Assembly: GCF_041381155.1 (NCBI RefSeq)
Contig: NC_091143.1
Location: 23,897,695 to 23,961,694, forward strand
Source: Argopecten irradians
Lineage: Eukaryota > Mollusca > Bivalvia > Pectinida > Pectinidae
Direction of reading: 5' to 3'
Length of the DNA: 64,000 nucleotides
A program made the position numbers and the translations under genes. Under the pieces are notes generated by a model. That model was not told where the DNA came from, ran no database searches, and saw only the letters and a program-made list of their open reading frames with translations. Shown piece after piece: positions 1 through 64,000 of the stretch; within the stretch, counting starts at the first letter, position 1, and every line of letters begins with the position of its first letter.

Positions 1-942
1 GCGCATTGATAGTCAACTAACGCGCGATAATTAGGACGACGGCGGGAAAAATAATATGTCTCGCGGTATGAATATTAACATTTAATTCATTTTAATGATA
101 GTGTTCAGAAGGTGATGATGGATATAGTATTAATGGTAAGCTAATTACGTTTGCATCTCCACAAAGTTATCAATCCCGTTTAACATTCCCATTATAAAAA
201 ATAAAAGCCGCTTTGGAAAGGAAGTTGGTCTTTGATGAAAATTGCTTAACATAGGTATGGAGTAATGTGTCATTTGGTAGATAAATAAGACAAAGCCAGC
301 CACATGAACGATGCTAAGATACACGGTGTCAGTCGAATTAACATTCCGTATCTTATTGTTAAATGAAGCGTGACGTTTAGCGCACTTTCTCCCACGTTAT
401 GGATCGTATTCAGCGGTAATAACTGGGGTATATTTTGTTAATCTAAATTATCATTAATAATGCCAAACATTAAAAATTGTAGGAGACATTCACCCTACGT
501 AAATGGCGATTCCAGCTCGTTGACAATTAAGGAAATCCCACTTACTACTTACACCCGGTAACATTAATGTCAATTAACACCCTCGGTGGATTTATAAATT
601 ATGCATAGTTTCCATGGATTTGTAAACATAAAGCAGTGGCACTGTAATAACCTCTATAGGACTTTATTATAATTAGAATAAACACATTTCTTTCAATGAT
701 GAGGTTTGAGAAAGGTCAAACTTGAAATTGACCCAGAATAGTAGAGCAGATATGATCTAATTAAACGCCTACTGATCTAATGGAAAATGTGACAACCTGT
801 GTATTCTTATGTATCGACCATGCACGTGTTACTTTTTAAATATGTATCACAGGACCATGTATCGACCATGCTATCGTAATTCAATTTTACGAATGAACAA
901 TCTTCAGATTACGATTATTAAAATGATTCGTTTTTATTTTAG
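1..942. other. AT-rich non-coding stretch
   Basis: No open frame, RNA gene or clear repeat is visible. The missing first exon of the gene whose second exon starts at 943 may lie here or left of the window; no single ATG-plus-donor stands out. Confidence 0.5.
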
Positions 943-2813
943 ATATCAGTTGTATGTCTTATGTTGACCAACGCTTACGTCATCGAAGCCAGTTTTAAGC
1001 GTTCAATCTGGAACAGCAGGATTGTTGGTCTGAAAAGGTCGCTGGACAACATTGATCAGGACCCTCATAGAAAGAGCCTGGGCTATCTATTCCGAGGATG
1101 GCCTCCACGATATAACAGGAAGAGGAATAATTATAGTGAGTTTCATAACTAACCATGCACTCATTTGGTACAAAATATAATACCTATACATTGGTCATGT
1201 CACCAACTGAACTTTCGGTTAAACCATGCAGAGAGATTGACGAAACGCATAGAAAATGATGTATCCATATTTGGAATAAAAAGAGAAAAGTAAAAACTGT
1301 GTTCAATTTGTTGAAATATATTTCTATTGTTAATATAATTCTATCAAAGACCGACCGAGCGTTTGATATTGTAAATCTGCGACTAACATACTATCCTATT
1401 CGAAAAGTCATACATCTGTACATACTATCAGACGTGAGTTATAAGATAGTTCATACCCAATAAACCCCAAACATCTAAGTTATTTAACATTTATAGTAGT
1501 TCTACCATGACCTGACTATCAAATGTTAAAATTAATATTCACCTCATGATGTGATAGATCATTACGAATATTAATGTCGTACACTTAAATTTGTCAATGA
1601 TATACGTATTTTAATAACTGCTCACCTTATAAGTAATGATAGATAAAACAATAACTGTCAATCACGATCTTGTTTTAGGAACACCGCCACCGCCAGAGAC
1701 TGTGCTTGATGGCAACCAAATCGTACGATACGGTAGTATAATTAACATATTTATTATCATTTTTGATTTACGCATCTGACGTAGAAAAGATATTGCTTTT
1801 CTCTGTAGGGTCCTGACCCTTATTAAAGCATCTCAATGGAAAACCGGTGAATAACACACAAATCATGTGATATTTTTTTGTTTGCTAGAGGAAATATCAC
1901 TAAGTTAATAAAGATTTTAAAGCAGATATTATTAATTTACCAAAAATACATAAATAAGATAAAATTTGTTTGCAAACATTTGTAAAAATCCGCTACGCGG
2001 ATTCACACAGTTCGCAAACAAACTTTCTCTCATAACTCGATGAAATTAAAAAATAGTGACATCAATCTTTTAATGAGAATAATATTTAGGTTGTTTTAGC
2101 ATTATTCTGATTATTCTCTTGAGTTTATCAATAATTTAATACAAATAATTCAGAGAGGTACTAATAAGCGCATGTTTAAAACAAATGTACAAGTTTACAA
2201 TTCAGTTGCGGTGCATTGAAAACATGTATGACTTCATCATAATACTAGATGTTAATTTTTTCAGACTATGCAAAAATAACCTCAAACTTCTAACCCATGA
2301 AAATGTGTGTAACAAATGAAATGAAATTATTGATAAATATATTTAAGATTAAAATGTGGATTTTATAAAGAGTAGTTTCCCTTCAAAATTTGGTAAAATT
2401 ATTCGTATATAGATATGTTCTTCAGCAGTAACAGGAAGCAATTGCATAGTTGTGGTTATGATGATATATACCTTTTACAACATGTGTCAGAATACATAAC
2501 TGAAATGAACAGATTTTCTAAATTGTTACCGTTGTGTCTGCTTGGATGCTGCGATTACTATTATGCAATATTTATGTGATGCTGTGAAAACAGTATTCGT
2601 TGTTCATTTACCAGATTTGTTTGCATATGGCTTTGATAACTTTAACCTGATGACAAATGAGTTTTTGTCGCAATGAAAATTATTGAAACGAAACATCTGA
2701 ATTACTTATAGCCTATTTACGTCAAAATTTATTAGCTATGATAATACTAAATCATCCCTACTGACTATCTTATATGACCATGTCTACTTTCAGATCTACT
2801 GGGATACTACTGA
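943..2813 (+). CDS. small basic secreted protein, possible propeptide (first exon missing)
   Basis: Three exons join in one frame: 943-1135, 1679-1732 and 2794-2813, with TGA at 2811. Each has a good acceptor (TTTTATTTTAG, TTGTTTTAG, CTACTTTCAG); the donors are GTGAGT and GTAGTA and both introns are phase 1. The first visible exon opens with a hydrophobic run (ISVVCLMLTNAYVIEA) that looks like the second half of a signal peptide, so an ATG exon should lie upstream. The mature part is about 70 aa, basic, with Lys-Arg pairs (SFKR, GLKR, NRKR), a Trp-Pro-Pro segment, a PPPP stretch and a tyrosine-rich end (DLLGYY). The dibasic sites would suit a processed neuropeptide or hormone precursor; the composition would also suit a matrix protein. 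The family is not recognised. A polyadenylation signal follows at 2858. Confidence 0.5.
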
Positions 2814-2857
2814 AGTCAGGACAAGCGGTACAACACAACCAACGCGATATCATACAT

Positions 2858-2863
2858 AATAAA
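2858..2863 (+). terminator. polyadenylation signal AATAAA
   Basis: Canonical hexamer 45 bases after the TGA of the small secreted protein gene. It supports that stop as the true end. Confidence 0.55.
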
Positions 2864-3029
2864 CCATATTATTATATTAATATAATTTGTTTACATTTAT
2901 TTAAGAATGCATTAAACATATAAAACAACATTTTTTTCATTATTTATGAAAGTCGTTCATCTTGCTTTGAAGCAAAATTTGATTTCAAATATTGAATATA
3001 GTGATGCGATCCTCTTCGCCGTAGGGGAG

Positions 3030-3106
3030 ATTTCCCTTTAGCTCAGTTGGTAGGGCGGCAGACCAGTAAATACGGGGTTGGGCTTCGAGCCCGGCTGACG
3101 ACACAC
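3030..3106 (+). repeat. tRNA-derived SINE head or tRNA pseudogene
   Basis: A box A-like segment (TTTAGCTCAGTTGGTAGGG) is followed about 30 bases later by a box B-like segment (GGGCTTCGAGCCCG). The acceptor and anticodon stems do not pair well, so this is not a working tRNA. A short unrelated tail runs into the MITE at 3154. Confidence 0.6.
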
Positions 3107-3153
3107 TACTCTCGCACTGTACGTTGCACTTCCCTTGGTTTGTATTTTTTTAT

Positions 3154-3292
3154 GTATTTGCATATTACAGAGCACAAATTACGTCGTTTTCTCAGAAAAG
3201 TATGACGTTATCCACTGAAACATGGACGTCACAATCAATACCTACCCGCAAGGGCAGATAACTCTGTAATATGCAAATACCGAATACAGAAT
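3154..3292 (+). mobile_element. MITE family A, copy 1 (left arm shortened)
   Basis: The ends are inverted: GTATTTGCATATTACAGAG at the left against CTCTGTAATATGCAAATAC at the right. The right arm holds the family core (GACGTCAC, then CCTACCCGCAAGGG). The left arm lacks the matching TTATCTCCCTTGCGGGTAGG block present in other copies. There is no coding capacity, so movement would depend on a transposase in trans. Confidence 0.75.
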
Positions 3293-4176
3293 GGCCTATC
3301 GACGTAATAAAAAACTTGCTGTTGCTACTTGTGACGGTTTGTCTTGATATGATGGACATTTGTGTATAGTAAACAAGGACTCATGATACCCCCGTCATTA
3401 TTCTATTAATTTAAGAGCCTTCATTCGTAAGAATGTAACATACACTATTGCGATTGTTGATTTTTTTATATAATAAGTACAAATTGTAACTCATGTGAAT
3501 CTTATTTCTAAAAATGTTTGTGTTGATGACGTACTTATGACGTCATAGTGTTACATTACATATATCAACGTATTAAAAACAGGAAAATATAGAATAATAA
3601 GTATAAAGCTATTTTTGAAAAGATTGAAATAAGGATTAAAGCCACAATATACGTAACTTTCGACAAAAAGTCAAGTTAGATTCGACCCCGATATTGTTAC
3701 TATTTGTAGATGTTGTTGAAATTAAGTTGTAAAAAAAGAATATTTATAATGGTTTCTTGATAACTTTGGTACACCATTTGTTGAAAGTCGATATTTGTAA
3801 ACATGCCTTATGGTAGTCACACGACGTTCTCGGCAACGACGTTACTATGTCGGCTAACTTCGGCTTGTGTGACTAAATGGGACCCACCTAACGATGTTCA
3901 ATACTTATTTGATTTTTTTATCAAAATTTTTCGAATCATTATCGCTCATCTTGACTTCGATTTAGTCCTGTTTCTGCTTAATTTACATCAGAATTGTTCC
4001 AACATTCTTCTAAATCATAAAAAATAGGAGAGATACTGATATTGGGATTTTAAAAGATGAGCAAATGTAAACACAATATGAGAATACAATGAGAGCATAA
4101 TATATACGATTCTTTTTTGTTATTGTAATGAGACGTTATACGTAAGTGTGACACTAATCTCGGTCACATTGTTGAG
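3293..4176. other. non-coding spacer between two MITE copies
   Basis: AT-rich. One 74-codon open frame at 3803-4027 shows no protein-like composition or splice context and is read as chance. Confidence 0.5.
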
Positions 4177-4368
4177 TATTCTGTATTTGCATATTATAAA
4201 GTTATCTCCCTTGCCGGTAGGTAGTCATCGTGACGTCATTTCTTTATAAGCACAAATTACGTCGTTCCTTATGAAAAAACTATGACCTTTATGCTCACAA
4301 TTATACTACATAACAAGCAATACTATCCGTAAGGACAGCTAACTCTGTAATATACACATGCAGAATCC
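4177..4368 (+). mobile_element. MITE family A, copy 2
   Basis: The left end TATTCTGTATTTGCATATTA is followed by TTATCTCCCTTGCCGGTAGG and GTGACGTCA. The right end has CCGTAAGGACAGCTAACTCTGTAATATAC and GCAGAAT, roughly the inverse of the left. The element is about 190 bp and non-coding. Confidence 0.75.
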
Positions 4369-6098
4369 GTATCCAATGAATTTTGTTGTCATTGTTCTGA
4401 TATACGCTACTGGTCATATTTCTGTATAATATTTTGAATCATTTTCAAAATCCATGACGTTATGTACATTTTTGTAATTGCTCGTATGATGACGCCAAAA
4501 TCGTAGCGGCTACAATAACCTTAGTGGTCCAGCTGTCTCTACATTTGATAACTTGCTATCAATATCTTGGTTGTTGAATCTAACCTGAATGATTACTTCC
4601 AGGATTCTGAACGTGAACAGCGTTTAACATGGCTTTATCCGATACTTTTGAAATTGAACTTCTTAGTATCAGAACGTGAAATAACAAGACAGTCTTGATC
4701 AGCAATATATATGTGTGGGCAGATAAAGGCAAAATTGATCTAGAAATCAAACTGCAGAATTTAAATGCAAAGGTGCAGACAAATTGATGAGCCATCATGA
4801 AAGATGGCAATGCGTGCAGTCATGTTAGTACAAGGTTCACCCAACCATAGGAAGTGGTACGGCCTCGTGAAATACGTATTCTTATCAGTAATCTACATTG
4901 TCCTGCAATAACTGTATTTAGAACTCAATCAATACTCACAATCAATACTCAAAAGCCATATCATATACTTGTCGCAATGTTTGCGGATTTTTTTTTATTG
5001 AGGTTCGAAACAATCAGCTAATAAGTAAGTGGTATTCTATATTTCTTTTACATTTCTTAAGAAATCAGTGTTATACCATTAAACATTACCTTGATTTAAC
5101 AGTGACACAAACATCAACAATGTTGTTCAGAGTACGCATGTACTAAATGCGAGAAATCCTACCATATACAATGTACAACATTTATTGATGAAAATACTAT
5201 AAATATGAAGATAAACGATACTTTAACATTAAGGTAAGATATTTTGAAATATTTTCAATATGGTACGCATAAAGTGGCATGCAAAAGTGATAATAATAGA
5301 GGAAGCCTATCAAAACGTGTGCACTTACAACATCTAGTTTACATCTACTACAAAACATATGAAAAAAGTCAACATGATATTCTGATAAAATAATTCAAAT
5401 AAAAAAAAAACCGCTACGGAACAAGATACTTAACAAAATATCAGCATCATTTACAAGTGAGCCCACAAATTCTCATTTGTGCATTTAACTTCATTGTTAT
5501 TTCACTGTAAACAAAACGTAATTTATTGTCACCTTGGTGACCTAATGGCATGCTCATTATAAGGTGCCATAATGTATTACATGTGTCTGTATAAGTGGGA
5601 ATACATTTACTAATATTTATCACCTTAGATCTATACGTAGAACTAAGCCTTTGTCCTTATCACATCTGTACTCATTTAAATGATGTTATTCGAAAAACTA
5701 TCATTAGAAGTCGTTTTATTACACACCTATAAGTTCATAGTAACCCGAAAGGTCACCAGCGATAACTGTTATGTCTATCACAGCAAATGTCAACTGCATA
5801 AATATATCTTAATATATCTAAAAGAAAAACAAACACCTTTGAACTTGAGAATTAATGTATATTTCGTACGCAACAAAAGTAATTAAATTGTTTTTAAGTT
5901 GAATTTAGAAACAGATTTGACATCTTTCGAGTGTGATTTCATTTTTCTTTAATGTTTCATAAAAATAGAAAACAATTAACTTCATGTTTGATGGTTATAC
6001 GTTTCCGACTTTACACATTAGTATGCTGGAGGGTATGTGATCTAGGTGGTATTTAGGGAAAGGAAATTCGGGAGTTAGAGGAAAGACATCATACCATT
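4369..6098. other. AT-rich intergenic region upstream of the Q/N/G/W-rich gene
   Basis: No supported gene. The open frames of 60-76 codons here have no recognisable content. The last 100 bases should hold the promoter of the next gene; no strong TATA box is visible. Confidence 0.45.
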
Positions 6099-9000
6099 AT
6101 GAAGCTACACATCGCCATACCAATAGTCTGCCTGGCCTGTCTAGGACAAGGTTAGTTAACTTCTATTGATGAATTCCAAAGCCAATTCTATCTAGATGTG
6201 TACACATAGAAATGTTTTTAGTTAAAAATCTGTAATTGATTTTCACTCGAACTAGTCAAATTATAGACTTTTAATACCACATACGATATGGAGCGAAAAG
6301 AAAACATTTTATGTTAAAAATTTGGATTAGAGGTCAAATATATTTTATACCACACAAATACAATAAGGATAATATAATTTTATTTTTATATGTTTGTTGT
6401 TAAATGTTCATAGCTATTTCAGATACACATCTTAATATTTGGTTAATCTGATGTCTTTGTTAATCTGTAACTATTTGATATTGTATAAATCATCTTTTTA
6501 GTAAATGTTTAAGATTATCTGATCGTTAGAGACATGAAATATGATTTTCAATGCGTTTTTATATGTCTTTTATGTAACCTTATCAAAACATTAAACGATG
6601 CAATAGACGTAATTATTTTTACGTTTTGATTATACATCTGCTATTGCAACAAAATAAAAAGGATCATTCATGTGTGATTTATAAAGTAAGCGATGTTGTT
6701 TCCATAATCAAAAGTTTGCATCTAAAAGTAAATTCAATGCTTACAAATGCATTTCGAGGAGTTTGTGTATTTTCTCAGTCAGTCGAAGTTATACTAATAC
6801 AGTATCATGTATTTGTATCGTAATTCAATAGTGTACACCACCGGTGAAGTAACCATATCCTCAGTAAGTTTCGCCCAGGAACTTGTAAACCAAAAGCAAT
6901 GCACGATAATTATTTATAAATATTTTGATGAACTCTTTATCAAAATTTTAAAATAACGTAACCATTCAATGTTTCTAGTCCTGTCTCAAAGCAGCAACAA
7001 CGACCAATCAACCTTCCAAAGTAGTAATGTACATAATTCAAATCTTATCCAATGGCCCGGTCAACAAATGTCAGCGACAAATTTTGAAATGGGTCCAAAT
7101 GGAGTACAATTAGGCCAAAATAGAGGTTTCCAAGATGAAAGTCAAGGGGCACCTTGGCAAGGAGGTGGAACGAATTTCAACTTACAAGGAGGACCTAACT
7201 GGGGTATGTTTATTGTCTCCTTCCTTCGTTTGCAGTGGTCATTCTTATGTCACCATTTTTACCATTGTACCTTCATTTTGTTCTTGCTCGGAGTAATGAT
7301 TATCTTTTAAAAATGGATACTTTTTGAAAATTCAGATTTTAAGTGAAATCATTTTGATTTTTTCTTCGTTTTTGTTGATTTTAAAGTAGTGTTTCGTTGC
7401 AACTTTCTCTTATGGAAGGTAGAATGAATGAGTTACCATCATGGAGATACTAATACCGATTTTTAGCGGAAGTTAGATTTTCCTCTCAAATGGTAACTTG
7501 CGACAAAAGCAAAATACTTTTCATCGTTTTATTTTCTCCGTTATATTACTAATTGGCTAGAAAGATGTATTTCTCGTTCTACGCTAAGACTGAAATGCTG
7601 TAAGAATACTCACACAGAAGGAATTCTCTTTTTCTTACCAAATTCGACGTTTTAACAGGTTGGCCACAATGGTATCCTTCATGGCAAACGGGTTCTACTC
7701 TCGGTTCCTGGTTTAATACAGGTACAGCTAGCCCTGTAGCCTTCTTTATTATTGAAGCAATGTATAAATCATAATTATATCATTGCAACAAAGCATTTTT
7801 TGTGTTAATAACAATGTGTCATTTTTGTCGTATTGTTATTTTAACATGTGCGTTTTTAAATATCCATGCTATATTCACAATATTTACATCAGTAAGACGG
7901 TCGACTTTATAGCCTATTGGTATTATTAACATGACTAACTGTGATGTTTGCTATTGACTTATTTATCATCCTTATGTTATGTCTATGTTTTACAGCAATA
8001 TTCAAAACGTTCTAAACGGTCTAGGGCTTCGACACTTTATAATATACAAATTATTAGCCACCAATTACTTTATAAAATTAATTAAAAGTCCACTTCCTTT
8101 CCGAAACGACTTTATATTTTTGAATTGGGAATGTAAGACGAGATTGATATTTTGTAGAGTTACAAAGGTCATTAGCTTATTGTTAATACTACACTTATCA
8201 TCACCTTTGGAAAATGTTGTTAAAATAATTCAAACGTTAATTTCATACCGCTGATCGTATAATGTTTTCTGCCGTTGTCCTAATTACCGTGCGTTAACAG
8301 CTGTCACAGCGCCGGACGACAAACCAGCGAAATTCACTTTATATAACTGTCAACATATTTTACTCAAGCAAACTTTGTTTGGTGTTATGACCTCATCTCA
8401 AACTATCTTATAGGATTATCGGTTTTTAAGCTTAATTTTTGTTTCGAAAATGAAGTGGGCCTTATCACAATTAACCATTTAATTTCGATAATAACCAAAT
8501 TATGTTGATTGTTATTAGATCAATACCACAGCGTTCCGTTGCTTTATCTGAGTAGGAACCTGGTCATAGTAACGTTATATAAAAAAAACTACCCTTAAAC
8601 TGAGGAGGTTCTACCTCCTGCATTCCAACTTTTCATAATTGCGTCCGTCAAATAGAGGTTTGTTTAGATCAGTAAGCACTTTGAAAGTAACGCTATCAAT
8701 CGATAACTATCTACATTTTGTTTCTCTCTAAAATCACTATCGCTTTTGCTATTTTTCAATGAGAGGAATAACATCGTATAGCTGGTAATTTTTGCTGATT
8801 AAAAAATCGTATAAGTATAGGTTTGTGTGTATGGGACTAATTCATTGTTCCGCGAAATCGCAAAAATACGGCATTGATGGCAGTTGGCATCTGGTTATAT
8901 ATATGGCATAGTGTTACATGTTTAATATTTAAGTTCGCATCTGTCCGAACTGAAATTAATTATGTTTTCAGTATGTAAATGTCGTGGTGAAACCATTTCA

Positions 9001-12000
9001 TTAGAGGTCAAATCAAATAAAAAAATTTGAAATAGAGATGAAAGACTTGATAGTTTATGTTAAAACAAAGTTAGTAAAGAGCAGTTATTTTCCCCGACGT
9101 ATCGAGTTCCTTACAAAACATATATGGTAGTTATATGACATTACAATGGAGCCTAACCTAAATCATCACTCTCTGTAACACAATAAAAGGAAAACTATGA
9201 TACCATCACATTTTGATGGATGAAAAAATTAGTTGTATACTTTAAATTTATTCCTCAAAACTTTATCATTGTAGGGGGACCAGACAATCAGCCGTGGCAG
9301 ATTAACAACTTTTCCCCAAATGGAGGTAAATAAATATAAAATCATTTTGTAGAATGGAACACATACACTTTATCTTCGTATAAAATTATGTAAGACGTGT
9401 TTGATAAATACTAATATGTTATATATGATGTCATTTTAACTGACTTTCTAATTTTTTTTAAATGTTATTTTCAAAATTACTTAGCATGGTTCTACATTCA
9501 AACAGTTGTCCTGTCCTGTCATCAAGGATATATATGAGAATCAGATTTAGATTTATCTTATACTATAAAGATAATATTGAAGAATATAATAGAACTATAG
9601 ATATTGTATTCCAAGTAGCATTTCCAATATCATTACTATTAACCAGAGTATTTTCGCGTATAATTTTTTTCAACGTATTCACAAATTAACAAATTCCTGA
9701 TCACGGTTTCTTACCTTCAATCGTGCATTTATGTTTTATATTCAATTATATTCGGGTAAAATTCGAATTCGCATTCGAGTTCTTTCACCAAATTTCGAAA
9801 AAATGTAAAAAAAAAAAATGCGAAAATAATGTACATGGATGGTGTAATTATCTATATCTATGCATTATTAATAATCGAAATATTATTCATAATTAAACAA
9901 TGTAAACGAATGTTAAATTAAAAAATTTGAACAATTCCAGGACAAGGTTTTCAGTGGTGGCAGCAATCCCAGGGACCAAACGGCGGTAAGTTACGGTTTT
10001 ATTATCACTGCCATCAAAGGCGATCATAATTATCTATTTGAATGGTAAAGTTCTTCCGTATGTTCAGTTGCGTCTATGATTTATATATTCAGTTTTTCAT
10101 CTTATATAAATGTCTTGGTAAACAAATACACTGAAATTTTCTTTATAAGAAGGATGGATTTATTTATTTATACCTATTCTTTTTATAAAATGTATTCATG
10201 CAATTCTGCTCTTTTAGGTAACTTCCAGCAGAGTAGTTTTAACCACATGATGGGCCCACAGCAATGGAATAATAACAATAATAATAACGGACCTTTCGGT
10301 AGGTAATATTGTGTGTGTATCGTGGTATCGCAAATAACAATGCCATATTACCCTTAGAATTAATGTTTCAGTCACCGATCTTGTTCTGTCTGATGCCATA
10401 TATATCATAATTAAATTTTTAGCTAACTTTTTATATACAACGTTAAGAAAACTAACACTGGAAGCAGTGGCAGTGTTTATTATTTATTTATTTATTTATT
10501 TTATTATTATAATATTTTATTTGCATTTAGTTAGAAACTTTCGAATTGTTTTTACGTTATTAAGTAAGCATCACCATTTAAACACTATAATCAAATAAAT
10601 AAAATCAAACGATCAACTGCCGTCAATGTGTATATATACATTTATAAATTTATAAATATATTATACATTTATAAATGGTAGATATTTGGCGATCAGTAAA
10701 TTATCATAAAATGTTTGTCTACGATTTAAGGTTCACAGTTCGGTGGAAACTTACAGCAAGGATGGTTTTCACAGAACCAGGGAGGATGGCCCAATTCTAT
10801 GGGTTTCAATGGTAAGTGATGATATTATAAGGCTTCAAAGCGAAACAAATTATTTATAATATGTTTTGTTATATTGATTATACGACTAAATCTCAATGAT
10901 TGTCCAATGATAAATATTGTTTATGCTCACACGGTGTGGGGCATCTATAACTTGCCTTTGCATAGTAGAGCATGCATTTTGATTATTATAATAAAGTTGC
11001 GCAATTCAATAAATCTATAATGGTTATTTTATCCAGGAGGAAATGGAAATCCGTCGCAATCATTCGGGTGGAACAGTTTCCAGAATGGTAAGTGAAAAGT
11101 ATATCTCAGAAATTTGCATATAATTCATTTCCACCTAAATCTCATTTTATTTTCGTAATACTTTGTCTGATTTGTCCTGTACACCTTTAATCAGTACAAT
11201 GAATCCGTTCAAATCTCATCGGTCTATTTTGTCCTGTACAAATTATGGATTATATGTACACTGTACAATTTCTAGAGCATTCGTACAAATCTCACCCGGA
11301 CTTTTTTGTCCTGTACAATTTATGGGGTATCTTTACAAATCACACCCGGTCTAATTTGCCCTGTAGAATTTATGAAGTATTCGTACAAATCACACCCGGT
11401 CTAATTTGTTCTGTACAATTCATGGAGTATCCGTATAAATCTTCCCTGGACTAATTTGCCCTGTACAGTATTCGTATCAATCATAACGTGCAATAATCCA
11501 CCTAAATTTAATCTCTACGGCTTGTTGTTTTCTTATAGTAAATAATGCGTTTAAAAATCGAACACGTTCACATAAGTTGTTTTCACTAATATGCAAATTG
11601 AGGATTTTTTTAACGATATGTTTGTTTTGACAGGTCCTTGGCAACAATGGAACAATGGGTTTCAGCAGCAAGGACCATGGAACTCATGGAACTCATGGAA
11701 CAATATGAACAACATGAACAATATGAATAATATGAACTTTAACCCCTGGAACCAATGGAATCAAGGTAACCCCTGGTCAAATGGTAACCAATGGAATCAA
11801 GGTAACCAATGGGGTCCAGGCAATCAATGGGGTCAAGGCAATCAATGGAATCCATGGAATCAAATGAATGGCATGGGACAATGGTCAGGATCAGGTAAAT
11901 AGAGATGTTATGTTGATTTATAAGATAGATTTATTATATTGGTAATCAACGTCCATTTATGGTAATGTAGTTTTGTCTCAAGACTTATTTTTTTCTTAAC

Positions 12001-12174
12001 TCAACTAGACGAGAAGGTTTGGGCCACAAGCTATACCCATTAACCTAATACCTGTGTCGACTTTTTATAGGTATGGCTTTCTCACGGCGGACCAATACAG
12101 TAGAAACAACACGTAATGAATCTCCCTCACAAAACCAACAACAGATGATTGTAGGCTCAGGCCCGAGCTTTTAG
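6099..12174 (+). CDS. secreted Gln/Asn/Gly/Trp-rich low-complexity protein, ten exons
   Basis: Exons at 6099-6150, 6979-7203, 7659-7721, 9275-9325, 9941-9985, 10218-10298, 10731-10811, 11037-11087, 11634-11894 and 12071-12174 join into one frame of about 337 aa ending in TAG. All nine introns are phase 1 with GT-AG ends, so every internal exon is a multiple of three (225, 63, 51, 45, 81, 81, 51 and 261 bases). The first exon gives MKLHIAIPIVCLACLGQ; with VLSQ from the second it forms a signal peptide. The mature chain is rich in Q, N, G and W. The exon at 11634 holds an N-N-M run and about six W-N-Q-G-N-type repeats. The C-terminus is short and charged, with RR. It has no cysteine pattern or known domain. 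It resembles extracellular matrix, silk or adhesive proteins in composition only. An AATAAA follows at 12461. Confidence 0.8.
11165..11475 (+). repeat. about 51-bp tandem repeat in intron 8
   Basis: About six units built on CTGTACAATTTATG, a GTATTCGTACAAAT segment, CACCCGGTCTAATTTG and TCCTG, diverged from one another. The unit is close to 17 codons, so open frames run through it, but no acceptor-donor pair frames it. Confidence 0.75.
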
Positions 12175-12460
12175 GTACAACCGGCACTGCATAACAGCAA
12201 TATCAAGTGTGTGTTCAAGGAATATTTTGTTTATATATTTATTCCATTAAATTATTTCGAAGAAGCTTGTGTTCTTTCATATATTATGAATATTTCAATA
12301 TTTCAATTTATTTACATATAGCCCTATATAGTCAATGGGAGGGGAGTTGCGTTCAAATTAGCGTAATCGCAATGATGTATGAATACGAACGCAGTGCATT
12401 TTCGGACTAATTCTAGTTCACGCTTTGAAGATTTTGCGTCATAACGGATTTCAAAATAAC

Positions 12461-12466
12461 AATAAA
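12461..12466 (+). terminator. polyadenylation signal AATAAA
   Basis: It lies 287 bases after the TAG of the Q/N/G/W-rich gene and is the first canonical hexamer on that strand after the stop. Confidence 0.55.
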
Positions 12467-13104
12467 GAGTTTTTTATTAGATCCAATTAAATATGTATTT
12501 GACATTAAAACATACGTGTGTACGGTCACTCATTTCACCTAAATAGGCAGAACATCTGATTGTCGGAGAACAATTCTTGGATTCTACTGGTTTCCAGAAA
12601 AAAAAAAAAAAAAAAAAAAACCTTACCCGAAACAGTATCATCAGCTTTACCTCCGTTTTTTGCATTCAAAATAGGCTACACACACCATACAAACACTTGT
12701 CTATCCTCCGTACGTATACTTTGAAATAAAAGCCATGACTATGAAGAATTAAGTCTATATCGCGTTCGTAGACCGATACATACATGAAAACATTCAGCAG
12801 CTCAACGGTCATACCATCAAAATAGGCTATCTCACAGTAACTTTCCTCGGTTGAAAATCAAATATGGTTGCTCGCTCCACTTCGGACCGCAACACTACCT
12901 TGGCAACGATACATACCGGTAGTCGTTCCGCCTCGGTTATCTCAATTTTTATTCGAGATGGACATCATTGATATATGATCAAATTAAAAAACACAACACA
13001 TTTCAAAAATAATTGAAAGCTGTCATTGTTACATTTCAAATCAAACTGCAGCTATACATTCACTTATTACTTATTTATGTGAATATATATATATAGAATG
13101 AACA
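12467..13104. other. non-coding spacer with a 23-base A run
   Basis: The A homopolymer at 12598-12620 may be the tail of an old retroposed copy; no flanking duplication was found. Nothing else is recognised. Confidence 0.4.
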
Positions 13105-13206
13105 GTGTTTTAATTGCGTTAAAGGTGGTATGAACGCAATGGGATACAGACATTTGATACAAGTATCCTATTGCGTTCATACTACCTTTAACGCAATCAA
13201 AAACAC
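13105..13206. repeat. hairpin with about 43-bp arms
   Basis: The left arm 13105-13147 (core TTGCGTTAAAGGTGGTATGA) and the right arm 13163-13206 are near-perfect reverse complements around a 15-base loop. It is non-coding, either a small foldback or MITE or a relic of one. Confidence 0.85.
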
Positions 13207-13851
13207 TAACCAATCTCTATATAAAGTCTCAGGCATATTGACTTGTCTGTCATGGATATATGAGTTTCAAAAATATATTTCGGCATTTATTCTCCTAAAA
13301 TTAAACATTCAAATAAAATTATGTTATAAACAAATAAAAACAAATGAAAGAAGTGGATAGAAAATACTAAAGAATGAATTAAAACAAAAGGTATTTCCCC
13401 CTGGAGTTAAGTAGCTTATATTCTCCCGTTATTTCAAGTGTTTGCACAGCAACATATCAGAAAAAATCGATTTAAAAAGAAAACAGTCTCAAAACAGAAA
13501 GCATATTCTGTAAATTTAAATTCCATCTTGTTTCCTTTTACAAACATTACATCAAAGCTTTTTTCAATAACATCGCGTATGTTTGAACTTATTTAGTAAC
13601 TATAACATTTCAAATGATGTGAAATGAGCAAGATGTGAACGTAAATATTTTGAAAGTAATGAATGCTGAAATAATTCAATTTTGCTTGTTACGAGCATTT
13701 TCATTGGCTTAATTTACTTTATCAGCCCATAAAGGAAAAAATTACGTCCCCTTTTGTAACGTTGCTTCTGATTTGCTGAGAAGACAAAAAAATCCCAAAA
13801 TGAATTTTTTGAATATAGAAGAAATTATCTTTAGTAAATTTAGTTATAAAG

Positions 13852-13999
13852 ATGAATTTGAATATATTCTTTATGTTATGGAGATATAACACCAAAATCT
13901 GAGTGTACTCTCATCGTAAACCCCTTCGTTTTTTATTTAGAGTACACTCAGATTTTTATGTTATATCACCATAACATGAAAAAATCTATTCAAGTTAAT
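13852..13999. repeat. second hairpin with about 60-bp imperfect arms
   Basis: The left arm ends in AAAATCTGAGTGTACTCT and the right arm begins with AGAGTACACTCAGATTTTT. Pairing continues outward through TATGTTATGG / CCATAACATGA and, more weakly, a TTGAATA / TATTCAA stretch. The loop is about 27 bases. It is unrelated in sequence to the hairpin at 13105. Confidence 0.8.
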
Positions 14000-14020
14000 C
14001 CTTAGATAAGCAAAAACATT

Positions 14021-15354
14021 CGGGAGGCTGAAGTTGGTTCCGAGTTCCGTTTAAGGATTTTGTTTTTTCAAATGAAATTTAAAAAATTCAGTTTATGTAA
14101 TTTGAACATATTACAAATGATCTCTGTTGTGTTTTGTCATGGATAATTTGTGATAGAGCTTATTTAAATACGTTTTCAAATAACATATATTTCCATTTAC
14201 GTAAAACGGAACTCGGCACTTTTCATTTTAAATCAAAGTTGTTAATGTGCTTTGGTCATATTAGAAATGTTGCCTGTTGGCTTTTTTGATGGATTAATAT
14301 TGGTAAATCCACTTTAGTTAAGTTCTCGATCAACTCCTATTTCCGAGTTCCTTTTAAGTAAGACGGAACTCGGAACCGAGTTCTGTTTAAGGATTTTGTT
14401 TTTTTAGACAAAATTAAAAAAAAAATCAGTTTATGTAATTTGAACATAATACAAATGATCTCTGTTGTGTTTTGTCATGGATAATTTGTGATAGAGCTAG
14501 TTTAAATACGTTTTCAAATAACATCGATTTCAGTTTATGTAAAACGGAACTCGGAACTGGTTCCGAAATCCATTTTACTTAAACGGAACTCAGAAATGGG
14601 AGTTGATCGAAAACTAAATTTAAGTGGATTTACCAATATCAATCCATTAATAAAGCCAACAGGTAACATTTCTCATATGTCCTGTGCATATAGAATGATT
14701 TTATCTAAAATGATAAAAAAATCCCTTAAACGGAACTCGGAAATGGGAGTTGATCGAGAACTTAACTAAAGTGGATTTACCAATATCAATCTATTAAAAA
14801 AGCCAACATGCAACATTTCTAATATGTCCAAAGCACATTGACTGTTTTCATCTAAAATGATAGAGAATTTCCTTCAACGGAACTCGGAACTGATTCAGAG
14901 TTCCGTTTTACTTAAACGGAACTCGGAAATGGGAGTGATGATGATAATAGTGGATTTACCAATATTAATCCATTAAAAAAGCCAACAGGTGACATTTCTC
15001 TTATGTGCAAAGTACATTGACAACTTTTATACATTTCTAATATGTCCAAAGCACGTTGATTGTTTTCCTCTTAAATGATAGAGAATTTCCTTAAACGGAA
15101 CTGTTCCGAGTTCCGTTTTACATAAACGGAAATAAATGTTATTTGAAAACGTATTTAAACTAGCTCTATCACAAATTATCCATGACAAAACACAACAGAG
15201 AACATTTGTAATATGTTCAAATTGCATAAACTGAATTTTTTAAAATTTTATTCTAAAAAACAAAACCCTTCAACGGAAATCGGAACTGGTTCCGAGTTCC
15301 GTTTAGCTTAAACGGAACTCGGAACTCGGAACTCGGAACCAACTTCAGCCTCCC
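14021..15354. mobile_element. foldback DNA element with 8-bp target duplication
   Basis: The element begins CGGGAGGCTGAAGTTGGTTC and ends GAACCAACTTCAGCCTCCC, and is flanked on both sides by AAAACATT (14013-14020 and 15355-15362). Inside, blocks containing the GAGTTCCGTTTAAG / CTTAAACGGAACTC core recur in both directions: a left half in one sense with a partial direct duplication near 14380, and a right half mostly inverted. It therefore folds into long stems. There is no coding frame. An 8-bp duplication fits hAT-type integration, but the ends do not settle the superfamily. Confidence 0.85.
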
Positions 15355-15362
15355 AAAACATT

Positions 15363-15668
15363 AATCGTATTTCTTCCAAGATCTATGGTACCATGCAATG
15401 GCCAAACTGCTACGCTGTTACTAAATGTGTATTACTTTCTGCTATGAATCCTCTACATTTGATTGAACACGTATTTTAGTTTCTATAGTTTCCTACTACA
15501 TTTGTACAAATGTGACACATAAATAGTAGAGGTTCTGTTCTGGGCATGGTTATGAGTATTTTGTACAAGGTAGATATAGATCAAAGTGAAAATGAATACT
15601 CGCCACCCTGTTATTGGGGTGTGATTTATAAAACATTATCACACAATTCGCCTCATATCTGTTCATTT
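15363..15668. other. short non-coding spacer
   Basis: Nothing recognisable between the foldback element and the first GTGAATTTT array. Confidence 0.4.
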
Positions 15669-15882
15669 TTAGCGAATTTTAGAGTGATTTTTTAAAGTGA
15701 ATTTTAGAATCAATTTTACATGCATAGCGAATTTTAAAGAGAATTTTGAAGTGAATTTTATAGTGAATTCTATTATAAATTTGGTAGTGAATTTTACATG
15801 TATAGTGAATTTTAGAGTGAATTTTGAAGTGAATTCTATAATGAATTTGGTAGTGAATTTTATAGTGAATTTTGTAGCGTCA
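15669..15882 (+). repeat. GTGAATTTT-type minisatellite, array 1
   Basis: Degenerate 10-16 base steps of AGTGAATTTT with AGAG, GAAG, TATA or ACATGTAT spacers. Open frames appear on both strands because stops are rare in the repeat; they are not genes. Array 2 at 17401 has the same unit in the same orientation. Confidence 0.8.
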
Positions 15883-17400
15883 TTTATGATGTTTGTGATC
15901 GACATAAACCCAACACACTTATCAGCTTGACTGTATTCATTCTCCATCATAACAAGCACATGGTATACACAAAAACTGATGGAGTGAACTGTTTGTTTAA
16001 TGCGTCCTTTGTGGCGCCTCTCGTCTCCTTCAACGTGATCGCTGGTTTCTCCAAAATATTGAATGAAGACCCTGGTATGATGTGAATGATATACTGACCC
16101 GTCTCTGTTTTGAGGGATCTAAGTTCACCTCAACTTTCACGCTTGCTTTGTCCATTCCTTTCCGTCTAAGAGACTACATCTATTCAGATTTCGTACATGT
16201 TGTTGTTTGTCTTTATATCGGAGTTTTGGAACCAAAGGCTCCAACAGCTTTGATGTTCTAAATGGAAATCAGACTTCAGCCGGTGTTTTACTGTGATGAT
16301 CTTGTCCTTCTTGGATTTTTATACGTATGAAAGATTGCGGGTATCTTCAAACTAGGCCTTTTCGTTCCCTGTCCGACATACGCACGAATTGCGCCCGAAA
16401 AATCGCTGAAATTCCTCTAGGGGCAGGTGAGATGCTATCTTCGTCTACACTCAAACTTTTGCTTTGTTCAATTCGGAAGTGCCATAGCAAAATGATTCCA
16501 TTTTTAAGTGCCTGTTTAATGGTTTGGGTCAATACAAAGTCTAACATTCGTTCGGCTTTTCACGACTACGATTGAAGAGATCCAATCTGTTGGAGTGTTT
16601 AGATTGGTCAGCCTATTGAGTTCAGTTCGAAAATCAACCTGCTGAGTGATCTACTTCAAGAAGCAATTTTCTCTCAACTTTCCCGAGTCCTTCGAAAATC
16701 GCTCATGTCCGCATGACAGTAACTAGTGTGATTTTACACTTTTTGATGTGAAGTGTCTTGACCTAAAAACTTATCATTGTATCACCTCGAGTATAGGTCT
16801 CAGTGCGTTATGTAAGTTCATTGCTTTGTTTTACGTGCATGATGACTTTGATCAACTCTCGACCGAATACCGTCTCCCAATTTTGGGTTGAAGAATTTGA
16901 CTCGTATCTCAGAGTTATTGAACATTGACCAAGCGTACTAATACTGTAGGATCCGTACTATAGATAGATATGTGGCAACGCGTTCACCGCATGAACCCTG
17001 TCCGAGTAGACATCAATTAAAATGCTCTTTGTTTCAATTATATGTATTGATATCTCCTCACCTCCTTTCGATCGATTTGTTCCTTGATTTTTGTCTTTTG
17101 GACCAATACAGGTTGAGGTCTTGACCAGTCTTGTGACCTACATTTGCTTGCAAAATTAAAAATGCAAGCACCGTTCGCGCTCGTTTTACATGATTGTATC
17201 CACAATTGCCACAATACAATGCGAATATTCTCTTTCCACTACTTGGGTTGGAAGTTGCTTTCCTTCCGCGTATGTCAAATATTTTATGTTATATCTGTTT
17301 CATCAGAATCTGATATGAAGTAGACATGTCCTATAATGCATCTAATTTGGTAGTGATCCACTAATTTTTTTATAGTGAACTTTTACTGAAATAGATGCCA
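15883..17400. other. unassigned 1.5 kb segment between two like arrays
   Basis: The base composition is visibly less AT-rich than the surroundings, with several pyrimidine-rich, gene-like stretches. No long frame survives on either strand; the best is 82 codons at 16327. It could be a decayed element or gene fragment carried between the two arrays. The family is not recognised. Confidence 0.3.
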
Positions 17401-17688
17401 TTTTTTTATAATGAATTTGGAGTGAATTTAATAGTTATGTATAGTGAATTTTAGAGTGAATGTTGAAGTGAATTCTATAGTGAATTTTAAAGTGAATTTT
17501 ATAGTGAATTTTATAAGTATAGTGAATTTTAGAGTGAATTTTGAAGTGAATTCTATAATGAATTTGGTAGTGAATTTTATATTGAATTTTACATGTATAG
17601 TGAATTTTAAAATGAATTTTGAAGTGAATTCTATAGTGAATTTTATAGTGAATTGCCCAAACCTTGTTATTGTTAATTTTATAGTGTA
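17401..17688 (+). repeat. GTGAATTTT-type minisatellite, array 2
   Basis: The same unit as array 1, with the same longer-order string (TATAGTGAATTTTAGAGTGA, then TTTTGAAGTGAATTCTATA) repeated about three times. Arrays 1 and 2 probably descend from one array. Confidence 0.8.
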
Positions 17689-17865
17689 TATTTTGCCGTA
17701 GATGTATTGGGCGTTCATTTCGTGCTGACACAATACCCTTTTGAAAATTACGCTTTAATGTTGAAATATTTATTCAAAACAAATAGAAAAATGTTCAGTA
17801 CTCGTCTCAAAATCAATTTCAGGCCCACATGTTCACATTTTAAATGTTTATGTGGTCCACTTTTA

Positions 17866-18540
17866 AATGGTTTATTGTTTATATGTTTTACAATATGTTA
17901 TGTTTTCTTTGATCTTTTATTTTGATTTTAATTTGATTGTGTATGAGTTCCGAATTGTTTTAATTTTGATTGTTAAGTGTTTCGAAATTTTTCATTTTGA
18001 TTGTTTATTTGCTCTACATTGCTATTGGTTATTGTTTATGTGTTGCGCATTTTCGTCTTTTTATTTTAGAGTATGCTTTTATTGTTAAGTTTAATTTTTA
18101 TTGTCTTTATGTTCCACATTGTTTATGTATACCACATTGTTTTAATTTTCAATTTTTACCGGTATTTGTTCTACAATGCTGGTTTTATTGTTTACGCGCT
18201 CAATATTTTTATATATCTATTTTTGTTTATGCGTTCTGTATTGTTATGATTTCAAAGTTATGTTTATTTTTATTGTTATATATTCTGCATTGTTTATATG
18301 TTCCGCATTGTTTTGATTTATATTGTTCATCTGTTCCGCATTGTTTTAATTTATTGTTTATGTGTTCCGTATTGATATTTTTAATTGTTTATGTGTTCCA
18401 CATTGATTTATTTTTTATGTGTTCCATATCGTTATACTTTGTATTGTTTATGTGTTCCATATTGTTATTTTTATTGTTTATATATTCTGTATTTATGATT
18501 TTTTATTGTTTATGTGTTTCGTGTTGATATTTTTATTGGT
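17866..18540 (+). repeat. T-rich degenerate tandem repeat
   Basis: About twenty diverged copies of a unit near 30 bases built on ATTGTTTATGTGTTCCACAT followed by TGTTTT or similar. The plus strand is strongly T-rich and A-poor. Long open frames through it are composition artefacts. Confidence 0.7.
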
Positions 18541-18748
18541 TTTGAAAGAATATCTAAATTTTAAAAATATATTAAGAGTCCACAAAACAGACTTAATTAA
18601 GAATACCAACAATTAATACAGAAGTAACATTTAATGTTGTAAAAGTATATATGATACAATAAATATAAACATTTAAATACAGTCCAATTACTCATGGAAT
18701 TCATATTCGGATCACCATCATTGGCTTTTCCCATTACCTGTATCATTG

Positions 18749-21637
18749 TTACCTGGAAAGTAAATAAAGAACATTGATTGTTCATCTTGTTGGTGTCATG
18801 ACGTAGCATTAAGAATATGTACTCAACATTGGTTTCCGCATATGTGTGCTCAAGGTCCGTTTTACTTACACATATTAATTTTTTTTTATTTTCCTTCCGT
18901 TATGGCCTTAGTGGTGTAATGTCATCATTTAGTTTGAGTAAGATATATATATATATTACAAAAAGTAGCGATACGATAAAAATCAAAATAGCTATAGGTT
19001 GTTCACTAAACGTTGTTATTAATGCCATACAGTCAAAAATACCAAAATGGAATATTATTAACGGAAAATAATGATTGAGCGTTATTCAACGGAAACTATC
19101 TTTCAGATAAAAAAAACACACGTTAAATGATTTGTTATTGAACTTTTGTGATATATTAATAGTTATGCTAATAACGTTTGATTTTTTTCAGGATTTAAGA
19201 ATCCAAAAACACCCGTGTATGTAACTCACTAAAATAGAAAGACCTATAGCTAGTACCTTTTATATGGTCTTAATAAACTTTGTTAGCGTATTTGATACTG
19301 TGCTTTATAATACAAATTGGTTCTCATATGATTATAGTTCCTTTCATCATAATTGCTTAATGTGCCAACTGAAACACATTTATAATGTTGTCTATAAAAT
19401 CATATCTGAGAAAAATGAGGCAGATTATAAAACTACTTACCAGTTCTGAAGTCTGTCTCCGCGGTTAGTTTCGAATGGAGAGCCTGTAAAATAACAATTC
19501 ACATTCTATATTGCACAACATGTTACTACCATGTATTGCTTTTGAGTATCAATATATTTTATTACTTTTGAGTATCTTAATTCATTACATTTTTTTCACT
19601 TTTCAGTATGCTACCTAACGCACGAGGGGATCTTACAGCGATATAAATTCCAAATAACAATGAATAATAAAATATACATTTGCTATTTTCAATCAAGTTA
19701 AACGGTGAAAATCTTTCATTTCTATATATTATAACGTATTAATATCATGAACAATATATTGATTGAATTGATTTATATTTACAAATTTTATTTGATATCG
19801 TGGTCGGTTTGACACAGTAAAACTTGTCTACACTCCGCAAGGAGCCCTTAGCTCGGATTAGCGATGTATGGAGTCACAGTATGGTGCATACAAGAAGAAA
19901 GGCATAGACATTTTATGGTGTGGTGTTTTCATGTATCGAATGCTTCAGAAAGTGTTATGTAGACGGCAGTTTTCTGTGTCAATCGACCACCCGTTTTTGT
20001 AATTGGTTTATTATCTAAATTTTTATTTACGCATTCAATAACTTACTGACCAGAAGTTCGTAATTTTTTCAATTCTGATACATATACATGTACTAGGAGT
20101 TAACTCATGGATCCTATATAAATTTACTGTTGAATGTATCTATTACTATACTTTCTTGTACTTTGAACAAAGGCGTATTTCTAATATTTGACATTTGATT
20201 CATCATGCTTGAACTACATTGTAAATTTATCTTAAAGCTAGTTTTGATACGTTATTCAATCATCATTTTGTTCAATATTTGCGGTCGTATGTATATATCA
20301 TCATTATTTTTACGGGAGAAGACGGATTATAAGTTTACAACTAGTGTCCAATCCCATATGTATATAATATGCAAATAAAATATGTTTAAATCAAATCAAA
20401 TCAAATAATATTACGTAATGTCAGAAATATCATGTCACCCGACTCATATCCTTTTTAATTACAAACATCCCAACTAGGTTGTATTGATGATTGATTAAAC
20501 AAAAAATCGACGGAATTTTTTTTTTAAGTTTCCATAAACCTAGTTTGAAATAGTTTTGCACACAAAAAAATCAAAATTTGACAAAACATTTTAAAGTAAA
20601 GTAGAGCTATCCTTACCTGAACCACGTCCGGTACTAGCTACACGGGATAGTAGTCTGTTCCTTAATTCTTCTGTCTGAGCGCGGTTCAAATTTTGTAAAC
20701 CTTGACGGGTAGATCCCCTCGGTAAAAAGTCTTGGTTGTTATGTATAAATCCTTCCTCTACTACTCCACCAGCTATCCGTTCATTGATAAAGTCTGATCG
20801 TGCCCCTCTCATCCTATCGATTTGTCGGCGGTTCTGTGAAGGATTACTTCTTTCACGCCATCGGCCAATACCCCGACGACCGATGTGCTCCCCTGGGAGT
20901 AGATCTATGTCGCTTTCTCTGTCGATCCAAGGAGTAGCGTCCCTAGGTAGGCCTGAGTCAACCCAAGGATTTCTTGAAGTACCTGGTAAACTCCTCCTGA
21001 TGTCCAAACCTATATTACCTGGTAAAAAGTCTTGGTCGACTGCCCCTTGTCTCCATGGCCTATCTATACCCCCGGAAAGACCAGTTCGACGGTTAATTCT
21101 GCTAATTCTGTCAATTCTGTCCAAAATCGGATCTGCTAGCTCCCTATCAGGAAAGAAGCCTTCACGTGTTGGTAGAACGTTTGGAAGTACACCTGGTATT
21201 TTCTTAGCCTTCTTTGAAAGTACAGCCTTTTTCACATCTTTTACTGGGTTATAAACACGTTTTGGTGGTGGTGGTGGTTTGGCTACATAACCGTCGGCGC
21301 GTCTTCGCCCGTACCTGGCTGTACAAAATGCAAAAAGACGTCGTTAAGAATAAACAGACTATTCATTGCCATTTTCAACCAAAATATACCAATAAAAATT
21401 TAAAGAAACATTTTTAAAAATGACAATCATTGTAATTTCGCAGTTTTCGTGATAGAAAAGATAATAATAACAATCTAATGAAACCATAAACACACAAAAA
21501 AAGTTTTGAAAACAATCTAAAGAATAATTTTAACTTTACAAAATCTTATATGATTGCTAGAATTACTCACGTTCTACAGCTGTAGTTATCGCAATTAACA
21601 CTGTTAGAACAACTAACACTTCTTTCATATAGACCAT
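18749..21637 (-). CDS. secreted Arg/Pro/Asp-rich basic protein with RGD, four exons
   Basis: On the minus strand the exons are 21637-21571, 21318-20617, 19483-19441 and 18752-18749, giving about 270 aa. Exon 1 encodes the leader MKEVLVVLTVLIAITTAVE, preceded by MVY if the first ATG is used (the second ATG is at 21628). Introns 1 and 2 are phase 1. Exon 2 starts PRYGRRRADGYVAKPPPPP and is rich in R, D, P and G. A D-x-L-P-G motif recurs (DQDFLPG, DIDLLPG, NQDFLP) along with Pro-Trp pairs, suggesting internal repetition. The 43-base exon 3 contains an RGD (TNRGDRLQ). The last exon adds one base to complete Trp and then TAA; this end is the weakest part of the model. No known domain is seen. The role is probably extracellular, and the RGD could bind integrins. 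Confidence 0.7.
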
Positions 21638-21692
21638 ATTTCTGGATGGTGATCACTTGTAAGACTGTCCAATACACCGCGGATTACACCTG

Positions 21693-21700
21693 TATATATA
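21693..21700 (-). promoter_or_regulatory. TATA box of the RGD protein gene
   Basis: CTATATATAC on the minus strand, about 56 bases before the first ATG. This would place transcription start near 21665 and leave a short 5' leader. Confidence 0.55.
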
Positions 21701-22423
21701 GTAGAACTCGAACAAGGAAATTATATGTACAGGAATTTAATCATCATGATTGATACTGCGCTATATCACCTGTCTATTAACCGACAGTGTTGACGTAACG
21801 TCAGGTGTTACTGAACCGTAGAAAAAACCAAACCTATATAACCAACTAGTATTATATTCAGACTGGCAGCCATTGACGTCACGATATTATAAATGGATCA
21901 CCATGTGCCACATAAAACCACAACATTTATAGGCAGATTGACAGACTAGCGACTTAAAGCATACATTTGTATACAACTTTGATGTAACTATTTTTCAAGA
22001 TATTTGCATATATTTAACTTTTAAAAAGCGTAATAAATGAAAAAGTGAGTGGTTTATCGTTGAAAAAGACTAAGTATGATCGAATGAATACAATGAATAC
22101 AAAACATGCTTACGAATATGTACAAAATAGCCTGGTGTATACACAAAATAGGCTGACGAAGAGATGTTACTAAAAGTTTTATGAAAGCAGTTGCATCTTC
22201 GAAATAATTTCGTGAACTGAATTAACATATCAATTCGTTGGAATGATAATTCTATTGGTTATGATATATTTATATCTATACATTATCAGTGTTTGTGTCA
22301 GTGTTATAAAACATTATATTTTGTTTAATGTTGTGCTATCTGGTTACTATATTTAAATGGTCGGTGAACAACAAAGTTCCAGGATAAAAACAACCGACCT
22401 AACGCACCAGTACCTCACTGTCC
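21701..22423. other. intergenic spacer between two TATA boxes
   Basis: AT-rich and non-coding. It separates the minus-strand RGD protein promoter from a plus-strand TATA-like promoter. No repeat is recognised. Confidence 0.4.
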
Positions 22424-22543
22424 TTATATAAATAGCATCGCACTTAAACCAAGAAATGGGGTGATTGTTGTACATTCTGTTCGGAGTCGCTACCACTATC
22501 AACCATGCACATTAACAGACTTGAGCATTTCTATTAAAATGTA
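22424..22543 (+). promoter_or_regulatory. plus-strand TATA box with possible 5' exon
   Basis: CTTATATAAATAG at 22424 is a strong TATA match. About 30 bases on, sequence with few T runs leads to CCATGCACATTAACAG, a 10-codon frame, and then AAAATGTAG before GTAACA, a fair donor at 22544. No following plus-strand exon was found, so this may be an orphan or pseudogene promoter. Confidence 0.35.
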
Positions 22544-22683
22544 GGTAACAATGGTGTTGTGATGTTTTTATATGCTAATAATAATCATATCGTAGGTAGG
22601 TTCGTCGTTTTAAAACAGTTCATAGTAATTGCTTTCAAAGTAGAGCAAATAAACATTTTAGTAATGTATAGTTGTTAACTTCC

Positions 22684-23822
22684 GCAGGTGTAAAAGTTTG
22701 TAAGTTAATGTTTGGAACTTGTTCGCAGGTGTAAATGTTTGTGATTAAATGTTTGGAACTTGTTCGCAGGTGTAAATGTTTGTGATTTAATGTTTGGAAC
22801 TTGTTCGCAGGTGTAAATGTTTGTGATTAAATGTTTGGAACATGTTCGCAGGTGTAAATGTTTGTGATTTAATGTTTGGAACTTGTTCGCAGGTGTAAAT
22901 GTTTGTGATTTAATGTTTGGAACATGTTCGCAGGTGTAAATGTTTGTGATTTAATGTTTGGAACTTGTTCGCAGGTGTAAATGTTTGTGATTTAATGTTT
23001 GGAACATGTTCGCAGGTGTAAATGTTTGTGATTTAATGTTTAGAACTTGTTCGCAGGTGAAAGTGTTTGTGATTTAATTTTGGAACTTGTTCGCAGGTGT
23101 AAATGTTTGTGATTTAATGTTTGGAATATGTTCCCAGGTGTAAATGTTTGGAACATGTTCCCATGTGTAAATGTTTGTGATTTAATGTTTTGAACTTGTT
23201 CGCAGGTGTAAATGTTTGTGATTTAATGTTTGGATGCAGATGTAAATGTTTGTGATTTAATGTTTTGAACTTGTTTGCAGGTGTAAATGTTTGTGATCTA
23301 ATGTTTGGAACTTGTTCGCAGGTGTAAATGTTTGTGATCTAATGTTTGGAACATGTTCCCAGGTGTAAATGTTTGTGATTTAATGTTTGGATGCAGATGT
23401 AAATGTTTGTGATTTAATGTTTGGAACATGTTCGCAGGTGTAAATGTTTGTGATTTAATGTTTGGAACTTGTTTACAGGTGTAAATGTTTGTGATTTAAT
23501 GTTTGGAACTTGTTTGCAAGTGTAAATGTTTGTGATTTAATGTTTGGAACTTGTTCGCAAGTGTAAATGTTTGTGATTTAATGTTTGGAACTTGTTTGCA
23601 AGTGTAAATGTTTGTGATTTAATGTTTGGAACTTGTTTACAGGTGTAAATGTTTGTGATTTAATGTTTGGAACTTGTTCGCAAGTGTAAATGTTTGTGAT
23701 TTAATGTTTGGAACTTGTTTGCAAGTGTAAATGTTTGTGATTTAATGTTTGGAACTTGTTCACAGGTGTAAATGTTTGTGATTTAATGTTTGGAACATGT
23801 TCACAGGTGTAAATGTTTGTCA
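22684..23822 (+). repeat. 41-bp minisatellite, about 27 units
   Basis: The unit starts GCAGGTGTAAATGTTTGTGA and continues with TTTAATGTTTGGAACTTGTTC. Variants alternate AACTTG with AACATG and TTCGCAGG with TTTGCAAG, and a few short units (as at 23235 and 23390) lack about half. Each junction reads TTCGCAGGTGTAA, which resembles an acceptor and a donor back to back. Confidence 0.95.
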
Positions 23823-25149
23823 TTCGTACGACAGGCTATAATATGTAAAACCATGATTTTCATAAATTTCGCTAATTTAGATGGATCCGCGAATTTATTC
23901 AATTATAGTAGAATATGTGTAGGTCAACTGTTTCGTGAATATGTACTTTTAAGGAATTATATTCTCACTGTTAATTGTCGTGTAAATACTTAATAAAACT
24001 ACGAATTCGTCAATTGAAAAGGCAAAGCAAGTCAGAACCCTCAAATAATAAATCGACTATTTTGAAAATTAGAAACAAAGAAGACCAATCTGACAGTGTT
24101 TTTTTTCCAAATGATACAGATATACAACTGATTTAAGTCATCAACATCTTCTGTCAGTTATGTATTTGTACCTATGTGTGTCCCAAAATTACCATACAAT
24201 ACACATATGTAGGTCATATATCAAGAGAGAGACGCCGTTACAAGGTAAGTGACGTCAAACCTGTCATATGAAGACGGCGAATCAATGGCGCCATCACTTG
24301 CCGCGTCGTGATAGGTTTCAGTGCTACCTCTGTTCAAGGTTCAGTTGTAGCATTGTGATGATTTTGGCACGGACAAGAGAGGATGGTTTTGTGGTCAACA
24401 TATACTTCTTAAACTAAAAAACAAAGAAGGGCCACTGTGTATTAGGTCAAATGTTAGGAAACGCAAAAACAATACACATATATATGAGATTACCACAGAA
24501 AGACCGGGCGTCATTTTGATCGCAGTATGTAAACATTACTACACGCAGTTGCTAATCTCAAGCATATATAGCGGGAAAGACCATAACCAAACCCCGATAT
24601 TTAACTATAACATTTATTTTTGGCTATCAACTTTTTCGCCTTTTCAGTGTACTCGTGTTAATTACAGGTGTTACGGCTGTTTACCTTCGGGTCCTTTGTG
24701 ACGGTATACTGAGTTAGACAGTATATATTAGTTAACCAATGTTAATTAGACTGTATGTGGATGAAAATGAAAAAGTTCACAAAACATTAAACTATTATTA
24801 CATTTCTAATAACATTGACTAGATAGGCTTATAATAATAAAAAAACTATAACAAAAAATAAACTTTTCAAAAATGTATATTCCATCAATTATCTCGTCTT
24901 TCGTCGTGATATTACGATATATAATTAGCGTCACTTGTCATCAGCCATTACCATTTGCTATTGTTCGAATTTTACCTTGATTTGTAAAGTTGGTATCGCT
25001 GCGACCTATATTGGTATAGTGGGTGTTGTTGACCTAGGTTCGTTTAGCTGGTGTCGCTGTGACCTAGATTTGTATAGCCAGTGAAACAAAGATCAAAGGC
25101 TTAATCCCCAAATTATTTTACTTTGGAGAATCATTATAAACATACATCT
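23823..25149. other. non-coding stretch with a small three-unit repeat
   Basis: A G/C-richer patch at 24230-24350 (GACGCCGTTACAAGGTAAGT, GGCGCCATCACTTGCCGCGT) could be an old promoter or exon, but no frame supports it. At 24985-25085 about 38 bases, TTGGTATCGCTGCGACCTA-like, occur three times with divergence. Confidence 0.4.
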
Positions 25150-26228
25150 TTACATGTTTTTTTTTTTTTAATTTGTTCTGTTAACTGATTTTGGTTAAAG
25201 ATGCTCAACCGCTGACAGAGCATAAATGACACTGATCTAAACGTACAACTTTTCTTTTTTTTTTAATTTGTTCTGTTAACTGATTTTGGTTAAAGATGCT
25301 CCACCGTCGACAGAGCATAAATGACACTGATCTAAACGTACAACTTTTCTTTTTTTTTTAATTTGTTCTGTTTAACTGATTTTGGTTAAAGATGCTCCAC
25401 CGCCGACAGAGCATAAATGACACTGATCTAAAACATACAACTTTTCTTTTTTTTTTAATTTGTTCTGTTTAACTAATTTTGGTTAAAGATGCTCCACCGC
25501 CGACAGAGCATAAATGACACTGATCTAAACATACAATTTTTCTTTTTTTTTAATTTGTTCTGTTTAACTGATTTTGGTTAAAGATGCTCCACCGCCGACA
25601 GAGCATAAATGACACTGATCTAAACATACAATTTTTCTTTTTTTTTAAATTTGTTCTGTTTAACTAATTTTGGTTAAAGATGCCTCCACCGCCGACAGAG
25701 CATAAATGACACTGATCTAAACGTACAACTTTTCTTCTTTTTTTTTTTAATTTGTTCTGTTTAACTAATTTTGGTTAAAGATGCTCCACCGCCGACAGAG
25801 CATAAATGACACTGATCTAAACGTACAACTTTTCTTCTTCTTTTTTTTTTTTTAATTTGTTCTGTTTAACTAATTTTGGTTAAAGATGCTCCACCGCCGA
25901 CAGAGCATAAATGACACTGATCTAAACGTACAACTTTTCATGTCTTTTTTTTAATTTGTTCTGTTTAACTAATTTTGGTTAAAGATGCTCCACCGTCGAC
26001 AGAGCATAAATGACACTGATCTAAACGTACAACTTTTCTTCTTTTTTTTTTAATTTGTTCTGTTTAACTAATTTTGGTTAAAGATGCTCCACCGCCGACA
26101 GAGCATAAATGACACTGATCTAAACGTACAACTTTTCATGTTTTTTTTTTTTTAATTTGTTCTGTTAACTGATTTTGGTTAAAGATGCTCAACCGCTGAC
26201 CGAGCATAAATGACACTGATCATTTGAA
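25150..26228 (+). repeat. about 96-bp tandem array, eleven units
   Basis: Each unit has a T run of 8-14, AATTTGTTCTGTTAACTGAT, TTTGGTTAAAGATGCTCCAC, CGCCGACAGAGCATAAATGA and CACTGATCTAAACGTACAAC. The first and last units carry AACCGCTGAC, the inner ones CACCGCCGAC, so the edges are most alike. The last unit runs without a break into the rest of dispersed family C. Confidence 0.95.
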
Positions 26229-26430
26229 CAGTAATTGGTGTTTAATTGTGTATATATATGTCTAATTAACTCAAAATATAATACATATTTATTCATTTTG
26301 CTTTAGGTGCATGTGCAATCAGTAATTCATTCCAAATTGGACATAGTCCCATGGAATTTTTTCGGGGTGCAATTAATTATTTTCAATATTTTTTATCTTG
26401 ACAAGAATTTAGAAGCTCAAACATTTCAAT
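26162..26430 (+). mobile_element. dispersed repeat family C, copy 1 (parent of the array)
   Basis: Starts TTGGTTAAAGATGCTC and continues through GTAATTGGTGTTTAATTGTG, GTGCATGTGCAATCAGTAAT and TTTTTTCGGGGTGCAATTAA to a TTAGAAGCTCAA end. It matches 57566-57812 almost throughout and 43319-43470 in part. It is non-coding. Element plus array resemble tandem-repeat-bearing non-autonomous elements known in oysters, but class is not decided. Confidence 0.7.
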
Positions 26431-27049
26431 GGTAGTAATGGTGTAAAGTAAGTAACTTTTGTAACAGAAGAAAATTACTCAATCGCCTGCTGCTGTTTTT
26501 GATAGAGGAAAATACCATTTGTTAGCGGTGGCACATTGTTGTTTAATCTGAATTATATGTTTTGGATCTGTACCACAGAACAACCTCCCGCTAGATCACA
26601 AATCTAGACAAAGGACATAAATAAAGAAATAACGATTAAATAATTATTTCAATCAAATGCCAAATTGCAAGGATAGTTATAGGTACGAACACCAAAACTC
26701 AAATTCATTTTTGATCGTAAACAAAAATAGTGACCGCTTCGACAACGTGTCACTTTATTGTTGGTTACGTACATTAGTGTAGAAAACATTTCTATATTCT
26801 CTCACTCATTTCAATTATAATTTACATTTGTCTGGGAATAAACTACAATGATTCTCAAGGACACATAGATACTGATTTTGAGACTCTAGGCTTATGACAA
26901 TTATATAACGACAAAGTTACATGTGAAATCTTTAAATATAAATAAAGCCAAGTCAATGATGTCGATTACAAGATAAAAGGGGAAACAAACAAAACGAAAT
27001 AAAACAAAGCAAAGAAAAGATATACTGTACATAACAAAATGCTTCGGAA
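26431..27049. other. non-coding spacer
   Basis: AT-rich; no supported gene or repeat. A 74-codon minus-strand frame ends at 27125 inside the next array and is a chance frame. Confidence 0.4.
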
Positions 27050-29062
27050 GTATTATCTGCTTTACTATCGACATCTTAAGTAACAATACCGCGACGACAC
27101 CTGTCCAACTAAAGTTAAGTGACAATACCGTGACTACACCTGTCCCACAACTCTAGGTTAAACTAAAGTTAAGTAACAATACCGCGACGACACCTGTCCC
27201 ACAACTCTAGGTTAAACTAAAGTTAAGTAACAATACCGCAACAACATCTGGATCACAACTCTAAGTTAAACTAAAGTTAAGTAACAATACCGTGACGACA
27301 TCTGGCCACAACTCTAGGTTAAACTAAAGTTAAGTAACAATACCGCGACGACACCTGTCCCACAACTCTAGGTTAAACTAAAGTTAAGTAACAATACCGC
27401 AACGACACCTGTCCAACAACTCTAGGTTAAACTTAAGTTAAGTAACAATACCGTGACGACACCTGTCCAACAACACTAGGTTAAACTAAAGTTAAGTAAC
27501 AATACCGTGACGACATCTGTCCTACAACTCTAGGTTAAACTAAAGTTAAGTAACAATACCGTGACGACACCTGTCCAACTAAAGTTAAGTAACAATACCG
27601 TGACTACACCTGTCCAACAACACTAGGTTAAACTAAAGTTAAGTAACAATACCGTGACGACACCTGTCCCACAACTCTAGGTTAAACTAAAGTTAAGTAA
27701 CAATACCGTGACGACACCTGTCCAACTAAAGTTAAGTAACAATACCGTGACTACACCTGTCCAACAACACTAGGTTAAACTAAAGTTAAGTAACAATACC
27801 GTGACGACATCTGGCCACACCTCTAGGTTAAACTAAAGTTAAGTAACAATACCGTGACGACACCTGTCCAACTAAAGTTAAGTAACAATACCGTGACGAC
27901 ACCTGTCCACAACTCTAGGTTAAACTAAAGTTAAGTAACAATACCGCGACGACACCTGTCCCACAACTCTAGGTTAAACTAAAGTCAAGTAACAATACCG
28001 CGACGACACCTGTCCCACAACTCTAGGTTAAACTAAAGTTAAGTAACAATACCGCGACAACACCTGTCCCGAATATCTAAGTCAAATCAAACTTAAGTAA
28101 CAGTACCACGACAGCATCTGTTCCACATACATGTATCTAGGGGAAATCAAACTTAAGTAACAATAACGCGAAGACACCTATCCCACATATCTAGGTCAAA
28201 TCAAACTCAAGGTATAATACTGCGACGACACCTGTCCCACCCACATATCTAGGTCAAATCAAACTAAGCTATAATACTGCGACGACACCTGTCCCACATA
28301 TCTAGTTCAAATCAAACTTAAGGTACAATACCGCGACGACACATGTTTCACGAATCTAGGTCAAATCAAACTCAAGATACAACACTGCGACGACACCTGT
28401 CCTACCTATTAATGTCAAATCAAACTTAAGTAACAATAACGCGAAGACACCTATCCCACATATCTTGGTCAAATCAAACTCAAGGTATAATACTGCGACG
28501 ACACCTGTCCCACATATCTAGTTCAAATCAAACTTAAGGTACAATACCGCGACGACACCTGTCCCACATATCTAGGTCAAATCAAACTCAAGATACAATA
28601 CCGCGACGACACCTGTCCACACATTTCTAGGTCAAATCAAACTTCAGGTACAATACCGCGACGACACCTGTCCCTTAAATCTAGGTCAAATCAAGCTTAA
28701 GAAACAATACCACGACGACACCTGTCCCACATATCTAGGTCAAATCAAACTTAAGTACAATACCGCGACGACACCTGTCCCACATATCTAGGTCAAATCA
28801 AACTTAAGTACAATACCGCGACGGCACCTGTCCCACATATCTAGGTCAAATCAAACTTAAGCAACAACGCGACGACACCTGTCCACACATTTCTAGGTCA
28901 AATCAAACTTAAGGTACAATACCGCGACGACACCTGTCCCTTAAATCTAGGTCAAATCAAGCTTAAGAAACAAATACCGCGACGACACCTGACCCACATA
29001 TGTAGGTCAAATCAAACTTAAGTACAATACCGCGACGACACCTGACACACATATGTAGGTCA
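27050..29062 (+). repeat. 54-bp minisatellite in two subfamilies, about 38 units
   Basis: The core AACAATACCGCGACGACACC then TGTCC is shared by all units. To about 28070 the linker is CACAACTCTAGGTTAAACTA plus AAGTTAAGT; from there on it is CACATATCTAGGTCAAATCA plus AACTTAAG. The left block also holds short units in which TGTCCAACTAAAGTTAAG skips the CTCTAGG part. The plus strand is A/C-rich. Confidence 0.95.
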
Positions 29063-29658
29063 AATATAACGAGAAACATAATTATTGCTTTTATCTTCGT
29101 AAATAGAATAACTCCAATCGTTTTATATCCGTCTTCTTATAAGTTACCATCATCGTCCGTCCCTGATCATCCTATATCATTACCATCCATTCTTTTTCAC
29201 CACCACTACCATCATCATCGTCACGACCATTACGTCATCATCATCACTTTGCATTTATCATCAATACCACAATCAACATTGTTTTTATTTTCAGTGTCAA
29301 AATCGATTCTTCTCCTCACCATCGTCCTTATTTATTTTTATCTTTTATTCATACACACTATGGGAAATATCGCTGGAGGTTGCAGTTACACATAGTAATA
29401 GTTTATTTCCACTGTTTTCAATCATGATTACATTTTTTTTTACATTTACTCTTTTCCCCAGTACTTATGTATTGAGGACATATCTTTACCCGTGCTCGCG
29501 ATCGAAATATCGTTCTTTTATTTTAATCAAATCCAGTTTCTTTTTTCAGTCCAACAGGATGGTGCTTGATTTCTCAATATTAAAGATACCAGAGAGACAA
29601 ACTTAAAAACTGAATGATAACACTTTACACGATACGCTCAATATCTTTATTTTACATC
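29063..29658. other. non-coding spacer with CAT/ATC-rich simple sequence
   Basis: CATCATCGTC-type simple sequence at 29150-29260. No gene is supported. Confidence 0.45.
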
Positions 29659-29820
29659 TTTGCATATTGCAGAGATACCTCCCTTGCGAGGTTTCCATTG
29701 TGACGTCAATATTTTATGAGCGAAACTCTTTTCTGTTAAAAGCATGACGTTAAGGACTAAAACATATCCATAACGTCATAGTCAAAACCTACCCGCAAGG
29801 TATCACTCTTTCTCTGCTTA
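29659..29820 (+). mobile_element. MITE family A, copy 3
   Basis: TTTGCATATTGCAGAGATACCTCCCTTGCGAGG opens the copy in two blocks of the family and GTGACGTCA follows. CCTACCCGCAAGG and TCTCTGCTTA close it in inverted sense. The outer right end is eroded. Confidence 0.7.
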
Positions 29821-30249
29821 CCTTTCGTCATTGCGTAGATACTCAACTGTCTGGTGATAAAATTTTGCCTCCTGATCCCACCTCATAACTCTAAACTCCC
29901 AACAATCTTATCCACTTAAATGACCCCTAATCTAATCTATCTATTAAACATATAAACATGTTCACAGCTATTAACACTTAACGATACCAACTCTTCTGGA
30001 CTTTACAAAATTGCGTGATGCTGGATATTTAAGATTGCAGAAAACAAAACTTCAACGAGGAGACTTCTTTCCAATACAATTAATTTGTTCTCTTGTATAA
30101 TTTTAGTGTGTTTCCTACAATCTAACGTTTCTCAATCACCTATCCCGCCTTCAGAATGAGACAAAAGGAAATTACTTGTTTGAATTTCATCGGAGCCCAT
30201 GATATAGTTCTCTAGGCTCCTATGGACTCCACTATAACCACCCACTCAC

Positions 30250-30417
30250 CTTTGCATTCCACATCATTGATCGAAATGGTGATTAAATGTGACCCGTGAT
30301 CCTGGAGTAAATAAGCGACAGTGAGATATGCGCCTGGGACCGAGGATGGGGTAAATGTTCCCATAGAAGAGCCTCTGTTGATCCCCTTGACAACTGTTAC
30401 GATAAAATCCCTGGTCG
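30250..30417 (-). pseudogene. PKD/Ig-like extracellular module exon, likely relic
   Basis: On the minus strand TTTGCAG / CG and AAAG / GTGAGT frame a 168-base phase 1-1 exon that is fully open. The peptide includes RDFIVTVVKG, then PGAYLTVAYLLQDHGSHLIT and ISINDVECKG. The G-x-Y-x-V / H-G-S-H-x-I-T-I-S-x-N-D pattern resembles the end strands of PKD domains. No flanking exons of a gene were found. A decayed second copy lies at 31078-31205. It may be one surviving exon of a lost or distant multidomain surface-protein gene; family assignment is tentative. Confidence 0.35.
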
Positions 30418-31077
30418 CTGCAAATACTATCACTATGGTTACTTGGTGACTCTTCCTACTTAAGTCTATGTATAGCTGCAGTGTACTTGTCTACAGTAAA
30501 CACCGAGGGTTGTTGAAGACATTCAGAACTTACCACATCGCACTTTTTTCTGGTTTATTTCTGGGATAAATCCTTTCGGCACTTATATGTCTTTTTCATA
30601 TTTCCATGATCTTCTCCTCCGTATCAAACATACAATATAGTCCCAAACTGATATTTTCTTAGTCTCCGTCTATTGGTATGAAGCACCCTATAGCACTATT
30701 TCAGTTATCAGTAGCTATTGGGTACGAATTTCAACTCAGACCAAACATGATCCAATAACATGCATTCCTACAGACGAAGAAAATTTGTTCTTTTCTTAGA
30801 TATCTTGCCTTGTTAACTTCCCTAACCGAAGGCCCAGTGACTCTTCAACCTGTTGTATATTCCAGATCTTCTCCCTTCCTGTGGCTGCTATGCTCCATTA
30901 CCTTGTTAGTAGAGTCTAGATCCCTTGCTATCCTGGATAGACTTCCAGATTGCCCTGTAGGTTGGAATGGGTAAAGTATGGAGAGCAGTCCATCTTTACA
31001 TTTTGAATCTTCAGTCATCTTGCATTCTTGGCTCCTCTGTGACTCCCAACTCCTTCTTTCCATATCTTTGAATTCCC

Positions 31078-31205
31078 ATTGTCGATCAAAATGGTGGTTG
31101 AATGTGACCCGTGTTCCCAGGGGATAAATGTGAGACAGTGAGCTTTGCGCCTGGGACAGAGTATAGGTTGATAGTGTCTCTATAAACAGTCATAATAAAA
31201 CTCCT
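31078..31205 (-). pseudogene. decayed second copy of the PKD-like exon
   Basis: Nucleotide similarity to 30262-30415 is plain in the same order (GATCAAAATGGTG, AATGTGACCCGTG, GACAGTGAGCTTTGCGCCTG). In frame it reads DTRSFIMTVYRDTI and then VPGAKLTVSHLSPGNTGH before a stop; the matching frame is lost after that and the donor is not kept. It is therefore a non-functional duplicate about 800 bases from the first. Confidence 0.45.
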
Positions 31206-33328
31206 AGTGTCACATAGGCGCAAGGGAGACGAAGAGACACATTTGGCAGACTTTGGAATCTCCTAAGGAATAGTCAAACGACCCAGCACTGGTAATGCCA
31301 AACTGTTGATATGGAAACATTATAAACAAATCTTTGTTAGAAGCCCTTTTCATTCAGTAATGCTGAAACAACGAATACTCTAGGCCACTCCATTGATGTC
31401 CTGTCAGGTGGATCCTCTGCCAGAAATCATATTCAAACAAATTATAGGAGTGTGCTTTCATGAATTATAGCGTACAAGTTGGTTGGTCGATTGGGCTAAT
31501 AAACGTCATATTAACAACTAAGTTGATATTTTAGGACTGTCTTCTCTGTAGTCAGTGTGCTGTATGTGTTAATGTCTGCATGGTATTGGAGACTGCAGCA
31601 TGTTAGAGTTGTCTCTTTGTTATAGTGGATCTTTTGCCCTTTTTATAGTGCTATGTTATAGAAGCATACCAGTACACCTCACTGTTACATTATACTGACA
31701 ATAGACAAAAACCAGTCCTCCGACTCAGTTTATGTCGAGGGCAAAATAAGAGCAGAGAAACTACCACTTTTATAAGATATTGTGTATCTGGGCAAGTGAC
31801 AAAACAAAGAGTCTTCTCACAGGGACGAGCACTCAACTCAATACCAGAGGTTAGGCAGTGCCAAGGAAGACGTTTGGAAGATGAATCATTTAGGAAGACG
31901 AGAAAAATATATAGGATTCAAAATTTAGTCGCCTTTTATAATCATTTAACACTCTATATCCATAACATGAGTTAAGCACCAAGGAGCTAGAGCAAGAGAA
32001 AAGTATTCAGCGATGCTCTTGTTTGCACTTTTTTTTGGTGAAACATCTTATACAACCCACATAAAAGCCGTAAAGCAATGTATAACAAGACATCTTGAAT
32101 TAAAAAAGAACATTTTATGTTTGTATTTATATTTTCCTATGAGACCTAGATAGATTTAATATCCTCCACTAACCTTTTTCCAATAAAATGTCATTTAAGT
32201 TCTAAGAAAGGGAACCTGGTGGTTACACCATAATGAAAAATACATCATAATGAAAAAATGAGATGAAATCACAGTAGCTACATAGTGTACCAAATGTCCT
32301 GTCATTGTAGGCTGTGTTTCACTCTTCCATTTCAAATACAACACAGGAATGTTTAACGTCCATTCTCATTAAGATAGGAGGTCAGAGAACATCATGAAAG
32401 TAACTTTGATACAGCATGTCTTAGTCATTTACAGCATTTAAGGGAGAATATCTTTTAAGTTATCATATCACTTACATGTACAAACAAAAACTTTTGATTT
32501 CCCAAACTCTGTAACACAAAACAGATTCAACTTTGAATATGAGTTGATTCCAAACTAAAAATGGCCTTTTTCAAGTCCAGTGGCTAAAAGTTTCTTTTTC
32601 AAGTCCAGTGGCTAAAAGTTTATGTCAAAGAGTTAGTCTGCTGACTGAAATCAGTATACCTGGTGTCAAAATTATCTGTAAAAACTTGGCACCAAATGTA
32701 ATAGAGAAAATACTTCTAACATGATGTATGTTTTAATGAATAATGAAACCTTACTGCTATTTCTGAAAATCATTGAGCTGTTTGTACAATCTTCCGTCAG
32801 TGACAAAATTACATTCACATACATACAATTCTATTCAGTAGAAATTTCAGTAAATTAAAAGAAACGTTTCACATTTTCTTCACTGGTTTGGTGGTTGTTT
32901 TGTATATGGATAGGCAATCTCTCGAGATATGCTCCCCATACAAGGGATGTCTAAATACAAGGTCTCAAACTTTCTCTAAAACATTTCTACTACAGGCAAT
33001 GTCTCAAAATTTCTCCAAACAAGGTTTGAAACTTTTCTACTACAAACATTGTCACTTACTTTCTCCATGCAAGGTTTGAAACTTTTTTATAAACAAGGTC
33101 TCAAACTTTTCTACAGAAAAGATTTCAAATTCTCTGTGGTGGGTTCAACTTTGTCACAATCAAAGACATTCAGGTACTAAGTTGAGTTGAAAAGAAAAGT
33201 TCAATGCTGGGTTGTCACAGAACATACTTAGTAATCCATTTTCTCTTTTTATAGGTACAGATGTTTAAAAACAGGCACTTCCTGATACCTATTTCAGCAC
33301 TATGAATGTTTCAGTTTTCAAGGAGACT
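31206..33328. other. non-coding; right part is GKAP1 3' UTR
   Basis: Sequence left of the GKAP1 stop should be its 3' UTR on the minus strand; an ATTAAA at 32737-32732 is one candidate end. Two local direct repeats are visible: TTCAAGTCCAGTGGCTAAAA at 32570-32625, and several CAAGGTTTGAAACTTTTCTA-like units at 32940-33120. Confidence 0.4.
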
Positions 33329-36300
33329 TCATTTACCAACATGCTTTCCACCCTGTTATAAAAAGAAATATCCTTATAATCACTCCTAAATTAACATGTA
33401 AATTACTAAACTTACTATCTTATATATATTCATTTCTCAATAAAACTGTTATATACATTACTAGACCCAAGTTTCAGAAATTTTCCTCAATAAGAAATAT
33501 TTCTACAAATAATCATTACTAAATCGAAAGCTTTCAATATTTTTTCCTTAAATATTTCAAATATTTTTACAGGAAAACATCATCAAGAAGTTAGATCATG
33601 TTGTGAATGGTTGTCATACAACATCAAGATAATGCAATACAAAAACATAAAAGCAGTACATAACTGTACCAACCTTTTGTTTATCTATTTCAGCTTTGAG
33701 GGTGTGGACCTTGGACCTCTCTTTCTCCAGCTCGGCTGTGAGACTTGTTACCTGTTCTGTCAATTCGTCTCTCACCTCACCTAGCTGGTTAACCTGCATC
33801 AGCACCTCTGCCTTGTCTTTCACTGTAATAATGAAGATATTTATATATATCAAACTCTGTGATATATCAATTCATTTAATCCATTTTACTTTTTCCAATT
33901 GATTTCAGGTCATTTTAAAGGATAAACAAATTTATACAATACTGCAAAAGTAAATTAAAATCAAAATCACAACTATCATATTGAATATTTTTTCATATTG
34001 TATAGTGTATGTCTAAGCGAACTTCCTGTTACATTTAACATTTCCGTATTAAACCCAGTAAGCGACCTAGGGTGCTTAATAGAACCAAATAGAAGATAGC
34101 CTTTCAGAAAATTATTGCATGAAGTAAGCCATAAAGCAATTTAAAAAAAAATTCAAATACAGAAATTTTTGTTAAAATGTTTTCATATTTTAACTTTGCA
34201 TTTAATTCAAGGTCAGTGAAATTGAGACCACTTATATAAGGGGGAGAAGGCTAATAGGGAGGAGGGAGCCACTTATATAAGGGGCAGAAGGCTTATAGGG
34301 AGGGGAGAGCCACTTATATAAGGGAGAGAAGGCTTATAGGGAGGGGAGAGCCACTTATATAAGGGGGAGAAGGCTTATAGGGAGGGGAGAGCCACTTATA
34401 TAAGGGGGAGAAGGCTTATAGGGAGGGGAGAACCACTTATATAAGGGGGAGAAGGCTTATAGGGAGGGGAGAGCCACTTATATAAGGGGGAGAAGGCTTA
34501 TAGGGAGGGGAGAGCCACTTATATAAGGGGGAGAAGGCTTATAGGGAGGGGAGAGCCACTTATATAAGGGGGAGAAGGCTTATAGGGAGGGGAGAGCCAC
34601 TTATATAAGGGGGAGAAGGCTTATAGGGAGGGGAGAGCCACTTATATAAGGGGGAGAAGGCTTATAGGGAGGGGAGAGCCACTTATATAAGGGGGAGAAG
34701 ACTAATAGGGAGGGGAGAACCACTTATATCAGGGGGAAAAGGCTTATAGGGAGGGGAGAACCACTTATATAAGGGGGAGAAGGCTTATAGGGAGGGGGAG
34801 AGCCACTTATATAAGGAGGAGAAGACTTATAGGAAGGGGAGAGCCACTTATATAAGGGGGAGAAGGCTTATAGGGAGGGGAGAGCCACTTATATAAGGGG
34901 GAGAAGGCTTATAGGGAGGGGAGAGCCACTTATATAAGGGGGAGAAGGCTTATAGGGAGGGGAGAGCCACTTATATAAGGGGGAGAAGGCTTATAGGGAG
35001 GGGAGAGCCACTTAAATAAGGGGGAGAAGACTTATAGGGAGGGGAGAGCCACTTATAGAGGATGGAGAAGGCTTATAGGGAGAGGGAGAACCACTTATAT
35101 AAGGGGGAGAAGGCTTATAGGGAGGGGAGAGCCACTTATATAAGGGGGAGAAGGCTTATAGGGAGGGGAGAGCCACTTATATAAGGGGGAGAAGGCTTAT
35201 AGGGAGGGGAGAGCCACTTATATAAGGGGGAGAAGGCTTATAGGGAGGGGAGAGCCACTTATATAAGGGGGAGAAGGCTAATAGGGAGGGGGAGAGCCAC
35301 TTATATAAGGGGGAGAAGCTTATAGGGAGGGGAGAGCCACTTATATAAGGGGGAGAAGGCTTATAGGGAGGGGAGAGCCACTTATATAAGGGGGAGAAGG
35401 CTTATAGGGAGGGGAGAGCCACTTATATAAGGGGGGAGAGAAGGCTTTATAGGCTTAAAGGGAGTGAGAGCCACTTATATAAGGGGAAGAAGGCTTATAG
35501 GGAGGGGAGAGCCACTTATATAAGGGGGAGAAGGCTTATAGGGAGGGGAGAGCCACTTATATAAGGGGGAAAAGGCTTATAGGGAGAGAGAAGCCACTTA
35601 TATAGGGGAGAAGGCTTATAGGAGGGGAGAGCCACTTATATAAGGGGGAAGGAGAAGGCTTATAGGAGGGGAGGGGAGAGCCACTTATATAAGGGGGAGA
35701 AGGCTTATAGGAAGGGGAGAGCCACTTATATAAGGGGGAGAAGGCTTATAGGAAGGGAAGCCACTTTATAAGGGGGAGAAGGCTTATAGGGGGGAGAGCC
35801 ACTTATATAAGGGGGAGAAGGCTTATAGGGAGGGGAGAGCCACTTATATAAGGGGGAGAAGGCTTATAGGGAGGGGAGAGCCACTTATATAAGGGGGAGA
35901 AGGCTTATAGGGAGGGGAGAGCCACTTATATAAGGGGGAGAAGGCTTATAGGGAGGGGAGAGCCACTTATATAAGGGGGAGAAGGCTTATAGGGAGGGGA
36001 GAGCCACTTATATAAGGGGGAGAAGGCTTATAGGGAGGGGAGAGCCACTTATATAAGGGGGAGAAGGCTTATAGGGAGGGGAGAGCCACTTATATAAGGG
36101 GGAGAAGGCTTATAGGGAGGGGAGAGCCACTTATATAAGGAGGAGAAGGCTTATAGGGAGGGGAGAGCCACTTATATAAGGGGGAGAAGGGCTTATAGGG
36201 AGGGGAGAGCCACTTATATAAGGGGGAGAAGGCTTATAGGGAGGGGAGAGCCACTTATATAAGGGGGAGAAGGCTTTATAGGAAGGGGAGAGCCACTTAT

Positions 36301-39300
36301 ATAAGGGGGAGAAGGCTTATAGGAAGGGGAGAGCCACTTATATAAGGGGGAGAAGGCTTTATAGGGAGGGGAGAGCCACTTATATAAAGGGGGAGAAGGC
36401 TTATAGGAAGGGAGAGCCACTTATATAAGGGGGGGGGGAAGGCTATATAGGGGGAGGGGGGAGAGCCACTTATATAAGGGGAGAAGGCTTATAGAAAGGG
36501 GAGAGCCACTTAAATAAGGGGGAGAAGGCTTATAGGGAGGGGAGAGCCACTTATATAAGGGGGAGAAGGCTTATAGGGAGGGGAGAGCCACTTATATAAG
36601 GGGGAGAAGGCTTATAGGAGGGGAGAGCCACTTATAAGGGGAGAAAGGCTTATAGGAAGGGGAGAGCCACTTATATAAGGGGGAGAAGGCTTATAGGGAG
36701 TGGGAGAGCCACTTATATATAAGGGGGAGAAGACTTATAGGAAGGGAGAGAGCCACTTATATAAGGGGGAGAAGGCTTATAGGAAGGGGAGAGCCACTTA
36801 TATAAGGGGGAGAAGGCTTATAGGAAGGGAGAGCCACTTATATAAGGGGAGAAGCTTATAGGAGGGGAGAGCCACTTATATAAGAAGGGGAGAAAGGCTT
36901 ATAGGGGGGAGGGGAGAAGCCACTTATATAAGGGGGAGAAGGCTTATAGGAGGGGAGAGCCACTTATATAAGGGGGAGAAGGCTTATAGGGAGGGGAGAG
37001 CCACTTATATAAGGGATAGGGGGGAGAAGCCACTATATTATAGGGAGGGGAGAGAGCCACTTATAGAGGATGGAGAGAAGGCTTATAGGGAGGGGAGAGC
37101 CACTTATATAAGGGGGAGAAGGCTTATAGGGAAGGGAGAGCCACTTATATAAGGGGGAGAAGGCTTATAGAAGGGGAGAGCCACTTAAATAAGGGGGGGA
37201 GAAGACTTATAGGAAGGGGAGAGCCACTTATAGAGGATGGAGAAGGCTTATAGGGAGGGGAGAGCCACTTATATAAGGGGGAGAAGGCTAATAGGGAGGG
37301 GGAGAACCACTTATATAAGGGGGAGAAGGCTTATAGGGAGGGGAGAGCCACTTATATAAGGGGGAGAAGGCTTATAGGGAGGGGAGAGCCACTTATATAA
37401 GGGGGAGAAGGCTTATAGGGAGGGGAGAGCCACTTATATAAGGGGGAGAAGACTTATAGGAAGGGGAGAGCCACACTTAAATAAGGGGAGAAGGCTTATA
37501 GGAAGGGGGAGAAGCCACTTATATAAGGGGAGGAAGGCTTATAGGAAGGGGAGAGCCACTTATATAAGGGGGAGAAGCTTATAGAAAGGGGAGAGCCACT
37601 TAAATAAGGGGGAGAAGGCTTATAGGGGGGAGAGCCACTTATAGAGGATGGAGAAGGCTTATAGGGAGAGGAGAGCCACTTATATAAGGGGGGATAGGGC
37701 TTATAGGAGGGAGAGAGCCACTTATATAAGGGGGAGAAGGCTTATAGGAAGGGGAGAGCCACTTATATAAGGGGGAGAAGACTTATAGGAAGGGGAGAGC
37801 CACTTATAGAGGATTGGGAGAAGGCTTATAGGGAGGGGAGAGCCACTTATATAAGGGGGAGAAGACTTATAGGAAGGGGAGAGCCACTTATATAAGGGGG
37901 AGAAGGCTTATAGGAAGGGGAGAGCCACTTAAATAAGGGGGAGAAGACTTATAGGGAAGGGGAGAGCCACTTATAGAGGATGGAGAAGGCTTATAGGGAG
38001 GGAGAGAGCCACTTATATAAGGGGGAGAAGACTTATAGGGAGGGGAGAGCCACTTATATAAAGGGGAGAAGGCTTATAGGGAAGGGGAGAGCCACTTAAA
38101 TAAGGGGGAGAAGACTTATAGGAAGGGGAGAGCCACTTATATAAGGGAGAAGGATTATAGGTAGGGGAGAGCCACTTATATATAGGGGGAGAAGGGAGGG
38201 GAGAGCCACTTATATAAGGGGGAGAAGGCTTATAGGGAGGGGAGAGCCACTTATATAAGGGGGAGGAAGACTTATAGGATCTTAGGAGGGGAGAGATGGA
38301 GAGCCACTTATATAAGGGGAGAAGGCTTATAGGAAGGGGGAGAGCCACTTAAATAAGGGGGAGAAGGCTTATAGGAAGGGGAGAGCCACTTATATAAGGG
38401 GGAGAAGGCTTATAGGAAGGGGAGAGCCACTTATATATAAGGGGAGAAGGCTTATAGGGAGGGGAGAGCCACTTATATAAGGGGAGAAGGCTTATAGGTG
38501 AGGGGAGAGCCACTTATATAAGGGGGAGAAGGCTTATAGGGAGGGGGAGAGCCACTTATATAAGGGGGAGAAGGCTTATAGAAAGGGGAGAGCCACTTAA
38601 ATAAGGGGGAGAAGGCTTATAGGAAGGGGAGAGCCACTTATATAAGGGGGAGAAGGCTTATAGGGAAGGGGAGAGCCACTTATATAAGGGGGATAAGGCT
38701 TATAGGGAGGGAGAGAGCCACTTATATAAGGGGGAGAAGGCTTATATAGGGGGAAGATTATAGGAGGGGAGAGCCACTTATAATAAGGGGGGAGAAGGAC
38801 TTATAGGAAGGGGAGAGCCACTTATAATAAGGGAGAAGGCTTATAGGAAGGGGAGAGCCACTTATATAAGGGGGAGAAGGCTTATAGAAGGGGAGAGCCA
38901 CTTATATAAGGGGGAGAAGGCTTATAGGAAGGGGAGAGCCACTTATATAAGGGGGAGAAGACTTATAGGAAGGGGAGAGCCACTTTATAAGAGGAGCTTA
39001 TAGAAGAGACCACTTATAGGGAGGGGAGAGAGCCACTTATATAAGGGGGAGAAGACTTATAGGAAGGGGAGAGCCACTTATATAAGGGGGAGAAGGCTTA
39101 TAGGGAAGGGGAGAGCCACTTAAATAAGGGGGAGAAGGCTTATAGGAAGGGGAGAGCCACTTATATAGGAGGGGGAGAAGGCTTATAGGAGGGGAGAGCC
39201 ACTTATATAAGGGGGGGAGGAGGGAAGCCACTTAATAAGGGGAAAGGCTTATAGGGAGGGGAGAGCCACTATATAAGGGGGAGAAGGCTTATAGGAAGGG

Positions 39301-42300
39301 AGAGCCACTTATATAAGGGGAGAAGGCTTATAGGAAGGGGAGAGCCACTTATATAAGGGGGAGAAGGCTTATAGGAAGGGGAGAGCCACTTATATAAGGG
39401 GGAGAAGGCTTTATAGGGCTAAGGGGAGAGCCACTTAAATAAGGGGGAGAAGGCTTATAGGAAGGGGAGAGCCACTTATATAAGGGGATAGAAGGCTTAT
39501 AGGGAGGGGGGAGAGCCACTTATATAAGGGGGAGAAGGCTTATAGGGAGGGGAGAGCCACTTATATAAGGGGGAGAAGGCTTATAGGGAGGGGAGAGCCA
39601 CTTATATAAGGGGGAGAAGGCTTATAGGGAGGGGGAGAGCCACTTATATAAGGGGAGAAGGCTTATAGGAAGGGAGAGCCACTTATATAAGGGGGAGAAG
39701 GCTTATAGGAGGGGGAGAGCCACTTATATAAGGGGGAGAAGGGCTTATAGGAAGGGGAGAGCCACTTATATAAGGGGGAGAAGACTTATAGGAAGGGGAG
39801 AGCCACTATATAAGGGGGAGAAGGCTTATAGGAAGGGGAGAGCCACTTTATAAGGGGGAGAAGGCTTATAGGGGAGAGCCACTTATATAAGGGGGAGAAG
39901 GCTTATAGGGAGGGAGAGCCACTTATATAGGGGGAGAAGACTTATAGGAAGGGGAGAGAGCCACTTATAGAGGATGGGGGAGAAGGCTTATAGGGAGGGA
40001 GAGAGCCACTTATATAAGGGGGAGAGGGCTTATAGGGAGGGGAGAGCCACTTATATAAGGGGGAGAAGGCTTATAGGGAGGGGAGAGCCACTTATATAAG
40101 GGGGAGAAGACTTATAGGAAGGGGAGAGCCACTTAAATAAGGGGGAGAAGGCTTATAGGAAGGGGAGAGCCACTTTTATAAGGGGGAGAAGGCTTATAGG
40201 AAGGGGAGAGCCACTTATATAAGGGGGAGAAGGCTTATAGGAGGGAGGGGAGAGCCACTTATAGAGGGGGAGAAGGCTTATAGGGAGGGGAGAGCCACTT
40301 ATATAAGGGGGACAGGGCTTATAGGGAGGGGAGAGCCACTTATATAAGGGGGAGAAGACTTATAGGAAGGGAGAGCCACTTAATAAGGGGGGAGAAGGCT
40401 TATAGGAAGGGGAGAGCCACTTATATAAGGGGGAGAAGGCTTATAGGAAGGGGAGAGCCACTTATATAAGGGGGAGAAGGCTTATAGGAAAGGGGAGAGC
40501 CACTTAAATAAGGGGGAGAAGGCTTATAGGGAGGGAGAGCCACTTATAGAGGATGGAGAAGGCTTATAGGGAGGGAGAGCCACTTATATAAGGGGGATAG
40601 GGCTTATAGGGAGGGGAGAGAGCCACTTATATAAGGGGGAGAAGGCTTATAGAAGGGGGAAGACACTTATAGAAGGGGGAGAAGACTTATAGGAAGGGAG
40701 AGCCACTTAAATAAGGGGGAGAAGGCTTATAGGAAGGGGAGAGCCACTTAATATAAGGGGGAGAAGGCTTATAGGAAGGGGAGAGCCACTTATATAAGGG
40801 GGAGAAGGCTTATAGAAAGGGGAGAGCCACTTAAATAAGGGGGAGAAGGCTTATAGGAGGGGAGAGCCACACTTATAGGGGAGAGCCACTTAATAAGGGG
40901 GAGAAGGCTTATAGGGGAGGGGAGAGAGCCACTTATATAAGGGGGAGAGGGCTTATAGGAAGGGAGAGAGCCACTTATATAAGGGGGAGAAGACTTATAG
41001 GAAGGGGAGAGCCACTTATATAAGGGGGGAGAAGGCTTATAGGAGGAGGGGAGAGCCACTTATATAAGGGGGAGAAGGCTTATAGGAAGGGGAGAGCCAC
41101 TTATATAAGGGGGAGAAGGCTTATAGGAAGGGGAGAGCCACTTATATAAGGGGGAGAAGGCTTATAGGAGGGGGGAGAGCCACTTATATAAGGGGGAGAA
41201 GGCTTATAGGAAGGGGAGAGCCACTTATATAAGGGGGAGAAAACTTATAGGAAGGGGAGAGCCACTTATATAAGGGGGAGAAGGCTTATAGGGAGGGGAG
41301 AGCCACTTATATAAGGGGGAGAAGAACTTATAGGAAGGGGAGAGCCACTTATAAGGGGGAGGGCTTATAGGAAGGGGAGAGCCACTTATATAAGGGGGAG
41401 AAGGACTTATAGGGGAGAAGGCTTATAGGGAGGGGAGAGCCACTTATATAAGGGGGAGAGGGCTTATAGGGAGGGGAGAGCCACTTATATAAGGGGGAGA
41501 AGGCTTATAGGGAGGGGAGAGCCACTTATATAAGGGGGAGAAGACTTATAGGAAGGGGAGAGCCACTTAAATAAGGGGGAGAAGGCTTATAGGAAGGGGA
41601 GAGCCACTTATATAAGGGGGAGAAGGCTTATAGGAAGGGGAGAGCCACTTATATAAGGGGGAGAAGGCTTATAGAAGGGGAGAGCCACTTAAATAAGGGG
41701 GAGAAGGCTTATAGGGAGGGGAGAGCCACTTATAGAGGATGGAGAAGGCTTATAGGGAGGGGAGAGCCACTTATATAAGGGGGATAGGGCTTATAGGGAG
41801 GGGAGAGAGCCACTTATATAAGGGGGAGAAGGCTTATAGGAAGGGGAGAGCCACTTATATAAGGGGGAGAAGACTTATAGGAAGGGGAGAGCCACTTAAA
41901 TAAGGGGGAGAAGGCTTATAGGAAGGGGAGAGCCACTTATATAAGGGGGAGAAGGCTTATAGGAAGGGGAGAGCCACTTATATAACGGAGAGAAGGCTTA
42001 TAGGTAGGGGAGAGCCACTTAAATAAGGGGGAGAAGACTTATAGGAAAGGGGAGAGCCACTTATATAAGGGGGAGAAGGCTTATAGGAAGGGAGAGCCAC
42101 TTATATAAGGAAGAGAAGGCTTATAGGAAGGGGATAGACACTTATATAAGGGAGAGAAGGCTTATAGGTAGGGGAGAGCCACTTAAATAAGGGGGAGAAG
42201 ACTTATAGGAAGGGGAGAGCCACTTATATAAGGGGAGAAGGCTTATAGGGAGGGGAGAGCCACTTATATAAGGGGGAGAAGGCTTATAGGGAGGGGAGGA

Positions 42301-45300
42301 GCCACTTATATAAGGGGGAGAAGGCTTATAGGGAGGGGAGAGCCACTTATATAAGGGGGAGAAGACTTATAGGAAGGGGAGAGCCACTTATAGAGGATGT
42401 AGAAGGCTTATAGGGAGGGGAGAGCCACTTATATAAGGGGGAGAGGGCTTATAGGGAGGGGAGAGCCACTTATATAAGGGGGAGAAGGCTTATAGGGAGG
42501 GGAGAGCCACTTATATAAGGGGGAGAAGGCTTATAGGAAGGGGAGAGCCACTTAAATAAGGGGGAGAAGGCTTATAGGAAGGGGAGAGCCACTTTTATAA
42601 GGGGGAGAAGGCTTATAGGAAGGGGGGGAGCCACTTATATAAGGGGGAGAAGGCTTATAGGAAGGGGAGAGCCACTTATAGAGAATGGAGAAGGCTTATA
42701 GGTAGGGGAGAGCCACTTATATAAGGGGGAGAGGGCTAATAGGGAGGGGAGAGCCACTTATATAAGGGGGAGAGGGCTTATAGGGAGGGGAGAGCCACTT
42801 ATATAAGGGGGAGAGGGCTTATAGGGAGGGGAGAGCTTATTGGGTTGAATATGGTAATTGATGAATACCACTCAATGGTCTTAGTTGTTTTTATCATATC
42901 TAACATAGTTTCTATTGTAACCATTGTTATGTGTAAGCATTCTACTATTCTTTTAAAGTTGTTTAACACAGTTCAAAGGAAACTACAGAAATTATTTATT
43001 GACTTTAACATATACTAAAACAAATATTTACTGCTGCAAAATTTACTTACTTTCCCCCTGAGCTAATATCACACATAATTGTTTGTTTCTCTTCTTAACT
43101 TGCTTTAGTTCCGTCTACAACACAAAAATCAATGTAAAATATATATCACAGCATGAAACAGTGATCATTTCATTATCAGTATACTGTGAAGTGATTTATT
43201 TCACATATATTTAATTTTATTAATTACAGTCATATGGTTTTAATGTTAATGCAAAAAAATTATTTAGGTTATTAATTGTTCATATGCATTCAAATGTAGT
43301 CATGTATTTGGCAGTCTATCAAAGATGCTCCACTGCATAAACTATGCTCATCAATTTAACAATAACTGGTGTTTAATTTTCTAATTAACACAGAAAATAA
43401 TATAAGATAATATAAATTGCTTTTGGTGCATGCGCAATCAGTACTTCATTTTTAAAATATTTTTAATATCCTATCAGGAGTCTTTGAAAGAAATATTTTA
43501 CATCATGACTGAAGAAATGCCTTCTGTACTGAAGAGCCACATCAATTTGTCTTCTGTGTCATTCTGTATATCACCAGATTTAGCTTAAACAATATTTTAC
43601 TTAATAAGGATACAGTACAGCATACCTATCAGGAGAGGTTGGATTCGGAAATTAATACATGTACCACCAATTTAATATCAAGAAACTAACATCAAACAAC
43701 TTACCTCTAGTTTTTCTACTGTTGCTCTCAGAAATTCTATTTCTTTATCTTTTTTATTTAATTCACTTTTATATTTATTAGACATCACACTCTCCACGGC
43801 ATATTGCTGAAACACAATACACAAAATATCAATGAACGATCACAAATAAATTATTTTTTCAGCTTCGATTTCACTGAAAATATGAAACCTGTGTTGGGTT
43901 CCTAAATGATTTCTTATGCAAATTGATTTATCACTTACTTTTGTAGAATAATTATATGAAAGGCTATTCCAAAATGGTTTCTATTAAGTGCCCTGTGCGC
44001 TTATTGGGTCAAAACCGGTAAATACAGCAATTTGGTCCTTGATCAGAATTATTATCAATTAATCATGGTCACTTCTGATCTTGGATAACTGGTCAATACA
44101 GACAGACATACCTTTCTAATAACAACAAACATGTATATCTTAAATTTAAATTGAGAAAGCTATGTAGTCTTCGTGGGGAAAAATTGAGATCGGCGCTCAG
44201 AACATTTTCGTTAAGATTAAATGAACAAGAGCTGTTTGAAAACAGCAACGCTTGCCTTTTGCAGCCTTTTAAGACCTAAGAGCTTAATCACACAATAACA
44301 TAAAAATTTTGATTTGGTAAGGTCATGAAGCATATTACATAATCGTAAAACAAACCTTTTGATATTCCTCTTGAATTTTCTCTTTTTGTAAAATTCTATG
44401 AACATCATCATCTACTGTATCAAAATATTTGACATTTGATGGTGCAGAATCTGCTGCTTCCACCTTATGACTAGCTGGAGACAGATTGGAAAGATCTTCT
44501 AGTTCTGAATAAAAGAAAAACACATTTTATTATCCTAATGAGGATATGATTCCACAATTTTTTTTTTTTTTTTCATTTCATTTCAAAGGAAGCCGTAAGC
44601 AAAAATGTTAATGCGTCAACCAGTCATGATCAGTAACAGTTCATCTTTGTCATTAGCTGCCAAAAAATTTAGAATTTAGAAAAACTTGAAATGTATATGT
44701 ATATATAGGATCTTAAGTGAGTGTTCATTTTATATGAGATTTTAGTAAACAAGACTAAGAAGTTTGTTTTTATATGATAATTACATTACTGTAGAGAAAT
44801 CTTAAAAGCTTGAATAAATCATACAGGTCATCTCCCTTCATACTGATTACCATCATATACATGTACAGTTGTCTCCCTTAACAAGGATCACTTTAAACTT
44901 TAATTTAGTCTGTTATATTCTATACAAAAATTAACCTTACAAAGATTAACCTGAACAAGAAATAAATTGTCATCAGAGTTATCTCCCTTTCCACAGCATT
45001 AACGTCGCTGTAGCTGATCCCATGCCCATGTAGGGATTAAGAATGATTACGTTATAAACAATCAAGAAATTCTTTACCATCAGCATATGTCTTTGCCTGG
45101 CCACCAGAATTGAACTCCTCTAAACTCATTGTTAATGGTTTATCTTTCTTTGATTTCTTCTTACTCTCTTTTCCTTCTGATGGCTGATCATTATTTTTAC
45201 CTTGTGATTTAGAGTCTCCTTTCTGCTGTAGGCATAAAAATATCTACAAGTCTTCAACTAGATAAATGGTGATTATGCAGAGTAGAGCCCAGGAGAGATG

Positions 45301-47984
45301 GGATATATACATAACAACAGTTTTAGAGATATTGGAAAAGACAATGACTAATATACTTATTTCTGAACAGATTTAATTTGTTACCATTCTAAAAGTAATC
45401 AATATTGCTTCATGAATACATGCTATTCAAGCAAACACCGTTATATGGAATACAACTTTTATTGATTACATCTTTGCTATTTTGAAGTTTTTAAAAAATA
45501 TCATATAAGGAAATATATATTATTTGATATTTTACACGTACAGTAGTTTTACTTTGTTCATATTCCATCTTACTAAGCAGTAAGGCTTGTTGTAGATCTT
45601 TCTCATAAAACCCGGCTGTTAACTGTAACACAGACACAAGAAGGCAATGTCAGAAATCAAAATTAGACATTTTAAAGTTTATAAAAGTAAAAATATTCAG
45701 ATTGATGGTTTGTTCATGATTTACCTAGCAATAACTTCTGTATTTTACATTCAGATACTTCGATGATTTTTTGCTTTGCATTTATACATATACATATTAT
45801 ATGAGTAATTCAACAAAAAAGAAAATATATATCTTTTATCATTTTTTGATCATCTCTTTTCTTTCAGTATGGATCATGTTCATCATAGCCCCATTTATAT
45901 AACAAACTAGTGTAATACAACTTTATAACTAAAAAATAAAAGAAAGCATAAATTAAATTCTTGAAGTTACATCTTCCCCTTTACCAAGAAGACAAGTCTA
46001 CACAAAGACACAAACCTACTTCACTATGATTCTATGTTAATGGTTTTGTCTGAGAGACATTGTTTATTCTACAATAATGGTGTGCTAACTGCTCGAATTT
46101 TAGCAATATTACATAAACAATGATATGTTTTCACCTGTAGATTATGGTGTAAAATTACCTGGTCGTCCACCTTTTTCCATTCCTCCCACTGTTCAGGCTT
46201 CGTCCCTTTGTTTTTCTTGCCTCCTTTGCTGCCTTTGTTACCATTGTCTGTAGCGCTCTGTGATGACTGCGGTCTCTGGTTCCCAGGTCCACTTAGACCA
46301 AATGCCATGTTCTTCAACTAGAAAAAAAAAATACTCGCTACAGTTTAATCATTCTAAGACCCTTAAAGTTAAAAATATCTATGGTATCATTGTTGATTCA
46401 GCTTCAATCTCACAAATAAAGGTTTAGTAAGGTTTAGAAATGCTCATTAATCCAGGGGCTACTATCCACCACTGCACTATTCTATATTTGCACAAAGCAG
46501 AGTTATCTGCCCTTGCGGGTAGGTATTGATTGTGACGTCATGTGTTTGAGAATGTAACATCATACTTTTCCGAGAAAATTATGTGAATTGCACCCATAAA
46601 ACAATGACGTCACAATGAAAACCTACCCGTAAGGGAGCTAACTCTGCAATATGCAAAGACGGAATATGTCAAAGCAAAACTAAAGGCCCTCAGGCAACAA
46701 CAAGAGATAAGGCAGGTACTAGTTTGGTCCTTCAATGTAGATCATATAAAACGAATAATAATACACCTGTGGCTTTGAAGTTGATCAGCACTCTATGTAA
46801 TCTTCAAAGGAAGTTTTGTAGGCATGTGGTTGGTCAGTTTTTCTCACCTGAAATACCTTCAGTTTTGCTATATATGACATCAGTCTAGCTAGAGGTGAAT
46901 ATGTAGCCACAGTGATAGTAACCCCCGCAATATTGAGGATAGGGTTTAAAACAAGACCTTCAAAGTCACCTGACATGGGGATTCTCAGAATGCACTCTAT
47001 TTGAGCTAGTATATTCACATTCTTTAATTAGCTAGAATTTTCATAGCAAATCTCGAGTGCTGATAAATGTACATATATATATTTAGCCATTTCAGAAAAT
47101 AAAAAGTCACACAAATCCTAGCTTAATTACTTTCCCCAATTCCCTGTTAGCATCGATATTCCAGGGGTTACAGTCACTGTCATTAAATATCCATCCCTGG
47201 AAATGTCCTAGCAAAACTGAAAGCATATTATGGCTCAACATATATAGTAGCTCTGTTTGCCATTTTAATGAATTCGAATGAGCAGTTTATCTGGTTCAAA
47301 TGAATCGAATAACTGTACATTGTGGTTGACTGTGAGGCTGTGATGTAGCTAGGGCATCACTCTCTGTAATCTTCACAGGAAGTCTCTGCTGACCTATGAC
47401 TGGTCAGTTTAAGTCTCCTGAAATGTCTTCAGTTTGGCTACATCTTAAATTATGAGTGCATACTTTATATGACGACAGTAATAGTATATGCAGAATATTG
47501 CAGATGTCTGTTTGTGAGAGAACCAATCATCAGACAAAAGAATCTTACTAATATGTGATTTGTTTCAAGCCAAAAACAAAGGTAGGCCTAGTTCTAATAA
47601 TATATTTTACTAACGGTGCATGTGTACAGTAATTTAAAAATTGAGACATCGATACTACAAAATGTAACATAAAGCAATTTCATTTTATATTATGTACATA
47701 ATACATTGCTATGCTGAAAAAGTACCCAGTTAAAAATCAGTTGAAAAATTTAATCAGCAGACTGTGTCACTGTCTGAAGGAAACCTGTTACAGTAAAGCA
47801 TCCTAACATTACAAACCTCATCATCTTGAGTTGTCTTCTTTTTCTTTTTCTTGTTTTTATTCTTTGATTGCTGCTGGTTGTTTTTCCCTCCCTGTGAAGG
47901 CTTCGTTTCTCCTTCATCGTCGTCGTCGTCTTCCACCTTTAACAAGGCAAATCTCGATTGTGCCACTTTGATATTAGCTGTCAT
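33329..47984 (-). CDS. GKAP1: G kinase-anchoring protein 1 (GKAP1), nine exons
   Basis: Minus-strand exons: 47984-47817, 46317-46159, 45622-45542, 45225-45078, 44504-44356, 43806-43705, 43114-43051, 33822-33674 and 33352-33329. All phases agree and give about 347 aa; human GKAP1 is 366. Landmarks in order match the family: SRFALLKV near the N-terminus, an acidic then Lys-rich tract, PEQWEEWKKVDDQ, DLQQALLLSKMEYE, KDKPLTMSLEEFNS, VDDDVHRILQKEK, and the C-terminal coiled coil MKDKAEVLMQVNQL then DELTEQVTSLTAELEKERSK, ending GGKHVGK. In mammals GKAP1 anchors cGMP-dependent protein kinase I-alpha at the Golgi. The 9.2 kb intron before exon 8 is almost entirely a 41-bp minisatellite; intron 1 holds MITE A and MITE B copies. 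Confidence 0.95.
34224..42836 (+). repeat. 8.6 kb minisatellite of 41-bp units inside a GKAP1 intron
   Basis: About 210 units of GAGCCACTTATATAAGGGGG followed by AGAAGGCTTATAGGGAGGGGA. The plus strand is purine-rich, so the GKAP1 transcript reads C/U-rich units. Every unit holds the 10-base palindrome CTTATATAAG. The left edge to about 36200 and the stretch near 42240-42370 are nearly uniform; the middle is broken up by many one- to few-base indels. Named variants recur in the right half: TTAAATAAGG, GAAGACTTATAGGAAGG and TTATAGAGGATGGAGAAGG. Minus-strand frames of Pro/Ser/Leu-rich peptide are artefacts of a unit that is not a multiple of three. Confidence 0.98.
43319..43470 (+). mobile_element. 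dispersed repeat family C, copy 2 (partial)
   Basis: ATCAAAGATGCTCCACTGC, AACAATAACTGGTGTTTAAT and GGTGCATGCGCAATCAGTAC align with the copy at 26162. The TTTTTTCGGGGTGCAATTAA part is missing. It sits in the GKAP1 intron between exons 6 and 7. Confidence 0.65.
46479..46668 (+). mobile_element. MITE family A, copy 4 (both arms)
   Basis: The left arm TATTCTATATTTGCACAAAG, then AGAGTTATCTGCCCTTGCGG and GTGACGTCATG. The right arm is the inverse: AATGACGTCACAATG, CCTACCCGTAAGGGAGCTAA and CTCTGCAATATGCAAAGAC. It is the best-preserved copy and has TGACGTCA in each arm. Located in GKAP1 intron 1. Confidence 0.85.
46785..46940 (+). mobile_element. MITE family B, partial copy
   Basis: Holds the family middle (GTAATCTTCAAAGGAAGTTT) and right arm (CTTCAGTTTTGCTATATATG then CCCGCAATATTGAGG). 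The left arm is absent. Located in GKAP1 intron 1, about 220 bases left of a fuller copy. Confidence 0.6.
47156..47502 (+). mobile_element. MITE family B, copy with both arms
   Basis: The left arm ATATTCCAGGGGTTACAGTC, then ATCCATCCCTGG and CTAGCAAAACTGA. The middle has GTAATCTTCACAGGAAGTCT. The right arm CTTCAGTTTGGCTACATCT, then GACAGTAATAGT and CAGAATATTGCAG is a diverged inverse of the left. Non-coding, in GKAP1 intron 1. Confidence 0.6.
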
Positions 47985-47999
47985 GTTTTGAATTTAGCT

Positions 48000-48462
48000 T
48001 GTTTCTTTCCCAAACCATGTGCAAGGCTAAGACTAATTTACAAAGCGGAAGACCGATTCCGGAAAGCACTAACCATGCTTAGGGTAAAAGTGTACATTGA
48101 GCCGAGCTCAAGCTCAAATAACCCCGGTCCGATTGTCGCTGTTTACATATAAAATTAAAAATTATAATATAATTTATTGTGAATATAATGTATATACAAT
48201 ATTTTTATCTGTAATAAATGAACCAAAGAAAATTTTATACAAGAAAAACTCATTTCATAACACACATTACCATGACGAAATTAAATGCTATTATATACCG
48301 GTGTCCCTTGTAAAAAAAAAAAAAAAAAAAAACATTAGAGAGAACCATAATACCCATGCAATTTAAATCCTTGATAACCTTGGAAGAAAAAAGAGATAAA
48401 AACCCACGTTTGATTTACCCATCCTAGGATTAAACTATATATATATTTAATTTCTTTTATTT
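48000..48462. other. GKAP1 upstream region with an A run
   Basis: The GKAP1 promoter should lie just right of 47984; no TATA box is seen. A 21-base A run at 48312-48332 marks either a simple repeat or an old retroposon tail. Confidence 0.4.
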
Positions 48463-49035
48463 AACCATTTGAAGTAATTCGTATCCTACAGACTTACGTT
48501 TGATGGGATCCTGTGTCATCTGGAAAATCCTGTTAATATTACTTATTTGACCCTTATTATTTTTAAGTAATATCTGCATCACAAACTAGTTCCCACATTT
48601 TTGTGATCCAATTTTTTCCAGTCTGTTGTCTGCTGATTTATCCTATTGTTGTCCTCACTTTGTACCCTTATTGTCTCGTATTACTGTTCTCATCATATTA
48701 TGTAATCGTGTTCGTTTTGTGTGTCTTGATAAAGTGGCAGATCGCCTCGAAAATTTGACATTTTTTTTTGTCCACACGGTTGGAATTACTTCTTCGTCAC
48801 ATATTTACCATTTGAAGTAATTCGTATCCTACAGACTTACGTTTGATGGGATCCTGTGTCATCTGGAAAATCCTGTTGATATTACTTCTTTGACCTAATT
48901 AGTTCCCACTTTTTTGTGATCCATTTTTTTCCATTCTGTTGTGCTATTGTTGTCCTCATTTTGTACCCTTATTGCCCCGTATTACTGTTCGCACCATATT
49001 ATGTAATCGTGTTCGTTTTGTGTGTCTTGACTCAA
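48463..49035 (+). repeat. imperfect direct duplication, about 345-bp unit
   Basis: AACCATTTGAAGTAATTCGT and the following ATCCTACAGACTTACGTTTG through TGTAATCGTGTTCGTTTTGT occur at 48463 and again from 48808. The second unit is shorter by internal deletions. The first unit carries a TTGATAAAG...CGAAAATTTG block that recurs at 51300. Confidence 0.85.
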
Positions 49036-49039
49036 CAAA

Positions 49040-50410
49040 ATGGCTGATGAAATAAACTTGATAACTACTGCCCAGGCAGGATTCAGGAAAAAACAACTGA
49101 CAAAATTTTTATTCTACATATTCTAACTTCTATCTATTTCTCACTTGGTAAACTATTGTTTTGCTCGTTTGTTGATTTTAGAAAAGCATATGATTCAGTT
49201 TGGAGACTCGGTTTATGGCAAAAAGTTCAAAGAAGCAATATAACCTGGAAAATGTTTACAGCAATAATTATTTTATATGAAAATACAAAATCCTGTGTCA
49301 AAAATGGAAATGATGTATCTTATATGTTTACTTGTAACGTCGGTGTAAAGCAAGGAGAAAATTTGTCACCCTTCCTATTCGCTATTTTTCTTCATGATAT
49401 TGAAAGTTTTTTGAAGAGTATGATGTCAATTGTATGGAATATATATAAAACTATTTGTAATTCTTTATGCAGATGATACAGTTCTAATGGCTGAATCAGC
49501 TAACGATCTACAGTCAGCCTTGAATAAATTTGAAATGTATAATGAAAATCAGAAACTTGAAGTAAAGACAAATAAGACAAAAATTGTTATTTTTTTTAAA
49601 GAGGAAGCCACGAACTCATCCTCATTTTACATTATTTAACAAAGAGATTGTTGCTTACAAGAAATTAAGAAACATCCCTCTTCCTATTGATCTCCAGTTA
49701 AAAGTAAATAATTTCATTGTTTTACCAAAATTGTTGTACTCAGTAGAAGTATGGGGTCATTAAAGTATTACAGCTACAGAAAAGCTTCATTTACAGTTTT
49801 GTAAACGTATACTCGGTGTTAGGAAAGGTACGTGTAATTACATGGTATATGGTGAATTAGAGAGATTCCATCACTATAGATAGGTTAAAAACATAATAAT
49901 TATGTTTTGGCACAAATTGATTTCTACTGATAATCGTTCAAGTAATATATTTAAGTTGATGTTAATCTTACAAACAAATAATATTATGGAATTCAAATGA
50001 ATGCATAATGTTAAAAATATTTTTGAAGAAACTGTTTTGAATTATATATGGGACTACCAGAATGTAAGAGAATATTTAAAATCTATCGTAAAACAAAGAT
50101 TACAAGATCAATTTGTACAAAAATGATTTAATGATATAGAGAATTCATCATGAAGTCATTCTATTTTTAAAAGTTATTTTGAATTTGAAAAATATCTCGT
50201 GAAATTAAAGCCAATAGATAGGCAAATAATCATAAAATTCAGAACCTCTAACATGCATATACCTATAGAAATTGGAAGATGGACTGGGACCCCTGAAGTA
50301 AATAGAACTTCCGGGGCGAAGTCTCTTAAAAGATCAATTTGTTTATATTTCTTAGCGAGACAATTAATTCATTTTTTTATGTTACACAACAATGTGCCGA
50401 TGGTGTGAAC
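49040..50410 (+). mobile_element. decayed LINE (non-LTR retrotransposon) reverse transcriptase
   Basis: The conserved RT blocks appear in order: TAQAGFRK near 49070, FVDFRKAYDSVWR at 49166, GVKQGENLSPFLFAIFLHDI near 49350, and YADDTVLMAES at 49466 carrying the catalytic YADD. Downstream the thumb and C-terminal portion is recognisable: LPKLLYSVEVWG near 49740 and FRTSNMHIPIEIGRW near 50230. The reading frame shifts just before YADD (after about 49450) and there are stops at about 49760, 49880 and 50000, so it cannot make protein. No endonuclease domain is visible; the copy is 5'-truncated, as is usual for LINEs. The clade cannot be fixed by eye. Confidence 0.85.
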
Positions 50411-50588
50411 CCGGTATTCAGATCGAGCAGGGTTGCATAATGTTATGACGACACAATTATCATTTCTAAATGCAGGTAGCTTTAAATCGAAAAATAACCA
50501 TGTTAAGAACGTTTTATAATCATAAAAATACATCGTAAAACTCATCTCACCCATTCTAAATCGTAATGTTTTCCGGAGGGAGACTCCT

Positions 50589-50625
<37 letters not shown>
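50589..50625 (+). repeat. 37-base G homopolymer
   Basis: An uninterrupted G run in an AT-rich setting; its true length is likely uncertain in the assembly. Frames of poly-Gly or poly-Pro through it are artefacts. Confidence 0.9.
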
Positions 50626-50627
<2 letters not shown>

Positions 50628-50629
50628 GG

Positions 50630-50735
50630 ACACCCAAACACCAAAATCTCGCGCTCTAGATTACAATTTTTTTTTTTTTGGGAGTCAGCCTCAGACCCCT
50701 AAAACACCAAAATCTCGCGTCTTCGGCGCTCACAA
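50630..50735 (+). repeat. short direct repeat around a T run
   Basis: ACACCAAAATCTCGCG occurs at about 50638 and again near 50704, separated by a 13-base T run and GGGAGTCAGCCTCAGACCCC. Confidence 0.7.
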
Positions 50736-50878
50736 GCTAATTTGGCCAATTTGCGTTTTCATTATTTTCCTTTTAGCGATCCCACTGTCTATAAATGTGT
50801 ATTAGCATGATATATGAAAAATGTACATAAAGCATATATGGTTGGGAGTTGAATTAGTCACCTCCTGTAGGTGCGGCC

Positions 50879-50948
50879 GGGGGGGGGGGGGGGGGGGTAC
50901 AAAATATTGAGGACCTTTGCACCCCCCCCCCCCCCCCCCCCCCCCCCC
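50879..50948. repeat. G19 and C27 runs facing each other
   Basis: A G run at 50879-50897 and a C run at 50922-50948 are separated by 24 bases (TACAAAATATTGAGGACC then TTTGCA). They can pair as a hairpin or form a quadruplex on either strand. Confidence 0.85.
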
Positions 50949-51299
50949 ATTACGTTTAATTTTCCTACGCCTCTGAACTTGTAATATATGTTTTACTGAT
51001 ATTGGAAACGATTATCATTATTTGTTTGATAATGCAGTAATGAAATGGTAAAATGTTTACGAAAAATGTATATACCAAGTAACTATTATAGAAAACATCG
51101 TGTTATCCAAATGAAAGGCCTGTTTGCTATATATAACATAACTGATCTGACAAATATATGTAATTAAAAAAAACTATTGATTGAGCAGGTACATCACTAA
51201 TACATATTGTAATGCACTGTCACGCTATGTGCCCAATATATTTGCATGTTTATATCATGTATAGTGACCTCCGGTTTCATACTAGTATAATCTGAAAAT

Positions 51300-51395
51300 C
51301 TTGATAAAGAGGTAGATCAATCGCCTCGAAAATTTGACTTTTTTTTGTCCACACAGTTGGAATTACTTCTTTGTCCCATATTTTTATTTCCTGAT
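51300..51395 (+). repeat. third copy of the TTGATAAAG...CGAAAATTTG block
   Basis: Matches 48726-48800: a CTTGATAAAG lead, a small hairpin, CGAAAATTTGAC, a T run, GTCCACAC, GTTGGAATTACTTCTT and CATATTT. It may be the 3' end of a retroelement family. Confidence 0.65.
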
Positions 51396-51616
51396 TAACT
51401 AAATGTTATCGGAGGGCTGGGTTCGGGAGCAACGGTGTTGATACATAAAATACTAGCAATCGCGACATCTCGGAGTAATTTCCGTGAATCTTCGGAAATA
51501 TATCAACTCGAGTGCATGCATGGAGGGGCACGTGGTATGTACGTCATATTCCAAAATGGCTGCGCCCATGTATTGGCATGGAATCAACACGACGGAAAGC
51601 ACTACGTTTTTGTTTG

Positions 51617-52031
51617 ATGTGTTCTAGCACAACAATGCGTCCGTATAATGTACTGAACCAGAAATACAAATCTGAAGATGTTTGTGATAAACTAGAGATT
51701 GGACATGCAGTTCCTAAGACCACGCGAAACAGGTGAATATTTGCGATTCTTGTTTGAATTAAAAACTGAAGAATGAAGTATAATGCAGTTCGTGTACACT
51801 ATATAGTATATACAGATATGTTTATGCTATTATTAGTTAATAGTGCTTGTAATTTATCTATGTATCAATGTAAGTGATTGAAAAGACATATAAATTGATA
51901 TTGCATGTTGATGTTTGTTGGGGTTTTTTTTCAGGAGAGAATTGATTTCACAATCACAAAGACGGCATAGAAATGAGATCGTATATTCCTTGGGTGATCC
52001 AGTGATCCATATGCACTTAACAGAGGAATAA
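51617..52031 (+). CDS. possible small two-exon gene, about 70 aa, unknown
   Basis: Exon 1 at 51617-51732 starts MCSSTTMRPYNVLNQKYKSE and ends at AACAG / GTGAAT. After a pyrimidine-rich acceptor (GGTTTTTTTTCAG) exon 2 at 51935-52031 continues in frame through RRELISQSQRRHRNEIVYSL and ends GDPVIHMHLTEE, TAA. The junction is phase 2. The two halves read as ordinary soluble protein (EIGHAVPKTT, SQSQRRHRNE) rather than low complexity. A further open exon with the right phase starts after TTTTGCAG at 52656 and ends HYLIQ, TGA near 52769; it could be an alternative 3' exon. No family is recognised and a pseudogene is possible. Confidence 0.4.
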
Positions 52032-53840
52032 CAGTATGGCACACAGAAAGTAGCAGTAGATCTACCACTTCAAAATGATTATGTAAATTTTATATCCATG
52101 GTATATCTGTATTGCATTAATGCACAAGATAAAAATATCTTCTTGTTTTGATAAATATATTATGTAAATGAATTATAAGCGAATGAAGTAGAGCCATGAC
52201 AGAGATACAATTATGCTGTACAGTATATATAGTTATATAATATTGTATGTGAATATCTTCATTTTATTCAATTATAATACTGCATCATGTATTCCTAAGA
52301 GTAAGATACATGCAATGCAATACCTGAACAAAACATATATGCACAGGGGTTTGACTAGAACGAATAATCATACCCTGCCTCCACTGACCATCTGTCAGAA
52401 ATCTTCCGTCCGTCGTTCCGAGCTACGTCATTGCAGCTAGGGTTTGACATTCTGCCAAAAATATATACATGTATATATATATATACTGCATTGTATGTAT
52501 TATTGCGTGCATGTATGGAACATTTATAAGTTCACATTATTTTTTATTCAATCTTCAAGTCTAATACTGTTTTGATATCTGGATCATCACAAATTGTATC
52601 TTACTGTAGGTACAATTATGTTTCAAATACTGTTGATGGTATTTGTGTTTTGCAGGCCTATAAAGATTGACATATGGAAAGGCCATTACTTATCACTTCA
52701 AAATATGGGATGTCAAAGATGCACCATGTATGCAGTCATCAAAACTAAGAGGAGACATTACCTTATCCAGTGAAACATGAATACAGCATAATGGAGGAGA
52801 TTCTGAATGTACATGAATGCCTATATAGATGTGCATGTATATATTGTCTCTTGAAAAGGTGTCCGCAAATCTTTCGATTACATATTATTTTCTTAACAAG
52901 CATTTGATATGATCTGAGCCTCTGAGGAAAGTTAAGTGATTAAAATGTCTGGTTTAGGTTTTAAAGACTAAGTCAGAATTATTTTGAATTGTCATAATAA
53001 GATCACTTGCTTGATCAAGAACAGCTATAGTTTTCCCCAAGTTTGTCTATTTTGTAGATATTTGCTTCCATTAATATTACAATACTACTTAATATGAAAA
53101 AAACATGACGATTCTTTGTGATGAAGAAGTGTAAGGTGCAATGCAACAGTAAAATATACAGCTTGAAATATTTATGCTTTTACTGATCAATAGTTTACCA
53201 GTATTTGATTTTCTCTTTCCAGGAAAAGTTATCAAAAGATACCACTGAATGCCATGAGAGCAGTTTGTTTTGGATGTGACAGCTCATAGCATAAGATAAA
53301 TGGAAAAGACACAAGTTTAAGGCTATCTGGATTCCCTTGTCATCGCAACAACCTTTTAATACACCTATGTGTGTCCAATTCGAAAAAGTGGCCCTACCAA
53401 TCTTGGATATTGTAAAATAACTGTCACTAAAACATATACCAGTTCATCAGACTTTTTAGTAACCTAATTGACTTTGAGATTTCACTATTGAATAGAACAT
53501 CAATTGCCAAATTGATAAGTAAATAAAAAGAAAAAGTATTAAAATCAAAGATTCTGATTTCTTTTAAGGTAATTTAGCATACAGGGTACAACCTTCTTAA
53601 TAATATATGGAAAATCAGAAATAGTTACTTTTCTTGTCCAAGTGTTTTCATTTGATAATATGTACAGTATGTATAGTTTCCCTTCAAGCCAAGTACTGGT
53701 ATACATGTAAAAAAGACAGACATTAAAATTATGTATTTAGTAATAAATAGCTGTGGTATTATGTGATTTACGGTAAATACTTATTACCCGGTACTCCTGT
53801 TTATTCTTTAGAGAAAAAAACCCAACAAACTACAAGGCAT
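52032..53840. other. AT-rich stretch without a supported gene
   Basis: Apart from the possible alternative exon near 52656-52769 of the small gene, no gene, RNA or clear repeat is seen. Confidence 0.4.
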
Positions 53841-53859
53841 TCTATTGGAGCTGCAGTGC

Positions 53860-53955
53860 ATGTGACTGGGTGCATGGTTAAGATATGACAAATTACAACA
53901 AGACACTCAATGTCACAGAGTTTGAATTCGAATCCCATTTGTGGCAGTTTTCCTG
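53860..53955 (+). repeat. tRNA-derived SINE fragment
   Basis: GTGACTGGGTGCATGGTTAA and AGAGTTTGAATTCGAATCCC resemble the A and B boxes of the family seen complete at 55362. Confidence 0.5.
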
Positions 53956-54589
53956 TATTAATGCTGTTTTTTTTTTCTCTAGGTACTCCAGATTTCTTCG
54001 ATCCTGGCTATTAAACATGCTAATCAAACCACACCAAGCAACAAAGTATCTGTGTTCTTTTTCACACTCACCAAAAACATCCTAACCAAAGACCTAGAGT
54101 CAGAATTCATTATTAAAATCAAAATAGTTCTTTTATTCCTAATGACTTCCTACTTTTCTTGCATCAAGATACATTGGAACCCAGGTATAATGAAATCCTC
54201 ACCAGAGAATGGAGTACAAATTGTAGCTAACACATGTGTATGTACATTCTGTACATGGAAATCATTCCAATATGATTTGAAACAATAAAATAGTTTAGCA
54301 TCAGCATTTCTTTCAATATTTGATATATAGATGTTTCAACTTTTGAGATATAGATGTTGATTATAGTAAATTCTGCCTTAGCACAATCTCTGTATAAAGA
54401 CCACCTCCTTATAATTTTAAACCACTTTTAAGTGTCTAAAATGGATGTTTATAACACAATTTGGTCTGTGTATAAAGTGTAAAGATCTATATTATAGATA
54501 AGTTTGACTATAGTTATCAAATGCACACAAAAACAGTACATCAGATGTGTCCTCTAGTAAATAGATTACTTTTACATTTAAAAATTTTG

Positions 54590-54740
54590 AGGCATAGTGG
54601 TCAAGGTGTTCCAACAGTACCACTACTCCTTCACCTCTGGGTTTCAAGTTTGAACCCTAATAGGAAAGCTACCAAAGTACTGATCATCGGTTTATTGATT
54701 TTCTCTGGATAATTCAGCTTCCTCCAACTAAACATGGTAC
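54590..54740 (+). repeat. diverged tRNA-derived SINE
   Basis: GGCATAGTGGTCAAGGTGTT and GGGTTTCAAGTTTGAACCCT give the boxes. TTTCTCTGGATAATTCAGCT and TCCTCCAACTAAAC then follow, matching the central domain of the copy at 55362 with divergence. Confidence 0.6.
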
Positions 54741-55361
54741 AAGGTAATCTCACCAAGGTACAATTTAATAGGCAGTAAAGATCTTTGCAAATACTCGCAT
54801 ATGGTAAGAGAAAAAAATCGTTCACTCTCTTTTGGTGAGAGGAGATCTCGACCCTCTGGATAAGATTTTTATACTTTTTGTTTGACAACTTAAGAATTTT
54901 ACTCCTTGGTTTGTTATCCTGTCTCAGCCCAAAGGGGTTTTATGATTTTATTACTTAATATTCAACCTATATATTGTTTGTGTGATATATTGGTTCTTTG
55001 GTAGTATGCGTTAACGTTGGGAAAATAATACTGTATTAAAATAATACTGTATTATAAGTCCTAGGCCAATCAAATATAACCTAAAGATCCTTGGAGATTC
55101 TGAAAAGAGTGTCCTCTACCAGATGTGAGGGAAACTTCTATAGGTAGGGTCTTTAAGTCCAAAATCATATCTAATCATCTTATGAGGTTTTGAAATATTA
55201 AGTTCAGGGAGTCTAATTGATACATACCAGTGGTCAGTGTTCGCTTATTTATATATACCTTTTAATATTGGAAAATACAGAAAAACATGGTTATAATTAA
55301 CCTCTAGAGAACAACAAAACAACCTTGTTATACAAATATACTTTCAGTAGTTTGTTATATG

Positions 55362-55580
55362 CACACGGCGGTGGCCGACTGGTTAAGATGTCTCTGACTT
55401 AATACCACAAGCCCTTTACTATACTGGGTCACGAGTTCGAATCCAGGTAATGCCAGGTACAGGCCTCTGGTCAGTGGCTTTTCTCCGGGTACTCCTGCTT
55501 TTCTCCACCAACAAACCTGGCACGTCCTAACATGACCCTGACTGTTAATAGGAGGTTGAACAAATGAAACCCAAACCCAT
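55362..55580 (+). repeat. tRNA-derived SINE, near full length
   Basis: Box A CGGTGGCCGACTGGTTAAG and box B GGTCACGAGTTCGAATCC are 50-60 bases apart. A conserved middle follows: GGCTTTTCTCCGGGTACTCC, TGCTTTTCTCCACCAACAAA and CCTGGCACGTCC, then TGACCCTGACTGTTAATAGG and AGGTTGAACAAA. From memory this middle resembles the shared central domain of bivalve SINE families (Meta-type). RNA polymerase III would transcribe it; movement needs a LINE. Confidence 0.8.
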
Positions 55581-56317
55581 TATATGTAAACACATTACAG
55601 ATATTGTATAGGAATATTGACAGGGACTGAAAATTACTGTGTGCTATTGAACTTAATTGTAAGAGTGTTCGTTATGAAATGTTTTACTGTACATACACTA
55701 GTTATTGTTATTTGGACTTGTAGGCCTAAACTTAAACATACATGTAACCACATGTGGAGTGTTGTAAATTAATTGTTTATGGAACACTAAATAGATAGAG
55801 AGGAGCTGGGAATGTGACTGGGTGTTATGTTTTAAATGAAACCTGTAACTATATAAGGTATAATTTAAGCCATAGTTATAAGTTATGATCAATCACAACA
55901 TGTGGTCATATATAATCCTTAAATGAATAAGTGGCATCTTCCAGTTATAGGAAATAAAACAAGTGTGGAAAGGGTACTTGCATGTCCACAAATAGATTCA
56001 AATATGAATGGGCAGAAGAATTCAATCCATTTTCTGATTTTAAACCCATTTATCTTTATTTCCTCAGTTCACACATTCAGATATCTGAATTAACAATATA
56101 TATACTCTTAAATATCTTCATATAAAATACACATATCTATATTTATTGCTATAAGTATATATTATACAAATATCTGTATTATATATTACAGATATCTGTA
56201 AAATACAGAATTGTTACATTTCTAAATTCAAAGATATATTTATTTAAAATAAATTGAAGATATCTGTAATTGAAATAAAGATATCCGTATTCAATGGGTA
56301 TAAATATGCCATAGTAC

Positions 56318-57050
56318 CTGACAATAAGAGTTATTTGATTAAAAGAATTGATGGTGGTCTGCAAAGGATCCTTTTCATGTAGTGCATTCTTGCTGATAGC
56401 TACTCGAGGGTTTACTATAGCTGACATTATATCCACCTCTGGACTATCTCATAGTTATAGCTGTTGAAGTTGAACATTACTACAAACTAGTAAACTTATA
56501 TCCATAGTATCCTAATAAATTTGGTATCCATCTACATGTATATAGGCCCTATGTTTCCTCTGTGTCTCTACAAAAAAATATTGACTGATTGGAGTTCAGA
56601 CTGCAATTATCTGTAGCCAAGAAGATACAAATGAATTTCACAAGTGACATGACAAAACTATAAAACATCAAGAAACGTTTGTATGGTCACTTTAATGTCT
56701 GCAATTTCAAATCGATGAAGAGTTAATCACATACGCGTATTATATCAATTTCACACATACATCTTCCCATGATATGAATAACAATGACGGCGGCTGCAAA
56801 GTCTCCTAACTTTACAACGAATACTAGGCCTAACTCAGAAAAATACAAATGAATGACAATGCATTCAAAATAACTTGAAGTCTAACAATAACGAGTATCG
56901 CACCAATCCTGCTCCGGTAGATTTTCTATCTCAGCATGCTGGCAACTGATCATTAAAGAAACTGACAGGAACTTCGCCCTTGTTTCAGTTTGCGTATCCT
57001 TATCAAACTTACTGAGCTGTGCTTTCGCCACTGTAAACATTGGCAGCCAT
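56318..57050 (-). CDS. possible first two exons of a minus-strand gene
   Basis: ATG at 57050 reads MAANVYSGESTA and stops at a good donor (CA / GTAAGT) after 57013. A fitting phase-2 partner is 56443-56318, PEVDIMSAIVNPRVAISKNA and on to TLIV, ending at AG / GTACTA. The acceptor used for exon 2 (GAGATAG) has a poor pyrimidine tract; the better acceptor 19 bases upstream leads to an early stop. No third exon was found to the left. It may be a real small gene, a mis-joined pair, or a lone 5' exon. Product unknown. Confidence 0.3.
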
Positions 57051-57200
57051 ATTTCTCTATTCGGAACCTATAGATAGATAAAGTCCGAGGGTTTTCGAAC
57101 TATGTCGTGATTCACGGCATGGCGGCTTCGGCACACACTCCCGAGGTGTTATATTTCCGAAGATTACCGGAAATTTCTCCGAGGGGATCCGATTGAAAAT
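57051..57200. promoter_or_regulatory. possible divergent promoter
   Basis: CpG-richer than its surroundings (AGTCCGAGGGTTTTCGAAC, ACGGCATGGCGGCTTCGGCA, CGAAGATTACCGG). It lies between minus-strand MAANVYSG at 57050 and a plus-strand ATG near 57119 reading MAASAHTPEV. The plus-strand frame is only 25 codons. Confidence 0.3.
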
Positions 57201-57565
57201 ACTAGATAAGAGGGGAGACAACCTTTACAGACTTGATAAGATATTGCGGTGTACCTGTACAGATCGATGCAGTTAGCAAAACTGATATTTGCATTTTATC
57301 TTATCATCTTTTAGATTAATTAAATGCATCTAAAACACTAGTTTTCTTCTTCTATTTCCAAATGACGAGTTCATTTCAATGACAACAAAAGAAAAAAATA
57401 CCTGTTATCAAAAGTATTATGTAGAAGTCGACATTTAAAAATAAATAATACCGCGTGTAACACTCATGCACTGATTAGAAAGAGGCAAATTAAATTAAGA
57501 CCATTCCCTTCCTACCACCACCAAGGAAAATTCACACTCTCTATAATATGTTTTAAATTATCTTA

Positions 57566-57812
57566 AAGATGCTCCATCGCCGACAGAGCATCAATTAATG
57601 ATACCCATCATTTGAACAATAATCGGTGTTTAATCGTATATATATATGTCTAATTAACACACAAAAAATAATTTAAAATAATTTATTTTGCTTTCGGTGC
57701 ATGCGCTATCATTACTGCTGTCTATATAGGAAATAGTGCCACGGATTTTTTTCGGGGTGCAATTAATTATCTTTAATATTTTTATCTTCGAGTAAAATTA
57801 GAAGCTCAATTA
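57566..57812 (+). mobile_element. dispersed repeat family C, copy 3
   Basis: TTAAAGATGCTCCATCGCCG, CAATAATCGGTGTTTAATCG, GGTGCATGCGCTATCATTAC and TTTTTTCGGGGTGCAATTAA, ending in TTAGAAGCTCAA. It matches the copy at 26162 over its whole length but has a single 5' unit, with no tandem array. Confidence 0.75.
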
Positions 57813-59755
57813 GAAGCGAGCTATCTGCTACTTACATTGTATGTGTATATGATCAAGTGTAGTGATTCGTCTTTATAATGAATACTTGTTCGTTTATCAA
57901 AATATGAGGATAAATGGAAACATGGAACGATAAGTTGCAACCAGATGTTACTAAATCTGTGTTATAAATTAATAATGTATAATCGTTACTTAATTTGTAT
58001 ACATTTTGTAGTTAACATGTAACGGGAATGAATAGTTTATATATCTACTATTATTATATTCTAACTTGCTTTGTTCAAAAAATTTTTTTCATGAAATGAT
58101 GGAATTTTTCTTCGCAATTGAAATTTATAAACGGAAACATTTTTTAATCTGAATGAAAGTGTAAAAAATAATTTTCGCCAAAGTGAAAAAACCGATTGAT
58201 CTGAGAGGCACCTATGTATACATGTAGTTTTTAATTCATACACGTACATGTAAGGCTACATGTCGTTTATTTTTAGATAGTATGTAGGCTTTATCGCAGC
58301 GGCAATGCATGATATACTAACAGTTCTATTACATAACTTGTACACTTCCATAGAGTATTATGTAGATGTGTCGCGTCACACATGCGTGTAGTACAGTACA
58401 CATGTATACATAAAACTGTAAGCGGTATCTTTCACGCCCATCGACCGGTGTATATGAAAATAACGCATACATCATGGGTTATGGGACAAAAAATGCTAAA
58501 AGTTTACAGTTTGCATGTATAATAATTAGATAAATCACAATAGAAACATTAAACTATTTTTATAGATGTTTTTTTTTCTTTCTTGTTACGTCCCTGTACG
58601 TCGCCATATCGGCCGTTGTTTACGGACCTTCGCGTCTTCTGCTGTGCACCATTTGTTTGTAAAGAAGGGCTATCCAACAAAGGAATTAGAGCTTTAATTA
58701 CACCAACGTGAATCGTGTATTTTGTTAACAATAATTTGCCAATTAATTGTACGTAGAATGAGGATTGGTTTTCTTATGATCTAGACACAAACAACCGTCT
58801 CAAAATAAAACTAGGTCACCTTGGTAAGTCGAGCACCCCTCCGATGTTTCACTTGATCTGTACTAATTAAAAGCATATTTTTATTGTATTTTTCATAGAA
58901 TGTGTCCCTTTATCATATATCATTGCATCATGTATTAATTTGTGCTCTTAGTTCGTGATATATTTTAATATTTGTTCTCAGATTAGTCTGTATGTAAAAC
59001 GACTTGACACAAAAATGGCGTATTTTTAGATAATGCGGTTTGATAGGAAATGGAAAACTCAGTGTTTCTTCCACGCAGCAACATTAATTTATAGAGATTG
59101 ACATTGCAAACGATGCATACATATTATGATAAAAATATTAAGTGTAATGGAAGGCAATTTTACGCCTAAATTAACTAATATTATATTAAGTAATGTACCC
59201 CCCTTAGAAAAGCATTAGCCCGATCTAATCACCGTGTTGTGTTTGGGTCCCCTTGAAAACAGCGTTTTTTCTCGACTCTGAAGGCATTTACGTAAAAGAC
59301 AGCTGACCTGTCGCTTGCTGAGGTACCATTTCGGTTATAAATTAATTAGAGTTAGTTTCATATTGAAGATTTTCAATAAAAATTGCCAAAATATTGCAAA
59401 TAACACCAGAGAAGGACGAAGCGGTATTGAAATAAACTGATGATATTCTTTAAGATTCTTTACGGAACGTAAAAACATACAAAGGAAAGAAAAGAATAAA
59501 CTTTCTGCTTTCAGTTTTAATCGTTGTCACATTTATCCAAATCATCATATTACACAAAACTTGTGCGAAAAGACGACATAGAAACACAATAGTTTGACAG
59601 CGAAATCGAAATACACAACGAGCACTAGCTTGTTAGGGGTGTCTTCCACGAGGTTCGAGTGGGATTTACAATACACACGTCAAGGCAATTTTTAGTTTCA
59701 CTTCACCCAACTGCGATACACGAATACACACACGTTACGTTATTAGTTTATAACA
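57813..59755. other. non-coding region upstream of the H1 gene
   Basis: AT-rich, with a CpG-richer patch at 58580-58660 (TACGTCCCTGTACGTCGCCA, TTTACGGACCTTCGCG) that may be an unassigned promoter or exon. No TATA box is evident just before the H1 start. Confidence 0.4.
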
Positions 59756-60313
59756 ATGTCGGACGCTGAAGAAGTAACCACCCCGGTAGCAGAGGCACCC
59801 GCCACTGCACCTGCTGCAGCCAAAAAGAAGAAGGCATCAAAATCCAAGTCTAAAAAGCCAGCAAGCCATCCAAAATTCAGAGAAATGGTTATTGAGGCAA
59901 TAACAGCTTTAAAGGAAAGAAATGGCAGCTCAAGACAGGCTATCTTAAATTACATAACAAAACACTACGATGTGGACAAGTCAGTTAACAACCATCTGAA
60001 AATGACATTAAGGGCTGGTGTAAAGAATGCAACCTTAAAACAGATCAAAGGAACCGGAGCATCTGGCTCATTTAAATTAGGAGACAAAGGAAAAGACAAA
60101 CCAGCAAAGAAAGCCAAAAAATCTGGAACAGCAGCTGCAACCAAAAAACCAAAAACAGACAAAAAGAAAGCTTCATCGCCGAAAAAGACAAAAGCAAGCA
60201 AAGAGAAAGCTAAAGCATCACCAAAGAAGAAGGCTGCTAAACCCAAGAAAGCTGCGGCAAAGAAATCTCCAGCAAAGTCCAAGGCAAAGAAAGGAAAGGC
60301 GACGAAAAAGTAA
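59756..60313 (+). CDS. linker histone H1, H1.0/H1-delta-like, intronless
   Basis: One open frame of 185 aa from MSDAEEVTTP to KGKATKK. Residues 1-37 are an acidic then Ala/Pro/Lys tail. Residues 38-109 form the winged-helix globular (H15) domain: HPKFREMVIEAITALKERNG, SSRQAILNYITKHYDVDKSV, then LKQIKGTGASGSFKLG, with the conserved G-x-G-A-S-G-S-F end. Residues 110-185 are a Lys/Ala/Pro/Ser tail with KASPKK-type sites. Such proteins bind nucleosome entry/exit DNA and linker DNA. The 3' flank lacks the histone stem-loop and has an ATTAAA at 60951, so a polyadenylated, replication-independent message is likely. No core histone genes lie nearby. Confidence 0.95.
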   Translation: MSDAEEVTTPVAEAPATAPAAAKKKKASKSKSKKPASHPKFREMVIEAITALKERNGSSRQAILNYITKHYDVDKSVNNHLKMTLRAGVKNATLKQIKGTGASGSFKLGDKGKDKPAKKAKKSGTAAATKKPKTDKKKASSPKKTKASKEKAKASPKKKAAKPKKAAAKKSPAKSKAKKGKATKK

Positions 60314-60950
60314 CTGTAGAACTGGGAATATCCAGATTGTGAGATTGGACGTTTTGTTATAGAAATCTGTATTGTAGATCGATATAGATGGACAGTTTCC
60401 AGTAAGCTGCGTGTTAATGAATTAAATGCCCATCCAGCAAATTCATAAGACAATGTATGTGTGCTTTACAGAGTAAGATGAACAATTGTAAGGAAAGGAT
60501 TTCTGATAAAATCTGGAAATACTTAAGCTGTCTGCTCTGGTAATACATATTGTGTGTATTTAGTAAGGTATTTTTGTATGTGGTGCATGTTTGAATGAAA
60601 GTGAACTATAAAGTAAATCGAGAGTTGCTTTAGATGAGTACTGATCTAAAGCCTTCAGATTTAATCTTTTTTGCCATTGCTTGAAGAACTTTGCCAAACT
60701 GCTATTTGCTTATCAGTTAATCAATAATAGAGAAGCCAAAGTTACAAGCATTTTATGATAGCGTAAATGCCTCTACTGAAGTATACATTGTATGGAGCTA
60801 TTGTCATCTTTCTGTAGATAAGTGTGCTAGTGATTTCATTGATCATCATTAATATCAGTATTCCATTTTATTTCATATCATTTGCATTTAAGTTTTCACT
60901 TGTTTTAAAAACATTTTGTTTTGTTATTGAATTATCAATTCTAATGTCTC

Positions 60951-60956
60951 ATTAAA
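60951..60956 (+). terminator. candidate polyadenylation signal ATTAAA of H1
   Basis: Variant hexamer about 640 bases after the H1 stop; no AATAAA was seen earlier on that strand. Confidence 0.35.
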
Positions 60957-61129
60957 TTATTTAAATGTATTCACTGTATGTGTCATTTTTTTTAAGGCAT
61001 TGTATAATATGTTGCTGATTAATTGTGACAAAACCAATTCGATGACACCAGGTGCCCTTGTAATTTCTGGTAAAATTAAACTGGAAGTTTAACTATCCAT
61101 AAACTTGTCACAGTCCAGTCATGCTGGCA

Positions 61130-61340
61130 GTGGTTGCAGTAAAGTGCCCGACTTTCTACTACTAGCCCTCAAACTCTTGAGATGGTCCTTAACGCCGAGT
61201 TTGTGATAAGCAAGTCTTTAAAGTGTCTTATTCTACCACTGGCTAGTTTTAACTCCGACTTGTAGCCAAAAGGTTAAGGTGTCTAACATTTTACCACAAG
61301 CCCTTTAACTATGGGTCATGGTAAGCCAAGGTGGTTAGAC
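61130..61340 (+). repeat. tRNA-derived SINE fragments in tandem
   Basis: GTAGCCAAAAGGTTAAGGTG followed by TCTAACATTTTACCACAAGC and CCTTTAACTATGGGTCA matches the head of the SINE at 55362. A more diverged head-like piece (GCAGTGGTTGCAGTAAAGTG) lies before it. Confidence 0.5.
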
Positions 61341-61357
61341 ATCCAAATACAAAATCT

Positions 61358-61513
61358 GGCCCCAGTTTCATAAACATTCCTTAAATTTAACTGAAAAAAT
61401 AAAGAAAGAAAAAAAAACCTGAGGAACTTTCAATAACTTCTGCAATGCTTCTAATGGGAAATTTTAAATAAAGAAATTTCCTTAAATTAAGGAATGTTCA
61501 TGAAACTTGAGCC
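61358..61513. mobile_element. MITE family D with about 32-bp inverted ends
   Basis: The left end GGCCCCAGTTTCATAAACAT then TCCTTAAATTTAA faces TTAAATTAAGGAATG then TTCATGAAACTTGAGCC. The middle is A-rich and non-coding. No clear target duplication is visible. Confidence 0.7.
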
Positions 61514-61800
61514 GAGGTTGTGAAGATGTCGCTCTACCTCATGCTTAGTCCTTCACCTCCACTTTGAGACATGGTAGTTAATTAATAACCCTACCTCTAG
61601 CCATTCACTGACAGGTAGTGGTAATCAAACCATGGTCTCCACTAATGTTAAAGAGGTGGCAGACTGAAACTTTCCATCTCTGCAGCAGCAACCCGTTTAA
61701 CTTGTCCTGTATTCTCACCCTTCACTACTGGGTTGCAAGTTTTACGTCCAAATAAGGTCAGGGATTTTCACTAGTTTCTAGCTCTGTTAAACTTGACATG
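61514..61800 (+). repeat. further diverged SINE-like pieces
   Basis: Phrases such as AGTCCTTCACCTCCACTTTG and CTTCACTACTGGGTTGCAAG recall SINE box regions but are too worn to bound. Confidence 0.35.
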
Positions 61801-61844
61801 ATCTTAAGTGACCATAACTGCATAATTTATAGATGTTGGATGCA

Positions 61845-61926
61845 CAGGGACCTGGCACAAATTTCTAACCAACAGTAGTATAACATATATAAATACTGTT
61901 GGTTAGAAATTCGTGCCAGGTTCCTG
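61845..61926. repeat. hairpin with 33-bp arms
   Basis: The left arm 61845-61877 (GACCTGGCACAAATTTCTAA then CCAACAGTA) and the right arm 61894-61926 are reverse complements with about two mismatches around a 16-base AT loop. It lies just past the end of the glucosylceramidase gene. Confidence 0.85.
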
Positions 61927-62010
61927 CGGTTGGATGTAACATACAAACATACATCATGATTAACTTAAAATATTTAATCACAGCCATTACTTTGAATACA
62001 AATAACATGA

Positions 62011-63236
62011 TCATAAACTCATTAGTACAGTTTGTAACGATCGTGGAGGATAGTACAGGTTAACAAAGTCCTGTCCAGTACTCGTCAGGGAAACCGATCC
62101 ACTTGACTCGGACCTATAAAATAGATTACAAACATCTATAAAGGTTTTGTGTAAATTGAAAAAGCATCCATAACCACATTTATAATCAAAACATTAGAAA
62201 TGCTGTATAATTACTATGGAGTACTTTTGATATTTTCATACAAATTTTTATGATGATCAAACTTTACATGACTTTAATTCAAGCCCTCCACATGGAGAAG
62301 CTTTGTCAGGTTAATAAACCTTTGGTATAGGTTTCAGCCCATCATCCCCCATACTCCAGGGATTACTGTTGTTATATCCATTCCCTGATATATCATAGCA
62401 AACCTGAACGCAGTTCAAGAGAAAAATACTGACCAATCACAGGCCTGCAAAGACCTCCTTCGAAGATTACAGAGATGACGACACCCAACGTGAAAGCCAC
62501 ACAATCAACCTCATTGTACAGTTCAAATGTAATTGATGTACATCAAAAGACAAAAATATCTGTTCTTCTGTTGTTACCTACACTGAGAGTTCAGTTTTGC
62601 TATAACATATTCCAAGGGTGGATATAACAACAGTGGTAGTAACCCATGGAATATTGAGGAAGTTGGCCCATATGTCAGTCAAATATATGATTGTTTTGGT
62701 TATAAAAAAGATCTGTTCCAACTCAAGGCAGACATCATGAAAATTGAAAAAAATGGCCAGACATTCGGACCGGCAAGGACTGTGAGTAATTCGGACCAAA
62801 CAAGATTTTGCCCAACCGAACATTAATGTGAATTTTTGAAGTAAACATAACTTCCTGCTATTAGTATCCAGACAGCTGCTTTCATGATTATCTTATGCAG
62901 TTTAAATTCTTCAGTCCTTTTGCCAGGTTTGGCACCTGCGTAATACTTCAGAGATGCCATTTCTACCAACTTCCAATACTCAGTAACGTCCGGTACTCAA
63001 TAATTTGTCCAGATTGGATTTGAAACAGGCGGTCCGCTGCAATTTTTTCCAGACCCGCACATTTCGTGATATCTGTCAAGGTGATTAATTGAAGCAATCA
63101 TATGTCTATAGGTTACCTGTTTAATATAATGAAGACCAGTAGTGAATCCGGTCTTTTAAAGGCGACCATGAAAACTTGTTTGTCTGCCACGCTCCCCTCT
63201 ATATTTATTCTCTTTGATCCAGGAACAAGAAATTTA
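62011..63236 (-). CDS. GBA: glucosylceramidase (GH30, GBA-like), last two exons only
   Basis: Minus-strand exons 63236-63117 and 62113-62011 join in phase 2 and end in TGA. The first reads KFLVPGSKRINIEGSVADKQ, then VFMVAFKRPDSLLVFIILN; the second continues R, SESSGSVSLTSTGQDFVN and LYYPPRSLQTVLMSL. This aligns with the C-terminal beta domain of human GBA1 (SKFIPEGSQRV, ALMHPDGSAVVVVLNRSS, SIHTYLW). The enzyme cleaves glucosylceramide in the lysosome. The catalytic barrel and both active-site glutamates would lie in upstream exons right of the window; the exon before 63236 must end in phase 2 and was not found up to 64000. A candidate ATTAAA is at 61978-61973. Converges with H1. Confidence 0.85.
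62347..62660 (+). mobile_element. MITE family B, complete copy in GBA intron
   Basis: The left arm CCATACTCCAGGGATTACTG, TTGTTATATCCATTCC and ATAGCAAACCTGAA; the right arm TTCAGTTTTGCTATAACATA, GGGTGGATATAACAACAGTG and ACCCATGGAATATTGAGG is its inverse. The middle shares the ACCTCCTTCGAAGATTACAG block (inverse sense of the copies at 46785 and 47156). Non-coding. Confidence 0.75.
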
Positions 63237-64000
63237 CTGGAAAAGAAAACACAACAATTAATTCACCATCACTTTCAACTCTTAGGTATTAAAACATTTA
63301 AACATCATTTAAGATATCTCAATATAGCAAATTCTGCACTTTGATATAAACTCACCTCATGTATACATTACTGTATAAAGGACATGTATATTACTGTGTA
63401 AAGGGCTATGTATGTTTTGGGCCCTTTTTAGCCCCAAAATTCGTAAAATGCCTTTTCAAAATGCTTATTTAGTATCTAAATTGTTGGGTTTGATATAATT
63501 TAGTACATCCCTAATTAAATTCTAATGATAGTTTTCAAATTTTGCAGCTTCTGTTGCCATGGTAACCACTCGAAATATGCTTAAATAATGACAAGAGGCC
63601 CATGGGTCTTAACAAAGACATATAACCACTATATATTGGCCCATCAGGCCCTTGAAATCAGTCAATGATTTTATAAATTTGACTTTTGAACTTTTTAATC
63701 AGTGTTCTACCTTAAGGATTTTTTCCTGTTGGTCCTGAGGACTGGCTGACCCTAAAAGTTACTGGTCCTTACAAACTTACAATTCATCCTTGTAGTTTAT
63801 ACAATTACAGGCAAACTAATAGTTTATAACTGCATATCAGGATTAGTATCGAAGGCTCTCAACAAAGTTGACTAAAAACCAGAATATTACGAAAATTTGC
63901 TTTGTACAGTTTGATCTTGGACCTTTCTTCAATTCTACAGCCATTTTTGTTTTGCATATCTTCTATCTTGACCAAAAGTTCCCGGTCAAAGGACCAGCTA
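63237..64000. other. GBA intron sequence with repeat fragments
   Basis: Probably intronic on the minus strand. Pieces such as ACAAGAGGCCCATGGGTCTT at 63590 and GGTCCTGAGGACTGGCTGAC at 63735 look like dispersed repeats but cannot be bounded. No exon is seen. Confidence 0.4.

Follow-up and report, generated by a model that had tools for sequence, protein, structure and literature searches.

A stretch of 64,000 nucleotides (the window) was found to hold what looks like an animal protein-coding gene, a candidate of ten exons on the plus strand at positions 6099..12174. When joined across introns that begin with GT and end with AG, the exons give 337 codons followed by a TAG stop. Exon 1 (6099..6150) includes the start codon and most of a putative leader (MKLHIAIPIVCLACLGQ), and ends in a phase-1 donor that outscored all 355 decoys. 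Eight internal exons follow, each of phase 1-1 and a multiple of three nucleotides in length: exon 2 (6979..7203, 225 nt), which has a weak acceptor, encodes the end of the leader (VLS) and the start of the mature chain (QSSNND...); exon 3 (7659..7721, 63 nt) encodes GWPQWYPSWQTGSTLGSWFNT, with four Trp among 21 residues, and has the weakest of the nine donors; exons 4 (9275..9325) and 5 (9941..9985) measure 51 and 45 nt, respectively; exon 6 (10218..10298, 81 nt) contains a run of seven Asn; exon 7 (10731..10811, 81 nt) has a weak acceptor; exon 8 (11037..11087, 51 nt) has the acceptor CAGGAG, of the tandem NAGNAG type; and exon 9 (11634..11894, 261 nt) encodes the main W/N/Q repeat block, with 14 Trp in 87 residues. 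Exon 10 (12071..12174) supplies a C-terminal tail free of Trp (GMAFSRRTNTVETTR...GPSF) and the stop. On the same strand, an ATTAAA at 12246..12251, the first base of which is the 72nd after the stop, is a possible polyadenylation signal by motif match only; three more poly(A)-type motifs lie 287-330 bases 3′ of the stop. The gene may also have an additional non-coding 5′ exon.

An earlier note had described this layout as nine introns all of phase 1, separating mostly tiny, glycine-started exons that can be removed or added without shifting frame. Cumulative exon length (mod 3 = 1 at each of the nine junctions) places every intron in phase 1, six of the eight internal exons are 45-81 nt long, and the freedom to remove or add exons is true as anatomy, all eight internal exons being symmetric. 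The glycine start holds for eight of the nine downstream exons, where the intron splits a Gly codon, and fails for exon 2, which opens with a split Val codon. Six of the eight internal exons have lengths divisible by 9 nt (P 0.02 in a post hoc test). GC content is 0.40-0.58 in the exons vs 0.25-0.33 in the introns.

The exon calls were compared with intronic sequence by use of generic splice matrices, with each internal exon removed from its own composition model before scoring (leave-one-out). Candidates were drawn from 6160-12070 (3,745 AG..GT stretches of 30-300 nt, with 1,440 open readings in any phase), and those overlapping the exons were excluded. None of the intronic candidates matched the score of any of the eight internal exons; the lowest true internal exon scored 20.4 vs -5.7 for the best intronic candidate, for which all exons were used in training. 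No candidate for a further exon hidden within the introns came near the scores of the real exons, and no other plus-strand exon of similar composition rose above threshold in the 64-kb window. Seven of the nine donors scored above all 355 decoys, while that of exon 3 was equalled or beaten by 14 of 355. For seven of the nine acceptors, the number of decoys with as high a score did not exceed 7 of 256, compared with 48 of 256 for exon 2 and 59 of 256 for exon 7. The top-scoring form of exon 2 in the whole-window scan starts at 6995, which is out of frame; only 6979 is in frame with exon 1.

Composition of the predicted protein

The predicted precursor (337 residues, 37.8 kDa) is 18.6% Asn, 15.4% Gln, 15.4% Gly, and 8.3% Trp, such that N+G+Q account for 49%. 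By reading, a putative hydrophobic leader precedes Q21 and carries V-x-S as a cleavage motif. The resulting predicted mature chain of 317 residues is near-neutral, with 36% Asn+Gln, 28 Trp, 19 Phe, one Tyr, no Cys, and no Lys, its charged residues including only four Arg and two His. The threshold for prion-like (Q/N-rich) proteins is at least 30 Q/N per 80 residues, and this density was reached in 152 of 258 windows of 80 residues (maximum 41), in keeping with the prion-like look remarked upon previously. Spacings of 3, 6, and 9 residues between Trp were enriched (6, 6, and 5 occurrences vs about 2.3 in shuffles); the period of three is attributed to the 9-nt repeats of exon 9, which has tandem repeats of 9 and 18 nt. 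Aromatic residues overall were barely more even than in shuffles (199 of 2,000 as even). Codon differences among five repeat units fell 12, 18, and 24 times at positions 1, 2, and 3, respectively, only a mild sign of protein-level selection. Six WxxW motifs, the consensus for C-mannosylation, occur in the chain. The exon 9 block was the only part submitted to structure prediction, from the single sequence, and gave a mean pLDDT of 51.4 with no helix of four and no strand of three residues; this low value is weak evidence for disorder of that block.

Pfam, NCBIfam, and PDB returned no match to the protein. In its skewed, repeat-bearing composition and its lack of a folded domain, the product agrees with secreted repetitive low-complexity structural proteins, a functional class rather than a homologous family. 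Relatives were not found elsewhere: (i) after masking of the gene, no tblastn match to its exons in the window had an E-value better than about 20; and (ii) a 128-residue query (exons 2-5 of the 337-residue protein) had no pattern match in viral contigs and seven pattern-matching stretches in prokaryote genomes, none of which was confirmed. Rfam at gathering scores gave no match across the whole window.

Origin of the phase-1 layout

Phase 1 has been reported as the commonest intron class in genes of signal-peptide proteins, and AG|G sites in phase 1 are glycine codons. Within the coding sequence, 23 of 25 AGG sites and 52 of 100 GG sites lie in phase 1. The probability of nine out of nine phase-1 introns is 0.47 under a strict AG|G proto-splice model vs 0.003 under a G|G model. 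When exon-side preferences were weighted softly, the probability was 0.0008, falling to 0.0004 once the observed sites were left out. Insertion at strict AG|G proto-splice sites was rejected as a full explanation, as only three of the nine junctions are AG|G and the softer model gives such a low value; for these same reasons, composition explains part, not all, of the layout. The earlier view of the all-phase-1 layout as remarkable is thus tempered, since this phase is favoured in signal-peptide and glycine-rich genes, while the soft null, at about 1 in 1,000, keeps some of its force. The uniform phase is partly expected of glycine-rich secreted proteins, and other secreted proteins are already known to have gene layouts of this kind.

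Exon duplication as the origin was not supported by similarity between exons. Among 28 exon pairs compared, none was clearly related; for the best pair (exons 6 and 7), 2 of 100 codon shuffles were as good at the DNA level and 14 of 100 at the protein level. Residues 76-165 (exons 2 to 6) did match exon 9 at an E-value of 4.7e-5 and 28.7% identity, calculated without composition correction, which we read as probable shared composition, although an old duplication followed by divergence may also account for it. No exon coincides with a recognisable mobile domain in Pfam, as would be expected of a class 1-1 exon-shuffled modular protein.

The layout resembles that of the tropoelastin gene, in which many small in-frame exons of phase 1-1, with glycine codons split at their borders, encode a low-complexity secreted chain; here all eight internal exons are 1-1 and eight of nine introns fall in Gly codons. 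The likeness is one of gene layout only, not of homology; the present gene has neither Lys cross-linking exons nor Val/Pro/Ala hydrophobic repeats. In elastin-like proteins, segments that bear Lys for cross-linking alternate with hydrophobic segments, whereas the mature chain has no Lys.

Discussion

We consider, with a probability of about 0.68, that the gene encodes a structural component of some extracellular material, be it a coat, the matrix of a shell or periostracum, a thread, or mucus, and that this product is secreted, intrinsically disordered, and of low complexity, an estimate that includes the phase-1 origin and cohesive mechanism outlined here. The secreted, structural character proposed earlier is favoured because the chain has what reads as a leader with V-x-S, is dense in Q/N, matches no domain, and gave a low-confidence fold for exon 9. 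The glycine-split phase-1 exons would stem from the phase-1 bias of glycine-rich secreted genes and/or from 1-1 exons that were duplicated and then diverged. After leader removal, the near-neutral chain would be held together by Trp/Phe "stickers" set in a background of Gly/Asn/Gln/Ser and by side-chain hydrogen bonds, and may form a gel, film, or condensate without DOPA, dityrosine, lysines of its own, or disulfides. We infer this sticker mechanism from composition, on which cross-linking of the chain through its own Tyr, Lys, or Cys was also rejected (one Tyr, no Lys, and no Cys in the mature chain). Counting against this reading, the chain, being Lys-free and nearly Tyr-free, is missing what the majority of known adhesives and tanned sheets of molluscs depend on. 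Exon skipping is possible and could tune the number of stickers, with exon 7 a candidate because of its weak acceptor; the 9-nt repeats of exon 9 could also slip and so alter chain length. A bolder version appears unlikely, namely that the material hardens with no links made by DOPA, dityrosine, lysine, or cystine and is held by Trp stickers (perhaps C-mannosylated at the six WxxW) on Asn/Gln/Gly, with skipping of symmetric phase-1 micro-cassettes tuning their number; the protein would then parallel the prion-like condensate proteins found inside cells, while being secreted and splice-tunable.

The protein may instead belong to a family that has been described before among the shell, ligament, foot, or byssal proteins of molluscs, a prospect of somewhat less than even odds that overlaps with our preferred reading, as the product would still be secreted and structural but not new. 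Gly-, Gln-, or Trp-rich low-complexity secreted proteins are known in molluscs; Pinctada insoluble proteins bear Met- and Gln-rich regions, and the shematrin-like proteins of the zebra mussel cannot be aligned to pearl-oyster shematrins. A study of Lymnaea stagnalis (PMC6007483) describes mantle genes that were chosen by their sequence, not by proteomics, and whose secreted low-complexity products are Gly-rich, as well as tissue-dependent splicing in most shell-forming candidates. There, the repetitive low-complexity (RLCD) shell-forming Lstag-sfc-6, -7, and -8 are secreted, low-complexity, and rich in glycine and asparagine, as is predicted for the present protein, and were undetected by the proteomics used and absent from the other biomineralising proteomes compared in that study; however, they have a basic, Tyr-rich composition in which the Gly-flanked Tyr would suit dityrosine links, in contrast to the single Tyr, lack of Lys, 28 Trp, and near-neutral charge found here (PMC6007483). 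High Trp is shared with secreted byssal proteins of dreissenids, reaching 9.1% in Dbfp10-alpha, 13.0% in Dbfp14-alpha, and 13.6% in Dbfp16 of the quagga mussel, but Dbfp14 and Dbfp16 are Cys-rich and of 5.3-6.6 kDa, compared with a 37.8-kDa precursor and a Cys-free mature chain (PMC6474901). Among these described proteins, most of those with a stated composition have abundant Tyr, Cys, Arg, or Glu/Asp, the Pinctada ligament proteins being noted only as Met-rich, and abundant Tyr, as in Gly/Tyr-rich tanned proteins of the periostracal or DOPA byssal type, is at odds with one Tyr in 317 mature residues. A literature search with eleven short peptide strings from the protein likewise returned nothing relevant, only an opsin antibody peptide and foam panels.

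Less likely is a non-structural secreted product in which Trp would do the binding, such as a sperm or egg protein, the precursor of an antimicrobial, or a factor that binds chitin; Trp-richness is common among binding peptides and the WxxW motifs are compatible with this role, yet the mature chain has few cationic residues, a single RR near the C terminus with, by reading, no dibasic-flanked peptide blocks, and no domain in Pfam or NCBIfam. An intracellular prion-like protein of the RNA-granule type, with a leader by chance, would suit the Q/N density but is improbable given the hydrophobic N-terminus with V-x-S, an intron of phase 1 close to the putative cleavage site, as is typical of secreted proteins, and the lack of an RNA-binding domain in Pfam. 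That gene finding strung unrelated open stretches together is barely credible: exons 3, 4, 5, 7, and 8 (five of eight internal) have more than one open frame, and two of the acceptors and one of the donors score weakly, but the leave-one-out scores, the seven donors above all decoys, and the exon-intron difference in GC all speak against it.

The interesting part of this probable structural matrix or coating protein is its chemistry, Trp-rich and free of Lys and Cys. Tintinnidorin, a self-assembling extracellular shell protein of tintinnid ciliates, is likewise Trp-rich with Cys absent or rare, but is built of six modules of fixed 78-residue length plus linkers, which are not seen here, and its 3.5-4.7% Trp, described as much above known proteinaceous biomaterials, compares with 8.3% in the present protein (PMC13408134). 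This 8.3% extends over 300 residues, whereas the Trp-rich dreissenid foot proteins are of a few kDa. The precursor would yield six tryptic pieces (2, 64, 243, 1, 8, and 19 residues), and since only two are of convenient size, routine proteomics would have trouble detecting the protein, a difficulty that may partly account for the lack of reports on such proteins. The chain is without the residues on which the wet adhesives and tanned sheets known best rely; if it is a matrix protein, another route to cohesion would therefore be needed.

Structure of and support for the W-rich gene

The W-rich gene, which is predicted to encode a secreted, low-complexity protein rich in Q, N, G, and W, was read from the sequence as ten exons on the + strand (6099-12174), joined by GT..AG introns in a single frame of 337 codons. 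This reading confirmed the coordinates and nine phase-1 introns proposed in an earlier note: all nine introns cut after codon base 1, and the eight internal exons (225, 63, 51, 45, 81, 81, 51, and 261 nt) are each a multiple of three in length. The split codon was a GGN glycine at eight of the nine introns; at intron 1, close to where the leader ends, it was a valine codon. The claim that the exons start with glycine therefore failed for exon 2. Internal exons were then compared with all AG..GT stretches of 30-300 nt in 6160-12070, in three phases each, based on approximate splice matrices and an amino-acid composition model trained on the remaining exons alone. By this leave-one-out analysis, no candidate clear of the exons equaled the true exon in any of the eight cases; the lowest true internal exon scored 20.4 versus -5.7 for the best intronic candidate, the latter scored after training on all exons. 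Seven of the nine donors outscored all 355 decoys, while for exons 3 and 6 the donor was equaled by 14 and 4 decoys, respectively; weak acceptors were found at exon 2 (equaled by 48 of 256 decoys) and exon 7 (59 of 256). A scan of the whole window, covering 13,076 open candidates on one strand and 14,197 on the other, was trained on the W-rich gene exons and is therefore circular for them. The + strand had eight non-overlapping stretches above threshold, all within the W-rich gene; the - strand had seven, the best of which scored 11.6 versus 18.9 for the weakest true exon. For exon 2, the scan favored a start at 6995 over the modeled 6979, a form that would break the frame after exon 1. Only the modeled frame is open in exons 2, 6, and 9, and exons 3, 4, 5, 7, and 8 are open in additional frames. 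An ATTAAA motif begins at the 72nd base 3′ of the stop codon, and no TATA[AT]A motif was detected in the 599 nt upstream. Overall, the gene model is well supported in silico and, glycine at exon 2 aside, the earlier description is correct.

Origin of the uniform intron phase

Phase 1 is the commonest intron class of genes for signal-peptide proteins, with phase-1 introns clustering at the signal cleavage site, and an AG|G proto-splice site in phase 1 corresponds to a glycine codon, according to three reports (PMC1626468, PMC8001218, PMC7259759). In the W-rich coding sequence, phase 1 accounts for 23 of the 25 AGG sites and 52 of the 100 GG sites. If introns were inserted only at AG|G, nine of nine would fall in phase 1 about half the time (P = 0.47), but AG|G junctions were found at only three of the nine introns. 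The probability was 0.003 for insertion at G|G sites and ~0.0008 with a softer weighting of the exon-side bases (0.0004 with the observed sites removed). Furthermore, eight of nine introns lie inside glycine codons, which account for 52 of the 337 codons (binomial P = 2.5e-6). Composition therefore explains only part of the uniform phase, and the remainder would fit either duplication of 1-1 exons (exons flanked by two phase-1 introns) or the phase-1 preference already known for secreted genes. No clear similarity was detected among the 28 exon pairs compared; the best, exons 6 and 7, was matched by 2 of 100 codon shuffles when compared as DNA and by 14 of 100 when compared as protein. A tblastn match of residues 76-165 to exon 9 (E-value 4.7e-5, composition correction off) is most simply attributed to shared composition. 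Exon duplication, if any, would be old.

Composition and predicted fold of the protein

The leader, MKLHIAIPIVCLACLGQVLS, is followed by a mature chain judged by eye to start at QSSNND. Its 317 residues include 28 Trp, 19 Phe, 4 Arg, 7 acidic residues, and a single Tyr, with no Cys or Lys, and Asn plus Gln make up 36%. The Q/N density is prion-like: of the 258 80-residue windows, 152 reach the threshold of 30 Q/N. Exon 9 (11634-11894) holds 14 of the 28 Trp, or 16.1% of its 87 residues, many within W-N-Q triplets that track 9- and 18-nt tandem repeats. Along the mature chain, W-W distances of 3, 6, and 9 are overrepresented, and the protein has six WxxW motifs, a count reached in 37 of 2,000 shuffles. 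Five GNxW units differ at codon positions 1, 2, and 3 by 12, 18, and 24 changes, respectively, a mild third-position excess. Single-sequence folding of the exon 9 block (86 residues) gave a mean pLDDT of 51.4 and no secondary-structure element, and a search for domains or relatives of the protein in Pfam, NCBIfam, and PDB returned no match.

Other features of the window

Within intron 3 of the W-rich gene, a ~215-nt stretch (8085-8296) is inverted and 77% identical to window bases 18-233, the pair being a likely interspersed repeat; intron 8 carries about four copies of a 50-nt tandem repeat (11261-11467). On the - strand, a second gene (21637-19441) also has a secretion-like leader, MVYMKEVLVVLTVLIAITTAVE. 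Next comes a 702-nt exon (21318-20617) that is Arg/Asp/Pro-rich and contains several RR sites along with DFLP/LLPG motifs, followed by a 43-nt exon (19483-19441). Introns 1 and 2 are phase 1; intron 3, if real, is phase 2, with a stop reached shortly after. This gene had no match in Pfam or NCBIfam. Tandem arrays were found at 22683-23824 (41-nt unit), 25160-26221 (95-nt unit), and 27103-29064 (54-nt unit), along with an 8.6-kb minisatellite of ~209 copies of a 41-nt unit (34224-42836) with open frames on both strands. The latter is flanked by two - strand coding-looking pieces, 33614-33871 (a coiled coil by appearance) and 46069-46317, both with weak, below-cut-off family matches, which may be parts of one gene. 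The + strand also encodes a reverse transcriptase fragment (49051-49476; RVT_1, 1.7e-10), by reading probably of non-LTR type, and a linker histone H1 in a single open frame (59747-60313; Pfam Linker_histone, 4e-28).

Relationship to known systems and proposed mechanism

The layout of the W-rich gene is ordinary for a glycine-rich secreted protein, and the chemistry of its product is unusual. The tropoelastin gene has a similar layout. In Lymnaea, three mantle genes (sfc-6 to -8 in one section of the source, -7 to -9 in its methods) encode secreted glycine-rich low-complexity proteins and were picked from sequence rather than proteomics; these proteins are Tyr-rich and basic, whereas the W-rich protein is neither (PMC6007483). 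The same source describes apparent between-tissue splicing differences for most shell-forming candidates, and differential exon use is noted for some pearl-oyster biomineralization genes (PMC6366105). High Trp contents are given for quagga-mussel Dbfp14-alpha (13.0%) and Dbfp16 (13.6%); unlike the W-rich protein, both are Cys-rich, and they are small (5.3-6.6 kDa) (PMC6474901). Tintinnidorin contains 3.5-4.7% Trp, a share described as far above that of known proteinaceous biomaterials (PMC13408134), and Pinctada insoluble shell proteins are described as having Met-rich regions, with Gln-rich ones in some (PMC7591529).

Since the mature chain has no Lys, no Cys, and one Tyr, it would form hardly any DOPA, dityrosine, lysine-derived, or disulfide self-links. 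Cohesion would most likely come from Trp and Phe contacts plus Asn/Gln side-chain bonding, giving a gel, film, or condensate; transglutaminase might also join its glutamines to lysines on a partner. The W-rich protein may be splice-tunable, with Trp residues as stickers: each of the eight symmetric exons could in principle be skipped, which would alter chain length, as may slippage in the exon 9 repeats.
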